NCBI GenBank assembly: GCA_009746045.1
Contig: RPFO01000027.1
Location: forward strand, 404,001-468,000
From: Mesostigma viride
Taxonomy: Eukaryota; Streptophyta; Mesostigmatophyceae; Mesostigmatales; Mesostigmataceae
Length of the DNA stretch: 64,000 bases
Reading direction: 5' to 3'
The notes below the pieces were generated by a model that saw only the letters and a program-made list of their open reading frames with translations, was not told where the DNA came from and made no database searches. The translations under genes were made by a program, and so were the position numbers. Below, piece after piece: positions 1 to 64,000 of the stretch. Numbering within the stretch: position 1 is the stretch's first letter; each line of letters begins with the position of its first letter.

Positions 1-543
1 CAGGCGGGCAAAGAAGAGGAGGAGGAGGAGGAGTCCGAGGAAGAGGATTTCCTGACGAAATTGAAGGATGCGCTGGCCGGGGCAGATGGGGCTTCCAGGA
101 AGCCGAAAAAGACCAAAGGGGTGACGCTGCCCACTCGAGCACAAGTGGTGAATTGGAGGGTGCAAGAGAGAGTGCTCCCCGAGGTGCTCGAGGATGCCAA
201 CGACAATGGAGGGGGGATAAAGAGTTGGATCATGGCTACTCGCCAAGGGGGGTGGAGGAACCAGGAAAGCAGGAAGGTGGTCATGAACATCGCCCTGGCC
301 ATGGACACACTCTTCAAGGAGTTGGGGCCGGCAGCCGGGGAGTTGGCTGGGGTAGAGTATCTCATGAGGGTGGTGGCAGCCATGCTCCTAGTGGAGAGCC
401 AGGGGTCAGGAGGGTGGAAGGTGGCTGGCCACCTCCTTGCTCTCAAGGAAGATGCCTCCTTGGTGAGCAACCCGGCCATGAAGATGGCCCTGCAAAGCGC
501 CACGATGATGGAGAAGCTGGGCAAGGCCCAGCAAACCAAGTAA
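1..543 (+). CDS. Gag-like ORF1 of the DIRS-like element (N-terminus cut by the window edge)
   Basis: The frame is open from base 1 to the TAA at 541-543, so the true start is outside the window. The first visible residues are strongly acidic (a run of Glu, then SEEED). A basic linker rich in Lys follows, then about 120 residues likely to be helical, containing Trp and Leu/Met-rich segments. I see no zinc knuckle or catalytic motif. Position directly upstream of the RT ORF is what suggests a structural (Gag-like) role; known DIRS elements carry a poorly conserved ORF here. The next ORF starts 48 bp downstream. Function is inferred from position only. Confidence 0.6.
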   Translation, partial: QAGKEEEEEEESEEEDFLTKLKDALAGADGASRKPKKTKGVTLPTRAQVVNWRVQERVLPEVLEDANDNGGGIKSWIMATRQGGWRNQESRKVVMNIALAMDTLFKELGPAAGELAGVEYLMRVVAAMLLVESQGSGGWKVAGHLLALKEDASLVSNPAMKMALQSATMMEKLGKAQQTK

Positions 544-590
544 ACACCGAAAGGGTAAACCGCTCCCCCTTCCCACTGCCTCTTCCTACA

Positions 591-2711
591 ATGCCTCTAA
601 GCACTACGTGGGGGAGAGTGAGGTCAGCACGCAGACGCCAGCGTGCAACTCGCCGCCGCCGGACCTTCACTCTACAACACAAGGTGATTACGTGGTTGAA
701 TTGGCTATGGCACGGGGGGGCAGACCCTCCGCCTAAATCTGGAGGCGCGTGCTCCAGAGGAACGGCGGAGGCCCTGAAAAGGGTCAAGAAGCACTGCGAG
801 TGGTACAGTCGCCGCGTAACCGGCGTTGCGACAGGCCCCGCAGAAGGAAGTGATCTAATCTATGGGAAATGTAATAAGTATGAACAACTTGTGGCGGAGC
901 GGGTGAGTCTGCCGAAGCGCGAGGTGGCAGGAAAGGCGAAGCTGCTGGATTTGCTGGCGCTACGACCTAGTTGGCGAGAGGTGTACGCGAGCGAAGCCAA
1001 CTGCATCAAGCCGGAGGTGGCTGCCAGTGCGAGGTATTGGAATGTACCTGCCCCCAGCCGAGGGTGCACCATGGCGGAGTGGGGCAAGTTGATGGGGAGG
1101 GCAGCGGACGTGGGGATGGTGGAGTTCCGAGAGACGCGGCCAAAGTGGGTAGACGGATGTTTTGGGGTGGCCAAAGGAGTGGGGGAGTTAAGGCTCATTG
1201 TGAATAAGAAGTTGGGGAACGCACTGTGGGTGGACCCCCCTAAGACGGTGTTACCCCACCTGGGCATATACTCGGAGGTCTATATCAAGGGTCGGTGCTA
1301 CACGGCCAAGAGCGATCTGGTCTCGTATTACTATACCATCCAAGTGCCGGAGTGGTGGTGGGATTATCAAGGGCTACCTGATGTGTGGTCCACCGATGTC
1401 GGGCTGCCGGGGCGGCGGAGGAGGGTGTGGCCAGTGCTGAAAGTGCTGGCCATGGGGCACTCCCACGCTGTAGCGCTAGGGGAAGCCATCCATGAGATGG
1501 TCCTCTATGCCACGGGCGCTTTGGATCCTAGACGGCAGGTGAACCGCCTCACAAGTGTAGGGGAGCTGACCGTGCTTCGGAATGCATGGGGTAACCCAAC
1601 CGCCCTAGCCATCGAGTACAAGGAGGAGAGCACGAGGGAGATGCAAATCGACCTTGAGGACCCCCCTGCCCCTATGGTATCCATCACTATTGATGACCTG
1701 GTGGTCAGCAATGGGCGCACGTGCGAGGCGGTGAATCGCTTAATCGCGAGTGCTATTGAAGACGGGTACGCGCCTAACAACCTTGTGCCCTCCAAGGACA
1801 AGACGATCATGGCTAGCCCGGAGGGGGAGGACGAGCTAGAAGCTCTGGGTGTTGTTCACCGGCGGGATGGGGTGTTGGAGCCGACAGCTAAGCAGCTCAC
1901 CCTTGTGGTTGCGCACACTCGTGTACTCCTCGAGAGGGGACGCGCTACCGCTGAGGCGCTGGCGGCCGTCGTGGGCCGGTGGGTGTGGCTGCAGATGCTC
2001 AGCCGCACTTGCTTGTCCATATGGCAGCAGAGTTTTAAGTTCATCAACCTCAAGGGGTGGGGCCAGCGAACGCGACCTTTGTGGCAAGGTGTGCGCGATG
2101 AGCTCGAGTGTGCCATGGCGTTGGCCCCCATGCTCCGTGTGGACCGGGGGGCTGCCCTGGCTCCGGTGGTGGTGGCCTCGGATGCGTCTAGTTTTGGGCA
2201 GGGGGTTGTCTACGCTGAGATGGCCCCAGCTGAGGTGACGGAATTAGCTCGGGCCCGGGAGGTGCGGGGTTACCCAACCCTCCTCACCCCAGGTGAGGCC
2301 ATGTATGCCGGGCCTAGACCCTTGACCAAGGCCGCGGAAAAAGCCATCATCCACGGGCGATGGCGCGTCGGGATCAAGAGTCGCTGGCGCGATTCGACCA
2401 TGCACATCAACGAGAAGGAAGTGCGGGCCGCTGTGAAGGGGGTGGAGCGCTCGGCCCGGAACCTCGGAACATGGGGTAAGCGGGTGGTGAGGTTAGTGGA
2501 CTCCACTGCCGCTTTGGGCTGCTTGGCTAAAGGGCGTTCCTCTTCTTACCGGTTAAACAAGCAATGCCGCCGGTTGTGCGCTCTTACGTTGGTCACCGGC
2601 AGCCGCTCACAATGGGTCTGGACGCCAAGTGAGCTTCAGCCTGCGGATGGGCCTTCGCGGGGGCTTTCCATGGCTGCCTCGGTGGCCGGGTGGGTCCGCG
2701 ATTTGACTCGC
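591..2711 (+). CDS. Reverse transcriptase-RNase H of the DIRS-like element
   Basis: The frame is open from about 153; I take ATG 591 as the start because it is the first methionine after ORF1 ends. Numbering from it, RT motif A is AKSDLVSYYYTIQV (Asp242), motif B is MGHSHAVALGE, and motif C is ITIDDLVVS with Asp368-Asp369, an IDD version of the usual YxDD. RNase H follows: ASDASSFGQG (Asp531), HINEKEVRA (Glu610) and VDSTAALG (Asp637), then WTPSELQPADGPSR, the usual end of DIRS RNase H domains. All expected acidic residues are present. The enzyme would copy the element RNA into DNA and degrade the template. The same frame runs on into the recombinase region. Confidence 0.85.
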
Positions 2712-2738
2712 GAGGGTGTTCATCCCAATCCCGGGCCT
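2712..2738 (+). other. 2A-like NPGP motif between RNase H and recombinase
   Basis: The in-frame residues EGVHPNPGP lie exactly between the end of RNase H and the start of the recombinase region. Ribosome-skipping 2A peptides end in D-[VI]-E-x-N-P-G-P. This copy has the NPGP core but His instead of the conserved Glu and Gly instead of Asp. Separation of RT-RNase H from recombinase by skipping is possible but unproven. Confidence 0.35.
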
Positions 2739-3666
2739 CGGCTTGGCGCTAGCTACTTGACCCTTCTTGAGGGCAAGGTGAAGCCGGCTACTTTGATGGT
2801 TTACCATCGGGGTCTTAGGTCCTTTTTCGCATGGTGGGCGAGCCGGCGGGGTCGGGTTGGCAGCTTGTTGCGCGGCTTGACGATAGAGGAATACTATTGC
2901 GAGTATGTCGCTTGGGCGCACTCACGGTGTTACAGCCGCCAGTTGTGTGTCAATGCGCTTATGGGCCTGAATTTGTACTTCCCCGGGAGGTGCGGGATTG
3001 GGCCTTGGCACGAAGTGTTTTGGCTGGCTGGCGCACGTTGGCACCCCCTCGTGCCCCCCCCCCATTCCATGGGAGGCTGCGTTTGCGCTTGCTTGTACTA
3101 TGGTGCTCCAGCGGCAGCCTCGTGCGGCTATGATGGTCATCGTTATTTTCCAACAATACCTGCGGGTATCGGAGGCGCTCAACCTGTTGGTCGGCCATGT
3201 GCGCTTGCAGCCTGATGTTCGGTTGCGGGGTTCGCAGCGGGGCGCCTTGTTGTTGATGTCAGCTAAGACGGCTAAGGGGGAGGTGCAGTCTGTGGTGATC
3301 GAGGATGTCATGACTGAGACCCTCTTGCGGGCTTGTATGCGTGGCAAGGCGGCCTGGGAGCGGGTGTTCCCTTACGATTATGCCCAGTTCAGCCGGGTTT
3401 GGCATCAGGCCACGCAAGCTTTGGGGGTCGACACGGTGTTTACCATTCACGGGCTGCGGCATGGGGGGGCTACCTATGATTTTTTGCGGCAGCGCAGCAT
3501 GGCTGATATTCAGCATCGGGGTCGCTGGCGCAGCAGCAAAACTGTCGCCCACTATGTGGGATTGCACCGGAGCTTGGCCCTCACCCTTCCTGACGCCCTG
3601 GTTCGGGCTATCGCCGCCTGCCCCCCGCGCATTTGGCGGAGCGTCTTTTCTCTGCCTTCCTCTTAA
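2739..3666 (+). pseudogene. Tyrosine recombinase of the DIRS-like element, two frameshifts
   Basis: The N-terminal core-binding part (ATLMVYHRGLRSFFAWW) continues the RT frame. Good recombinase-like sequence then moves to the next frame near 2,985 (REVRDWALARSVLAGWRTLAPP) and to a third frame near the ten-C run at 3,054-3,063, from where it reads cleanly to TAA at 3,664-3,666. The catalytic set is complete: Arg at 3,163 (LRVSEAL), HGLR at 3,448-3,459, the H-x-x-R/W region GRW near 3,520, and the nucleophile Tyr at 3,553 (AHYVG). The enzyme would integrate the circular cDNA by recombination. Each break equals one missing base, and one lies at a homopolymer, so real decay and assembly error are both possible. 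Confidence 0.8.
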
Positions 3667-3741
3667 GTTCCCTTCATTCTTGTCTTATGCGTCCACCGGT
3701 TTTTGTTTTGCCCCTGGCTTGGGTCGCCAGGGAGGGATGTA

Positions 3742-4320
3742 AGGGTAAGGCTAGCCTTTTTGGACATAAAGTGTTCCCATGGGTAAGGATGGCCAGTTGA
3801 GGGCCACTTCCCGATGTGCTCTACTTATTGTTTTAATAAAGAGTCTGGTTACCCTGGAGTTCCACGGTTAATAGAATCGGGGTTCTCTGAACATAGTTTC
3901 TTTATAGTGATACGGAAGGGGAGCCGCTGATGCTAGGTGAAATAGAGCTGGGTGATGTGATCGTAATAAGGTTGATTAGGCTTCTAGTGTACGAGTATTA
4001 CGGATGATATGGCCCAATTGTTGCGGCCCATACCTTGACGGTGTGCTGAGTACCTTGACGACGGATTTTTGCGTCTAGGTTCTCCTAGCAGATCTGTGAT
4101 TGCGGACGGGTTTGCAACAAGCAATATCTGAAGTAAAACTTGACGGCTAAAACTGTTTAGAGGTCGTTGCCGGATCTGGCCGTTGGTAGAGAGCCGTTGG
4201 CCTTGAAACACGATAAAAGCTTGCTCACCTAGCTCATGGCGGTCTCTTTTGTTTTCCCACCCGCCCTCCCTGTGTGTTGCCTGTTTGGGGGTAAGGCTAG
4301 CCTTTTTGGACATAAAGTAA
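3742..4320 (+). repeat. Split-direct-repeat terminus of the DIRS-like element (B1-A2-partial B2)
   Basis: B1 (about 3,742-3,871) runs from GGGTAAGGCTAGCC to TTCCACGGTTAA. A2 (about 3,872-4,287) starts GGTTCTCTGAACATAG and ends in a C-rich stretch. B2 (4,288-4,320) repeats the first 30 bp of B1 and then stops matching. The block A-then-B is found again on the minus strand at 11,068 to 10,455, which confirms the order and shows that B2 is truncated here. An AATAAA in B1 (near 3,836) could serve polyadenylation. Confidence 0.65.
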
Positions 4321-5704
4321 TATTGTGCCACATAACATGATTAATAAAGTGACACACCTGTTTTCCTTGGAGTGACAAGTGTCATGCAATGAGTCTACCG
4401 ACTTGTCATCATGTTAGCCATAGAACATGTGTCATCAGGAGCTTCCAACACTTGTCAGCTCATGGAACAAACACTTGTCCACTAGGCCATAGCACCACTT
4501 GTCAAGCATACGCGTGATGCTACTATGTACGCTAACTCACGGTACAAGTCATCCATGTCCAAGTATAGCATTATGGCACATGAATATTGATCAGCTCATC
4601 GAGCCCAATCCATCCAGCTTATCAAAGCTATCACATTCCCAGCCCATATGGAATGAATCCAACAAGAAATAAACTCGGGCTGGGATGCATTGTGGGCAGG
4701 TGGATATAATATCCCTAACACTTTTGCCTCCCACCCACCCACCCTGGCAAAAGGGGTATAGCAGGGATGAAGCTGCTGTGGGCTGGCCCTGCAAATTCAG
4801 ATAGTATGCATACCCTAGCATACAGATGGCCGTGTGGCCATCTGGTAGACGAGTCTGTGATATGCCACGGTAACGAGCTAGCACACAGATTGTAATAAAT
4901 TTGATGTTTTGCACATGGTGATCAATGCAAAGCAAAGCAAGGCCAGAAACGGATGCTGACATCATCCTTAATTAATGAAAACCCGCATGTGTCAAGCACC
5001 GGCCTGAACAGCGCTGAAAACGCCACTAAAACTTGCGTGGTCACGCACCCCCAAGACTATTTAGTATATAAACCGTACAGGTAGTCCTACAAGGTCCTTA
5101 AACAACAAGCATTCATCTCGCCCATCGACACTATGGGTTGGTCCGAGTCCACTATACGCTAATTAGGCACGACTTACTCAAAACATTCAGTCAAAGAGTC
5201 GCTAGGCAATCAGCCGTCCCTACAGGTCCCTAGCGTTACATCTGTTGCATTGCTGACAAAAAAATTACGAACCTTTGTAAGAAAGTCTTATGAGGTAAGT
5301 CTACCCTTAATTTTTCGGACCACTTGAAATAGCTGCCGACCCTAATAAACAACCGGGTCCTTCAATGCATTAGATGAGCTTGAAACCCTTTGTGTTTGAT
5401 CGGATTAGTATACCCAGGTCGCAGACACAGTCTGACATGCCTGCCGTGCAGCATGATACATCAGCTGTGGCCTGTCTTCGGGCTTGAGGGAGAACGGGCG
5501 TCCCTGCCCCCCCCCTCCCACTGTGCAACTCAAGGACTGAAAAGCACTAGGATGTGCTCAATGACCCCCTAACGGAGGCATGTTATAATTGAATTAACAG
5601 ACAGCCTTCCACATCGCAGGCCAAAGCATAGTGGCCCTACCTTTCCCACAATGATGCGTTAGATAACTACAGAAGATACCCATTATATATACTGACCGAA
5701 AGTC
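4321..5704. other. No gene recognised
   Basis: Short ORFs only, none with a recognisable motif. The trinucleotide-rich word CTTGTCA recurs several times at 4,370-4,510. A C-rich stretch (CCCACCCACCCACC) at about 4,731-4,743 with a GGCAAAAGGGG partner may be a remnant of the C-rich element family seen at 12.5 kb. Confidence 0.5.
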
Positions 5705-5840
5705 AGAGGAGGCGGTGGAGGACGCGGAGGTGGCGGACGTGGAGAGGGCGGAGGTGGAGAAGGCGGAGATGGCGGAGATGGCGGAGGAGGCGGAGGAGGC
5801 GGAGGAGGCGGTGACGGTGGCGGCGGCGGTGGTGGCGATG
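5705..5840 (+). repeat. Microsatellite of GGAGGC/GGAGAT hexamers
   Basis: Imperfect hexamers of the form GGNGGN cover about 135 bp. The minus strand reads as Pro-rich and the plus strand as Glu/Ala-rich, which explains several spurious ORFs. Confidence 0.8.
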
Positions 5841-6012
5841 GCACTGACCCAGCCTCTGAGCTCGCAGCCGCAATGTGGACGTTCGCATACAGTAGGAGTC
5901 GTGAATACCCCATGCATGGAGGTAGCGTTGGCATGCAGCAAATGCAGGATTAAGCAAACATACACGTACATGTGCAAGCAATGGTATGTCAACTTGTGTG
6001 ATGGGAAGCGAT

Positions 6013-6105
6013 TAGGAGGAGGCGCACAGCCAAGGAGGGTGACACCCACAAGGAAGCAAGGAGGAGGTGCGCAACCAAGGAGGGTGACACGCACAAGGAG
6101 AAGTG
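6013..6105 (+). repeat. Two units of a dispersed 45-bp minisatellite
   Basis: Two adjacent units contain AACCAAGGAGGGTGACAC and CACAAGGAAGCAAGGAGG. The same unit forms longer arrays at 7,793 and 51,085. Confidence 0.75.
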
Positions 6106-6610
6106 CTGCTTTGCGCAATACATATAAGATCAAATTCACACAGGCTGGAAGGTGGTGCTGGCGGCGTTGGCAGCGCGGTTAGTGGCAAATATTCCGCTGA
6201 AAAAAAATGCCAACATTTCGGAGGGTGCATGGTTTCTTGTCGTTGTGAGGGATGAATGGGCCCTCACATGACAAGCCTCGGTCCAAACACTCAGAAGCTA
6301 GAATGAAAGACGCTAATTGGAATGTCCCCTGCCTTTGGATATACATGTCAGAGGCGATGAAATGCACAACTGTCAAACCTGGTGTCAAGGTGACATTGGC
6401 CATTACGGTGGTACCAAATAGAAAGGGTCAGGCGTTATACCGAAATAGGGATGATGTTCTACATCTGGTGAATGCATGGAGTACCAAAACATCCAGCTAT
6501 CTGCGTATTGCCTGGATGCGGTACAGATAGTACCATGCAAGTGACACTACAGTCATTAACATCTTAAATCCAAGTGAAGGCGCGAATCCAAGTTATGCCG
6601 TGAATCCAAG

Positions 6611-6737
6611 TACAGTCACTCCCGCATTAAGTTACGATTATTAAGGTTACGTTCCCGCGTTAAGTTACGAAGCCGAAATTTGGGCAGCGACCGTAACTTA
6701 AGCCTGGGTGCCACCGCAACTTACAGCGGGAATGACC
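6611..6737. mobile_element. Tc1/mariner-like MITE, copy 1
   Basis: The ends are inverted: TACAGTCACTCCCGCATTAA on the left and AGCGGGAATGACC on the right. The copy at 63,412 has better-preserved ends. A TA at the left border suggests TA target duplication. No coding capacity. Confidence 0.6.
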
Positions 6738-7282
6738 GAATCTGTAGGCGTCAGGCTACTTTTGGCCGCGGAGGCGAGGCGGAGGCAGTTAGCATAGCGG
6801 GCCCCCTAGTCCGGACTAGGGGACCCGGTATGCTACATAATTGCTAAGTGAGACGACTGTAACTTATTATTAGTACTTATGTGAAGTTTTAACAGGCGGC
6901 AAAACACCATACGCATGCTGAATCATGAATGCTCCAGTTTAGAATTTGTGGCGATTAGGCCGAGCTCAGCAGGGAACAGGGAACATAGCTAGAGGCCTCG
7001 TGCTGGGATTTGCGAAGATGAACTGCTCAGCGGCAACTGAACTGAACTGAACTGAGCAAGCAAAATCGCAGCTGCCAATGATGATATCAGCTTCTCTCCC
7101 GAGCTTACGAGACAGGCCCGCAGCGACCTGCTTCGCCGCATTATTATCCAGAATCTGGTACGAAATCCCGTACTTTGTGCGGCCGTGATGCTGCAGCTGA
7201 ATCGGGCTTGACGAGAGCTGTCGAATGCCCGTATAGAAGTCCGTCAGAGGAGGAGGGGGTGGTCTGCTAGCCTAATGCTACC

Positions 7283-7359
7283 GCTAAGTTACGTTCCCGC
7301 GTTAAGTTCTGACGCCGAGGTTTTGGTAGAGATCATGACTTAACGCGGGAATGACTGTA
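7283..7359. mobile_element. Tc1/mariner-like MITE, copy 2 (left end truncated)
   Basis: It carries the inner GTTCCCGCGTTAAGTT block and the right inverted end TTAACGCGGGAATGACTGTA. The terminal TA is intact on the right, but the left TACAGT end is missing. Confidence 0.6.
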
Positions 7360-7401
7360 CAGGCCTCAATAGATATATACTACAGTAACATACATAAGTT
7401 T

Positions 7402-7660
7402 CTGGACGTCGTACTGGCGCCAACGCCTTTCGGTAGCGCTTACCCGGGCTATGGCGGACATCTTGCTACGCCGTACGCGGGCTGACTTTGCGGCGCAGCA
7501 CGGTTATTATTAGGCTAGCTGTTTTATTTCGTTCCACGGTGTGGAGTGTCCCATGCCGGCTTGTAGCTATTTGACGTGGTCTCTCTTGTTAGCGTTGGCT
7601 TTGGTTACATGTTTCATTGGGTGCCTTCACTCTGATGTAAGTAATTATAATTTTTTATAT
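7402..7660 (+). mobile_element. 5'-truncated LINE copy with 11-bp target-site duplication
   Basis: This segment is nearly identical to the reverse complement of 33,215-33,483, the 3' end of the LINE annotated there. It encodes the last residues, including LLRRTRADFAAQHGYY and the stop, followed by the same 3' UTR ending GTAAGTAATTATA. Both sides carry ATAAGTTTCTG (7,394-7,404 and 7,661-7,671), an 11-bp target duplication with 3 bp of microhomology at the 5' junction. This is the typical product of abortive target-primed reverse transcription. Confidence 0.85.
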
Positions 7661-7792
7661 ATAAGTTTCTGTAGATTATTATAGAGATACTATAACTGTT
7701 TCTACAAGACTCTACTAGATTCTACTCTATTCTATTATGTTGTAGTAGTTTCAACTAGGCTATACTTGCTTGATGGTACCATTCTCTCAGAA

Positions 7793-8062
7793 GCAAGGAG
7801 GTGCGCAACCAAGGAGGGTGACACGCACAAGGAAGCAAGGAGGTGGCGCGCAACCAAGGAGGGTGACACGCACAAGGAAGCAAGGAGGTGGCGCGCAACC
7901 AAGGAGGGTGACACGCACAAGGAAGCAAGGAGGTGGCGCGCAACCAAGGAGGATGACACGCACAAGGAAGCAAGGAGGAGGCGCGCAACCAAGGAGGGTG
8001 ACACGCACAAGAAAGCAAGGAGGTGGTGCGCCACCAAGGAGGGTTGCACGCACAAGCACAAA
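7793..8062 (+). repeat. 45-bp minisatellite, about six units
   Basis: The unit contains AAGCAAGGAGGTGGCGCGCA followed by ACCAAGGAGGGTGACACGCA. Its period is 45 bp, so it reads as a 15-residue repeat (KEARRWRATKEGDTH) without stops in that frame. The minus strand is also open. Coding is probably incidental, because the unit occurs at three loci with different flanks. Confidence 0.85.
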
Positions 8063-8109
8063 GTGGCGTATCGCGCACTTTGATGTAAAGGCAAGCTCGC
8101 CCAGGTGAT

Positions 8110-8305
8110 GAAGGCCTCTTTTCGTTTTCCACCCACCCTCTCCCGATTATGGGCTTTATTGAAGGGGGTAAGGCCAGCCATTTGATAAGCAGCTAGTGTT
8201 TCCATGAGCATGGTGGGCGGGTTCTGGCCTGCCTTCTCATGTGCTCCACTCTTTGTCTTCTAACAAAGAGTCCGGTTTTCCTGGAGTTCTGCGGTTGATA
8301 CAAAC
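8110..8305 (+). repeat. DIRS terminal (B-type) repeat, solo copy
   Basis: The order of blocks (CTCTTTTCGTTTTCC, then GGGGGTAAGGCCAGCC, then GTGTTTCCATGAGCATG, then AAAGAGTCCGG and CTGGAGTTC) is the same as at the 3' terminus of the DIRS-like element, with clear divergence. No element ORF is attached. Confidence 0.7.
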
Positions 8306-10235
8306 TTCATTCCCTCCCTCCTCGGCCCCAACCTTCCTGGGAACGTCATGCCTATACCCAGTGACATTTAATAATATGACGAGCAGTTCTTCTGACGATA
8401 CGAGTGCAGATAAAAAGCTCAGCAGTACTTGATCAACAGAGGCAAATCATTTGTTCACTCATCCGTTCATGCATCCCATCCCACATTGTTGCCAAGGAGG
8501 TCTTCCAGGTTTGTAGTTGAGCCACAACACAAGACTCCTGGGCAGCAATGACACCCCAAAATTAGTACTTACCAACACAAGCACCGGAGTTCACACAATT
8601 CGGGCTAGTCAAAGTGCAGCCCCAATCCACCTCAGAAGCCGAAACTGTGTCCATGCAAACTGCATGCATAAGAGCCACACCCGCATGCCACAAATCATCA
8701 GATATGAGCGAAACCGTCATAAAAGGGTGTGGGAATAATCTAGCATCCAGTTGTACATAAAAGAGACAATTGTTGAAGCAATGTATTGTCGTCAGAAAGC
8801 AACAAACGTGAAAACGCCCAAATCTGAGATTCCGCGGAACACAGAAAACAAGTGAACTCAGTAGCTACCAGCAAGGGATCGAACATAGGACCTTTGGCAT
8901 GATTTCGCGGCTGTGTGAGTCTCCTGATCCGAAGGCATCTCACTTAACGTTACGAAACAGCCCAACTGCGAAAAACCTCTTTACCGGAGAGGGGTGCCAA
9001 TATGTCCGAGATTGCTGAATCTATACACAAGATTACTCACCACTAAGCAATGTATGTAGCAAGAGCATCTGCTATGCGTCAGCCTACATCTTGTTGCACC
9101 CACAGTTGCGCCCGCACCATGATGCGAGGAGAGCGCTCTGTGGCCTGCTCGATCCCCTTGGGAGTTGGGGCAGTGAGAGAAGTTTGGGCGCCCTCCCTCC
9201 TTCTCATTGTGTAGAAGGAATGAAGGTTCCTTCATTGGTACCCACGTGACGCAGTCTACGTGATAATTAACTAACTACTTAATTAATCAATGTAGCACGA
9301 GAATAACAATTGTTAGGACATCAAAACCAGGGTGGGGACGATCAGAATTCCATCCATAGCTTTCCTGCTTGAAAGCCACTAGAGCGTTTTCCCACCATTT
9401 ATACGCCATTCATTCATAATGTGTCTTCCTACCATGAGAGCCGAGCACTTATTGAAAAACAAAAAAACTGAAACAAAGAAAACAAAGCGAAGAATCCCAT
9501 AAGAAAAGAATGCTAAAAGGCGGGAGGACAGGAAAAGGGAAATTCCAGCAAGCTGACCACCTTTCGTGGCTGTATTCACGCAAAAGGGTCCTGTAGTTCT
9601 CAGTAGGTGAGGTTTGCTTGCACTGCACCAACAAAATGTAATGATACTAGTACATGCAGGATGTTCTGAAGCAGTTCTGAATAAGATCAGAGGTTCACAT
9701 GTATGTCCAAGTCAAACTTATCTGGCCGGGGCCGCGACCGGTAACTCGATGCACTGTTGGGAGCTTACCAGGACAGTCAAAACCCCATGTGCCAGTCCTC
9801 AACACAATGAAACTCGCGAATGGGTTAGGTCCACAAATCCAAGGGTTGTTGTTGACCTCTCTGCAATGTCAATATGCAAGAGCAGTGCGCGCATACAATG
9901 CAGGAAATTAGGACAGAAACTTGAGGCAGGAACATCAGACTGTGGCCAAGAAAATCTTGCAAGCACATTCCATGAGTGGATGAACCAAAAGTGAAGCCAG
10001 GCATAACTAGTGTATAACGAGCGCTACTTTCATGATGCATTGCATCACAAGTGATACATTTGAACAGCCACAAGACCTCCCTACCTGTCAGCGTTGCTAT
10101 GGGATTGCCCCACTGCCAGCACCTTAAGCGTGGGCAACACCCCCTGTTGTTTTTCTCCGCAGCCCATCGCTGGTAGATGACACACTAGGCAACCCTTGCC
10201 GTTGGTAGCTCTACGACCATTTAGGTACCACCACT
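8306..10235. other. No gene recognised
   Basis: Short ORFs without recognisable domains; the composition is mixed and moderately AT-rich. A possible tRNA-like fragment near 8,875 (GGGATCGAACATAGGACC) was not convincing. Confidence 0.5.
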
Positions 10236-10856
10236 TAGTGCATACCTAGACCTGAGACTTTTCTCTCACGCAATGCGTTACCTATGAGCCCCGGCAATCT
10301 TACGTCACAGCTATGGTTCTCGGGAAGGTTCAAGGGATTTCATGAAACGTGTTTTGGCAAGGATATTGTGCGTATGGAAGCTTCTTGTTGTGTGAGGGTG
10401 ACGCCCCCTTTCTTCGCAGCGGCATCACAGCGCTCAAAAGCTGAACGGTGGCCCATGGTTCCTTTACATTTTTTTATTAACCGTGGAACTCCAGGGTAAC
10501 CAGACTCTTTATTAATACAATGAGTGGAGCACATACAAAAGGCAGGCCACATCCCGGCCGCATATTCTCATGGGAACACTTATTGCTTGTCATAAGGCTA
10601 TAGCCTTACCCCCCCAAAACGCAGGGAGTGTCGGCGGGAAAAGAGAGGCCGACATTTATAGCTAGGTGGGTTTGCTCTTGTCTTTTTTGCGTGTCACGCA
10701 GCCTTGGCCCGGACGGCATTTCTTCGCCACGCAAATTTTGCGTCTGAACACATGACGGAATCGGGCGTTCTAATTGCCGGCGGCTTACGTAAGTTTGCCG
10801 GGGCTCTTAGGTCACATATTGCGTGAGAGAAAAGTCTTAGATCTAGGTAATCACTA
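10236..10856. repeat. 620-bp block bounded by 75-bp inverted repeats
   Basis: The left arm (10,236-10,310) contains CTGAGACTTTTCTCTCACGC and GAGCCCCGGCAATCTTACG. The right arm (10,782-10,856) is its imperfect reverse complement. The block contains the inverted DIRS terminus. It may be the inverted end structure of a non-autonomous element, but no target duplication was found. Confidence 0.6.
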
Positions 10857-11068
10857 CGTCATTAACATAGAATCCTAGACAGTGGCAGGTCTCTATCTCA
10901 AGGTAGCTGACTCGCCACCTGGCCAGCAAACTGGCCAAATCTTTTGCCTCTGCCGATCCGGGTCAGGCCACACCGGCCTCAAAAGGTATGTCACGTGAAC
11001 CCTATAACCTAGCTATAGCGGCCACCCTTCCATCTCACTATAAAGAAACTATGTTCAGAGAACCACGA
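10455..11068 (-). repeat. DIRS A-B terminus, solo copy in inverse orientation
   Basis: Read on the minus strand, it starts GGTTCTCTGAACATAGTTTC (near 11,065), passes through an A-block equivalent with CACCTAGCT and a C-rich stretch, then GGGGGTAAGGCTATAGCC, and ends GGAGTTCCACGGTTAA (near 10,482). It matches 3,748-4,318 block for block, but with a complete B end. Confidence 0.7.
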
Positions 11069-12160
11069 TATCGTTCAGGGAAGAATGTGTGATTGTGGTG
11101 ATCATGTTGGAGACATTGCATTTGTGTGACTGCATGTAGATAGCTGCTACCATAGGTTTATTTGAGCATTCTTGTTATGATGATCTGATAAGACTACCAT
11201 GTGCTGAGCCAACCATGGTTGACCGTTGACATGGTTGACTGCATGCAAGCTATGTATGCCATGATCCTACTTGGTTCCTTGCCCTCCATTGTCCCTGTTT
11301 GTTGACTATGTCGGGTAGGGCAGTTTAGGAGGTGTTGTTGTGATTATTAGCTTGGCTGGCATAAACCTTTCACTCTAACCTGGGAGAAAGTTAGAAAGTG
11401 CTGGTCAGGCACGTTAGTGCCACCATCGCTATTGTTATGCACATAGTTACAAGGCTGGCCAGATGTGGTCGAGGGGTGGTGAATGCTTATGAGGTGTGTG
11501 GCAACCACTTTGTACTTTGTAAACATATTCAGCATGGTTTTGGTGCATATCGGATGGCATACGAAGTGTCATTGTTTTTACTTGCTTACTGAGTGGTCCT
11601 TAGCGCCTTGTCAGGTGGTCATATATTCATTGATAATGATAATTTACGGAGATGAGATTGGCATGCAACAGAAGAAAAGTCCGGAAAAGAGGAAGAACCC
11701 TAAAGAAAATAACAATGTGACACGGCCATGCAAGGAGCAAGCCCACACAAGGTCATCATACATAGGAATCCCGTCAACTTGAGCAGTTCTCGTCACAATG
11801 ACCCCCAACCTTGAGCATACGTTGTCGTCAGTGTGCAGGTGTTCATTATAAAGCTTTGGTCAGTTTGCAGAGGTCTTTGATGAAGAAGGAGTGATGCTTA
11901 TGCGGTCATATGCCAACTAAAACCTCCATGTAGCGTCTTTGTGGGTGGCCATTTTGGAATGGTTGCAACTTGGGCAGTTTTTGTCAGAATGGCGTCAAAC
12001 CTTGAACATAGGAGGTACCATATGTGCAGAGGATGGTAGTATGTTGTTTGGCCAGGTTTCATGTGGCTTAGATGGTGTTAGGGTGGTTAAATACACTATA
12101 AAACCTACCTTAGCTTCGTCACAGGTGGCAACCTATGAACGTTCATAACTTGAGATGTGG
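11069..12160. other. No gene recognised
   Basis: The region has short ORFs only. Words like GTCAGAATGGCGTCAAACC and ACAATGACCCCCAACC recur (about 11,795, 11,985 and 12,155), suggesting an old, degenerate tandem structure. Confidence 0.45.
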
Positions 12161-12460
12161 TTGTCAGAATGACCTCAAAATGTGGGGCTGCATGCCCCCC
12201 CTCTCTAGTATAGTTGATAATATGTGATATGGCATTTTTCAAAGTGTTTATGATTTGTTTTATTTCTTTTAATTTAGAAAAGTGCGTGTTTTGCGAGAAA
12301 ATTCATAACGCGTGCATCCATGCCTATTTCTCCATCCCAAACAGGTAAAGGTTTTCCAAAGCGGGGGAATTATATGGAAATATGTGATTTGGTCAAGAGC
12401 CTATGTACGGTAACATGCTAATAGTACGGTAAAATGCCAATGGTTGAGTTTTTTTGCTCA
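12161..12460 (+). repeat. Copy of a dispersed AT-rich repeat family
   Basis: Features in order are GACCTCAAAATGTGGGGCTG, a T-rich stretch with TTTAGAAAAGTGCG, and GGGGGAATTATATGGAAATA. The same order recurs at 56.3-57.0 and 57.2-57.6 kb. No coding capacity or terminal repeats seen. Confidence 0.5.
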
Positions 12461-12469
12461 TTGTATATG

Positions 12470-14870
12470 TGATACGCGGACGGGCTCAAAGGGGACCGAA
12501 CTGCCGTAGGTAGCGTAGTACTAACGCCTGTCACGGGGGTACTACGCTTGCCGGCACTTTTGTGCCGGCGGTGCTGAGTGTGGACCCGTGGTGCAGGGCT
12601 AGGTAGCTTCTATTGTACGTCACTAGCTAGACCATGTACCAGCGCCTAGGTGCGGCTGAAGTGTATGGACAGTCAGTACTTAAGAGTGGTGTAGGGGACG
12701 TAGGGAGGCCTCTTTTCAGGACCCACCCACCCACCCACCCACCCACCCACCCACCCACCCACCCCCCCACCCACCCACCCACCCACCCACCCACCCACCC
12801 ACCCACCCACCCACCACCCACCCACCCACCCACCACCCACCCACCCACCCACCCACCCACCCACCCACCCACCCGCCCACCCGCCCACCCGCCCATGCAC
12901 CCGCCCATGCACCCGCCCACCCGCCCACCCGCCCACCCGCCCACCCGCCCACCGCCCACCCGCCCACCCGCCCACCCGCCCACCCTCCCACCCTCCCACC
13001 CTCCCACCCTCCAACCCTCCCTCCCTCCCACCCTCCCTCCTCCCTCCCACCCGCCCACCCGCCCATGCACCCGCCCATGCACCCGCCCATGCACCCGCCC
13101 ATGCACCCGCCCATGCACCCGCCCATGCACCCGCCCTCCCGCCCATCCGCCCTCCCGCCCACCCGCCCTCCGCCCTCCCGCCCTCCCGCCCTCCCGCCCT
13201 CCGCCCTCCCGCCCTCCCGCCCTCCCGCCCTCCGCCCTCCCGCCCTCCCGCCCTCCCGCCCTCCCGCCCGCCCGCCCGCCGCCCCGCCGCCCACCCTCCC
13301 ACCCGCCCACCCTCTCACCCTCCCACCCTCCCACCCTCCCACCCTCCCACCCTCCCACCCTCCCACCCTCCCTCCCTCCCTCCCTCCCTCCCTCTCCCTC
13401 CCTCCCCCTCCCTCCCTCCCTCCCTCCCTCCCTCCCTCCCTCCCTCCTCCCTCCCTCCCACCCTCCCTCCCTCCCTCCCTCCCTCCCTCCCTCCCTCCCA
13501 CCCGCCCATGCACCCGCCCATGCACCCGCCCATGCACCCGCCCATGCACCCGCCCACCCGCCCTCCCGCCCTCCCGCCCTCCCGCCCTCCCGCCCACCCA
13601 CCCGCCCGCCCACCCACCCGCCCACCCGCCCACCCACCCACCCACCCGCCCACCCGCCCGCCCGCCCCCCCGCCCCCCCCCCCCGCCCCCCGCCCCCCGC
13701 CCCCCCGCCCCCCCCCCGCCCCCCGCCCCCCGCCCCCCCCCCCCGCCCCCCCGCCCCCCGCCCCCCCTCCCACCCTCCAGCCTCCCAGCCTCCCAGCCTC
13801 CCAGCCTCCCAGCCTCCCAGCCTCCCAGCCTCCCACCCTCCCACCCTCCCACCCTCCCACCCTCCCACCCTCCCACCCTCCCACCCTCCCACCCTCCCAC
13901 CCTCCCACCCTCCCACCCTCCCACCCACCCTCCCTATCCCTCCCTCCCTCCCACCCTCCCTCCCTCTCCCTCCCTCCCTCCCTCCCTCCCTCCCTCCCTC
14001 CCTCCCTCTCCCTCCCTCCCTCCCTCCCTCCCTCCCTCCCTCCCTCCCTCCCTCCCTCCCTCCCTCCCTCCCTCCCTCCCTCCCTCCCTCCCTCCCTCCC
14101 TCCCTCCCTCCCTCCCGCCCCGCCCCCCGCCCCCCCCCCCCCGCCCCCCCCCCCGCCTCGCCCCCCCCCCCCGCCCCCCCGCCCCCCGCCCCCCCGCCCC
14201 CCCCCGCCCCCCCCCCGCCCCCCCGCCCCCGCCCCCCCGCCCCCCCGCCCCCCGCCCCGCCCCCCCGCCCCCCGCCCCCCCGTCCCCCGCCCACCCTCCC
14301 ACCCTCCCTCCCTCCCCCCTCCCTCCCTCCCTCCCTCCCTCCCTCCCTCCCTCCCTCCCTCCCTCCCTCCCTCCCTCCCTCCCTCCCTCCCTCCCTCCCT
14401 CCCTCCCTCCTCCCTCCCTCCCTCCCTCCCTCCCTCCCTCCCTCCCTCCTCCCTCCCTCCCTCCCTCCCTCCCTCCCTCCCTCCCTCCCTGCCTCCCTCC
14501 CTCCCTCCCTCCCTCCCTCCTCCCGCCCACCCACCCACCCACCCACCCACCCACCCACCCACCCACCCACCCACCCACCCACCCACCCACCCACCCACCC
14601 ACCCACCCACCCACCCACCCACCCACCCACCCACCCACCCACCCACCCACCCACCCACCCACCCACCCACACTGCTAAGAGACAAATAATGTGTTTGGAG
14701 ATATGTGCTGGGCCCCAGCATGGCGCTACAACAACCAGCCTGATAATGATTTGTACAGTGACTTTGAATGGTGTGACCAGTATAGGCTCTACTTTATAAT
14801 GAAGCCTAGCACCTTTAAATGTAATACAAGAGTTTCTCTTGGTGGGAAGGAACTCGAATGGACCAAAAGC
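12470..14870 (+). mobile_element. Non-coding repeat element with a giant C-rich core
   Basis: The left part (CGCGGACGGGCTCAAAGG, GGTAGCGTAG) and the sequences on both sides of the C-rich core (GAGTGGTGTAGGGGACGTAG on the left, CTGGGCCCCAGCAT on the right) recur in inverted orientation around a short GGGT/GGAT array at 20.4-21.07 kb. The unit therefore includes both flanks and the simple repeat. The class is unknown; no transposase and no clear terminal repeats. Confidence 0.55.
12719..14670 (+). repeat. CCCA/CCCT/CCCG tetranucleotide array, 1.95 kb
   Basis: The array consists almost only of CCCA, CCCT and CCCG units arranged in blocks, with short CCCATGCA variants and G-interrupted C runs at 13,665-13,775 and 14,118-14,295. 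Long ORFs in five frames (Pro-rich on plus, Gly-rich on minus) are artefacts of the missing stop codons. The G-rich minus strand could form G-quadruplexes. Confidence 0.95.
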
Positions 14871-15860
14871 TAGGAATGTATATGGCTTGTTTTTCTGTGT
14901 TTTAAAAAATGTTTTTTAGTATATCTGAGCATGTCACTAGAAATTTGGATGACCGGGCGGTCCGGCCCTGTAACCCGAACCGCACGTAGAAAGGGTCCGT
15001 TATGGTTTACGGGACTGGCTACTGGGTCTGTTCAGGTTACCGGGCTGGTTTATACTGGGGCAGTTCAGGTTACTGAGCTGGTTACTGGCCTGGCATTCAT
15101 ATACATTCACGTAATATTCTAGTGCACCGACCCACGCTCTATGTAATCATCTGCACATGTTGATGAGGATGACGGGCGACGGCGCATGTCGATGAGGATG
15201 ACCGCGGGTAACGATGAGGATAACAGCAGGTAATGATGAGGATGACAGCTAGTGCTACCATGGCTAGGTGCACTACCCCCATGGGCATTTTTCTGGGGAC
15301 ACACTGCCAACGCAAGGAAATGATTACAAGGATGATTACGGCGCGGCGCTGCTGCTACTGGCCGTGATGCATGATGATTACAACCTGGAGCTGTAGTACA
15401 CATAGTAGCCCTAGTAGCACGAAAAGAACTTCAAGAAGGACAGTTGTGACCCCTACCGAAGCGGGTGAACCCTTTCACATGTCTCTCTGGGCGAGAGCAA
15501 GTTTTGAATTATCAACGATAAAAAAGAAGGGTGAGTTGCCCTTGCATCGCTTGCACTCGCAAGTCGATTGCAGCATGCCGATTGCAGTCACCAGCCGGTT
15601 GCACAGAGTAGTGAAAGAATATCTGCGCCTAAAAGGGATTTAAGGCTTATGGCGTCTGGAAAAGAAGACGCAGCAAAAGGCGCACCGGGATCTATAACAA
15701 ACCTAGTTTCGAGCCGCAGCTTAGCAAGATTGACGTATCCGTTTTCCAGCCATCGACAGCTCTCTCTCCGATACCGCTAGCCTACCCTGGCGTACCCCTT
15801 AGGCAGCTACATCGCTCTAGGATTGTCGTTGTTCCTACAGGCGAATTAAAGTTCGTGACA
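14871..15860. other. No gene recognised
   Basis: Short ORFs only. Near 15,000-15,090 the words GGTTACTGGGC and GGTTACCGGGC recur (CGGGCTGGTT, CTGAGCTGGTT), a weak local repeat. Confidence 0.45.
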
Positions 15861-15956
15861 TTATTCGCCGTTAGCATCCAAGAAAGCTAGTGCAAGCTCA
15901 TTACGCAAAGAAAAGGTAAAAACAATTTTTCTGAATCCCGCATATGTGATCAATTG
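15861..15956 (-). CDS. Possible terminal exon of the LRR gene
   Basis: The last LRR-type acceptor (minus strand ...GCGTGCAG, plus 15,957 onward) is followed not by an LRR but by a short reading frame. It starts in the same phase (Q-L-I-T-Y), continues for about 31 residues and ends at a TAA (plus-strand TTA at 15,861-15,863). A simpler reading is that the array is broken here by unrelated sequence and the frame is chance. No membrane segment or kinase sequence follows. Confidence 0.25.
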   Translation of the reverse strand, partial: QLITYAGFRKIVFTFSLRNELALAFLDANGE

Positions 15957-16142
15957 CCTGCACGCATCAGCGGTCCCATGCACAAAGACACACGGGTCCG
16001 GCCGGGTGGGGAGTTGAGGCCAAGCTCAGGTCAGTGCAAAGCGGAAGGTGGACTCAGGGAGAGCCGGGGGGACAAGACTGGCGGCGAAAGTAAGAGGACA
16101 GGGACATCGCAGCAGGGCACGATAGTGGGAACACACACTTAC

Positions 16143-19100
16143 AGGTATTGCAGAGAAGACAGTGAGCGTAGCTCCGGGGGGATGGTGCCTGACAACTGGT
16201 TGTAGCTCAACGACCTGCACGCATCAGCAATCCCACAAAGACACACCCGGCCGGGTCGTGAGTTGAGGCCGTGTTCAGGTCAGTGCAAAGCGGAAGGTGG
16301 AGGGAGAGCCGGGGGGACAAGACTGGTGGCGAAAGTAAGAGGACAGGGACATCGCAGCAGGGCACGATAGTGGGAACACACACTTACAGGTATTGCAGAG
16401 AAGACAGTGAGCCTAGCTCCGGGGGGATGGTGCCTGCCAACAGATTGCTGTTCAATTGCCTCAGCGATCCCACAAAGACACACCCGGCCGGGTCGCCAGT
16501 TGAGGCCGAGCTCAGGTGAGTGCAAGGCAGAAGGTGGATCGAGGGAGAGCCGGGGGGACAAGACTGGCGGCTGAAAAGTAAGAGGACAGGGACATCGTAG
16601 CAGGGCACGATAGCGGGAACACACACTTACAGCCCTCGCAGAGAAGTCAGCGACCCCAGCTGTGGGGGGATGGTGCCTGCCAACAGGTTCCTGTACAATG
16701 CCCTGCACGCATCAGCGGTCCCACAAAAACACACCCGGCCGGGTCGCGAGTTGAGGCCGAGCTCAGGTCAGTGCAAAGCGGAAGGTGGAGGGAGAGCCGG
16801 GGGGACAAGACTGGCGGCGAACGTAAGAGGGCAGGGACATGACGTAGCAGGGCACGATAGCAGGAATACACACTTACAGGTATTGCAGAGAAGACAGCGA
16901 GCCCAGCTGTGGGGGGATGGTGCCTGCCAACAGGTTGCTGTTCAATGCCCTGCACGCATCAGCGGTCCCACAAAAACACACCCGGCCGGGTCGCGAGTTG
17001 AGGCCGAGCTCAGGTCAGTGCAAAGCGGAAGGTGGAGGGAGAGCCGGGGGGACAAGACTGGCGGCGAACGTAAGAGGGCAGGGACATGACGTAGCAGGGC
17101 ACGATAGCAGGAATACACTTACAGCGTTTGCAGAGAAGACAGCGAGCCCAGTTCCAGGGGGATGGTTCCTGACAATTGGTTGCTGTCCAAATGCCTGCAC
17201 GCATCAGCGGTCCCACAAAAACACACCCGGCCGGGTCGCGAGTTGAGGCCGAGCTCTGGTCAGTGCAAAGCGGAAGGTGGACTCAGGGAGAGCCGGGGGG
17301 ACAGGACTGGCGGCGAAAGTAAGAGGACAGGGACATCGCAGCAGGGCACGATAGCAGGAATACACACTTACAGCTGTTGCAGAGAAGACAGCGAGCCCAG
17401 CTGCGGGGGGGTGGTGCCTGTCAACCGGTTGCTGAACAACCTCCTGCACGCATCAGAGGTCCCACAAAGACACACCCGGCCGGGTCGGGAGTTGAGGCCG
17501 AGCTCGAGTCAGTACAAAGTGGAAGGTGGAGGGAGATCCGGGGGGACAAGACTGGCGGCGAAAGTAAGAGAACAGGGACATCGTAGCAGGGCACGAACAC
17601 ACACTTACAGCTGTTGCAGAGAAGACAGCGAGCCCAGCTGCGGGGGGATGGTGCCTGTCAAATAGTTGCTGAACAACAACCTGCACGCATCAGCGGTCCC
17701 ACAAAAACACACCCGGCCGGGTCGCGAGTTGAGGCCGAGCTCTGGTCAGTGCAAAGCGGAAGGTGGACTCAGGGAGAGCCGGGGGGACAGGACTGGCGGC
17801 GAAAGTAAGAGGACAGGGACATCGCAGCAGGGCACGATAGCAGGAATACACACTTACAGCTGTTGCAGAGAAGACAGCGAGCCCAGCTGCGGGGGGGTGG
17901 TGCCTGTCAACAGGTTGCTGTACAACAACCTGCACGCGGTACCACAAAGACACACCCGGCCGGGTCGCCAGTTGAGGCCGAGCTCAGGTCAGTGCAAAGC
18001 GGAAGGTGGACTCAGGGAGAGCCGGGGGGACAAGACTGGCGGCGAAAGTAAGAGAACAGGGACATCGTAGCAGGGCACGAACACACACTTACAGCTGTTG
18101 CAGAGAAGACAGCGAGCCCAGTTCCAGGGGGATGGTTCCTGACAATTGGTTCCTGTCCAAATGCCTGCACGCATCAGCGGTCCCACAAAGACACAAACAG
18201 CCGGGTCCCAAGTTGAGGCCGAGCTCAGGTCAGTGCAAAGCAGAAGGTGGAGGGAATGCCGGGGGGACAGGACTGGCAGCGAAAGTAAGAGGACGGGGAC
18301 ATCGCAGCAGGGCATGAACACACACTTACAGCTGTTGCAGAGAAGACAGCGAGCCCAGCTGCGGGGGGATGGTTCCTGACAAATATTGGTTTATGCTCAA
18401 CCACCTGCACGCATCAGCGGTTCCACAAAAACACACCCGGCCGGGTCCCAAGTTGAGGCCAAGCTCCAGGTCAGTGCAAAGGTGAAGGTGGAGGGAGAGC
18501 CAGAGGGACTAGACTGGCAGCGAAAGTAAGAGGACAGGGACATCATAGCAGGGCACGATAGCGGGAACACACACTTACAGCTGTTGCAGAGAAGACAGCG
18601 AGCCCAGCTGCGGGGGGATGGTGCCTGCCAAATAGTTGCTTCTCAAGTCCCTGCACGCATCAGCGCCGGTCCCCCAAAGATACACCCGGCCGGGTCGCGA
18701 GTTGAGGCCGAGCTCAGGTCAGTGCAAAGCGGAAGGTGGACTCAGGGAGAGCCGGGGGGACAAGACTGGCGGCGAAAGTAAGAGGACGGGGACATCGCAG
18801 CAGGGCACGATAGCGGGAACACACACTTACAGGTATTGCAGACGAGACAGGGAGCCCAGCTGCGGGGGGATGGTGCCTCCCAACTGGGAGCTGAACAACC
18901 TCCTGCACGCATCAGAGGTCCCACAAAGACACACCCGGCCGGGTCGGGAGTTGAGGCCGAGCTCGAGTCAGTACAAAGTGGAAGGTGGAGGGAGATCCGG
19001 GGGCACAAGACTGGCGGCGAAAGTAAGAGGACAGGGACATCGTAGCAGGGCACGATAGCGGGAACACACACTTACAGCTCTTGCAGAGAAGACAGCGAGC

Positions 19101-20259
19101 CCAGCTGCGGGGGGATGGTGCCTGTCAACTGGAAGCTGCTCAAATGCCTGCACACATCAGCGGTCCCACAAAGACACACTCGGCCGGGTCGCGAGTTGAG
19201 GCCGCGCTAAGGTCAGTGCAAAGCGTAAGGTGGAGGGAGATCTCGGGGGACAAGAATGGTGTCCAAAGTAAGAGGACAGAGACATCGTAGAAGGGCGCGA
19301 TAGCTGGAACACACTTACAGCGTTTGCAGAGAAGACAATGAGCCCAGCTCCGGGGGGATGGTGCTCGTCAACCGGTTGCCGCTCAACAGCCTGCACGCAT
19401 CAGCGGTCCCACAAATAAGACACACCCGGCCGGGTCGCGAGGTGAGGCCGAGCTCAGGTCAGTGCAAAGGTGAAGGTGGAGGGAGAGCGGGGGGACAAGA
19501 CTGGCGGCGAGAGTGTCAGGGAATTAATTCCCTGTGTACACTTGCCAGTTGTTATTTTATCTTGGCAGGTGGTATGTGTGTTATTGTGTTATGGTTTTAT
19601 ATTATTATAGTGTTTATTACTAGCTTCACGCACATATTTATACTATATATTTCGGTGAAGTATTTCCTAAGATATTAAATATTTAGTGATAAACAATATT
19701 TAGTGTGAGCCACGTCAAGGCCGGTACGGTACTATATCTAGGACCTGTAACGGCTGTCCTGTTGTGGCGGCGGCTCACCAGTCCTGGCATGCTGACTGTG
19801 TCCGTTTTCGGATTCTGTGGTCTTACTTGTCATATCCGATATTCTACGGTCTACATTAGTTCTCAGCAGAATCTACGGACTGGATTTGTATTGCGTGGGG
19901 ACATCGCAGCAGGGCACGATAGCGGGAACACACACTTACAGCTGTTGCAGAGAAGATAGCGAGCCCAGCTGCGGGGGGGTGGTGCCTGCCAACAGGTTGC
20001 CGCTCAATTGCCTGTACGCATCAGCAATCCCCCAAAGATACACCCGGTCGGGTCGCGAGTTGAGGCCGCGCTAAGGTCAGTGCAAAGCGGAAGTGGACTC
20101 AGGGAGAGCCGGGGGGAGAAGACTGGTGGCGAAAGTAAGAGGACGGGGACATCGTAGCAGGGCACGATAGCGGGAACACACACTTACAGCTGTTGCAGAG
20201 AAGATAGCGAGCCCAGCTGTGGGGGGATGGTGCCTGATAACTTGTTGTTGACCAACAAC
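16143..20259 (-). CDS. Leucine-rich-repeat protein encoded by 16 single-LRR exons
   Basis: Exons on the minus strand, by plus coordinates: 16,143-16,214; 16,388-16,459; 16,631-16,702; 16,878-16,949; 17,123-17,194; 17,372-17,443; 17,609-17,680; 17,858-17,929; 18,093-18,164; 18,330-18,404; 18,579-18,650; 18,831-18,902; 19,076-19,147; 19,319-19,390; 19,940-20,011; 20,188-20,259. Fifteen are 72 nt and one is 75 nt. Each begins after ...GCGTGCAG (or a variant) and ends before GTAAG. Introns are phase 2, splitting a Leu codon (CT|G), so any exon can be joined to any other. Each encodes one plant-type LRR, for example NLLAGTIPPELGSLSSLQ. I translated ten of the sixteen and found no stops. Such repeats form curved binding surfaces in receptors and secreted proteins. 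No signal peptide, membrane segment or kinase was found, so the gene is partial or a decayed array. Confidence 0.75.
19514..19894. mobile_element. About 375-bp insertion in an LRR intron
   Basis: The regular unit is interrupted after GACTGGCGGCGAGAG, and the array resumes at GGGGACATCGCAGCAGGG. The insert is AT-rich, unlike the array, and starts TGTCAGGGAATTAATTCCC. This resembles an LTR start and is similar to the first bases of the solo LTR at 36,297. About 10 bp of the unit are missing and I see no target duplication, so it may be a truncated LTR. Confidence 0.5.
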
Positions 20260-20439
20260 CTGCACGCATCAGCGGTCCCCAAAAGACACACCCGGCCGGG
20301 TTCGAGTTTGAGGCCGTGCTCAGGTCAGTGCAGAGCGGAAGGTGGAGGGAGATCCGGGGCACAAGAATGGGGGCGAAAGTAAAGGGACAGCGACACTGTA
20401 GCAGAGCACGATAGCAAGATTCTTGGTTACTTTGTTACA

Positions 20440-21070
20440 TAGGGCTGTTAAGGACTTAAAACGGAGCCTGAGCCACATTATAGAAGTGATTGTCCAACAG
20501 TTATCAAGCTGGCCATGTCACCATATGCTGGGGCCCACGGCTTTCAGCACGTGTCCCACCAGCTTGCCTGATAGCTCAGCAGCGTGGGTGGGTGGGTGGG
20601 TGGGTGGGTGGGTGGGTCGGTGGGTGGATTGGCGGATAGGTGGATGGGTGGATGGGCGGATGTGTGGATGTGTGGATGGGTGGATGGGCGGATGGGTGGA
20701 TGGGTGGATGGGTGGATGGGTGGATGGGTGAGAGCTGGAAAAAGCCTCCCTATGTCCACCGCACCACTCTAGGTACGTGTGCACAAAACGTCCAACCACA
20801 CCATGTCATGTGCACCTTAATTTCCTGGCAGCACAATTTCAGATTAGGACATGCATCCATACCGTGGTCTATTCCGTACAGTCTGGGGTATCCCCCTCTA
20901 CTACAGGGTCCCCATTTCCGGCAACACGATCATGCAGGCACCTAGGTGTAGGCCCTCTGCCTAGTCTAGCGAATACACCTCACAAGTGCATAGAGTAGGT
21001 GGCACACGGCAGACCTACGCTACCAGTGGCAGTGTGGCCCACTTTGAGCCCATCCGCGACTAAAGTACGA
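20440..21070 (-). mobile_element. Second copy of the C-rich-core element, inverted
   Basis: Read on the minus strand, it has CGGATGGGCTCAAAGTGG, GGTAGCGTAG, GAGTGGTG and ACATAGGGAGGC. These are followed by a short (CCCA/TCCA)n core (plus 20,584-20,732) and then GGGCCCCAGCAT. The order is the same as at 12.5-14.8 kb. The core is only about 150 bp here, against 1.95 kb there. Confidence 0.6.
20584..20732 (+). repeat. GGGT/GGAT tetranucleotide array
   Basis: Perfect GGGT units grade into GGAT and GGCGGAT variants. This is the core of the element copy around it. Confidence 0.9.
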
Positions 21071-21159
21071 GCACACTCAACAAAAATTACATAGTAGTAC
21101 ATGGATTATTAGCTATGAGCCATTGGAGTACCAAACCCAACCATGAGAAACAATTAAAT

Positions 21160-21338
21160 TACAATATTTGTGTGCTAGCTTTATAGTGAAGCCTAAGCCA
21201 CATGCACCATCCAACTAATTGTACAAATCATCATCAAGTCGGCTTTGTCGCCACTTTGGGGCCCAAGACTTGTCCCATGATACAACCGAAAGCTATTCCT
21301 GCAGCAGCGAGGGAGGGTGGGTGGGAGTTAGAATAAAG
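21160..21338 (-). repeat. Third, partial copy of the C-rich-core element
   Basis: It matches the flank of the second copy (GCCTAAGCCACAT, ATCATCAAGTCGGC, TGGGGCCCA) and ends in a short GAGGGAGGGTGGGTGGG tract. The remainder is missing. Confidence 0.45.
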
Positions 21339-21453
21339 AGTGATGGAACCCTTTTGCCGCCTACACGCGCATAAACTTTGGCGTACCGGCGACTGGTATC
21401 ACCGGGTAATAGTGCCGGACCTTTGCCGCAGGTGGCAACAGGGTTCCGTCACT
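21339..21453. mobile_element. MITE with AGTGACGGAACCC inverted ends, copy 1
   Basis: The left end AGTGATGGAACCCTTTTGCC pairs with the right end GGCAACAGGGTTCCGTCACT. A relative lies at 30,845. Non-coding, about 115 bp. Confidence 0.65.
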
Positions 21454-21698
21454 ACTTATTATAACTAAAACCTGGCCTCGTGGAGGAGGGTCAAAGAGCC
21501 CGAGGCATCCGCATGGGGCCTGCTAAGCACGCACCGACATTCGCCGGACATGTCTCAGTTACTGGATTCTAACTGACATGCGCCGGACATGTCTCAGTTA
21601 GGATTCGAACCCTTGACCTCCGCGTTCTTGGACGGCATATATGTACGTCATACTGTCCTGGCTAGCATACGCAATTAGGAATTATAGGTATTGGTTTC
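21454..21698. other. Non-coding, with a tRNA-like B-box
   Basis: On the minus strand GGGTTCGAATCCT (plus 21,600-21,612) matches the RNA polymerase III B-box, but flanking stems do not pair as in a tRNA. The word GACATGTCTCAGTTA occurs twice. It may be a tRNA-derived SINE remnant. Confidence 0.3.
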
Positions 21699-21820
21699 TG
21701 TTAGCAGAATAGCCGGGCTATCTGCTTTTATATGTCGAAGGTTCACTTCGACTACTTGCGGAAGTAGTCGAAGTGAACCTTCGACGTATAAAAGCAGATA
21801 GCCCGGCTATTCTGCTAACA
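21699..21820. mobile_element. 122-bp near-perfect foldback element
   Basis: The left arm, from TGTTAGCAGAATAGCCGGGC, is matched by the right arm ending GCCCGGCTATTCTGCTAACA, with only a few bases between the arms near 21,758. It abuts the truncated LTR at 21,821. Two direct copies of the right arm occur at 31,717-31,833. Confidence 0.8.
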
Positions 21821-22030
21821 CGGGGCACTGTTCCAATTGCATTAGTAGCTCTTTCCTAATGCAAGTTGTGTAGATTAATACAATATTATTAAGCACTGTG
21901 AGCCGTAGCAGTATAAATGCCGCAACTGCTCCGTTAATCCCACTCCCAAAGAGTGGTCGCGGTTAGCCTAAATATCCGTAAGCCACCCTAACACTTAGGT
22001 CTTTCGCACGTGCAGGGCGGGCACGTTAGA
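21821..22030 (+). repeat. Truncated 5' LTR of the gag-only element
   Basis: It matches 29,890-30,103 (GGGGCACTGTTCCAATTGCA to GGCACGTTAGA). The first roughly 400 bp of the LTR are missing, replaced by the foldback element. Substitutions and a small indel near 21,893 separate the two copies. Confidence 0.85.
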
Positions 22031-22031
22031 C

Positions 22032-22044
22032 TGGTTATCGGAGG
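22032..22044 (+). promoter_or_regulatory. Candidate tRNA primer-binding site
   Basis: TGGTTATCGGAGG begins one base after the LTR. It starts with TGG, as needed to pair with a tRNA CCA end, and resembles an initiator-Met site with one extra T. Confidence 0.45.
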
Positions 22045-23340
22045 TTAGGTTAGGGAGGATTAAAAGCCAGGGCAATGTGAGCTAAGTGGTGGCCGTTGCC
22101 ACTGGAATAGGCGACAGCTGGTAGGGGTAGCGTGAGCTACAACACGGGCAAGCCCCTGCAAGCTGACGGCTCCATTGTACAAAGTCGCCAGCAACATCAA
22201 GGCGACATAAACGAGGTTAGGGAGGTTTAGAATGGTGGCCCAGAGCCGTGCATAGACTAGCCAAGGCCCAGAGCCGAACGGGTTCAACCAGCCCTGCCGG
22301 GGTTGCTGCTAGAACCCGGGAGCGTTCAGAGCCACTAGCCGCAGCCCGGGGCGCCATCCAAGACCGTCATAGCCCATGCTAGTAGCCTTTTGCAAGTCTA
22401 AGGACACGAGACGTCCATGAACATGGTAAGAAGCTAGAGAGTTCTCTCCCATCCTTCCTGTTTTTCCTGTCTTACCCACGCGCGTAGGAACGGGATTTTT
22501 GTTTTCTGTCGTATTCTGTATACACGTCTGTGCACTTTGGTGTTGGGTCGGCCCCAGAGGTCGACCCTCGTGAGTTGTGGGTGGACCCCCAGTCTAGGGC
22601 AACGCTGCCTACAGCTCGAGGGTAGTCACCGGCTGGCCGTTGCCACTTGTGTTGCCGGTGGCTGTACCTCAACGTTTGCGTATTGTCTGTGAACGTGCTG
22701 TTACTGCCTTGTGTTGCTCCCTCGCCGTGAGCACGTCACAAGCACGTACGTAGAGGTATCCTGGGTGGGCTTTCTCCTTTTCCTCCTTGTATGTCCATAT
22801 CTATATTATGCAGTAGCTCAGGATGGGGCAACGGGACAACCAGCCATATTTTTATTAAGGATAAGGTCATACACCCAGCATCCACAGCAATGTGGGTGTA
22901 TTAGTTTAGATTAGTCTGGTAGAATTGTGTGTGCCCCCATGCATCCATCCATCAGGGTTGATACTCCGTGACTCCCCGACAGGAGCGCACGTTTAATAAA
23001 TTAATCCACAGCAAGATGGTAGGGATTTAATACGGTAGCTGAGGCAGATCAGTATATTAGTGATTATATGTTGCTACCAGAAGGGCTGCACCAGACCAGA
23101 GATGTTCCACAGTTACCTGCACAGGATGTGTTGCTTGCACTAGAGCAGCTTCACCTGAGCACGGCCTCTAGGACATAAGCACTAGATAGGGTGCCACTCC
23201 AGCTTATAGCTGATAGCATTTAGTTTATCGCGTATAGTAGAGGACTTGTGGTTTGTCCTTTCTCCTTTCTCTCCTGTGTGCCTGTGTTGGGGGAGGTATT
23301 GTGTACCTGGTAAGGTGCTGGAAAGGTACAAGGGCCCGGA
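22045..23340 (+). other. Long 5' leader of the gag-only element
   Basis: Nearly 1.3 kb lies between the candidate primer site and the first gag ATG, with only short ORFs in it. No promoter or other conserved motif could be named. Confidence 0.4.
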
Positions 23341-27486
<4,146 letters not shown>

Positions 27487-29477
27487 GTACCTATACCAGG
27501 CACTTGACCATCAGGAGGAGAAAGAGGAGGCCGAGATATACACGGCCATTTCTCCCCGGGAGACAAGGTGGTCGCAGCATTGGTGTCTGCGTCAATCTAC
27601 CAAACTGCGGGCCCCATTGGTGCCCCTCGCTTCTATACGTTTTTGCTGTGCCCGTGCGACATTTTCGGGCGGGCGCGAAGGAGGGGATGGTTTCAGGTCG
27701 CGCTGGTCGGGGCGTGACCTTACCGCGCAGAGGCGCGACCACGTCGTTGAAGGACGCGCCCTTGTCCGTGAAGTGGCGCGGCCTTGTCGCGCGGTGGCGC
27801 GGCCTTGTCGCGCGGTGGCGTGGCCTTGTCGCGAATGGCGCGGCCTTGTCCGTGCGGTGGCGCGGCCTTGTCGCGCGGTGGCGCGGCTTTGTCGTGCGGT
27901 GGCGCTGCCTTGTCGCGCGGAGGCGCGGCGGGGAGATCAAACATGTTGCGTTGCTTGTGGATTACAGCCCCTGTGCGCCTTCCGCTGTGACTGGCTCGAC
28001 AGTCAGGTGTCTCGCAGACCGGATGACGAGTTTAGTGCCTGCGCCTGCATCTCCGCACCTGCAAGCAGTGCTTCAACTTGGTCATCCCTGCGTTGACCGC
28101 ACTGGTCAGTTCTGCACACGATTAACTGTCGCGTGCACGCCCCTGTGCATGGCCGCCTCGCGCGTACTATACTATCCCAGTTGTGATACGCATCGTCGCC
28201 TGCGGCCGTGTATCAGGTATTATCGGCATGATTCGGTCGACCCCATCAATTGGGTTGCTTTTGCGTTGATGGGTACGTGCCCTTGATTCGAGTCGCTGGC
28301 GGCGAGTTATATGCTGCCGCGGAGAAGTTTCTGTGGTCCAAGCCACTGGAAAGCCCTCACGTGATAGGATCTGGTGACAGGACGGTGTCGCGCCAGTGTG
28401 CAATGACGTCGCAGCGGTGCGCGACGGTGTCGCACTTCAATGCGACATCGCCGCGTCGCAGCGCGCAGTGGTGGCGCCACCGCGCGCGGATGGCGCGCCT
28501 GCCGGCGCCCCCCCTACCGTCGCTGTCGCTGGTTCGTCATACAGTGTGGCCGCGTCGGGGTTTGCATGGTCCCCCTTTTTGGCTACGCTCCTCTGCCGTC
28601 TCTTGCCTCGGTTGAGTGAGTTGGCCGTCGACGGGACGTTCTCGGCTACACGTTCTCGGCTCTACGAGTCGCTCAGTGCTCGAGTGCGCTGGGTCTCCAG
28701 TCTGTGGAGTCCTTCTTCCAGCTATTTGCTTGCGGTTTCATCGACTGGGCTCGCGATTGGATCGTCAGCACCCAGCACTCTGGGCCTTTATGGGAATGTT
28801 TCCCGACGGCGTTTGGGATTCGGTCTTCCTCACCATGGATCGGCATGACAATGTCGAGGATGTGATGCATTATCGGGTGTACCTAAATGTGTTGATGGTC
28901 ACGTGTGGGACCTACCAGACAGAGGGTAGTTAGATAGAGGGCTCTAGGCCCGCCCTAGGCGTGTTGTCGCCTCGGTATGTAGGCGCCCCTCTGTGTCCTA
29001 CGCAGTCAGCTGGTTTTCCTTGTGACTGGATGTGCTGTCTTGACCATGCTCGTCCTGTCTAGTGCCGTGCCCCCCCGGCAAGGCTTGCCGGGAGGCTGCC
29101 TCTGTGCAAGGCAGTTATGGGAAGCCTAACACCCGGCGTGGTGCTGGTAAGCCCTACACCTCTGGACCCGGCGTGGTGAGGTGGATGAGCGGTTGATTCG
29201 GCCATTTTGGGAACTTACATAAACTGCTGGTTGGTTGTGTTGTGGTGCATTTGGGTGCATAGTGATTTCCTCCCTTCGGCCTAGTAGGGAGGCCCGGCGT
29301 TGACTACGTCAAGACTTGTCCTTGTGTGGCGAGTCTCGGGGATTGGTTTTACTGGCCCGTTGGAGAACAAGGGTTGGGACATAGGACCCCTATGGTCCTG
29401 TGGTCGGGAAGACTTTGTTGTGTGTGTTTTCTTTGTGTGCCTCCTTATCTCTCTGACGGTAAGGGCTACCGTCCCCC
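27487..29477 (+). other. Region where pol would be expected; no pol motif found
   Basis: After the gag stop, another frame continues for a few dozen residues (EYLYQALDHQEEKEEAEIYT) and then becomes low-complexity. No protease, RT, RNase H or integrase motif is visible in any frame up to the polypurine tract. Confidence 0.6.
27773..27925 (+). repeat. 21-bp minisatellite (GTGGCGCGGCCTTGTCGCGCG)-like
   Basis: Six or seven imperfect units of about 21 bp with the core GCGCGGCCTTGTCGCGCG. It is open in several frames on both strands. Confidence 0.8.
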
Positions 29478-29492
29478 GGGGAGGGGGAGGAG
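29478..29492 (+). other. Polypurine tract of the gag-only element
   Basis: GGGGAGGGGGAGGAG lies immediately before the TGTTGCG that begins the 3' LTR, the expected place for plus-strand priming. Confidence 0.7.
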
Positions 29493-30103
29493 TGTTGCGT
29501 GCCCGCCCTTGGAGCGGTCGCAACAATGAATTGTGTATTTTAGCCTGCTTTCATAGTCCGCAGGACTTTGGGACTCATTTCGGGACTTTTCAGGAAATTA
29601 CCCATAGTTTGGACTTTTGTAGGCAAATTTGTAGGCAAATTCGGTACTTTGTGGGATTGGATCAGTTATTTTGGGCCTAGCCTGCAGTACGAGATCTTCT
29701 AGGGGCCGGGTCGGCCCTAGTAGTCGTCAGACAGAATCTTGTGTGGGCTGTTTAGTGGTCTCTGGAAGGTCGGCCCCATGTCGGCACCAGCTTGCCAGCT
29801 TGGTGGCTGGCCTAGGTGAAGTTGGTCCGAGGACGAGAGTCTCGTCCTCTTGGTTCGGAATAAAGTGTGTGTTGTCACCTGTCCGAGCCCGGGGCACTGT
29901 TCCAATTGCATTAGTCGCTCTTTCCTAATGCAAGTTGCGTAGATTAATACAATATTATTACATAATCAGTGTGAGCCGTAGCAGTATAAATGCCGCAACT
30001 GCTCCGTTAATCCCACTCCCAAAGAGTGGTCGCGGTTAGCCTAAATATCCGTAAGCCACCCTAACACTTAGGTCTTTCACACGTGCAGGGCGGGCACGTT
30101 ACA
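29493..30103 (+). repeat. 3' LTR of the gag-only element (611 bp)
   Basis: It starts TGTTGCGTGCC after the polypurine tract and ends GGGCACGTTACA, with TG...CA ends. Its last 214 bp match the 5' LTR remnant. An AATAAA at about 29,860 may be a poly(A) signal. Confidence 0.75.
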
Positions 30104-30844
30104 CTGAGCGACAGGTAAAATTGTACGTTGCTTCGTGTTTTTCTGCCCATGACTGCCCGACTACAAGTCCAGTGCTGGGCTGCTATGTTCATACTACTAT
30201 GACGACTTGGTTGCGGCCTGACCTGCATTCAGTCATGGCCTGGTCAGTCGACAGTTCATATTTGTTACTGGCAGTATTGGCTGTGCGTGCTGACATATGT
30301 AGCTAGTAATGGCCCCTTTGCTCTGTGTGTCGACCTGGCACTGGCCCCGCCGGTCCGGCCCTTACAATGTAGTGAGTCGAATGTAGGCCAGTTGGCTCCT
30401 ATGAACAATTGCTGTATGATGTAAGCGCCGAGCCCTGTAGCTCTCCAGCCCAACGCCCCCTTTGGCCAGTTGAGTGACCGCGTGACAGAGTCATGTATGC
30501 CGCGCCTAGCGCTAGTAGTGTTTGTACGTCACTCCACTTAACCATGCCGCTGGTCCACATTACATGCATGGGTGTGTAAATTTGCGACGGCTAATGCTAT
30601 CTGCCTAAGTCTAATATAGCGGTCGGCAAGCGTTGCGCCGCCACTTGTGTGCATAGGAAAAAAAACTAAAAAGACAGTGCTATTGTTTATGTCCTAAGAA
30701 CTTCGACCCGTCAGTCGCAGGCCTAAATGATGGCCGCCTCCAGTGTTAGGACGGTTCCAAGTTTTCATTCAAATAATTTCTAATCGAGCAGTATTTAACG
30801 AGTGCAAAAGGTCTTCCTCCAATACGCTTGGTAATGAGATTATT
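30104..30844. other. No gene recognised
   Basis: Short ORFs only; no repeat family recognised. Confidence 0.45.
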
Positions 30845-30959
30845 TCGACACCCTTTTGCCCCCTGCGACAAAGGTCCGGCACTATTTACTCGGCGATAAC
30901 CCCTCGCCGGGTAAATAGTGCCCGACCTTTGCCGCAGGTGGCAGAAGGGTTCCGTCACT
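30845..30959. mobile_element. MITE with AGTGACGGAACCC-type inverted ends, copy 2
   Basis: Arms of about 53 bp (GCGACAAAGGTCCGGCACTA on the left; the right arm ends AAGGGTTCCGTCACT) flank a few central bases, so it is almost a perfect palindrome. It is related to the copy at 21,339. Confidence 0.7.
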
Positions 30960-31716
30960 TTTCATTCTAACTTGTGGGAGCCCCCTCCAGTCACACCTAG
31001 CTAGAGACTCCCTAGCCACCGGCACCACTCTAAGCACACTTGTCATAGCGCCGACATGCGCGCCGTGCCTGTAGGTGCATGCACCACCAGGTACGGGTCA
31101 CTACAAACTTTGGACACTACAGCACCACCGTGAGTTACAAACTCAGGTGCATGGCGGATACGAGGGCTGTGTACAACATTCCGGCACCACATGAGCTCGG
31201 TGCAGTACCCAAGTACAGTAACGGGTGCTACAACTAGCTATGCTAGTTAGCGGAGGTCCGGCAGGGGCTGACTGAGCGGACGGAGGTCTGCCGGAACTTG
31301 TACACTTGCCGGAACTTGTAAACTTGCGCTGACATCTGGAGCATCCGAAGATTTACCCGGGCAGTAACTGAGCACCGAGATTCGGGTATACACACAAGGG
31401 AGGTTTCTAGACTGTCCTGCAAAGTGGATGGATGGCAGTATCTTGTGTGTGGTGACAACCAATGAAATGATATAGTTAGAATATTGTGGCATCAATATTC
31501 TAGTCACTCTTACAGGAACAAGGCCGGGTGCCGCAGCCTAGAGTGCGCAGGGCTAATTGCGCGGCCCAGAGGCCGGAGGCGTAATTAGGCTTAATTACGA
31601 GGCCAGGGGGGCGGCGTAATTAGTCTGCGGAGGCTGGTAATTCGTGAGTGAGCGGGCTGGCTGGGAGCCAGCGGCAAGCGAGCGAGTCCTGTCCCGCGTG
31701 TCAAATTTATGTTAAG
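30960..31716. other. No gene recognised
   Basis: No convincing ORF. The words TGCCGGAACTTGTA and GCGGAGGTCCG recur locally at 31,250-31,330. Confidence 0.4.
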
Positions 31717-31833
31717 CGCAAGTAGTCAAAGTGAACCTTCGACGTATAAAAGTAAATAGCCCGGCTATTCGCGCAAGTAGTCGAAGTGAACTTTCGACGT
31801 ATAAAAGCAGATAGCCCGGCTATTCTGCTAACT
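31717..31833 (+). repeat. Two direct copies of the foldback arm
   Basis: Both carry CGCAAGTAGTC, GTGAAC, TCGACGTATAAAAG and AGCCCGGCTATTC; the second ends CTGCTAAC. They match the right arm of the foldback at 21,699-21,820, in direct repeat rather than as a hairpin. Confidence 0.75.
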
Positions 31834-31835
31834 AT

Positions 31836-32390
31836 ATCGATACAGTCTTCACAAGGACGTATCGTAACAAGAAGCAAGGATACGTAGCAGGCACACCATG
31901 AGTGGGGATTGGGTCACTTACAACGTGTTCAAGGCTGTCAAACAATACCGATACAGTTTTTACAAAGACCTATCGTAACAAGAAGCAAGGATACGTAGCA
32001 GGCACACCGAGAGTGGGGATTGAGTCACTTACAACGTGGTCAAGGCTGTCAAACAATATCAATACAGTCTTCACAAAGACGTATCGTAACAAGAAGCAAG
32101 GATACGTAGCAGGCACACCGTGAGTGGGGATTGGGTCACTTACAACGTGGTCAAGGCTGTCAAACAATATCGATACAGTCTTCACAAAGACATATCGTAA
32201 CAAGAAGCAAGGATACGTAGCAGGCACACCATGAGTGGGGATTGGGTCACTTACAACGTGGTCAAGGCTGTCAAACAATATCGATACAGTCTTCACGAAG
32301 ACGTATATCATAACAAGAAGCAAGGATACGTAGCAGGCACACCATGAGTGGGGATTGGGTCACTTACAACGTGGTCAAGGCTGTCAAAGA
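31836..32390 (+). repeat. 111-bp tandem repeat, five units
   Basis: ATCGTAACAAGAAGC recurs at 31,861, 31,972, 32,083 and 32,194, with a slightly altered copy at about 32,307. Each unit also carries GGATACGTAGCAGGCACACC and TGGGGATTGGGTCACTTACA. The period is 37 codons, so it stays open on both strands (repeat NKKQGYVAGTP on plus). I do not recognise the peptide and there is no gene context. Confidence 0.9.
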
Positions 32391-33214
32391 GCCCAGCTCG
32401 CGTGCGATAGTCCCTGAGATACCTAGCCTGCGTTCACAAAGAAAAGCATATACTTCCCAGAAAGTATTGAAATGGTGAAGGCCAGTCGGGCTCTACACTG
32501 GATGCTGGTGAACGGTGAGCAGGCGAGCCAAATCATGGTTTTTCGAACATCCTTTCTTGAAGCTAGGTGGAAATGAGGCCGCACCAGACACTGCGAAGAA
32601 GGGACCTCGGAAAAATCCACGATGTACATAGTGTTTTGTGCGAGAGGCTCCGGCGAAGCTGGCATATCGGAAAAATATGTGTAGTGAGCAAAGAAAAAGG
32701 AAAACAAACGAAAATCTGGCTAGCGTAACGCATTCTCAGTGTTTTCAGATAAGCTACGCAATCTCAGTGCCAGCCTGTCAAGCACTTACAATGCGTGCAC
32801 CTTTGTGCATAAGAGGAAGACGCAATCTACGTTAGTCTATCCTTGCCACGATGTAGCCACCACGGGATCCACATTATGTGGTTGGTGGACAAGTTCGGTG
32901 GCTGAATTGATGAGCGAAATTGATGAGCGACTAATATTAATCAATGCAATTATCATTACGTCTCAATCGTGTTCCATCAATGTCCACACAAATCATATTT
33001 TTCTTTCAACACAACTACCACATTTTGGATTTCGAGGATGGAATCATGATGAGCTATGAGGCTTATGCATTATTCGATAGTCCGGCCAGAAATTCGCGGC
33101 CTGAGTCGCGTAATATTTGCTGGTCAGGCGTCTTTGTTGTAGTCCTGCCGGCCAGCATTTTTTCTGGAACTGGCCCAGTGCCGCGGCCTGCAGTGAGCCG
33201 CAGGCAATATGTAT
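32391..33214. other. No gene recognised
   Basis: Short ORFs only. This is the 3' flank of the LINE. The words GTGCCGCGGCCTGCAGTGAG (33,179) and GTGCCGCAGCCTAGAGTGCG (31,530) are similar. Confidence 0.4.
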
Positions 33215-33372
33215 TTTAAAAAATATAATTACTTACATCAGAGTGAAGGCACCCAATTAAACATAACCTGATAACCAAACCCAACGCTAACAACTAACAA
33301 GCTCTAGAGACCACGACAAATAACTGCAAGCCGGCATGGGACACTCCACACCATGGAACGAAGTAAAACAGC

Positions 33373-36296
33373 CTAATAATAACCGTGCTGCGCCGCAAAG
33401 TCAGCCCGCGTACGGCGTAGCAAGACGTCAGCCATAGCCCGGGTAAGCGCTACCGAAAGGCGTTGGTGCCAGTACGACGTCCAGGTCCGCGCCGACCAAG
33501 GGGCCCGCTGGCCCTCCAGGTCCAGGCGGTCCTCCCGAAGCCGGCAGCACTCTTTAAAGAAGCCGGCGGTCAGGGTCCCCATGGCCCCGAACTCCTCCAC
33601 GACAAAGGGCACCACACGATGGTGCCCGACGTCGCCATGGGCCGTGAGCTTGGCCCGCTCAGCCCGATCCGCCATGGAGCCCGCCGCCTGGGATGCACCA
33701 ACCACATGGCTAAGAGCCAAGGGGCGAGCCACAGAAACGTCAATGAGCAAGTGCCGGCCGCCGCCCTCAAAATCAAGAACCACGATGTCAGGTCGGTGGT
33801 TGGGGGAGTAGAAAGCCGCGCCGTCCGCATCCTCAGACCGGATGTTCGCGTGGGGGAAAACGGACCGGACCATGGCGAGCACCACCGTATGTAAGGAGGA
33901 CAGTGTGCAAGTACAAGTACCAATTCTGATTCTGTTGGCCACCCATGCATGACAGGTAGTGGGTCCCAGTGGGGTCCAAGGCCTGCCCGCAGTTACCACA
34001 GGGCCGCCCTGCGGGAACAAGAGGTTGTGGGGCAAACAGTTGGTGTCGCAGCGCCACCGGATAGTGACTGGGCGCCAGGACAAATGGGGGGGCCATGGGG
34101 ACAGCTCGGAGGTAAGCCGAGCCCACACTCCGCAACGAGAGTGAGAACAGCCACGCGCGACCCTGGGCGTTGAGGTCATCAAAACGAGCCATCCAATCCG
34201 CCGTGTGCAGAATACCCGCGCAGGTTTTCTGGTGTTTATCGATGACGCGGGCAGGGAATGCTGCGGGGGATAGGACGGTGGCGACCAAGGGAGTGCCCCG
34301 AGGGAGGCGGCGTTGGGCGGCCTGAGCGGCGCTGACCGTAGTGCAGGCCTGCTGGATCTCGGCATAAGCATCCTGGATGGCGGTGATGAAAGGGTATAGG
34401 GGCTGGCGGGGTCCAAGAGGTCAGGCGCCGCCGTAGCCAAGAGGGGAAGGAGCCGGCAGCTTTCCGCCCACGACTGAGCGACCGAGCCCAGAAACGCCGC
34501 CGGGGCCAGCCGGGCGGCGCGGGTCAGACCGCAGCCGCCCATCCGGCCGGGCAGGGAAGCGATGCGGATAGAATGGGCCGGGAGATCGGGGCCGGGAACC
34601 AGCTGCGCCAAGGCCGACTGGATGCGTTCGTCGTGGCCCTCGGCGGCCAGCCGGACCTGGGCGGGGAGGGCGCCCCGGAGCCAATAAACGACGCGAGGAT
34701 GCGCGCAAAACCAGAGAAGCAGCCCCTTGGTCTGCGAATCATGAAGACGAGCAATCAAGGGCAAGACCTCGGCGGTGCGCTCCTCGATGGCGGCCCGCAG
34801 GGCGTCGATGACAAAATCGGGGTCGCCTACCGGAACGCCGAGGACGTCCAACCCATGGAGACGGTCGTCCCGGCCCAGGCGCTGCGGCGGAAAGCCAGAG
34901 CAACCACCCTGGGGCGAGTACACCGCGCATTTGGCCAGGGTCAACTCGAGGTTCATGTCGGCCACTTCCGTCTGCAGGGCCAGAAGGGCCGCGTTGGTGT
35001 CCTGCACGGTGCCCATGAGGTAGATGTCGCCGAGGTATGCCAGTTTGGCAACCGCCGGGTGAGCGGCGTGGACCGCGCGGAGGCAAGCCTGGAGGAGGGC
35101 GGCAAAGTATAGGGGCCCCAGGGGGTCGCCTTGCTGGGTGCCGGACCTCGACAGCAAGTCGGCGCGCGTGCCGTCCTCCATAGTGTAAACCAGTTGACCC
35201 GGCTGGCCGTAGCACACGGCGGTCCAAGCATACAGGTCCTCGAAGTGCTCCACAACCGCCTCAAACATGCGCGTGCGGGACAGGCTGTTGAAGGCATTGC
35301 GGCAGTCGACCTTGACAACCGCGTGGGTGGGGTGGGCCTCAAGATATGCCTGCACGGAATGGATGATGACATCGGCCCCACCTTTGGTCGCCACCCTCAG
35401 CTGAGCGGCAACAGAGGTCTCGCCCACCGCGAGGGGGGGGCAGAAAAATTCACGGAGCTCGGGCGCTTTTTGGCGGCAAATCACTTTGCCCATCAGCTTG
35501 CAGAGCCCCTCGCCGCAGGCGATCGGGCGCACCTTGCCCGCGCGGGGGGGCAGGGCACCCTTGAGGAGAGCCAAGAGGCGCGCGCCCGCAAGCCACTCGC
35601 GCGCAGCGCGGGGGGATGCGACCCGCCGCCAGGTCAGTGAGGGTGTCAAAGAGAATGTCCTCGCCCCCGTGCCCCACCAGCACCTCCAAGTGCTCGTAGC
35701 GCCAGCCTGACGGCCCCGTGGAGGAAGCCCGCGGAAGCTCCCGTAGCACCTCCAAGAAGCAGTCATGGTCCAGCAGGAGGGGCGCCGGCGGGGGGTCAGG
35801 CGCGGGGAGCTGGAACCCAGGCTCCGCGGGGTGGAGAGCCGCCAGCGCCGCGAGGGTAGCAGCATTAGCGGGGTCCAGCTTGGCCATTTCCAAGCGGGTC
35901 ATTGCCCGGCTAAGCTGACCCTCACGGACGAGGCGGATGACATCAGCGGCCACAAGTTCGAAGGAGACCTCCCCCGACAGCCGGGCGGTGCGCGGGGGTG
36001 GCACCCCAAACAGCCCCTCCCAGTCCCCCTGCAGAAAGCGGCGACAACGAGCGATAACCGCACCCTGGAGGCCGCGCACGCCCCGCCCGAGTAAGGTGAG
36101 GAGCAAGCGGGGGGTCACCATGTGAAGTTTGAACCCAAGCGGGTCATCCGGAGCGGCGTGCATGCGCTGCAGAGAAATGAGAGCGCATTGCGTGAACAGG
36201 TTGCGCGCACGGTGAGGAAGGTCGGCCAGGGTGGACGCCGGGTTGATGGCACATGCCTCCCAGGAAACCGTGTCGAGCCAGCTCCCGCTAGCCGAG
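33373..36296 (-). pseudogene. LINE reverse transcriptase and restriction-like endonuclease, frameshifted
   Basis: From the solo-LTR junction the frame reads to GPSGWRYEHL (near 35,690-35,720), then shifts by one at a six-G run (35,610-35,615). RT motifs follow: CRNAFNSL (near 35,300), GTQQGDPLGPLYF (near 35,120) and, where YADD is expected, Tyr-Leu-Gly-Asp (35,026-35,037), so the first catalytic Asp is missing. Near 34,395 and 33,900 the frame changes and changes back; the part between carries CGNCGQ...HYLSC (about 33,940-34,000). The endonuclease core RPDIVVLDFEGG...LLIDVSV (33,728-33,804) precedes the stop at 33,373-33,375. Three frame breaks and the motif C change indicate a dead copy. Confidence 0.8.
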
Positions 36297-36809
36297 TGTC
36301 AGGAATCCTGTCCTGAATATGCCCATTATGCTGACCGTGCAGAAATCTATAAGACGGGCATTTGTATTCAAGCCCTAATTAGCAAATAGATATGCTCTAA
36401 TAGCAGTACCTAAGTGGGATTTGTCCTATATGACTATGACTATGACTATGTGCCAAGTTGTACAATGGCACTCGGACCATTGGTCACTATCTTCACCAGA
36501 TTATAGTATTGTGCCATGTGCATGTCATGCCATGCCGTACTGAGTCATGCATGCGCATGCACCATGTTCCAACATGCCAGTTGTCATTATCGACCCTATC
36601 GACCCATTGTCGGCCCATGAGCATACCAGGGCCGCCGCCACCACTCACCTACCATAATTACCAATGTTCACGCTACCTTGAGGTAGCCATGGAAAGCCAC
36701 ACCATATTAACGTAATAAATAATTTTCCTGGCTCCTGACGCTTAAGTTGGCAATGATCCGTTATCCCTAACATATCAATTTAAGTCCCCATTAGCCCCTA
36801 TTTTTGACA
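36297..36809. mobile_element. Solo-LTR-like insertion with CCGAG target duplication
   Basis: The 513-bp AT-rich insert begins TGTCAGGAAT and ends TTTTTGACA, so it has TGTCA/TGACA inverted ends. CCGAG flanks it on both sides (36,292-36,296 and 36,810-36,814). Removing the insert and one CCGAG makes the zinc-finger frame and the RT frame continuous on the minus strand. No internal coding region, so a solo LTR is the best reading. Confidence 0.8.
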
Positions 36810-36814
36810 CCGAG

Positions 36815-37975
36815 TAATCAGGCGGCGGGGCCTGGGAGCCGAGCGGTGCCGAGGAGGGAGGGGGGGAGGGGGCCGGGACGGCCGGCCGGTTGAGGGGGCG
36901 TTGGCCGGAGCAACTGCGGGCATGCTGGGCCCGACTGTGAATGGAGTATACGCGCTGACAGTGGGCCTCCGGGCAGCGGTAGCAGCTCATGGCCTGCAGA
37001 TCCGCCGGGCCGAGATCAGGGTGCACGGCGCGAAGGTGCTGGCAGAGCAGGTTACGCTTGTGGAACCCACGAGCACAGGGCGACCCCGAGGGAAGCAGCA
37101 CGGTGCACCGGAAAAGGGCATCGGCAGGCGGCCGGCCGCGGGGGACAACGCCACCGGCGCGCGCGGAGGGCCACCGGCGATCCCGCGCCGCCGGGCACGT
37201 CCGTGCGCACGATGACCCGGCCAGCGCGGGGCACCCCAGAGTGGCCAGCGGGAGGGCCAACCCCAGGGGAAACCCCCGGCGCGAGAGGGAGAGCGCCGAC
37301 GCCATCCGCGGCGGGACGAGCCGGGGCACCCGCGACGACCACGCGAGGCCCAGGCGGGGATGCCGGGGGCGCTGGCCGGGGGGAGGGTGCCATGCCCGGG
37401 GGGCCACCGTGGAGGGGACCCAGCGAGACCGGGGGTGGGCCAAGGGAAAGACCATCCCTGGCCGGGGGCGGCAAAATGGCCCGGCACAAGGGGCAGCGTG
37501 GCGCAGAGGTGAGCAGGCTGCCCGCGATGCACGCTTGATGAAAGGCGTGGCCACAAGCCGCCAGGCGGCACAAACCGTCCCCCGAACGGAAAAGCTCAAG
37601 GCAGATGGCGCAAGAGCCCGATTCCGGGTCGTCCCCCTCCAGCAGGGACCGGACGTGGGGGGGAGGCTGGTCCCAGCCCGCCTCCCAGCAACCAGAGAGG
37701 GCAGAAATCTGAGCACGTGAGAGGTCAGGCCGACCGGGGCAGCCGCTGCGGAATGCCAGAGATGCTCGATCCCAGCCAACTCGAGAATGTCGTGAAGGAA
37801 GGGAGAAATGGCTGTCCCCGCGGTCAAGGGCTGGGCGCGCCCAGCCGGGTCCACCAAGACGGCCTGGCCGCCATGAACCGCGATGGGAGCACCGTATTAA
37901 ACTCGCAGCGTGGCCGCCTGCGCCAGGCTGAGGGAGGTGAAAAGCCAACCACCGCTGGCAACCGGGGCGGGGGGC
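36815..37975 (-). pseudogene. LINE N-terminal region: RING-H2 and C2H2-type zinc fingers
   Basis: Two overlapping frames carry complementary parts. One (from 37,975 leftward) contains a full RING-H2 pattern with eight ligands: CAIC, then C-G-H, H-QA-C and CPLC (about 37,470-37,600). The other carries C-x9-C-x12-H-x4-H (FRC...HLRAVHP, about 37,030-37,120) and a C-x4-C-x11-H-x3-C finger, and joins the RT frame once the solo LTR is removed. A frame change must lie between about 37,150 and 37,450. N-terminal C2H2 fingers are usual in R2/NeSL-like elements, where they bind target DNA; a RING-H2 domain, typical of E3 ubiquitin ligases, is not something I know from them. Confidence 0.65.
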
Positions 37976-38407
37976 GGAGTTAGCCGAGATGTCTAGGCTG
38001 ACAAACGGATTCCGGCCTGCGCGCCGTGTACTGCCCACCGCGGCTGAGCGGGACCTCTCAGTACCCGTACGGTACTGAGGGGTCGTGTGGACTGACGTCC
38101 AGTGTCGTGCCAGACTGTGCCTAGTGTCTAGCGACCCGTCAGTCCCGGGTTATCCGGTACCGACGGGCCGAGTGCAGGCGACGTGGCCGCATGACATTGC
38201 AGTGTACAGTTGTCCACTTCTAGTCGCTTCTAGGCTTCGGTGCGTAGGGTGCATTTAGGCGTTGCGTGTTGGGGATTGCACACACCGAGAGTAGCTCCGT
38301 TGCCTGAGTCTCCCATTCTGAGCCTCCTCTCTACTGTATCGTATTATTATCATAATACAATATCGTTCTCAGCTCACGTTGTCAGAGTGCTCACACCTCT
38401 TACAACT
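37976..38407 (+). repeat. 5' LTR of the copia-like element
   Basis: It runs from GGAGTTAGCCGAGATG to CACCTCTTACAACT. The exact first base is uncertain by a few bases because flanks share GGAG. It contains the palindrome CTCAGTACC-CGTAC-GGTACTGAG. Confidence 0.9.
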
Positions 38408-38417
38408 TGGACTAAAA
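38408..38417 (+). promoter_or_regulatory. Candidate primer-binding site
   Basis: TGGACTAAAA directly follows the LTR and abuts the gag ATG at 38,418. It starts TGG as expected; I cannot name the tRNA. Confidence 0.4.
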
Positions 38418-41348
38418 ATGGCCAAAAACAACAAATCCAACACTCCTAACAACGTGGGACAGAGCGCCCCATCGCGTCGTATTTCCCCACGCCTCTCGAA
38501 TGCCGAGGGGGGATCCGCAGCAAGATCCCTCCCCACTCCACGGGTGACGCCCGAAGTCACCTGGCGGAATGTGGTTGCCGACGCCCCACGGCCAAGGTCC
38601 CCGCAGCACGGGACCCCAGCCACGGGGGCGGCAGGCGGCGAACCGTCTGCTATTGGTGGCCGTGCCACCATGGCACCTGGGGCTCAGGACCCCAAGTCAC
38701 GTGCACCTCCCGCTGCAGAAAGCGGGAGGCGTGAGCGGTCGGACTCGTCCGAAGAGGACGGGGAGGTGACGCCGCGGGGGCCGCGACCCTCGTCAGACAA
38801 CATTTCGAGCCAGACGCCTAATACGTCTGGCAACCTGTCGGTCGGCCGAGACATGGCGCAGATGGAGATCACGCGCAATGCGGAGCGCGTCCCAGCCCCG
38901 ATTACATTCGGCGACGGTATTCGGCTTCCACTTCAAGAAGTCCTGACTTTCATTCCGGTCGGGGGATGGCGTCTGCGGAAGGCGATCCCCCTCAGCCTGA
39001 CGCTGCAGCTGACCAGGTTCGAGGTTCAGATCATCGCAGGTCGCATCGCAGAACGGCTGCAGTGTCGTTATTCGGATGTTCAGGTAGCCATTTGGCTACG
39101 CTGTTTTGTGGCGGTCATGGGTCAGGATGACTTGCCCATGTCAGTATGGGCGTCGGCAGAGCGCCAGATGCAGGCGTTGCTGCAGGTGGCCAAGCAGGAC
39201 AGGCCTGCTGACTTGTCCCTTCCTGTTTATCCTGGCGTGACCCCCGTTGGGTGGGGTTCGCTGCCGGGAGCGTCGGCAGCGACATCGACTGCGGCGGGGA
39301 GCGGGTCGGCTTCCGCCCCTCCCTCCACCCAGGGTGGTCAGCCCACCCAGGGCCCCCTCGCAGCACAGGGGGCCCGTACCCAGCAGTCGGCCCAGCTGCC
39401 CAGTGAAGCTGGCCAGCCGGCTGCTGCAGCCACAAGGGGTTCAGTGCCCCAGGTGGCGCCGCCTCCGCGGCCGTCGCAGGCAGAGTCTCCGACTCCCGGG
39501 GCGGGCAACCCAGCCCCCCCCACCGTGCAGGGTGGCCAGTCCACCCCGGGCACCCCCGCAGCAAGGGGTGCCCGTCCCTCTTCCAGGGACAAGGGCCTGG
39601 CCCCAGGGGGCCAGCCCAGTGGTCCCACGAGTGCCGCGCCGGTGCAGCAGCCGGCGCGGGACGAGGTCATGGAGGGTCCCCTTAGTGGGGAGGACATGGT
39701 GAGCCTTGGGGACGAGCTCGTGTGGCGGGCCATCCAGGCCAACACCCGAGTTATCCAGGGGGTGGCAGACCGTACCAAGGAGCCTGCCATGGCTGAACAG
39801 GCCAGTTTGGTGTGTGCCATCATCACACACCTGCAGGGGCTCCCGGACCTGCACCCAGACGTACAGCGCGTCTGCAACGACCTGCTGCCTGCCCTGCAGG
39901 CCCTCCTCAGGGGAGGCAGGGTGCAGGGCAACCGGGCGCGGTTGGTGTCGCTCCTGGAGCTCCTCCATAATGCCATCCTGCAGGGGGCTGGTGCGTTGTT
40001 GCCTGAGTGGTTGCGACACACACAAACTAACAACAACGACACTGACGACGATGTGTCTCTCACTCCCACCTTCCATGCCTGGGAAGACGCACGCAGGAGG
40101 CAGGAGATCACTCATACCCGTGTGCATGCCCCGCCCACACATCAGGTGCCTGCCAGGAATGCTGTTGTCCATACTCCTTCCCAGCCCTCCCATCCCTCTA
40201 CCCCATCCCCTTCTTCCATGCATATAGCTCCGCCCTCTACCCCATCTCCTTCCAGGAATACCTCCCACCATGTGTCCAATGCATCCCCCTCTTCTCCCTC
40301 CACCCCAGGGTCCCCTTCCCGATGGCCTGTTTACAATGAGAATCGCCCTGTAGACAGGATCACTATTAGGGGGCTGCCTGAGGGGCACACTAGGGAGCAG
40401 GGGAACCATGTGTTGCTGACTCTTCAGTTAGCCAGGGAGGAGTTGAATGTGAAAAACTGGTTTGGGTCTCTCATGCAGTCAGATTTTTACCATCAGTCTT
40501 CTTCCCCAATCCAGAACCTCCTTCTGATTTTTCAGCAGAGATATCCTAGGTGGCAGGACACCCAGAGCAGGGAAGCCTGGGAAAACTTTATCAGGGAACT
40601 GACTGGCCTTTTATCTACCCTAGCATCCATTGACATGTATGGGGCCTTTAGGTGGGTAGAAGAGTACCAGGTGCCCACCCAGGACTTTGTGGCAGAAACG
40701 AAGAAGTGGGAATTGGCAATCCAAGCTCGCCCTGATGTCCAGCAGTTAGACCACAAGTTCTTGCTGCATGCTTTCTTGGGAAAACTGAAACTGGATCGCA
40801 ACACCTTTGCTATGCTCACCACAGGCTTGGCTAGGCATTGGGAAAACATGAAGGAGGCCCTGGATTCCATCAAGCTGGCTTTGGCTCCCCTCAGCAAGGG
40901 GGCTCACACACCAGCAGTGAAGAGAGTCAGGGGGGGGGAGGGGCAGGATGAGGAGGAGAAGGCTAGGGAGGACCAGTCCAAGAGGCCTGCCACCATAGCT
41001 GACATCAAGTCGATCATTGGGCAGTACTTCAAGGGCAAGGGCAAGGGCAAGGGCAAGGGCAAGGGCAAGGGCAAGGGCAAGGGCAAGGGCAAGGGCAAGG
41101 GCAAGGGCAAGGGCAAGGGCAAGGGCAAGGGCAAGGGCAAGGGCAAGGGCAAGGGCAAGGGCAAGGGCAAGGGCAAGGGCAAGGGCAAGGGCAAGGGCAA
41201 GGGCAAGGGCAAGGGCAAGGGCAAGGGCAAGGGCAAGGGCAAGGGCAAGGGCAAGGGCAAGGGCAAGGGCAAGGGCAAGGGCAAGGGCAAGGGCAAGGGC
41301 AAGGGCAAGGGCAAGGGCAAGGGCGAGGGCGAGGGCAAGGGCAATTAG
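38418..41348 (+). CDS. Gag of the copia-like element with Gly-Lys tail
   Basis: ATG 38,418 (MAKNNKSNTPNNVGQ) follows the 5' LTR by 10 bp. An Ala/Pro/Ser-rich, basic N-terminal region (to about residue 220) and a Gln/Pro-rich stretch precede a Gag-like helical domain at about residues 640-860 (ending near ARHWENMKEALDSIK). After a Lys/Glu-rich linker (KSIIGQYFKGKGKG) the protein ends in more than 100 residues of Gly-Lys, encoded by GGGCAA repeats, and stops at TAG 41,346-41,348, itself inside the repeat. The basic tail could bind RNA. Without the stop, the frame would run on as Gly-Lys. Confidence 0.75.
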   Translation: MAKNNKSNTPNNVGQSAPSRRISPRLSNAEGGSAARSLPTPRVTPEVTWRNVVADAPRPRSPQHGTPATGAAGGEPSAIGGRATMAPGAQDPKSRAPPAAESGRRERSDSSEEDGEVTPRGPRPSSDNISSQTPNTSGNLSVGRDMAQMEITRNAERVPAPITFGDGIRLPLQEVLTFIPVGGWRLRKAIPLSLTLQLTRFEVQIIAGRIAERLQCRYSDVQVAIWLRCFVAVMGQDDLPMSVWASAERQMQALLQVAKQDRPADLSLPVYPGVTPVGWGSLPGASAATSTAAGSGSASAPPSTQGGQPTQGPLAAQGARTQQSAQLPSEAGQPAAAATRGSVPQVAPPPRPSQAESPTPGAGNPAPPTVQGGQSTPGTPAARGARPSSRDKGLAPGGQPSGPTSAAPVQQPARDEVMEGPLSGEDMVSLGDELVWRAIQANTRVIQGVADRTKEPAMAEQASLVCAIITHLQGLPDLHPDVQRVCNDLLPALQALLRGGRVQGNRARLVSLLELLHNAILQGAGALLPEWLRHTQTNNNDTDDDVSLTPTFHAWEDARRRQEITHTRVHAPPTHQVPARNAVVHTPSQPSHPSTPSPSSMHIAPPSTPSPSRNTSHHVSNASPSSPSTPGSPSRWPVYNENRPVDRITIRGLPEGHTREQGNHVLLTLQLAREELNVKNWFGSLMQSDFYHQSSSPIQNLLLIFQQRYPRWQDTQSREAWENFIRELTGLLSTLASIDMYGAFRWVEEYQVPTQDFVAETKKWELAIQARPDVQQLDHKFLLHAFLGKLKLDRNTFAMLTTGLARHWENMKEALDSIKLALAPLSKGAHTPAVKRVRGGEGQDEEEKAREDQSKRPATIADIKSIIGQYFKGKGKGKGKGKGKGKGKGKGKGKGKGKGKGKGKGKGKGKGKGKGKGKGKGKGKGKGKGKGKGKGKGKGKGKGKGKGKGKGKGKGKGKGKGKGKGKGKGEGEGKGN

Positions 41349-43832
41349 GGCAAGGGCAAGGGCAAGGGCAAGGGCAAGGGCAAGGGCAAGGGCAAGGGCA
41401 AGGGCAAGGGCAAGGGCAAGGGCAAGGGCAAGGGCAAGGGCAAGGGCAAGGGCAAGGGCAAGGGCAAGGGCAAGGGCAAGGGCAAGGGCAAGGGCAAGGG
41501 CAAGGGCAAGGGCAAGGGCAAGGGCAAGGGCAAGGGCAAGGGCAAGGGCAAGGGCAAGGGCAAGGGCAAGGGCAAGGGCAAGGGCAAGGGCAAGGGCAAG
41601 GGCAAGGGCAAGGGCAAGGGCAAGGGCAAGGGCAAGGGCAAGGGCAAGGGCAAGGGCAAGGGCAAGGGCAAGGGCAAGGGCAAGGGCAAGGGCAAGGGCA
41701 AGGGCAAGGGCAAGGGCAAGGGCAAGGGCAAGGGCAAGGGCAAGGGCAAGGGCAAGGGCAAGGGCAAGGGCAAGGGCAAGGGCAAGGGCAAGGGCAAGGG
41801 CAAGGGCAAGGGCAAGGGCAAGGGCAAGGGCAAGGGCAAGGGCAAGGGCAAGGGCAAGGGCAAGGGCAAGGGCAAGGGCAAGGGCAAGGGCAAGGGCAAG
41901 GGCAAGGGCAAGGGCAAGGGCAAGGGCAAGGGCAAGGGCAAGGGCAAGGGCAAGGGCAAGGGCAAGGGCAAGGGCAAGGGCAAGGGCAAGGGCAAGGGCA
42001 AGGGCAAGGGCAAGGGCAAGGGCAAGGGCAAGGGCAAGGGCAAGGGCAAGGGCAAGGGCAAGGGCAAGGGCAAGGGCAAGGGCAAGGGCAAGGGCAAGGG
42101 CAAGGGCAAGGGCAAGGGCAAGGGCAAGGGCAAGGGCAAGGGCAAGGGCAAGGGCAAGGGCAAGGGCAAGGGCAAGGGCAAGGGCAAGGGCAAGGGCAAG
42201 GGCAAGGGCAAGGGCAAGGGCAAGGGCAAGGGCAAGGGCAAGGGCAAGGGCAAGGGCAAGGGCAAGGGCAAGGGCAAGGGCAAGGGCAAGGGCAAGGGCA
42301 AGGGCAAGGGCAAGGGCAAGGGCAAGGGCAAGGGCAAGGGCAAGGGCAAGGGCAAGGGCAAGGGCAAGGGCAAGGGCAAGGGCAAGGGCAAGGGCAAGGG
42401 CAAGGGCAAGGGCAAGGGCAAGGGCAAGGGCAAGGGCAAGGGCAAGGGCAAGGGCAAGGGCAAGGGCAAGGGCAAGGGCAAGGGCAAGGGCAAGGGCAAG
42501 GGCAAGGGCAAGGGCAAGGGCAAGGGCAAGGGCAAGGGCAAGGGCAAGGGCAAGGGCAAGGGCAAGGGCAAGGGCAAGGGCAAGGGCAAGGGCAAGGGCA
42601 AGGGCAAGGGCAAGGGCAAGGGCAAGGGCAAGGGCAAGGGCAAGGGCAAGGGCAAGGGCAAGGGCAAGGGCAAGGGCAAGGGCAAGGGCAAGGGCAAGGG
42701 CAAGGGCAAGGGCAAGGGCAAGGGCAAGGGCAAGGGCAAGGGCAAGGGCAAGGGCAAGGGCAAGGGCAAGGGCAAGGGCAAGGGCAAGGGCAAGGGCAAG
42801 GGCAAGGGCAAGGGCAAGGGCAAGGGCAAGGGCAAGGGCAAGGGCAAGGGCAAGGGCGAGGGCAAGGGCAATTAGGGCAAGGGCAAGGGCAAGGGCAAGG
42901 GCAAGGGCAAGGGCCAGGGCAAGGGCAAGGGCAAGGGCAAGGGCAAGGGCAAGGGCGAGGGCAAGGGCAAGGGCAAGGGCAAGGGCAAGGGCAAGGGCAA
43001 GGGCAAGGGCAAGGGCAAGGGCAAGGGCAAGGGCAAGGGCAAGGGCAAGGGCAAGGGCAAGGGCAAGGGCAAGGGCAAGGGCAAGGGCAAGGGCAAGGGC
43101 AAGGGCAAGGGCAAGGGCAAGGGCAAGGGCAAGGGCAAGGGCAAGGGCAAGGGCAAGGGCAAGGGCAAGGGCAAGGGCAAGGGCAAGGGCAAGGGCAAGG
43201 GCAAGGGCAAGGGCAAGGGCAAGGGCAAGGGCAAGGGCAAGGGCAAGGGCAAGGGCAAGGGCAAGGGCAAGGGCAAGGGCAAGGGCAAGGGCAAGGGCAA
43301 GGGCAAGGGCAAGGGCAAGGGCAAGGGCAAGGGCAAGGGCAAGGGCAAGGGCAAGGGCAAGGGCAAGGGCAAGGGCGAGGGCAAGGGCAATTAGGGCAAG
43401 GGCAAGGGCAAGGGCAAGGGCCAGGGCAAGGGCAAGGGCAAGGGCAAGGGCAAGGGCAAGGGCAAGGGCAAGGGCAAGGGCAAGGGCAAGGGCAAGGGCA
43501 AGGGCAAGGGCAAGGGCAAGGGCAAGGGCAAGGGCAAGGGCAAGGGCAAGGGCAAGGGCAAGGGCAAGGGCAAGGGCAAGGGCAAGGGCAAGGGCAAGGG
43601 CAAGGGCAAGGGCAAGGGCAAGGGCAAGGGCAAGGGCAAGGGCAAGGGCAAGGGCAAGGGCAAGGGCAAGGGCAAGGGCAAGGGCAAGGGCAATGGCAAG
43701 GGCAAGGGCAAGGGCAAGGGCAAGGGCAAGGGCAAGGGCAAGACAAGGGCAAGGGCAAGGGCAAGGGCAAGGGCAAGGGCAAGGGCAAGGGCAAGGGCAA
43801 GGGCAAGGGCAAGGGCAAGGGCAAGGGCAAGG
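41031..43832 (+). repeat. GGGCAA hexanucleotide array, about 2.8 kb
   Basis: Roughly 465 hexamers, almost perfect. Variants: GGGCGAGGGCAAGGGCAATT followed by AGGGC at three sites (stops at 41,346, 42,873 and 43,392), GGGCCAGG at 42,912 and 43,420, and a 5-nt unit GACAA at about 43,741 that changes the frame. Other frames read Arg-Ala and Gly-Gln; long minus-strand ORFs (Leu-Ala, Leu-Pro, Cys-Pro) are artefacts. Confidence 0.98.
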
Positions 43833-43891
43833 GGCAGTCAACCCCTAGGGCGGGTGGTCACTCTAACAACAACAATAACAACAACAACAGC

Positions 43892-43927
<36 letters not shown>

Positions 43928-46900
43928 AACAACAACAACAGCAAGAACCGCGAGGAACGTAGGAACCAGCGGTGCACACGCTGTGGTAAGGCGTTTCACA
44001 CCAAGGGGAACTGCCTCAAGAACAAGGACAAGCTGGGACACCTGGACGTGCTCTGCCACAAGTGCTATGGGCCTCCACATGGCGACCCAGCCGACTGCCA
44101 GCGTTCTCCATACAAGTGTGAGTCTTCCTCTCATGACTGTCTGAATGTGTCCTCTTCTCACTGTCCATCTGCATGCCCCACTGTCAGTCCAGTGAGCAGA
44201 ACTGGCAAGGTGTTGAAGGTGGTCACAGAAGACATTGTCACTAAACCCTTATTTAATTCCTTTGTTCCCAAGGTATCAAGGGTAACCACCACAGCATCAC
44301 CTCATATCAGTTTTGAGGAGCTCGCTTTACAGTTGCACTTCCTTTATGGGCATGAAGTTAGTGCAGAGGTGGTGGCAGCTGCAATAGGGGGGGCAGCACT
44401 CCGACGTGCTTGCCAAGTGGTCAGGTCCCACTGTCAGCATTGTCAGTTCAATGCTCCCAAACCTCCTAAGTGGCATGTGGCTACTCCACCTAAGTGCAAG
44501 GGCAGAGTGGTTGGGGATGTCTTTCATATTAAAGGACAATCCTACTTGGCACTTAAAGATGCATGGTCCAGGTACACCACCATTGAACCACTCCCTGGAA
44601 TGGATAAATCACAGTTGCTCAGAGCACTCTTGATTGCTCAGGCCAGGTACTACCCTGTGGAGGCACTGCTACTTGATCAGCAGTTTACTTGCCTTGCCAA
44701 TGAACCAGGGTGTGAGGCTATTGACCTGGCAGGGTTAGAAGATCATGAGAGGCAAGGTATCATTGAAAGGGCCATCAGGTCCATTAAAACCCTTGTAGCA
44801 AAGGAAGAAGGTAATCTGCTGGCTGACAGTGGGTCATATGCAGATAGAGCACTGTGGTCCACCAGGCTGTGCCAAGTCCTCAACAGGAGGCCACTCATGA
44901 AAACTCCTCAGGGGGTTCTCATTACACCAGATGGATTACATGCAGGGATTTATCCACCTGAGGTATTAGCCCTATATAATGCACAGCGAGCACAGGCAGC
45001 TAGCAGGTTAGCTGCCAAGGATGCACGTCATCCACGTCCAACCTTCAGGGAAGGGGATCAGGTCCTCTTCTACAAGGAATCAGGACTAGGCAAGGTGGGT
45101 TCCTGGCTAGGGCCAGCCACCATCCTACAGTTTAACACCACTGGCAGGACAGTGCAGGTTAAACACAATGACACTGGTAAAGTGCACAGGTGCTCACCTC
45201 ACAGGATCAAATTGTATTATGCTCCTGTGTCAGACGTGGCAGAGGAGGAAGAGCTGTTGGCCGACAGTCCTGTACAATTGCCTGGCATCCCAGCGTTGCC
45301 CAGTGAGTGGTTGTTTGGAACACCCACTGCTGAGTGTGATAGCCACACCACATGTGACAACCAGGTCACCCTTGATGACTGCAGCAAGTCACTGCAGGTT
45401 TGGCCTCCTGCAGATGGGGGTAATCATGGCAAAGAAGGTGGTCAGCACATAATCACCCCTTCACCTGTGGAACCAGCTCAGCCACTAGCTGCTTCATCCA
45501 AACGCAGTCTAGCAGAAGCTGTCCGCATTTTACAATCAGCACATAGAGCCAAAGCTCACACTGCTGCAGGATCAGCTAAGGTGGGTAAGGTTGGGCAACA
45601 TGATAATAGCCCACACATGGTGGCTGTGGACACTCAAGCACAGGTTAGCATCATCAGTGCCTTGGCAGTGTCACACTTGCCTCTAGAACCTTCACCATGG
45701 CACCAAGTGGCTGATTTCTCAGGGCAGGCGTCTCTCAAGGTACAAGGTCAGGTAATGCTTACTGTACTTGGTATTCCCACTCCCTTTCAGGTACTTGAAG
45801 GTTATAAAGGTAATGCTTTATTGGGTGACCCTTTTCTTTCTTACCCAGGTGTCACTATTTCTAGTGACAGACTTGCAATTCAGGACCTGGGTGGGGTTGC
45901 TCTTAATCATTTTAAAATTCCTCTGCACACCCTCCTTAACACCAATGTTGCTTCTGTAAAATTCACTACACCTAAATATGCCCCAGGTCAGGAGCCATGT
46001 GTGGCAGATTTGGTCCATAGTCAGAAGCTCCATCCTTCCTCATTTGGGTTGGGCAAGCATGATATTGCAAAAATGTCTCCCCTCTCTTATGAGCAGATTG
46101 TGAATGATTGTCGCACCCACATAGGTTTCCTTAAGTGGGTGGAGGCCTTCAATAAGGCCATGGAGGAATGGGTTGTGCTAGATCCACGTAGTCCCTCTCA
46201 CACTCCCCCTGTCACTCCTATTGACAGTAAGCCTGCAGGGTGCAAGCACCTGCGCTTGAAGTTTGTGTGCAAGCACAAGCCAGCAGCAGATGGATCAGTT
46301 ATCTTTCATGCTAGGCCTTGTGTGACAGAGTTCAAGGGGACCACTGATCTGACAGAGGCAGAACTATACACTCCTGGCATTCAGCAAACCTCTCTCAAAG
46401 TGTTGCTGTCTGTCTTTGTGGGTCATATCAACCAGGGGGATGATTATGTGTGTAAGGCTACTGATATCAAAAGAGCTTTCTTGAAAGGCTCCCCTGAAAT
46501 AGCCCAACAGGTGTGGCATGGTCAGGTGTACGTAGTCTCCACCCCCAAAGTGTGGGCCAAAAGTATCCCTCAGCAGTTCCTGAAAGCTAACATAGGTGTT
46601 GAAGGGCTGCAGTCAGCCCCTCGCATTTTTAGAATGTCAGCTCAAGTAGTGTTTGAGAAGTTAGGGGCTAAATATGATGACATAGACCCCTGCTTCTTTG
46701 TTGTCCCTCACCCTCATGGCATGCTCATGTTTGTGTGGCATGGGGATGATCAGCTGATTGCTGGGCCAAGGCGTGCTGTAGATGATTTTATTCAGCAAGT
46801 GTCACAGCACTTTGAAATTGGCAAGCAGGTTGAGCTAGGCACCACTGCTATCAAGTTTTGTGGCACCAGGTTACATCTCCAGCAGCATGCAGGCCAGTGG

Positions 46901-47686
46901 GTGTGCGCTTTATATTCTCCTACTGATTACATGCACAGTTGCTTGGATGTCTTGCAGACTAAAATCAAACCTTGTGACTGTCCCACCATTAGAGGCAAGC
47001 TAGGGTGGTTGTGCTCTACTTGTGCCCCTCATCTGGCAGTGGTCAGCAGGGTTGATGATGATGTCTTGATGCAAGTAGGCCACAAAGCTATCACCAAGAT
47101 TTTGCAGGAGGGACCTCCATTAATCTTGCACTCCTTGGATCTCCACAAACCCATCCACATCCAGGCTATGATGGACAGTTCAATGGAGTCCAGGCAAATC
47201 ACTAAGTTGCAAGCCAGGGAGGCAGGCCTGTTTTTTGTTCAGAATGATGACACACCTCTTTCCCTCATTTCATGGTACAGCAGACTTCACAGGCGTATAA
47301 GGCTGTCAGTAGTAATGCTGCTGAGTGCAGGGCAGTGGTGTCAGCAGTGCTCCATGCAAGATACCTGAACCATGTGTTGGTTTGGTTACAAACACAAGCA
47401 GGTAGCTTAGCAGGGGTGGTGTCTCATCTCCACACTGACAGTCAGTCAGTTCTCAGCTTTCTTGCTAACCCTTATGCTGTGCACACTGATCTTGACTGGG
47501 TGATCCTCAAACAGGAGTCCACCTTCTGGGAGTCCCAACGTCACGTGGAAGACTTGTAAGCATAATGCATCTGATGCACTTACCAAGGTGGGCACCCAGC
47601 TGGCAGCTGATCAGTACCAGCTGCTCTACCACATGATGAACCCGTATGGCAAGCAGGCCACACTGCCCCATCGGGGGGATACCTAG
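43833..47686 (+). pseudogene. Pol of the copia-like element: zinc knuckle, integrase, protease, RT, RNase H
   Basis: After the array an Asn-rich stretch (AAC repeats, 43,865-43,945) leads to CTRCGKAFHTKGNC and a second Cys/His cluster. Integrase: H-x4-H and CQHC (about 44,330-44,440), then Asp (44,516), Asp (44,675) and Glu (44,765, GIIERAIRS). Protease-like: AVDTQAQVSIIS (Asp at 45,629) and ALLGDPFL. RT: ATDIKRAFLKG (Asp at 46,463) and HGDD (46,745-46,750). RNase H: MMDSS, then a frame change near 47,280 to SSNAAECRAV and HTDSQS, another near 47,555 to NASDALTKVGTQL, and a stop at 47,684. The protease lies after integrase, unlike typical copia elements. Confidence 0.8.
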
Positions 47687-48619
47687 CAGGCCCCTGCAGT
47701 TCAGGGGTACCTAGGCAGCCCAGCACCCTCAGGCAGGACTGAGGGGTGGTTTTGATTGTACGTGTTGCCCTGAGGTACAAGTGCTGAGCCCTGTTTTGCC
47801 CTCTTGACAATAAAATCTCTTTGATTTTTTTAACCCATGGAATTTCGTTCTGCTCACTCTTGGGAGTGAGTAGTGGTCATGTATGTCATGTTTCCCTTTC
47901 CACTAGTGGTTGTGATGCCCTGGTGGAAGTGCTCTGAGTTCAGTGCTCAGGTGCACCCACATTCAAGTGGAGTGCAGGATCTCCCTTGAATGGCTCCCAG
48001 TGGTACACACCATTGTGGGTACCCTAGGCAGCCTAGCCACCCTGTTCAGTGCAGTGTGGACATGGTTGTTGCCACCTTGTTCAGTGCAATGTGGACAGGT
48101 ACAGGTTGCAGTAAACCTGTCACCTGTAACCCCAGACAATGGCCCCCCTGTTCAGTGCAGTGTGGGCAGGTCTTGTCACATTGTTCAGTGCAATGTGGAC
48201 AGTTCAGGTTGCAGCTGTCACCTCCCAGGTTGCAGTACACCTGGGCACCGTCCCCCAGCCAGGCTGGGTTACACTCTCTTGTGAGGCGATGATGATGGGA
48301 CAGACATGGGACCTTTTAAAAGACACTCCCATGTGAATTTTAAAAAGGCAATGGGTTTTGACGTTGTGCATCCCCTGGACCAGCAGCCGTGCTCCCCCAT
48401 TATGGGCTCGCGAGGAGGAGGAACTCCCCGGGTCAGCTGAGTTAAACTGGTCACCACTCAGTGAAGTATTGTATCGCTTCTGGGGCCCTTCTTTTTTAGT
48501 CCAGATGATGCAGTATGGGTGCCAGTTGCTTGGCTAGTCAGTCAGCTTGGAGTCAGTCTCCCAGCTGGGCAGTTCAGGCTTGAAGTCGCTAGCCTTCAAC
48601 CTGAAAAGAAAACATAATG
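47687..48619 (+). other. 3' untranslated region of the copia-like element
   Basis: It contains ACAATAAAATC (about 47,806) as a possible poly(A) signal. The word GTTCAGTGCARTGTGG occurs four times (48,044, 48,079, 48,150 and 48,183). A purine-rich AAAAGAAAAC-ATAATGGGAG just before the LTR may be the polypurine tract. Confidence 0.55.
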
Positions 48620-49049
48620 GGAGTTAGCCGAGATGTCTAGGCTGACACACGGATTCCGGCCTGCGCGCCGTGTACTGCCCACCGCGGCTGAGCGGGACCT
48701 CTCAGTACCCGTACGGTACTGAGGGGTCGTGTGGACTGACGTCCAGTGTCGTGCCAGACTGTGCCTAGTGTCTAGCGACCCGTCAGTCCCGGGTTATCCG
48801 GTACCGACGGGCCGAGTGCAGGCGACGTGCAGGCCGCATGACATTGCAGTGTACAGTTGTCCACTTCTAGTCGCTTCTAGGCTTCGGTGCGTAGGGTGCA
48901 TTTAGGCGTTGCGTGTTGGGGATTGCACACACCGAGAGTAGCTCCGTTGCCTGAGTCTCCCATTCTGAGCCTCCTCTCTATCGTATTATTATCATAATAC
49001 AATATCGTTCTCAGCTCACGTTGTCAGAGTGCTCACACCTCTTACAACT
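48620..49049 (+). repeat. 3' LTR of the copia-like element
   Basis: Relative to the 5' LTR it has one substitution (ACACACGG for ACAAACGG), 3 extra bases (GACGTGCAGGCC) and a 5-bp deletion (CTCTCTATCG). Both end CACCTCTTACAACT. Confidence 0.9.
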
Positions 49050-49902
49050 CAAGCCGAGTTTTGCCGGCGCCTGCATGAGAAATGCAGCGCCTACAGCGGT
49101 ACACTCGGTGACTGACGTCGGCATGCTGAAGTTGGCGCTGGACGACGGAGACGGATCAGTCGGTACCACTGCCGCTTGCATTGCATGACCGAATTGGTGA
49201 CGGCACCGGAGCTTGAGCTTGAGCTTGAGCTCGGGAGCTGGCAATCAACTTGACGTGCAGGACTTCAATATACGACGCTGATTATGCCAGGCCATGCAGG
49301 TGTTGCACCCCGAAACATGCCGATTGATATTACCCGAGTTACGTGCTTTTGCCACACGTCGCATTTGATGTTGACAGTCGTGAGATTCGATGTTTGTAGT
49401 CGGGAGGCGTAACGTTCGTAACGGGTGCGCGCCAGTCATGATAGCAGTTGGCCGCCGAATTTAAACTTGATGAGTGACACTGCATTGCCGGCTGCCAGTG
49501 GCACGGGCATTATTACTGTAGCCTGAAAGACTACAATTGGTTGAAATGTCATGGACGCGGATGCCCGTCTGAGAGTTATGGCGCGCAGGTCGAAATGTTG
49601 CGCTGGCCAATAGGACATGTGGAGCCGCCGAATAGCAGACAGAATGGGCTGGTGTCGACTTACGATATATGCGAGAGAGAAACGGATAGCGTGTAGTCCC
49701 TCTCAGTTCCCTTCAAGTTATAGGGCCTTCTCATACCAAGGAACTATTCCGGATGCCAGGTGCCTGCCTCATGGCATGCTGTGTTTTATAGCTAGATGAT
49801 CAGGCTATCAGGCCTACATAGCTGAGAACAAGCTGCATATGTATCAGTTGGAAAACTCCTTGCAACAAGATAGATATTTCGCACTGTCCGTTTGAGGACG
49901 TA
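49050..49902. other. No gene recognised
   Basis: This is the right flank of the copia-like element. Short ORFs only; the tract CTTGAGCTTGAGCTTGAGCT lies near 49,210. Confidence 0.4.
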
Positions 49903-50040
49903 ACAGTTGCAGTTGTACAAGCTACTGCTTATACTTTTTATGCGTCAACACAAGGTTAACGCATATCCTGCGCAGGATATGCCTTAACCTTGTGTTGACG
50001 CATAAAAAGTATAAGCAGTAGCTCAATGTACAACTGTTGC
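49903..50040. mobile_element. 138-bp foldback element
   Basis: Arms of about 65 bp are nearly perfect inverted repeats (outer part CAGTTGTACA, inner GCGTCAACACAAGGTTAA) centred at about 49,972 on CCTGCGCAGG. There is one small bulge near the outer end. No coding capacity. Confidence 0.8.
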
Positions 50041-51084
50041 AGAAGTAACAGCCTGCAGCTGCCATGTATATGTATACAGGCTCAGCAATTTTAATGATTG
50101 GTACTTAAAAAGCTGGAGTGGTATCATGTACATAATGCAATAGAATATAGAGCGTGCACAACGAAACCTTCTCACTACGTACAAAACAATTAAACGACTG
50201 TGCTTACCCGTTCAGATCTAGGCTTATTACACGGCCTGTGACGCTGCACCCGACGCCTATGAAGCTGCACGGGCTCCCACTTGTGGTCCAGCTGTCCAAT
50301 CTTGTTCCTGTATTGTTAAACGCGCTCTTCTGAGCTATCAAAGCTCCTCTGTCACTCTCTGGAAAGGGCATAGCGAACGCAAGAATTGCAGGACATTTCT
50401 TTGAAACAATTAATTATTCAAACAGGACTCAAAAGGGTAGCACACGCCAGCCCATGCATCTGATGTGCCCTAGCGTATGTACCCTTTCAACCTGGGTCAA
50501 TTCTTCTGCCCAGTGGACGGGGGGGTTCGGATGGTCCGGACGAGGCCAACGGGAAACTGCGCCTCCCCCGGCCAGATGCCGGGACAAAACAAAAACTCCA
50601 AATATTGGACTTTCTTACAGGTTTGATGTTTATCTCATACATCATGTTAGAAGTATACAAAACTTGGCTATAATTTTGAATCAGCAGTAGCCATGCAAGT
50701 AACTGTCAACAAACACGCAAAAAAATAAGATGCTCAGTGGACGGCCAGGTAGCTCTCTGCCCAGTACCGAGAGCCTCAACATGAATAAACATGCTGATTG
50801 CTGGCTAACACTATAAACACGTTGGCCAACATGCTCATTGCTGTCCACTTATGGACCACTGACTCCATGGTTGACAGCATGGTAATGATGAAAAGCCGAA
50901 AAACACATGCCAGCAGCGCCCTTGCTAGACTACGGCATCCCCTTCATGTTTCCACAAGCAAGCATACATATTGACCGGCTGTAACTCCCTGGAGGCCAGT
51001 GGTCCTGCCCAACCACATCTAAATCGCTGGAAGGGCGCAACCACCAAGGACCGGCGAGGCTGTGCGTAAAGTAAGCTGGTTTGT
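50041..51084. other. No gene recognised
   Basis: AT-rich with short ORFs only; no repeat family identified. Confidence 0.4.
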
Positions 51085-51598
51085 TAACGTGAGGCGCGCA
51101 ACCAAGCAGGGTGTCACACACAAGGATGCAAGAATGTGGTGCGCAACCATGACGAGGGTGACACGCACAAGAAAGGAAGGTCGAGTGGCGCGCAAGCCAA
51201 GGAGGGTGACACGCACAAAGAAGCAAGGAGGTGATGCGCAACCAAGGGGCAAGGAGGGTGACAAGCACAAGGAAGCAAGGAGGAGGTGCGCACTCAAGGA
51301 GGCCGGTGGCGCGCACAAGGAAGCAAGGAGGTGGCGCGCAACCAAGGAGGGTGACACGCACAGGGAAGCAAGGAGGTGGTGTGCTACGTCAGGGAGGGTG
51401 ACACGCACAAGAAAGCAAGGAGGTGGCGCGCAAGCAAGGAGGGTGTTGCGCACAAGGAAGCACGGAGGTGGTGCGCAACCATCTTGGTGGTGGCGCAAGG
51501 AAGCAAGGAGGAGGCATCCAAGGAGGGTGACACGCGCAAGAAAGCAAGGAGGAGGCACGCAACCAAAGAGGGTGACACGCACCAGGTAGCAAGGGTTG
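51085..51598 (+). repeat. 45-bp minisatellite, about eleven degenerate units
   Basis: The same unit as at 7,793 (AACCAAGGAGGGTGACACGC, AAGGAAGCAAGGAGG), with more substitutions and length changes. Confidence 0.85.
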
Positions 51599-51868
51599 AG
51601 GGTCCAGGGTCGAGGGTGGAGGGTGGAGGGTAGAGGGTGGAGGGTGGAGGGTCGAGGGTCGAGGGTGGAGGGTGGAGGGTGGAGGGTCGAGGGTCGAGGG
51701 TGGAGGGTGGAGGGTGGAGGGTCGAGGGTCGAGGGTGGAGGGTCGAGGGTCGAGGGTCGAGGGTCGAGGGTCGAGGGTCGAGGGTCGAGGGTCGAGGGTC
51801 GAGGGTTGAGGGTCGAGGGTCGAGGGTCGAGGGTCGAGGGTCGAGGGTCGAGGGTCGAGGGGCGAAAA
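51599..51868 (+). repeat. Heptamer array GGGTCGA/GGGTGGA
   Basis: About 38 copies of a 7-bp G-rich unit directly follow the minisatellite. From 51,869 to about 52,080, looser AAGGGACAAGG words continue. The Pro/Ser/Thr-rich minus-strand ORFs are artefacts. Confidence 0.9.
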
Positions 51869-52080
51869 GGAAGGGGCAATGGACAACCGACAAAGGGGAA
51901 GGGGGAAAGGGGAAGAGACAGGCGACAAGGGACAAGGGCCGGCCACGCGACAAGGGCTAATTTGGACAAGGGACCAAGGACAAGGGAAAAGGGACCATGG
52001 GGCAAGCAGGGGATGAGGGACAAGGTACAAGGGGCAATTAGGAGCAAGGAGCAAGGAGCAAGGAGCAAGGGACGAGCGAA

Positions 52081-53294
52081 AAGTGTGCATGGGCCGAGCA
52101 ACCCGTTGGTGTGATTTATCAATTACATACCCTGATCAATCTGCAGGAGCTGTCGCTGCGGCTGCTTGAGTTGTAGCACCTTCGGGCAAAAGAGGACAGA
52201 TCAGAAGTCGAAAGCGCCCAGCCAGTCGGGGGTGCATGTGCATACAGGGCATGCAAAAAGATGCCACGGTCCATAACATGCATGGATGAATGGCTGCAAT
52301 TACCATGATTGGGACAACTTTCCACCACGTGCTTTTGCCATGCCTAGGCCACCAAAGCAGCCACATCTGAAGATCAACTGCATGGTAGTACTAGAATTAC
52401 ATATGAACCATGGCTCAACATCAAGGAATTTGTTTCGTGGAACATTCTACTCAACAGTATTTGATGTGTTAACTTCGTGAAGGGATCGAGTCCCTAGAAA
52501 AGTTTGCTTAACAACATGTGGGCGGTGGCCTGCAGTGCCAGGGAGCTTCCCCCAAACCATGATCTACATGCATTCCACCACCACTGTCATCCCTGGTTAT
52601 CATTACCAGTTTACCACCAGCACTGGCATCGCTACACAAGCCAAACAGCACCGACATGTCTTATGGCCATGACCACTCATATGATTTCATATCACCACAG
52701 CCTAAAGACTATTCGCAAAATTATGTGCCATCTCCATCACCATCATCATGCTCAACGGCACCTGCAAGTTTTACTAGGTCAGAGTCACCACTCGTAAGTC
52801 CATGACCAGTGTACCACCAGCATGACGTAAGTATAGACTACCACATGCGACCATGCAGTGAATAACCATGCCGCATGACAACTGTCGTCTCTAATACCAG
52901 CAGCAAGCGCTATTGCCACGTAGTCCCTAGGACTTGCAAGAATACTAGCGGTGGGATCTAGACCTCTTACTCTGGCAGGGTACAGGATGGGCTTCTCAAG
53001 ATCATGCTAATCAATGGATGGAGACCTAGCGTTATTAGGAAGCATGGAAAGATGAGGTATCCGTCAGAAGGCTTAGTCCATGATGACCCGTAGAAAGACG
53101 CTTCTAGGACCTTCCATGGCCAATCAGGGCCTAAATCATATGTCTCTAGCTTACCTGATCATTGTAGCTAGGGCAGAATTACCTGAGCACTCCCATGGGG
53201 CGATCACCTATGTATGTAGGATCGATAACTGAGTTAGATGCTTCTATAAGGTTCTAAGCACCGCGTGGCACACTATTCCGCGCTCGCACTCTGT
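52081..53294. other. No gene recognised
   Basis: Short ORFs only. A His-rich CACCAC-type stretch at about 52,560-52,760 is incidental. Confidence 0.4.
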
Positions 53295-53626
53295 CTATAC
53301 ATTAACCGCGAAAAGGGCTCAAAGGTGACACCCTAGCGGGCCATAGGTAGCGATAGTAACGGACACATGCCGCAGTGCCCAGTCGGCCGGTACAGTCAGA
53401 TAAATATTCCCACGAGTAGGGACCAAGATAGTTTTATTAGTTGGTACATACTGTATAAAGCCATGGTCGCGCTGGCTTCATGCTCAAGGCCCCCCCAACA
53501 ATGCTCAAACTTAAGGGCACCCATGCAACGAAGGGGGCCCTGGAAAACACTTTGGATAAACTTTCCATATGCGTAGTGATATCACACCATGTCTAGAAGT
53601 AGATAATCAACTAAGTGCACGTGCAA

Positions 53627-53659
<33 letters not shown>

Positions 53660-53790
53660 TCCCCCCCCCTCCCCCTCCCCCTCCCCTCCCCCTCCCCTCT
53701 CCCTCCCCCTCTCCCTCTCCTTCTCGATCTCCCTCCCCCTCCCCCTTCCTCTCCCTCTCCCTCTCCCTCTCATCATATTGCAAGTGAATC
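53295..53790 (+). mobile_element. Fourth, diverged copy of the C-rich-core element
   Basis: It starts CCGCGAAAAGGGCTCAAAGG and GGTAGCGATAG as at 12,475, then reaches a pyrimidine core of CCCTCA and CCCTCC units (53,630-53,770). Intervening sequence has diverged. Confidence 0.45.
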
Positions 53791-56339
53791 CTCTAGTAAG
53801 CTAGTCTGACCGGCATATACGTATGTTGTACATACGATGATAGTGCAAGGAATGTCAAATTCCAAGCAACGAACCATCCGGGACTAAGCAACTAGGTCCT
53901 AAGTAAGTAGTAGGCATACTCCAGTTCAGCAGGTTTACAAAAGCTGGTGCATCGAAGCACTTCACCTTCGAGTTTATGGCAGGCTGCAAACGAAAGCGTA
54001 TTATGGCGGCACTATAATTATGTAATTGACTGATTGAATTGAAGACTATTAAAACGTGTCACAGCAAAAACGGGGAGTAAACACTGAGAGTAAACACAGT
54101 GGATTCCAAATGCACCATGAGAAGGATGGGGAGGCAACCTGGGTTTATTTCTTGTTGCTGAACAGCATTCCACAACAGGCGCTCTCTCTCAGTTGGGACT
54201 TGATCTGTTGGGGAGGAACCAGCTGTAGGTTAAGGAAGACCCCAGCTTAGACATATATGACTATAATGTAGTGCACTGATGATGGGTGCAATGCATAGGG
54301 GGATCGATCAATTTAATGGCTTTAAAAGGTTTCCCTGCTGGCGGCATCACGCTATTCAAACCAATCCAATGATGTAACAAATGATTCCACATTTACATTA
54401 ATTAAGACCCATTTTAGATTTACCTCATTATCAGCCCCGGCCTTTCCTGCGACAATGCTGTTGACATGAGATGACATACTGTCTTCCTTGATCAGCTGAC
54501 CGATGTGACTTCTCCGTGGATAGGCAGCAGGAAGATTATGGGCTCCGGCTTCAGGTTCTCCTGTGGGATAATCCAATGTATTATAGTGGGAGTTGGCCAG
54601 GAAAGCACTCGGATCAGTAAAGTTACAACAGTCTGAGCTTTATGGCTTTCATCTACAGTATAGGGAAATTGATCAAACAGGCAACATTACATATGTGCAA
54701 GAGGCAATAGTAATGTGTTTTTAATTACTTTCCTACAGTATGCGCACGCTGGTCGCGTACCGGGTTCAATTAATTCCTTGCGGAATATTTGCGGTGGAGG
54801 CCGGGTATAGGCCTGGACATTAAAATATTTCCTAGTATGTATGGCGGAGGCCTGCCAGGGTTGGCCAAGTTGGGAATCAGCGCAGTATGGAATGCGAATA
54901 TCCGAAAATTTCCACACGCGGCCTAGTTTTCATGCGAAATGCATTAATTTTGTCCCTTAGTTGCGCAAGTGTGCATGGCAAAAGTAATGCGTTTCGCATT
55001 ACTCAAGGGTCGACGGGACACCTGGGCCTTTTTTTCGCGCCAAAAAAGTTGGGATGGTACCGACGGTATACCTCCGGACCGTGAAATTGTGGTGCACAAC
55101 GCGCGTGCACCTCGTGCGGAGGTGGCCATGGTGACGTGCGTTCCATAGAAATTAATTGCCAAATCGGCCAAGCGACAGGCGGAAACATTATACCGTCCGG
55201 AGGTTGAAAACAATGTTATTATATAGAGCATGATGTTTCATAGCCAAACATGCATTATTTGAAAAATCGCTGCCTTTTATCTTGATACATATTTGCACGG
55301 GGGTCTAATCCGGAAATCTGGCCGCGATAAATAATTTAGAATGCGTGCCTGCGACGGTAGAGTTTAAGATTTGTGGGCTATATTGATTCAGGAAGAAGTG
55401 TTTAGTAATGGCAACAATGAAAATAACCTAAGCTTCCATCTGCGCGGCCATTTCCCGTCATTTCTGAAATGATATCGTTCGGGGCTTCTGTCCTGTGCGA
55501 TTCACGTACGTCGAAGCCATCCATGGATGACTGGCTTTTCTTGCGCGCCTGGGTAGGAATTAATGCCGGCTGGCCATGGTAAGTTCATTTGCCTCATGTC
55601 ACCGCCCAATCTGTTTGCGCTCTAAATGTTCATGGCATGAAACTTTTGCCGCCATTTCTGGGTTATTAATGCTAGTTTTTTTGCCACTTGTTGCAATTGC
55701 GCTACAATATCAGATTTTCCGCAGCTTTCAATGTCTTGCCTTACGCTGCGTATGCCATGCTTCTTAAAGCGTAACCAAGAATTGATCGGGCAATTATCTT
55801 GCTTTGCTACGCTTGCTTTATGGAGGTTTGGTAGACATTCTATATTGCGTACAGTCAAGGACCCTAGCTACCTGGGAGCGGCATCACCGTTGCAAGGAGC
55901 TGGCGAGCTCATAAACGACTTTCTTGGCTCTTCAACCTGCTGGAAAACAAGGTGAAGTTGTAGGGATCAAGGTGAGCATGTGGGTTACTTATCTCCTCCC
56001 CACCTGCTAATTTTGCTTCGATTAAACATGGCTTGGGCTTCCTAGATGACATGGATCAGGTGGTTATGACCATAAAGGATGCCCCTTTTATCCATTAGCA
56101 TCATGACTTGATGTTAGCTATGAGTGACTCCCGCAAGCGGTCATACCTGCTCATATAATGGTTAAAGAGTTGGTGGTTGTGTTCTTCAAGCATGTCTAGC
56201 ATTTGCTTTACGTGGTTCTGCCCAATTTGCAGGGGGCAAGCTTAGGAACGTGCTTATGGTGTCCCTCATGCCACATGGGTGCACGTACCAGGCATGCAGG
56301 ACGTGGCAGCTATGTATAACATGATGTAATATGGGCAAA
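53791..56339. other. No gene recognised
   Basis: AT-rich; only short ORFs without motifs. A pair of words around AATGCGTTTCGCATT (about 54,985) forms a small palindrome. Confidence 0.4.
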
Positions 56340-57407
56340 CTAGGTCAGAATGACCTGTAATTTGGTGGCAACCTTGCTTTATGATATGTATTCAATTAAT
56401 TCATTACACTTGTTTTGGCCCATTTTTTGGTGGGCATGGGTGTCTTTGTTTGACGTGGTGTTTGTGCTCAAAACAAGTTCTTATGTGTGATTTTTTTTTT
56501 GGCACGTGACCATGTTTCAATCGTTCAATGTGAGTAAACATGGTCATGCAGAATGAGCTGATATTTTGGGGTTGTGAAATTCCCACCCTGGGCCATTTTT
56601 TATTATAACGTTTGACTCAGTTGGATGTGTCCGTCTATGATTTGATTTATCTTTTTAGGCACCAAAAAATACATGTTTTTCCTAAAATATTTCCATGTGT
56701 CTAAAAATGCTTACTCCGCGGTCCTGAGTGGCCAGAATTTTTTGCAAGGGTGGGGATTATATGGAAATATGTTTTGGTCACATTTGTTATGCCGATTGCC
56801 CTAGGGAAAATAGGACATAAATAGCGTCTTTTTCTATTTTTAGCTCTGACATATGTAATGGGCACCTGGTAGGGGGTACTACCCCCACCAGGTGGTTGGG
56901 AAAAAATTTAAAATCATATAATTTATTGTCCGACCCAATCATCACTCAGGATTTTTATCACATGCTTAGGTATGCTTTCCAGAAAAGGGCACTTCAGGCG
57001 CACGTGCCCCATCCCGCGGCATCCCCAGTGTGTCCAGTTTTTCCAGTTAATAGGGCATGGGGAGCTCATTTTTTGTGATGATTTTGTAGGCATTGCTTAA
57101 TACACTAGTCACGGCATAACGGTCCCTAACTGTTGCTTTAGAGGTGCCAGTCGCTTCAATAAAGTCTGGGAATCTTGGCGAGCTAAAAATAGAAGGCGAT
57201 TTTGTCTCCTAAGACATCCACAACTGGAGCTGCGCTCGTCAGATTGACCTGAAACTTTTTTGCTGCATGTCCCCCCTGCCTGCAATACATAGTGGAGCAT
57301 GATACCATGTGTTTATCATTTTCTCATTTTATTTTTAGCTTAGAAAGTACCCAGTTTACGGGAAAATCCATCAATGACAGTATCTAAACATATCTGGTTG
57401 TCTCGTT
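56340..57407 (+). repeat. Diverged copies of the dispersed AT-rich repeat
   Basis: GGTGGGGATTATATGGAAAT, a C/T-rich spacer, GGGGGTACTACCCCCACCA and a poly-A stretch recur in the same order at 57,470-57,640, indicating an older tandem duplication. The same family occurs at 12,161. Confidence 0.6.
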
Positions 57408-58907
57408 GATATGGCTATCGTGCGCTCAAAAGTTAGTTAGGTAGAAATTTCCAAAAGTGGTGGAGCTACATGGAAATATGAGGTTTGGTCCCAATATGTT
57501 TGCCCCAGGGAACATGTGACTAAAATGGCGTCTTCTCTTTCTTTAGCACATAACGGGCATATGGTGGGGGGTACTACCCCCACCAAGGGGTTGGAAATTT
57601 TTTTAAAAATCATATTTATGGTCCCCAGACCCCAATAATCATTGGATTTTTATTATCCCATGCATAGGTTATGTACTATGGTTTCCAAAAAAGCGCACGT
57701 CCCCTCCTTTCAAAGACCTGACTGTACTTCATTTAAGGAAGATAATAAGTCTCCATGTGACTCGAAACAACAGCTTGGAGTGCAAATAAAAAACCATGGG
57801 AAAATGTCCCTGAAAAATACCCATGTACTGTACACCATGGCAGTTTTATGTGCCAAAACGCTTAATTGCGATTGAAACCCAGGAAATCGGTGGGCTCATA
57901 CCCAATAAGTATTCCACCATGCACCCCCCCCCCCCCTAGGTGTCCTTTTGTTGTGTCTCTAATTTCAGACTCCAAACTCAGATTTCTTTCCATATAGGTG
58001 TTTGCTACACACCTCTAGGTATGATGCCATGAAAGGGCTTTTTAAAGTTCCCTACATGTACATTACCGCGCGGCAGTCATGCCTCATGCCATGTACCGTC
58101 GAATATGTAGATATTTTAATTACCCGGAGGTAGTATGCCTTTGGGGGCTTTCCTTATATATATGTTGTAATATGTTGATCTCACCTCCGTACATAATATA
58201 TCATTCTCAATGAATGCGTATATGTATATTTGCGGATGATCAGCGCGCGCTACATAAGGACCAGTATATCCTATATATTGGGCGCTCGACGGATTCCTGT
58301 GGCGGGACTTAGGGATATGCATAAACAACTCCGACCCGGTATACCCAAACGTGCCTGCAATATTAACTAGGCACATCCCCCCCAAGCTGACGCGGACGCG
58401 TCAGCTTTTCCCCCACCGCCGATTCTCCGCACCCCGCACCCCCGCACCCCCCACCCACACAGATTAACGGACCCCCCACACCCCGGCAGCCCACCGCCGA
58501 TTCTTCGAACAGCTCTCAGTTCCGGGCACCCCACGACCCATTTTCGTCTCCAGTTCATTCGATTCGTCGTTACTCCTTTCCCCTCCCCAAACCCTTCTTC
58601 CCTTCATTTGCAGCAACTCGCTCCCTTCATTTGCGGCAATACGATTCAGTCCAGTCTCTCTTTGTGCACCTACGTGGCATTTTCGCTCAGTATTCCTTAC
58701 TTCTCAGAGGCCGCTCCCCCCCCCCCCGCGCCACTTCCCCTGCGTTTTGCCACCGGAACTACCCGCGCCCAAGCATTTTCGCTTAGTATTCCTTACTTCT
58801 CAGAGGCCGCTCCCCCCCCCCGCGCCACTTCCCCTGCGTTTTGCCACCAGAACTCCAAGCAGATAGTTGTTTTTTAATACTAATTTTAATACTAATTTTT
58901 AATACTT
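57408..58907 (+). repeat. 1.5-kb tandem duplication, first unit
   Basis: The unit runs from TTGATATGGCTATCGTGCGC to TTTTTTAATACTAAT plus a short AT-rich tail. It is non-coding as far as I can see. It includes GGGGGTACTACCCCCACC, a 14-C run, a Pro-rich GC block and two roughly 100-bp subrepeats ending GCGTTTTGCCACCGG. Confidence 0.9.
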
Positions 58908-60382
58908 GATATGGCTATCGTGCGCTCAAAAGTTAGTTAGGTAGAAATTTCCAAAAGTGGTGGAGCTACATGGAAATATGAGGTTTGGTCCCAATATGTT
59001 TGCCCCAGGGAACATGTGACTAAAATGGCGTCTTCTCTTTCTTTAGCACATAACGGGCATATGGTGGGGGGTACTACCCCCACCAAGGGGTTGGAAATTT
59101 TTTTAAAAATCATATTTATGGTCCCCAGACCCCAATAATCATTGGATTTTTATTATCCCATGCATAGGTTATGTACTATGGTTTCCAAAAAAGCGCACGT
59201 CCCCTCCTTTCAAAGACCTGACTGTACTTCATTTAAGGAAGATAATAAGTCTCCATGTGACTCGAAACAACAGCTTGGAGTGCAAATAAAAAACCATGGG
59301 AAAATGTCCCTGAAAAATACCCATGTACTGTACACCATGGCAGTTTTATGTGCCAAAACGCTTAATTGCGATTGAAACCCAGGAAATCGGTGGGCTCATA
59401 CCCAATAAGTATTCCACCATGCACCCCCCCCCCCCTAGGTGTCCTTTTGTTGTGTCTCTAATTTCAGACTCCAAACTCAGATTTCTTTCCATATAGGTGT
59501 TTGCTACACACCTCTAGGTATGATGCCATGAAAGGGCTTTTTAAAGTTCCCTACATGTACATTACCGCGCGGCAGTCATGCCTCATGCCATGTACCGTCG
59601 AATATGTAGATATTTTAATTACCCGGAGGTAGTATGCCTTTGGGGGCTTTCCTTATATATATGTTGTAATATGTTGATCTCACCTCCGTACATAATATAT
59701 CATTCTCAATGAATGCGTATATGTATATTTGCGGATGATCAGCGCGCGCTACATAAGGACCAGTATATCCTATATATTGGGCGCTCGACGGATTCCTGTG
59801 GCGGGACTTAGGGATATGCATAAACAACTCCGACCCGGTATACCCAAACGTGCCTGCAATATTAACTAGGCACATCCCCCCCAAGCTGACGCGGACGCGT
59901 CAGCTTTTCCCCCACCGCCGATTCTCCGCACCCCGCACCCCCGCACCCCCCACCCACACAGATTAACGGACCCCCCACACCCCGGCAGCCCACCGCCGAT
60001 TCTTCGAACAGCTCTCAGTTCCGGGCACCCCACGACCCATTTTCGTCTCCAGTTCATTCGATTCGTCGTTACTCCTTTCCCCTCCCCAAACCCTTCTTCC
60101 CTTCATTTGCAGCAACTCGCTCCCTTCATTTGCGGCAATACGATTCAGTCCAGTCTCTCTTTGTGCACCTACGTGGCATTTTCGCTCAGTATTCCTTACT
60201 TCTCAGAGGCCGCTCCCCCCCCCCGCGCCACTTCCCCTGCGTTTTGCCACCGGAACTACCCGCGCCCAAGCATTTTCGCTAAGTATTCCTTACTTCTCAG
60301 AGGCCGCTCCCCCCCCCCGCGCCACTTCCCCTGCGTTTTGCCACCGGAACTCCAAGCAGATAGTTGTTTTTTAATACTAATA
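58908..60382 (+). repeat. 1.5-kb tandem duplication, second unit
   Basis: It is offset from the first by 1,500 bp, falling to 1,499 after a one-base difference in the C run (13 rather than 14 C). Otherwise nearly identical by eye; the subrepeat region shows a few further changes. Confidence 0.9.
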
Positions 60383-60419
60383 CTAATGCTACTCTCATCC
60401 TCCCTCAAGCCCGAGGAGT

Positions 60420-60700
60420 CTTCCCGTCTCTTCGAACAGCTCAGCTCCGGGCACCCCACGACCCATTTTCGTCTCCAGTTCACTCGATTCGTCGCTACTC
60501 CTTTCCCTCCCCTAACCCTTCTTCCCTTCATTCGCGGTAACTCAATACGATTCAGTCCAGCCGTCTCTCTTTGTGCCCCTACGTGGCATTTTCGCTTAGT
60601 ATTCCTTACTTCTCAGAGGCCGCTCCCCCCCCCGCGCGCCACTTCCCCTGCGTTTTGCCACCGGAACTAACCGCGCCCAAGCAGAGAGTTGTTTTTTAAT
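60420..60700 (+). repeat. Partial third copy of the duplication
   Basis: It repeats only the 3' part (TCTTCGAACAGCTC, CCACGACCCATTTTCGTC, CTTCTCAGAGGCCGCTCC) with clear divergence, so it is older than the other two. Confidence 0.8.
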
Positions 60701-61874
60701 ACACTTAGGATATGCGCTGCCTGCCTGCCACTACATCAAAGCCAGCTGCACATCATACAGCGTACTAATGATCATTACCTGCGCCTGCGCCAGCTGCAGA
60801 CATATTAGATGAGCCTGCAATCGATATCTGCACGTCACCAATTCCGCGACGGCACGATACAGGCTGCAGCAAGAACGATGCGGCAATACAGGTCGCAGCC
60901 AGAAATATGGCCCAGTATACCCGCAGGGAATTAACCGCGCGGCTGTATCTTGCTGGCCGCCTCCGCTCACGCCATGACGTGTCTGAAAACTCTTCGCGGA
61001 CTGCCCCCATTTTTCCTCGTACAAAAGCAAAATTGGGCTGGCTGCTTGGCGCAATTACCACCTCCCGCTGCTCCCAGTCGGCGTATTTTTTCTTTGATGT
61101 GATTATTGGTTGGTAATGATGAATGCTCTGCATGGTAATAAGAGTTGGTTTACTGTCTTGGCTCTGTCCTAAGCTTTAGGCCCGACGACGATGCCGCCAG
61201 CAAGCGGACGGAGGGTCCTGACAGCATGACACCACGTGAACTGGCTGAACACAATCCTCCGGCAATCTGCTTTTCCCATACATAACAGCCGCTCTCTGAA
61301 CACTCCGGCCTCAACTGGCTCCGAAAAATTAAAGAAAGATCTCCAAATCTCATAAAATCGTGTCAGTCAATCAGTCAGTCAGTCAGCGAGTATATTCTTT
61401 AGAATGATGGTTTTGCGTGGCGGGAAATCGAACTCGGACTGATGATGGCCTCAAGTTACGTTAGTTGCGCGGCTTTAAAGTTACAAGTACCCGCCTGGAT
61501 AAATCTGGCAATACTAAGATAAACGTGTCATCAGTAGTCTGACACGTTTTATCTCAGATGTTGATCTCGGTGTGGGAATAATATCTGAGCTGAGTCCTGA
61601 CACAGAACTCTCTGCTGCTCATGCCACTGTTTGCCTTTTAAAACATCCGAGAGGTGGCACAAGTGCGGGTTGCCGCAGGTGCGGATGACGCCGAGGTACC
61701 CGCACTTGCCCCGCCGCGCCGCGCTGGGCCAGAGAGCGGACTTGGCGCGAGAAGCAGGGCATGCCATGCCAGCGCTGTCGCGCGCAAATCCCTTCATTGT
61801 ACAACCAGCACCTCGCGTACCAAGTCATACACGCGGGAAAGAATTTGTGGAGTGCGATCTTGAATTGTTACACC
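60701..61874. other. No gene recognised; small hairpin
   Basis: Short ORFs only. CAGTCAGTCAGTCAG tetranucleotides lie near 61,368, and the hairpin AGATAAACGTGTCA / TGACACGTTTTATCT at about 61,518-61,554. The 5' flank of the next gene is included here; no promoter motif could be assigned. Confidence 0.45.
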
Positions 61875-62310
61875 ATGGTGGGCACGATGCTTCAGCCAGG
61901 GCTCGACACAGAAAGGTCAGAATCGGGCTCCGAATTGGAAGCGCGGCATGAGGCTGATGCTGGTTGTGCAGCAGCAGGAAATGCTGCAACCAAGGCACTC
62001 TCCCAGTCGTCACGCGGCGTAGTGGGCTCCGGTCCTGCATACGAAATAGTATTTGCCCGCAATAACGTCTGTGTTCACCCTTTGACAGGAAAGAGGCACG
62101 CTCGCCAATTTATACCTGGAAGGCTGAGTCCAATTAAACTGAACGAGGTCTTATTTTTAACCTGGCTGCCATACGCTCCGCCTGAGCCATCGCCTTCGGA
62201 GGATGCATTCGTTCTGCTTAATCCTACCGATGCGACTTCCTTGCAAGGCGAGGGTGTCGGGAAAACTGACGTCAGCATCGACGTGAGCAGCTTCTGCAGT
62301 GGAGACGAAG
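61875..62310 (+). CDS. First exon of a putative TBC-domain Rab GTPase-activating protein
   Basis: ATG 61,875 (MVGTMLQPGLDTE) opens an exon that ends at a GTAAGC donor (62,311) in phase 1. An earlier in-frame ATG at 61,761 is possible. After a low-complexity acidic N-terminus the exon contains YEIVFARNNVCVHPL, then IPGRLSPIK and EVLFLTWLPYAP. Plant TBC/Rab-GAP proteins of the GYP7/TBC1D15-16 type begin with a PH-like domain of just this pattern (IVY.KNNV..HP, then GRL.L.K, then LFL.WIPY). The catalytic TBC domain would lie in later exons; I could not find it before the window ends. Such proteins inactivate Rab GTPases in membrane traffic. Confidence 0.5.
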
Positions 62311-63411
62311 GTAAGCGCTGCTGCCATCTGCTCAGATGAGCACGCACGGGTACAATTTTGTGGCTTCCCTACTCAGACCCTTGCTGCATTGCTGCCTGCA
62401 ATGGCTGATTCCTCCTGTCTGCTCCCTCCTGCCTAGTTTGTAAGAGTATACATAGCTGCATTTGTAAGAGCGCGACCGCTCTGCCCGTATGGACCGTCAT
62501 CTGATGCACGCAACTGATTCCGTCAGTGCAATATCCAACCCGATCAAACGTCTTTTCGCCTGCTGGTTTCGCCTCAACAGAATTCCTCTTCCTCATCCGT
62601 GTGGGGCCCCCTCTTGTGGCGAGTGGGCCCCCTCTTGGGAGTGAAGTCAAGGAAAACGAAGCATGAACTCCTACAGCTATGGAGACTCCGACTCCAACTC
62701 ACTAGCATACAAGTCCGTGACAACCTCGCCATTGGGGCGGTTTGACGCGCAAGTCCTTGTTCTAGTTAACTCGTGTGTAACGACAGTGTGGACGACGTTT
62801 ATACACCAATGCGTCAACGATCGGTTGTGTCATAGAACTGCCTTTTTGGGGGGGGGAGCGGGGGTTCTTTTAGTGTATGACTGGCCTTGTCCGTTTCCGA
62901 CTTCATCTTCGTCTTTCCCATGCCCAAACAGGGTGAGTTATCGATATTCACTCCAACAACCGGCTCGTAATCCCCAGCTTTCATGGCCCGTCCCTCGCCT
63001 GGCTGCACAACCAGCAGCAGACAAGCCCTCCTCACGATTTTCTTGGCGGTCAATTTTCGTCCTTTGGGCTTCTGCCTTAGGTAAGGCGTTGCTTCCACGG
63101 AGCCCTATTCCGGTTCCTGTTTAGATTTTTCCATAGTGCCACCGCTTGCGGAACCACGCGTTACCAGTGCGTCATCTTCATCACATTCGCACAGTATGTG
63201 GTACTACGTTTGGTACTACGATGCTTGAAGCTTTCGATAATATGTAAACTAATGATTGCCTTTCCTGTTTCCGTTCCGTGTCCGCTGATTTGTCCGGTTG
63301 GTCGCATTGTCATGCTAGGGGGTGTGGCGCTGCACAAGGGCGCCGGAGATCTGCCCTCACAAATGCTCAATTGTGGCAAGTTTTGACCCAGGTAAGCTAG
63401 GATGAAAACAA
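62311..63411 (+). other. Probable intron or unassigned sequence after the TBC-like exon
   Basis: An ORF at 62,663-63,124 (MNSYSYGDSDSNSLAYK) has no recognisable similarity to the family. A GTGAGT at about 62,932 and GGTAAG at about 63,080 look like donors, but I cannot define exons. Confidence 0.35.
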
Positions 63412-63540
63412 TACAGTCATTCCCGCGTTAAGTTGCGTTTCTTAAGGTTGCGTTCCCGCGTTAAGTTGCGGCGCCGAAGTTTGGGGGGCGACCGCAACTT
63501 AAGCATGGAGGCCATCGCAACTTAACGCGGTAATGACTCA
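63412..63540. mobile_element. Tc1/mariner-like MITE, copy 3 (best preserved)
   Basis: The left end TACAGTCATTCCCGCGTTAA and the right end TTAACGCGGTAATGACT are inverted repeats. Inside, a second inverted pair GTTGCG/CGCAACTT forms a nested hairpin. About 128 bp, non-coding. Confidence 0.7.
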
Positions 63541-64000
63541 ATTTGTAGGTGTCAGGCCATTTTTGGCCGCGCAGGAGGCCATTTTTTGCTAAGTCCGGAC
63601 CCGCTACGTGATTTTAGGGGGCAAAATACGCAAGCCCCACTGGCGCGCAAATTTCCCCGCCTGCTGGCTTAGGTGAAAAGCGCGAATGCAACCTTACAAA
63701 TCCAGTTTTGCAGCCTGCGGGCTGCGGTACATAAGAATCCACGACCATGCATGGTCATCTGTAATTGAGACATCTCAGTTGCCAGAAATTACCACCATTA
63801 AAAATTAAATTAAATTAAATTAAATTAAATTAAATTATAACATGTCTCCGTTGGGAGGTCATGTAGCACATATTCCAGGCATTTCTAGATCACTAGATAT
63901 AGCTTAGAGTTAGGTTAGTTCGATTACGCGGCTTCCTCCACACCACCCATCCAACCTGGAATTACCACCATAGTCATGCCGAACTTGACCATAGTCATGC
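63541..64000. other. No gene recognised; TAAAT microsatellite
   Basis: TTTGTAGGTGTCAGGCCATT with TTTTTGGCCGCG after the MITE also follows the copy at 6,611 (GTCAGGCTACTTTTGGCCGC), so the repeat unit may extend beyond the inverted ends. ATTAA/AAATT pentamers lie at 63,797-63,836. Confidence 0.5.

What the first reader, a model, noticed from the sequence alone, without database searches (positions are those of the whole stretch)
16143..20259. Sixteen tandem single-LRR exons, nearly all 72 nt and all in phase 2
On the minus strand each roughly 245-bp unit contains one exon between a GCGTGCAG-type acceptor and a GTAAG donor, encoding one plant-type LRR. Fifteen exons are 72 nt and one is 75 nt, and all split a Leu codon CT|G. 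None of the ten I translated has a stop. Introns are as similar as exons, so whole units were duplicated recently. Any exon can be skipped, added or exchanged without frame loss, so this could be a generator of binding-surface diversity by unequal crossing-over or alternative splicing. Phase-2 72-nt LRR exons are known in some LRR genes; a homogenised array this long is unusual.
Basis: partly seen in the sequence, partly recalled or inferred. Interest (0 to 1): 0.85.

Follow-up and report, generated by a model that had tools for sequence, protein, structure and literature searches.

The report
Plant-type LRR receptor gene exon array
A photosynthetic eukaryote with a green-plant-type Rubisco carries a leucine-rich-repeat receptor-like gene in which each repeat sits in its own small exon, and the exons differ mainly at the codons that should face a ligand; the layout is a known one, the strong diversification is the interesting part.

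Summary
In detail: 16 minus-strand exons (15 of 72 nt, one of 75 nt), all phase 2 (CT|G), all with GTAAGT donors, none with a stop. One supporting claim is wrong: introns are more alike than exons (8.4% against 18.2% mean difference). The array is not isolated. Upstream on the same strand lie a plant-type LRRNT_2 cap exon (50358-50208, Pfam E 2e-10) and a 60-nt phase-2 first-LRR exon (32427-32368); with the array they form one open frame. The genome has 66 LRRNT_2 hits; on 10 of 14 contigs with such arrays a cap lies upstream on the same strand. A form IB Rubisco small subunit on a 2.9-Mb contig argues for a green-plastid organism and against a brown-algal LRR-ROCO gene. Variation is concentrated at the exposed xxLxLxx codons (pN 0.44; introns 0.08). 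Best reading: ectodomain of a plant-type LRR receptor-like protein, expanded by unit duplication and gene conversion, with diversifying selection on the binding face. One-LRR 72-nt phase-2 exons are described for rice LRR-kinases and brown-algal ROCO genes. The 3' end is unresolved; expression and splicing are untested.

The parts
50208..50358 (-). LRRNT_2 N-terminal cap exon, 151 nt by my reading: acceptor CCCTTTCCAG (phase 1 in), donor GG|GTAAGC (phase 2 out)
   Evidence: profile of C1713 caps E 2.2e-7; Pfam PF08263 E 2e-10, 41.2 bits against cut-off 20.7; genome search C335:454243-454359:- 41.2 bits; exon limits read
32368..32427 (-). first-LRR exon, 60 nt, phase 2 on both sides, LGISGTIARELGSLTALTT, acceptor AACGCAG, donor TT|GTAAGTGA
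   Evidence: LRR profile E 6.3e-6, the only hit outside the array with E below 1; splice sites; the same 60-nt exon type found in C1713
20188..20259 (-). LRR exon 1 of the array (72 nt)
19940..20011 (-). LRR exon 2 (72 nt)
19512..19892 (-). about 380 nt of other sequence lengthening intron 2 to 549 nt (limits approximate)
   Evidence: no other copy in the window or the loci then held
19319..19390 (-). LRR exon 3 (72 nt)
19076..19147 (-). LRR exon 4 (72 nt)
18831..18902 (-). LRR exon 5 (72 nt)
18579..18650 (-). LRR exon 6 (72 nt)
18330..18404 (-). LRR exon 7 (75 nt, one extra codon)
18093..18164 (-). LRR exon 8 (72 nt)
17858..17929 (-). LRR exon 9 (72 nt)
17609..17680 (-). LRR exon 10 (72 nt)
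17372..17443 (-). LRR exon 11 (72 nt)
17123..17194 (-). LRR exon 12 (72 nt)
16878..16949 (-). LRR exon 13 (72 nt)
16631..16702 (-). LRR exon 14 (72 nt)
16388..16459 (-). LRR exon 15 (72 nt), acceptor altered by an 8-nt loss (TCGCTGAG)
16143..16214 (-). LRR exon 16 (72 nt)
15861..15957 (-). possible terminal exon after the last GCGTGCAG acceptor: 31 further codons, then TAA; no Pfam match
   Evidence: sequence read; hmmscan; overlaps a dispersed repeat
15489..15915 (-). dispersed repeat lying across the 3' end of the array (39 other copies listed at 73-75% identity; 40 of 181 candidates were scored)
20260..20415 (-). upstream part-unit: intron-like sequence without a preceding LRR exon

Best explanation
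The array encodes the repeat part of the ectodomain of a plant-type LRR receptor-like protein: [a signal-peptide exon, not identified] - LRRNT_2 cap exon - 60-nt first-LRR exon - sixteen one-LRR exons - a C-terminal exon that is unresolved here. The gene runs on the minus strand from at least 50358 to about 15861, with long introns that hold retroelements and satellites. From the cap onward every junction examined is phase 2, so whole exon-intron units can be lost, gained or exchanged without frame loss. Units at this locus have been made alike by local duplication and gene conversion, while selection has diversified the residues on the concave, ligand-facing side. Shown by sequence: exon anatomy, joint open frame of cap, first repeat and array, unit likeness within the locus, conflicts between units that imply recombination, excess amino-acid change at exposed codons. 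Inferred: transcription, splicing of all exons together, extracellular location, ligand binding, a role in recognising microbes or self.
For: Cap exon: Pfam LRRNT_2 E 2e-10; 60-nt first-LRR exon with AG/GT and phase 2; the joined frame reads as a plant LRR N-terminus (Pfam LRRNT_2 plus LRR families). The cap - 60-nt exon - 72-nt exons layout also occurs in the paralogous cluster on C1713. Genome-wide: 66 LRRNT_2 hits. I listed by hand 14 contigs (this one included) with at least two single-LRR-exon hits: on 10 of 14 a cap lies upstream on the same strand, 5 to 69 kb away, and on 0 of 14 on the opposite strand within 70 kb. 12 array hits sampled on 12 other contigs: 11 are complete 72-nt phase-2 exons with AG and GT, the twelfth is cut off by the fetched stretch. 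Closest solved relatives by sequence are plant receptor ectodomains (GSO1, FLS2, ERL2). Selection: with the exposed set fixed by the motif xxLxLxx (codons 22, 23, 1, 3, 4), pN is 0.44 there and 0.11 at the other codons, pS 0.26 there and 0.15 at the others, intron difference 0.08; bootstrap ratio of exposed pN to pS elsewhere 2.0 to 4.8 (13 units). Recombination: minimum events 2 in exons, 7 in introns, 10 in whole units; introns i9 and i11 are identical over 177 nt while the exons before them differ at 4 of 72 nt and those after them at 14 of 72.
Against: No transcript data. The cap lies 30 kb and the first-LRR exon 12 kb from the array, so one transcription unit is inferred. No signal-peptide exon, convincing anchor, kinase motif or other signalling domain was found; in the window plus 20 kb downstream the motif scan gave no kinase hit and two unconvincing P-loop patterns. 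A dispersed repeat lies across the 3' end, so the gene may be truncated, and no C-cap motif like that of the C1713 genes was seen. Exon 15 has an altered acceptor. Over the whole exon dN/dS is 1.16 with a bootstrap range of 0.85 to 1.69, which includes 1. Outside the five exposed codons pN (0.11) was below the intron difference in only 5% of bootstraps, so purifying selection there is not shown against introns. Neighbouring units are not significantly more alike than distant ones (Mantel p 0.06 for exons, 0.08 for introns), so simple neighbour-to-neighbour unequal crossing-over is not shown.
Confidence: 0.8

Rival explanations
1. Brown-algal-type LRR-ROCO gene: an LRR exon array in front of a ROC-COR GTPase, shuffled as a candidate immune receptor.
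For: Same exon length and phase, and positive selection on the concave face, as in the paper on ROCO genes (PMC11378527).
Against: No COR match in the genome at E 0.001 (that paper found COR by HMM in only 18 of 111 brown-algal ROCO genes, so weak by itself). The 22 ROC-model hits are no evidence for ROCO: of the eight loci cut out, five showed a frame with a P-loop that I read as ordinary small GTPases (Rab, Rac, Ran types, by recall); the other three are minus-strand hits that my script, which translated plus frames only, did not read; the remaining 14 hits were not looked at. No convincing P-loop in the window or 20 kb beyond. Rubisco small subunit on a 2.9-Mb contig scores 156 bits against green-type chains and 49 bits against the red type (type labels by recall). 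The N-cap is plant-type LRRNT_2.
Confidence: 0.04
2. Decaying fragment: a once functional LRR gene truncated at the 3' end by a dispersed repeat; the exons are open only because the loss is recent.
For: Dispersed repeat across the 3' end, altered acceptor of exon 15, large intron insertions, no C-cap found, no clear purifying selection outside the exposed codons, modest chance value for 16 open frames.
Against: 16 of 16 exons open, 16 of 16 donors intact, one exon indel and it is in frame; structural Leu codons 2 and 7 are unchanged in the amino acid in all fifteen 72-nt exons.
Confidence: 0.25
3. The exposed codons differ because of a targeted mutation process or a donor-templated mechanism acting on exons, and not because of selection on ordinary mutation and gene conversion.
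For: Exons differ more than introns, and units with identical introns carry different exons. Synonymous change outside the exposed codons also exceeds intron change (0.154 against 0.080; higher in 99% of bootstraps).
Against: Selection with gene conversion gives the same pattern; I found no donor array (the two-unit DNA probe matched almost only this locus) and did not search for a cis element; the structural leucines within the same 72 nt do not change.
Confidence: 0.05

Closest known systems
Plant LRR receptor-like kinases with one-LRR exons (rice LRR-kinases, PMC3050792)
   Same: 72-nt exons coding one LRR, phase 2, splitting the first Leu of xxLxLxx (passages read); closest solved sequences are plant receptor ectodomains; LRRNT_2 cap, usual in plant LRR receptors (recalled).
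   Different: No kinase or transmembrane part found here; sixteen such exons in a row with introns only 8% different; the units are homogenised within one locus.
Brown-algal LRR-ROCO genes (PMC11378527; Zambounis 2012 known only through that paper)
   Same: 72-bp phase-2 one-LRR exons, positive selection on concave-face sites, proposed diversification of recognition.
   Different: No ROC-COR found, green-type Rubisco, plant-type LRRNT_2 cap; intron likeness measured here.
Tetrahymena 90-bp-exon LRR genes (PMC6564038, passages read)
   Same: Tandem uniform exons with phase-2 introns, ectopic recombination, variable exon number.
   Different: Exon length 90 bp, different LRR phasing, ciliate lineage.

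Membership tests
Plant-type LRR receptor-like protein (ectodomain) | LRRNT_2 N-terminal cap before the repeats | tested here: met
   PF08263 E 2e-10; joins the repeats in frame
Plant-type LRR receptor-like protein (ectodomain) | Plant-specific 24-residue LRR (LxxLxLxxNxLSGxIPxxLxxL) | tested here: met
   16 exons scoring 8 or 9 of 9 key positions; Pfam LRR_1 E 9e-46
Plant-type LRR receptor-like protein (ectodomain) | One-LRR exons with phase-2 introns splitting Leu | tested here: met
   description in PMC3050792
Plant-type LRR receptor-like protein (ectodomain) | Signal peptide and transmembrane anchor | tested here: inconclusive
   the cap exon starts in mid-codon by my reading, so an upstream exon is expected but was not searched for; a hydrophobic-segment scan of window 10000-23000 gave four unattached candidates
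LRR receptor-like kinase | C-terminal kinase domain | tested here: not met
   no HRD-type or glycine-loop motif in C335:384001-468000, nor on the plus strand of the C1713 stretch, part of which is masked; a kinase exon further away is not excluded
Brown-algal LRR-ROCO | ROC-COR after the LRRs | tested here: not met
   no COR in the genome at E 0.001; no convincing P-loop near the array
Brown-algal LRR-ROCO | 72-bp phase-2 LRR exons | tested here: met
Tetrahymena 90-bp-exon LRR genes | exons of exactly 90 bp | tested here: not met
   72 and 75 nt
Alternatively spliced exon array | Transcripts with different exon subsets | not testable with these tools

The most novel reading that the evidence does not exclude
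A green-plastid eukaryote maintains a family of plant-type LRR receptor-like genes (66 LRRNT_2 caps in the genome, including longer-exon genes) whose one-repeat exons act as exchangeable cassettes: introns are homogenised, ligand-facing codons are driven apart, and more than 100 such exons stand in one cluster. This would be a rapidly renewed recognition repertoire that arose separately from the brown-algal ROCO and Tetrahymena systems, possibly multiplied further by exon skipping.
Probability: 0.35. Interest if true: 0.65.

Novelty: new member of a known kind. Interest (0 to 1): 0.42.

Why it matters
Exon-modular LRR arrays have been proposed as a recognition repertoire in brown algae and described in Tetrahymena. 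A clear case in a green-plastid lineage, with plant-type receptor anatomy and exposed codons differing about five times as much as the introns between them, gives a third system in which to test whether such arrays work as evolvable binding surfaces. It also shows that the gene is larger than the array: a cap and a first repeat lie 30 and 12 kb away.

Tried and rejected
ROC search in the own genome first looked like support for a ROCO gene; of the eight loci cut out, five showed a frame with a P-loop that looks like an ordinary small GTPase; the other three are minus-strand hits and were not read, because the script translated plus frames only. The COR search was negative. Kinase and P-loop motif scans around the array and the C1713 cluster gave no kinase motif and seven unconvincing P-loop patterns. 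Pfam scans of ten open frames of the window gave reverse transcriptase, zinc-knuckle and phage-integrase domains and one weak TrAA12 match below cut-off, no receptor domain; nine further frames (eight from C1713 loci, one from the window) gave a Root_cap match below cut-off and weak coiled-coil-like matches. A regular-expression search for the 60-nt first-LRR exon found it in C1713 but missed it in the window; the profile search found it. My first set of 'exposed' codons (23, 1, 3, 4, 6, 8) was chosen after seeing the data; I replaced it by the set fixed by the xxLxLxx motif and rely on that. The correlation of unit likeness with distance was not significant. GRAS search negative, with no positive control, so the green lineage is not narrowed further. 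Rfam: no match in the window. Structure prediction was not attempted: the tool takes proteins read from the DNA in one frame, and I judged that the spliced protein would not qualify. Literature for a green-algal precedent: (1, 54, 0, 17 and 2,683 papers; 1, 12, 0, 10 and 10 listed). Among the titles and abstract starts listed I saw none on one-LRR exon arrays in green algae; PMC7145615 (listing only) concerns NB-LRR proteins in Chlorophyta. I opened only PMC11378527, PMC6564038 and PMC3050792.
Full report
WHAT IS THERE. On the minus strand of the window 16 exons lie at 20259..16143, mostly about 245 nt apart. Fifteen are 72 nt and one is 75 nt. All 16 begin with G and end with CT, so a Leu codon is split CT|G at each junction; all 16 donors read GTAAGT; 13 of 16 acceptors read exactly GCGTGCAG. 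None has a stop. The repeats match Pfam LRR families strongly (LRR_1 E 9e-46), and the closest solved sequences are plant receptor ectodomains such as GSO1, FLS2 and ERL2. A detail that follows from CTG plus GTAA: reading on into any of the 16 following introns gives an immediate in-frame TAA (16 of 16), so a retained intron would end the protein exactly at a repeat boundary.

ONE CLAIM CORRECTED. Over 14 introns (the fifteenth, with the insertion, was left out) the mean pairwise difference is 8.4%; over the 16 exons it is 18.2%. Introns i9 and i11 are identical over 177 nt, and i12 and i13 over 173 nt, while the exons beside them differ at 4 to 15 of 72 positions.

WHERE THE VARIATION SITS. 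I first grouped codons after seeing the variation, which is circular, so I repeated the test with the exposed positions fixed by the LRR motif xxLxLxx (codons 22, 23, 1, 3, 4). On 13 units with complete data, nonsynonymous difference per site is 0.44 at these codons and 0.11 at the others; synonymous difference is 0.26 and 0.15; intron difference is 0.08. In every bootstrap exposed nonsynonymous difference exceeded intron difference. Of 57 distinct variants in the fifteen 72-nt exons, 25 fall in these five codons, where 12 would be expected (p 8e-5). Results that point the other way: over the whole exon dN/dS is 1.16 with a bootstrap range of 0.85 to 1.69, and outside the exposed codons nonsynonymous difference was below intron difference in only 5% of bootstraps, so purifying selection there is not clear. 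Synonymous change there also exceeds intron change (higher in 99% of bootstraps), which fits older exon alleles kept while introns are homogenised, but other causes are possible. Open frames alone are modest evidence: with substitutions placed at random, no stop appears in 0.95% of simulations; counting distinct variants only, the chance is 12%. In the C1713 cluster (113 exons of 72 nt) the same codons also stand out: pN 0.48 against 0.10 elsewhere, pS 0.39 and 0.21.

THE REST OF THE GENE. A 592-nt DNA probe of about two and a half units matched the 440-Mb assembly at nine places within this array and at one other place, 73 nt at 79% on the same contig; that place holds one more 72-nt phase-2 LRR exon. 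So the array is homogenised locally. Protein searches, however, found many similar single-LRR exons elsewhere (150 of 567 and 150 of 619 candidates were scored, so lower bounds). One cluster, on contig C1713, was fetched: 116 intact exons on one strand over 155 kb; a tolerant profile gave 118 hits, 2 of them new; part of that stretch is masked. Comparing the flanks of its exon groups revealed a plant-type N-terminal cap (Pfam LRRNT_2, three of three peptides tested), and 60-nt first-LRR exons were found behind three of the caps. A profile of five of these caps then found a sixth in C1713 and one in the window, on the same strand as the array, at 50358-50208 (profile E 2.2e-7; Pfam E 2e-10). 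It ends in a phase-2 donor GG|GTAAGC, as do three of the six C1713 caps; one has GG|GTGAGC and two have TT|GTAAGT. An LRR profile found one further exon outside the array, at 32427-32368: 60 nt, AG acceptor, TT|GTAAGT donor, phase 2 on both sides. Cap, first repeat and 16 repeats join into one frame without a stop. Retroelement frames and satellites lie in the 12-kb and 18-kb introns. Such distances are usual in this genome: of 14 contigs (this one included) that I listed by hand as having at least two single-LRR-exon hits, 10 have a cap upstream on the same strand, 5 to 69 kb away, and none has one on the opposite strand within 70 kb; four (C1668, C2156, C36, C1530) have no listed cap (coordinates). 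Some of these contigs may be alternative haplotypes, so they are not fourteen independent cases. Array hits on 12 other contigs were sampled: 11 are complete 72-nt phase-2 exons, the twelfth is cut by the fetched stretch.

THE 3' END. After exon 16 a further GCGTGCAG acceptor leads at 15957 into 31 codons and a stop; this peptide has no Pfam match and overlaps a dispersed repeat at 15915-15489. Behind five exon groups of C1713 a conserved frame with a NPLICG motif follows an acceptor; it looks like a C-terminal LRR cap by recall, and has no Pfam match. That motif was not seen on the minus strand of the window or of the 20 kb downstream. No kinase motif and no convincing P-loop was found there either. 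Whether the protein is secreted, anchored or truncated is open.

WHICH ORGANISM. The brown-algal precedent made a brown alga the first guess. The genome has a Rubisco small subunit on a 2.9-Mb contig and a second one on contig C2; the one read matches chloroplast-type chains at up to 156 bits and the red type at 49 bits (the assignment of PDB entries to green and red types is by recall). That argues for a green-plastid organism. A GRAS search was negative but had no positive control. I do not name the species; a secondary green plastid is not excluded.

HOW IT PROBABLY WORKS. Shown: modular phase-2 units, local homogenisation, recombination between units (minimum 2 events in exons, 7 in introns, 10 in whole units), and strong diversification of the exposed face. 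Inferred: units are copied and exchanged by unequal crossing-over and gene conversion, and selection for new binding surfaces keeps exposed codons different. Neighbouring units are not significantly more alike than distant ones (Mantel p 0.06 and 0.08), so the detailed route is not settled. Alternative splicing is possible by design but untested.

WHAT IS KNOWN ALREADY. Rice LRR-kinases: short exons of 72 nt with one LRR, phase 2, splitting the first Leu of xxLxLxx, with exon duplication and shuffling proposed (PMC3050792, passages). Brown-algal ROCO genes: 72-bp phase-2 LRR exons, up to 49 repeats, splice variants, positive selection on concave sites (PMC11378527, parts 1-4 of 6 read). Tetrahymena: tens of thousands of exactly 90-bp phase-2 LRR exons, 1 to 51 per LRR gene in T. 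thermophila (PMC6564038, passages). The present case is a further member of this kind. In five searches of open-licence papers I saw no report of such arrays in green algae among the rows listed; the longer lists were cut at 10 or 12 rows.

VERDICT. Real, correctly described apart from the intron claim, and explained: the repeat array of a plant-type LRR receptor-like gene. Ordinary in architecture, interesting in the strength of diversification and in the size of the family.

Noticed in passing
window 31830-32388 (minus strand): A 111-bp minisatellite of five copies repeats the last part of the first-LRR exon together with its donor: five identical donor motifs at 32372, 32259, 32148, 32037 and 31926.
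   Followed up: partly
G000:C1713:1278098-1433359: Tandem cluster of LRR genes with 116 intact one-LRR exons in 15 groups on one strand, with six cap exons, five of which built the profile that found the sixth; part of the stretch is masked.
   Followed up: partly
window 41003-47365 (plus strand): One open frame of 2121 codons runs through about 2.8 kb of CAAGGG repeat into a Copia-type reverse transcriptase (RVT_2 E 4e-11 in 43865-47365); the hexanucleotide keeps the frame open.
   Followed up: no
window 3-3663 (plus strand): Open frame of 1070 codons overlapping a frame with a phage-integrase-type recombinase domain (E 6e-7), perhaps a tyrosine-recombinase retroelement.
   Followed up: no
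window 12721-14668, 23558-25913: Kilobase-long microsatellites: ACCCTCCC (1.9 kb) and GCA (2.4 kb).
   Followed up: no
window 58119-58874 and 59618-60667: Two stretches whose open frames begin with the same peptides, 1.5 kb apart, pointing to a recent direct duplication.
   Followed up: no
window 33376-35898 (minus strand): Frame of 841 codons with a reverse transcriptase domain (RVT_1 E 9e-10), inside the presumed intron between cap and first repeat.
   Followed up: no
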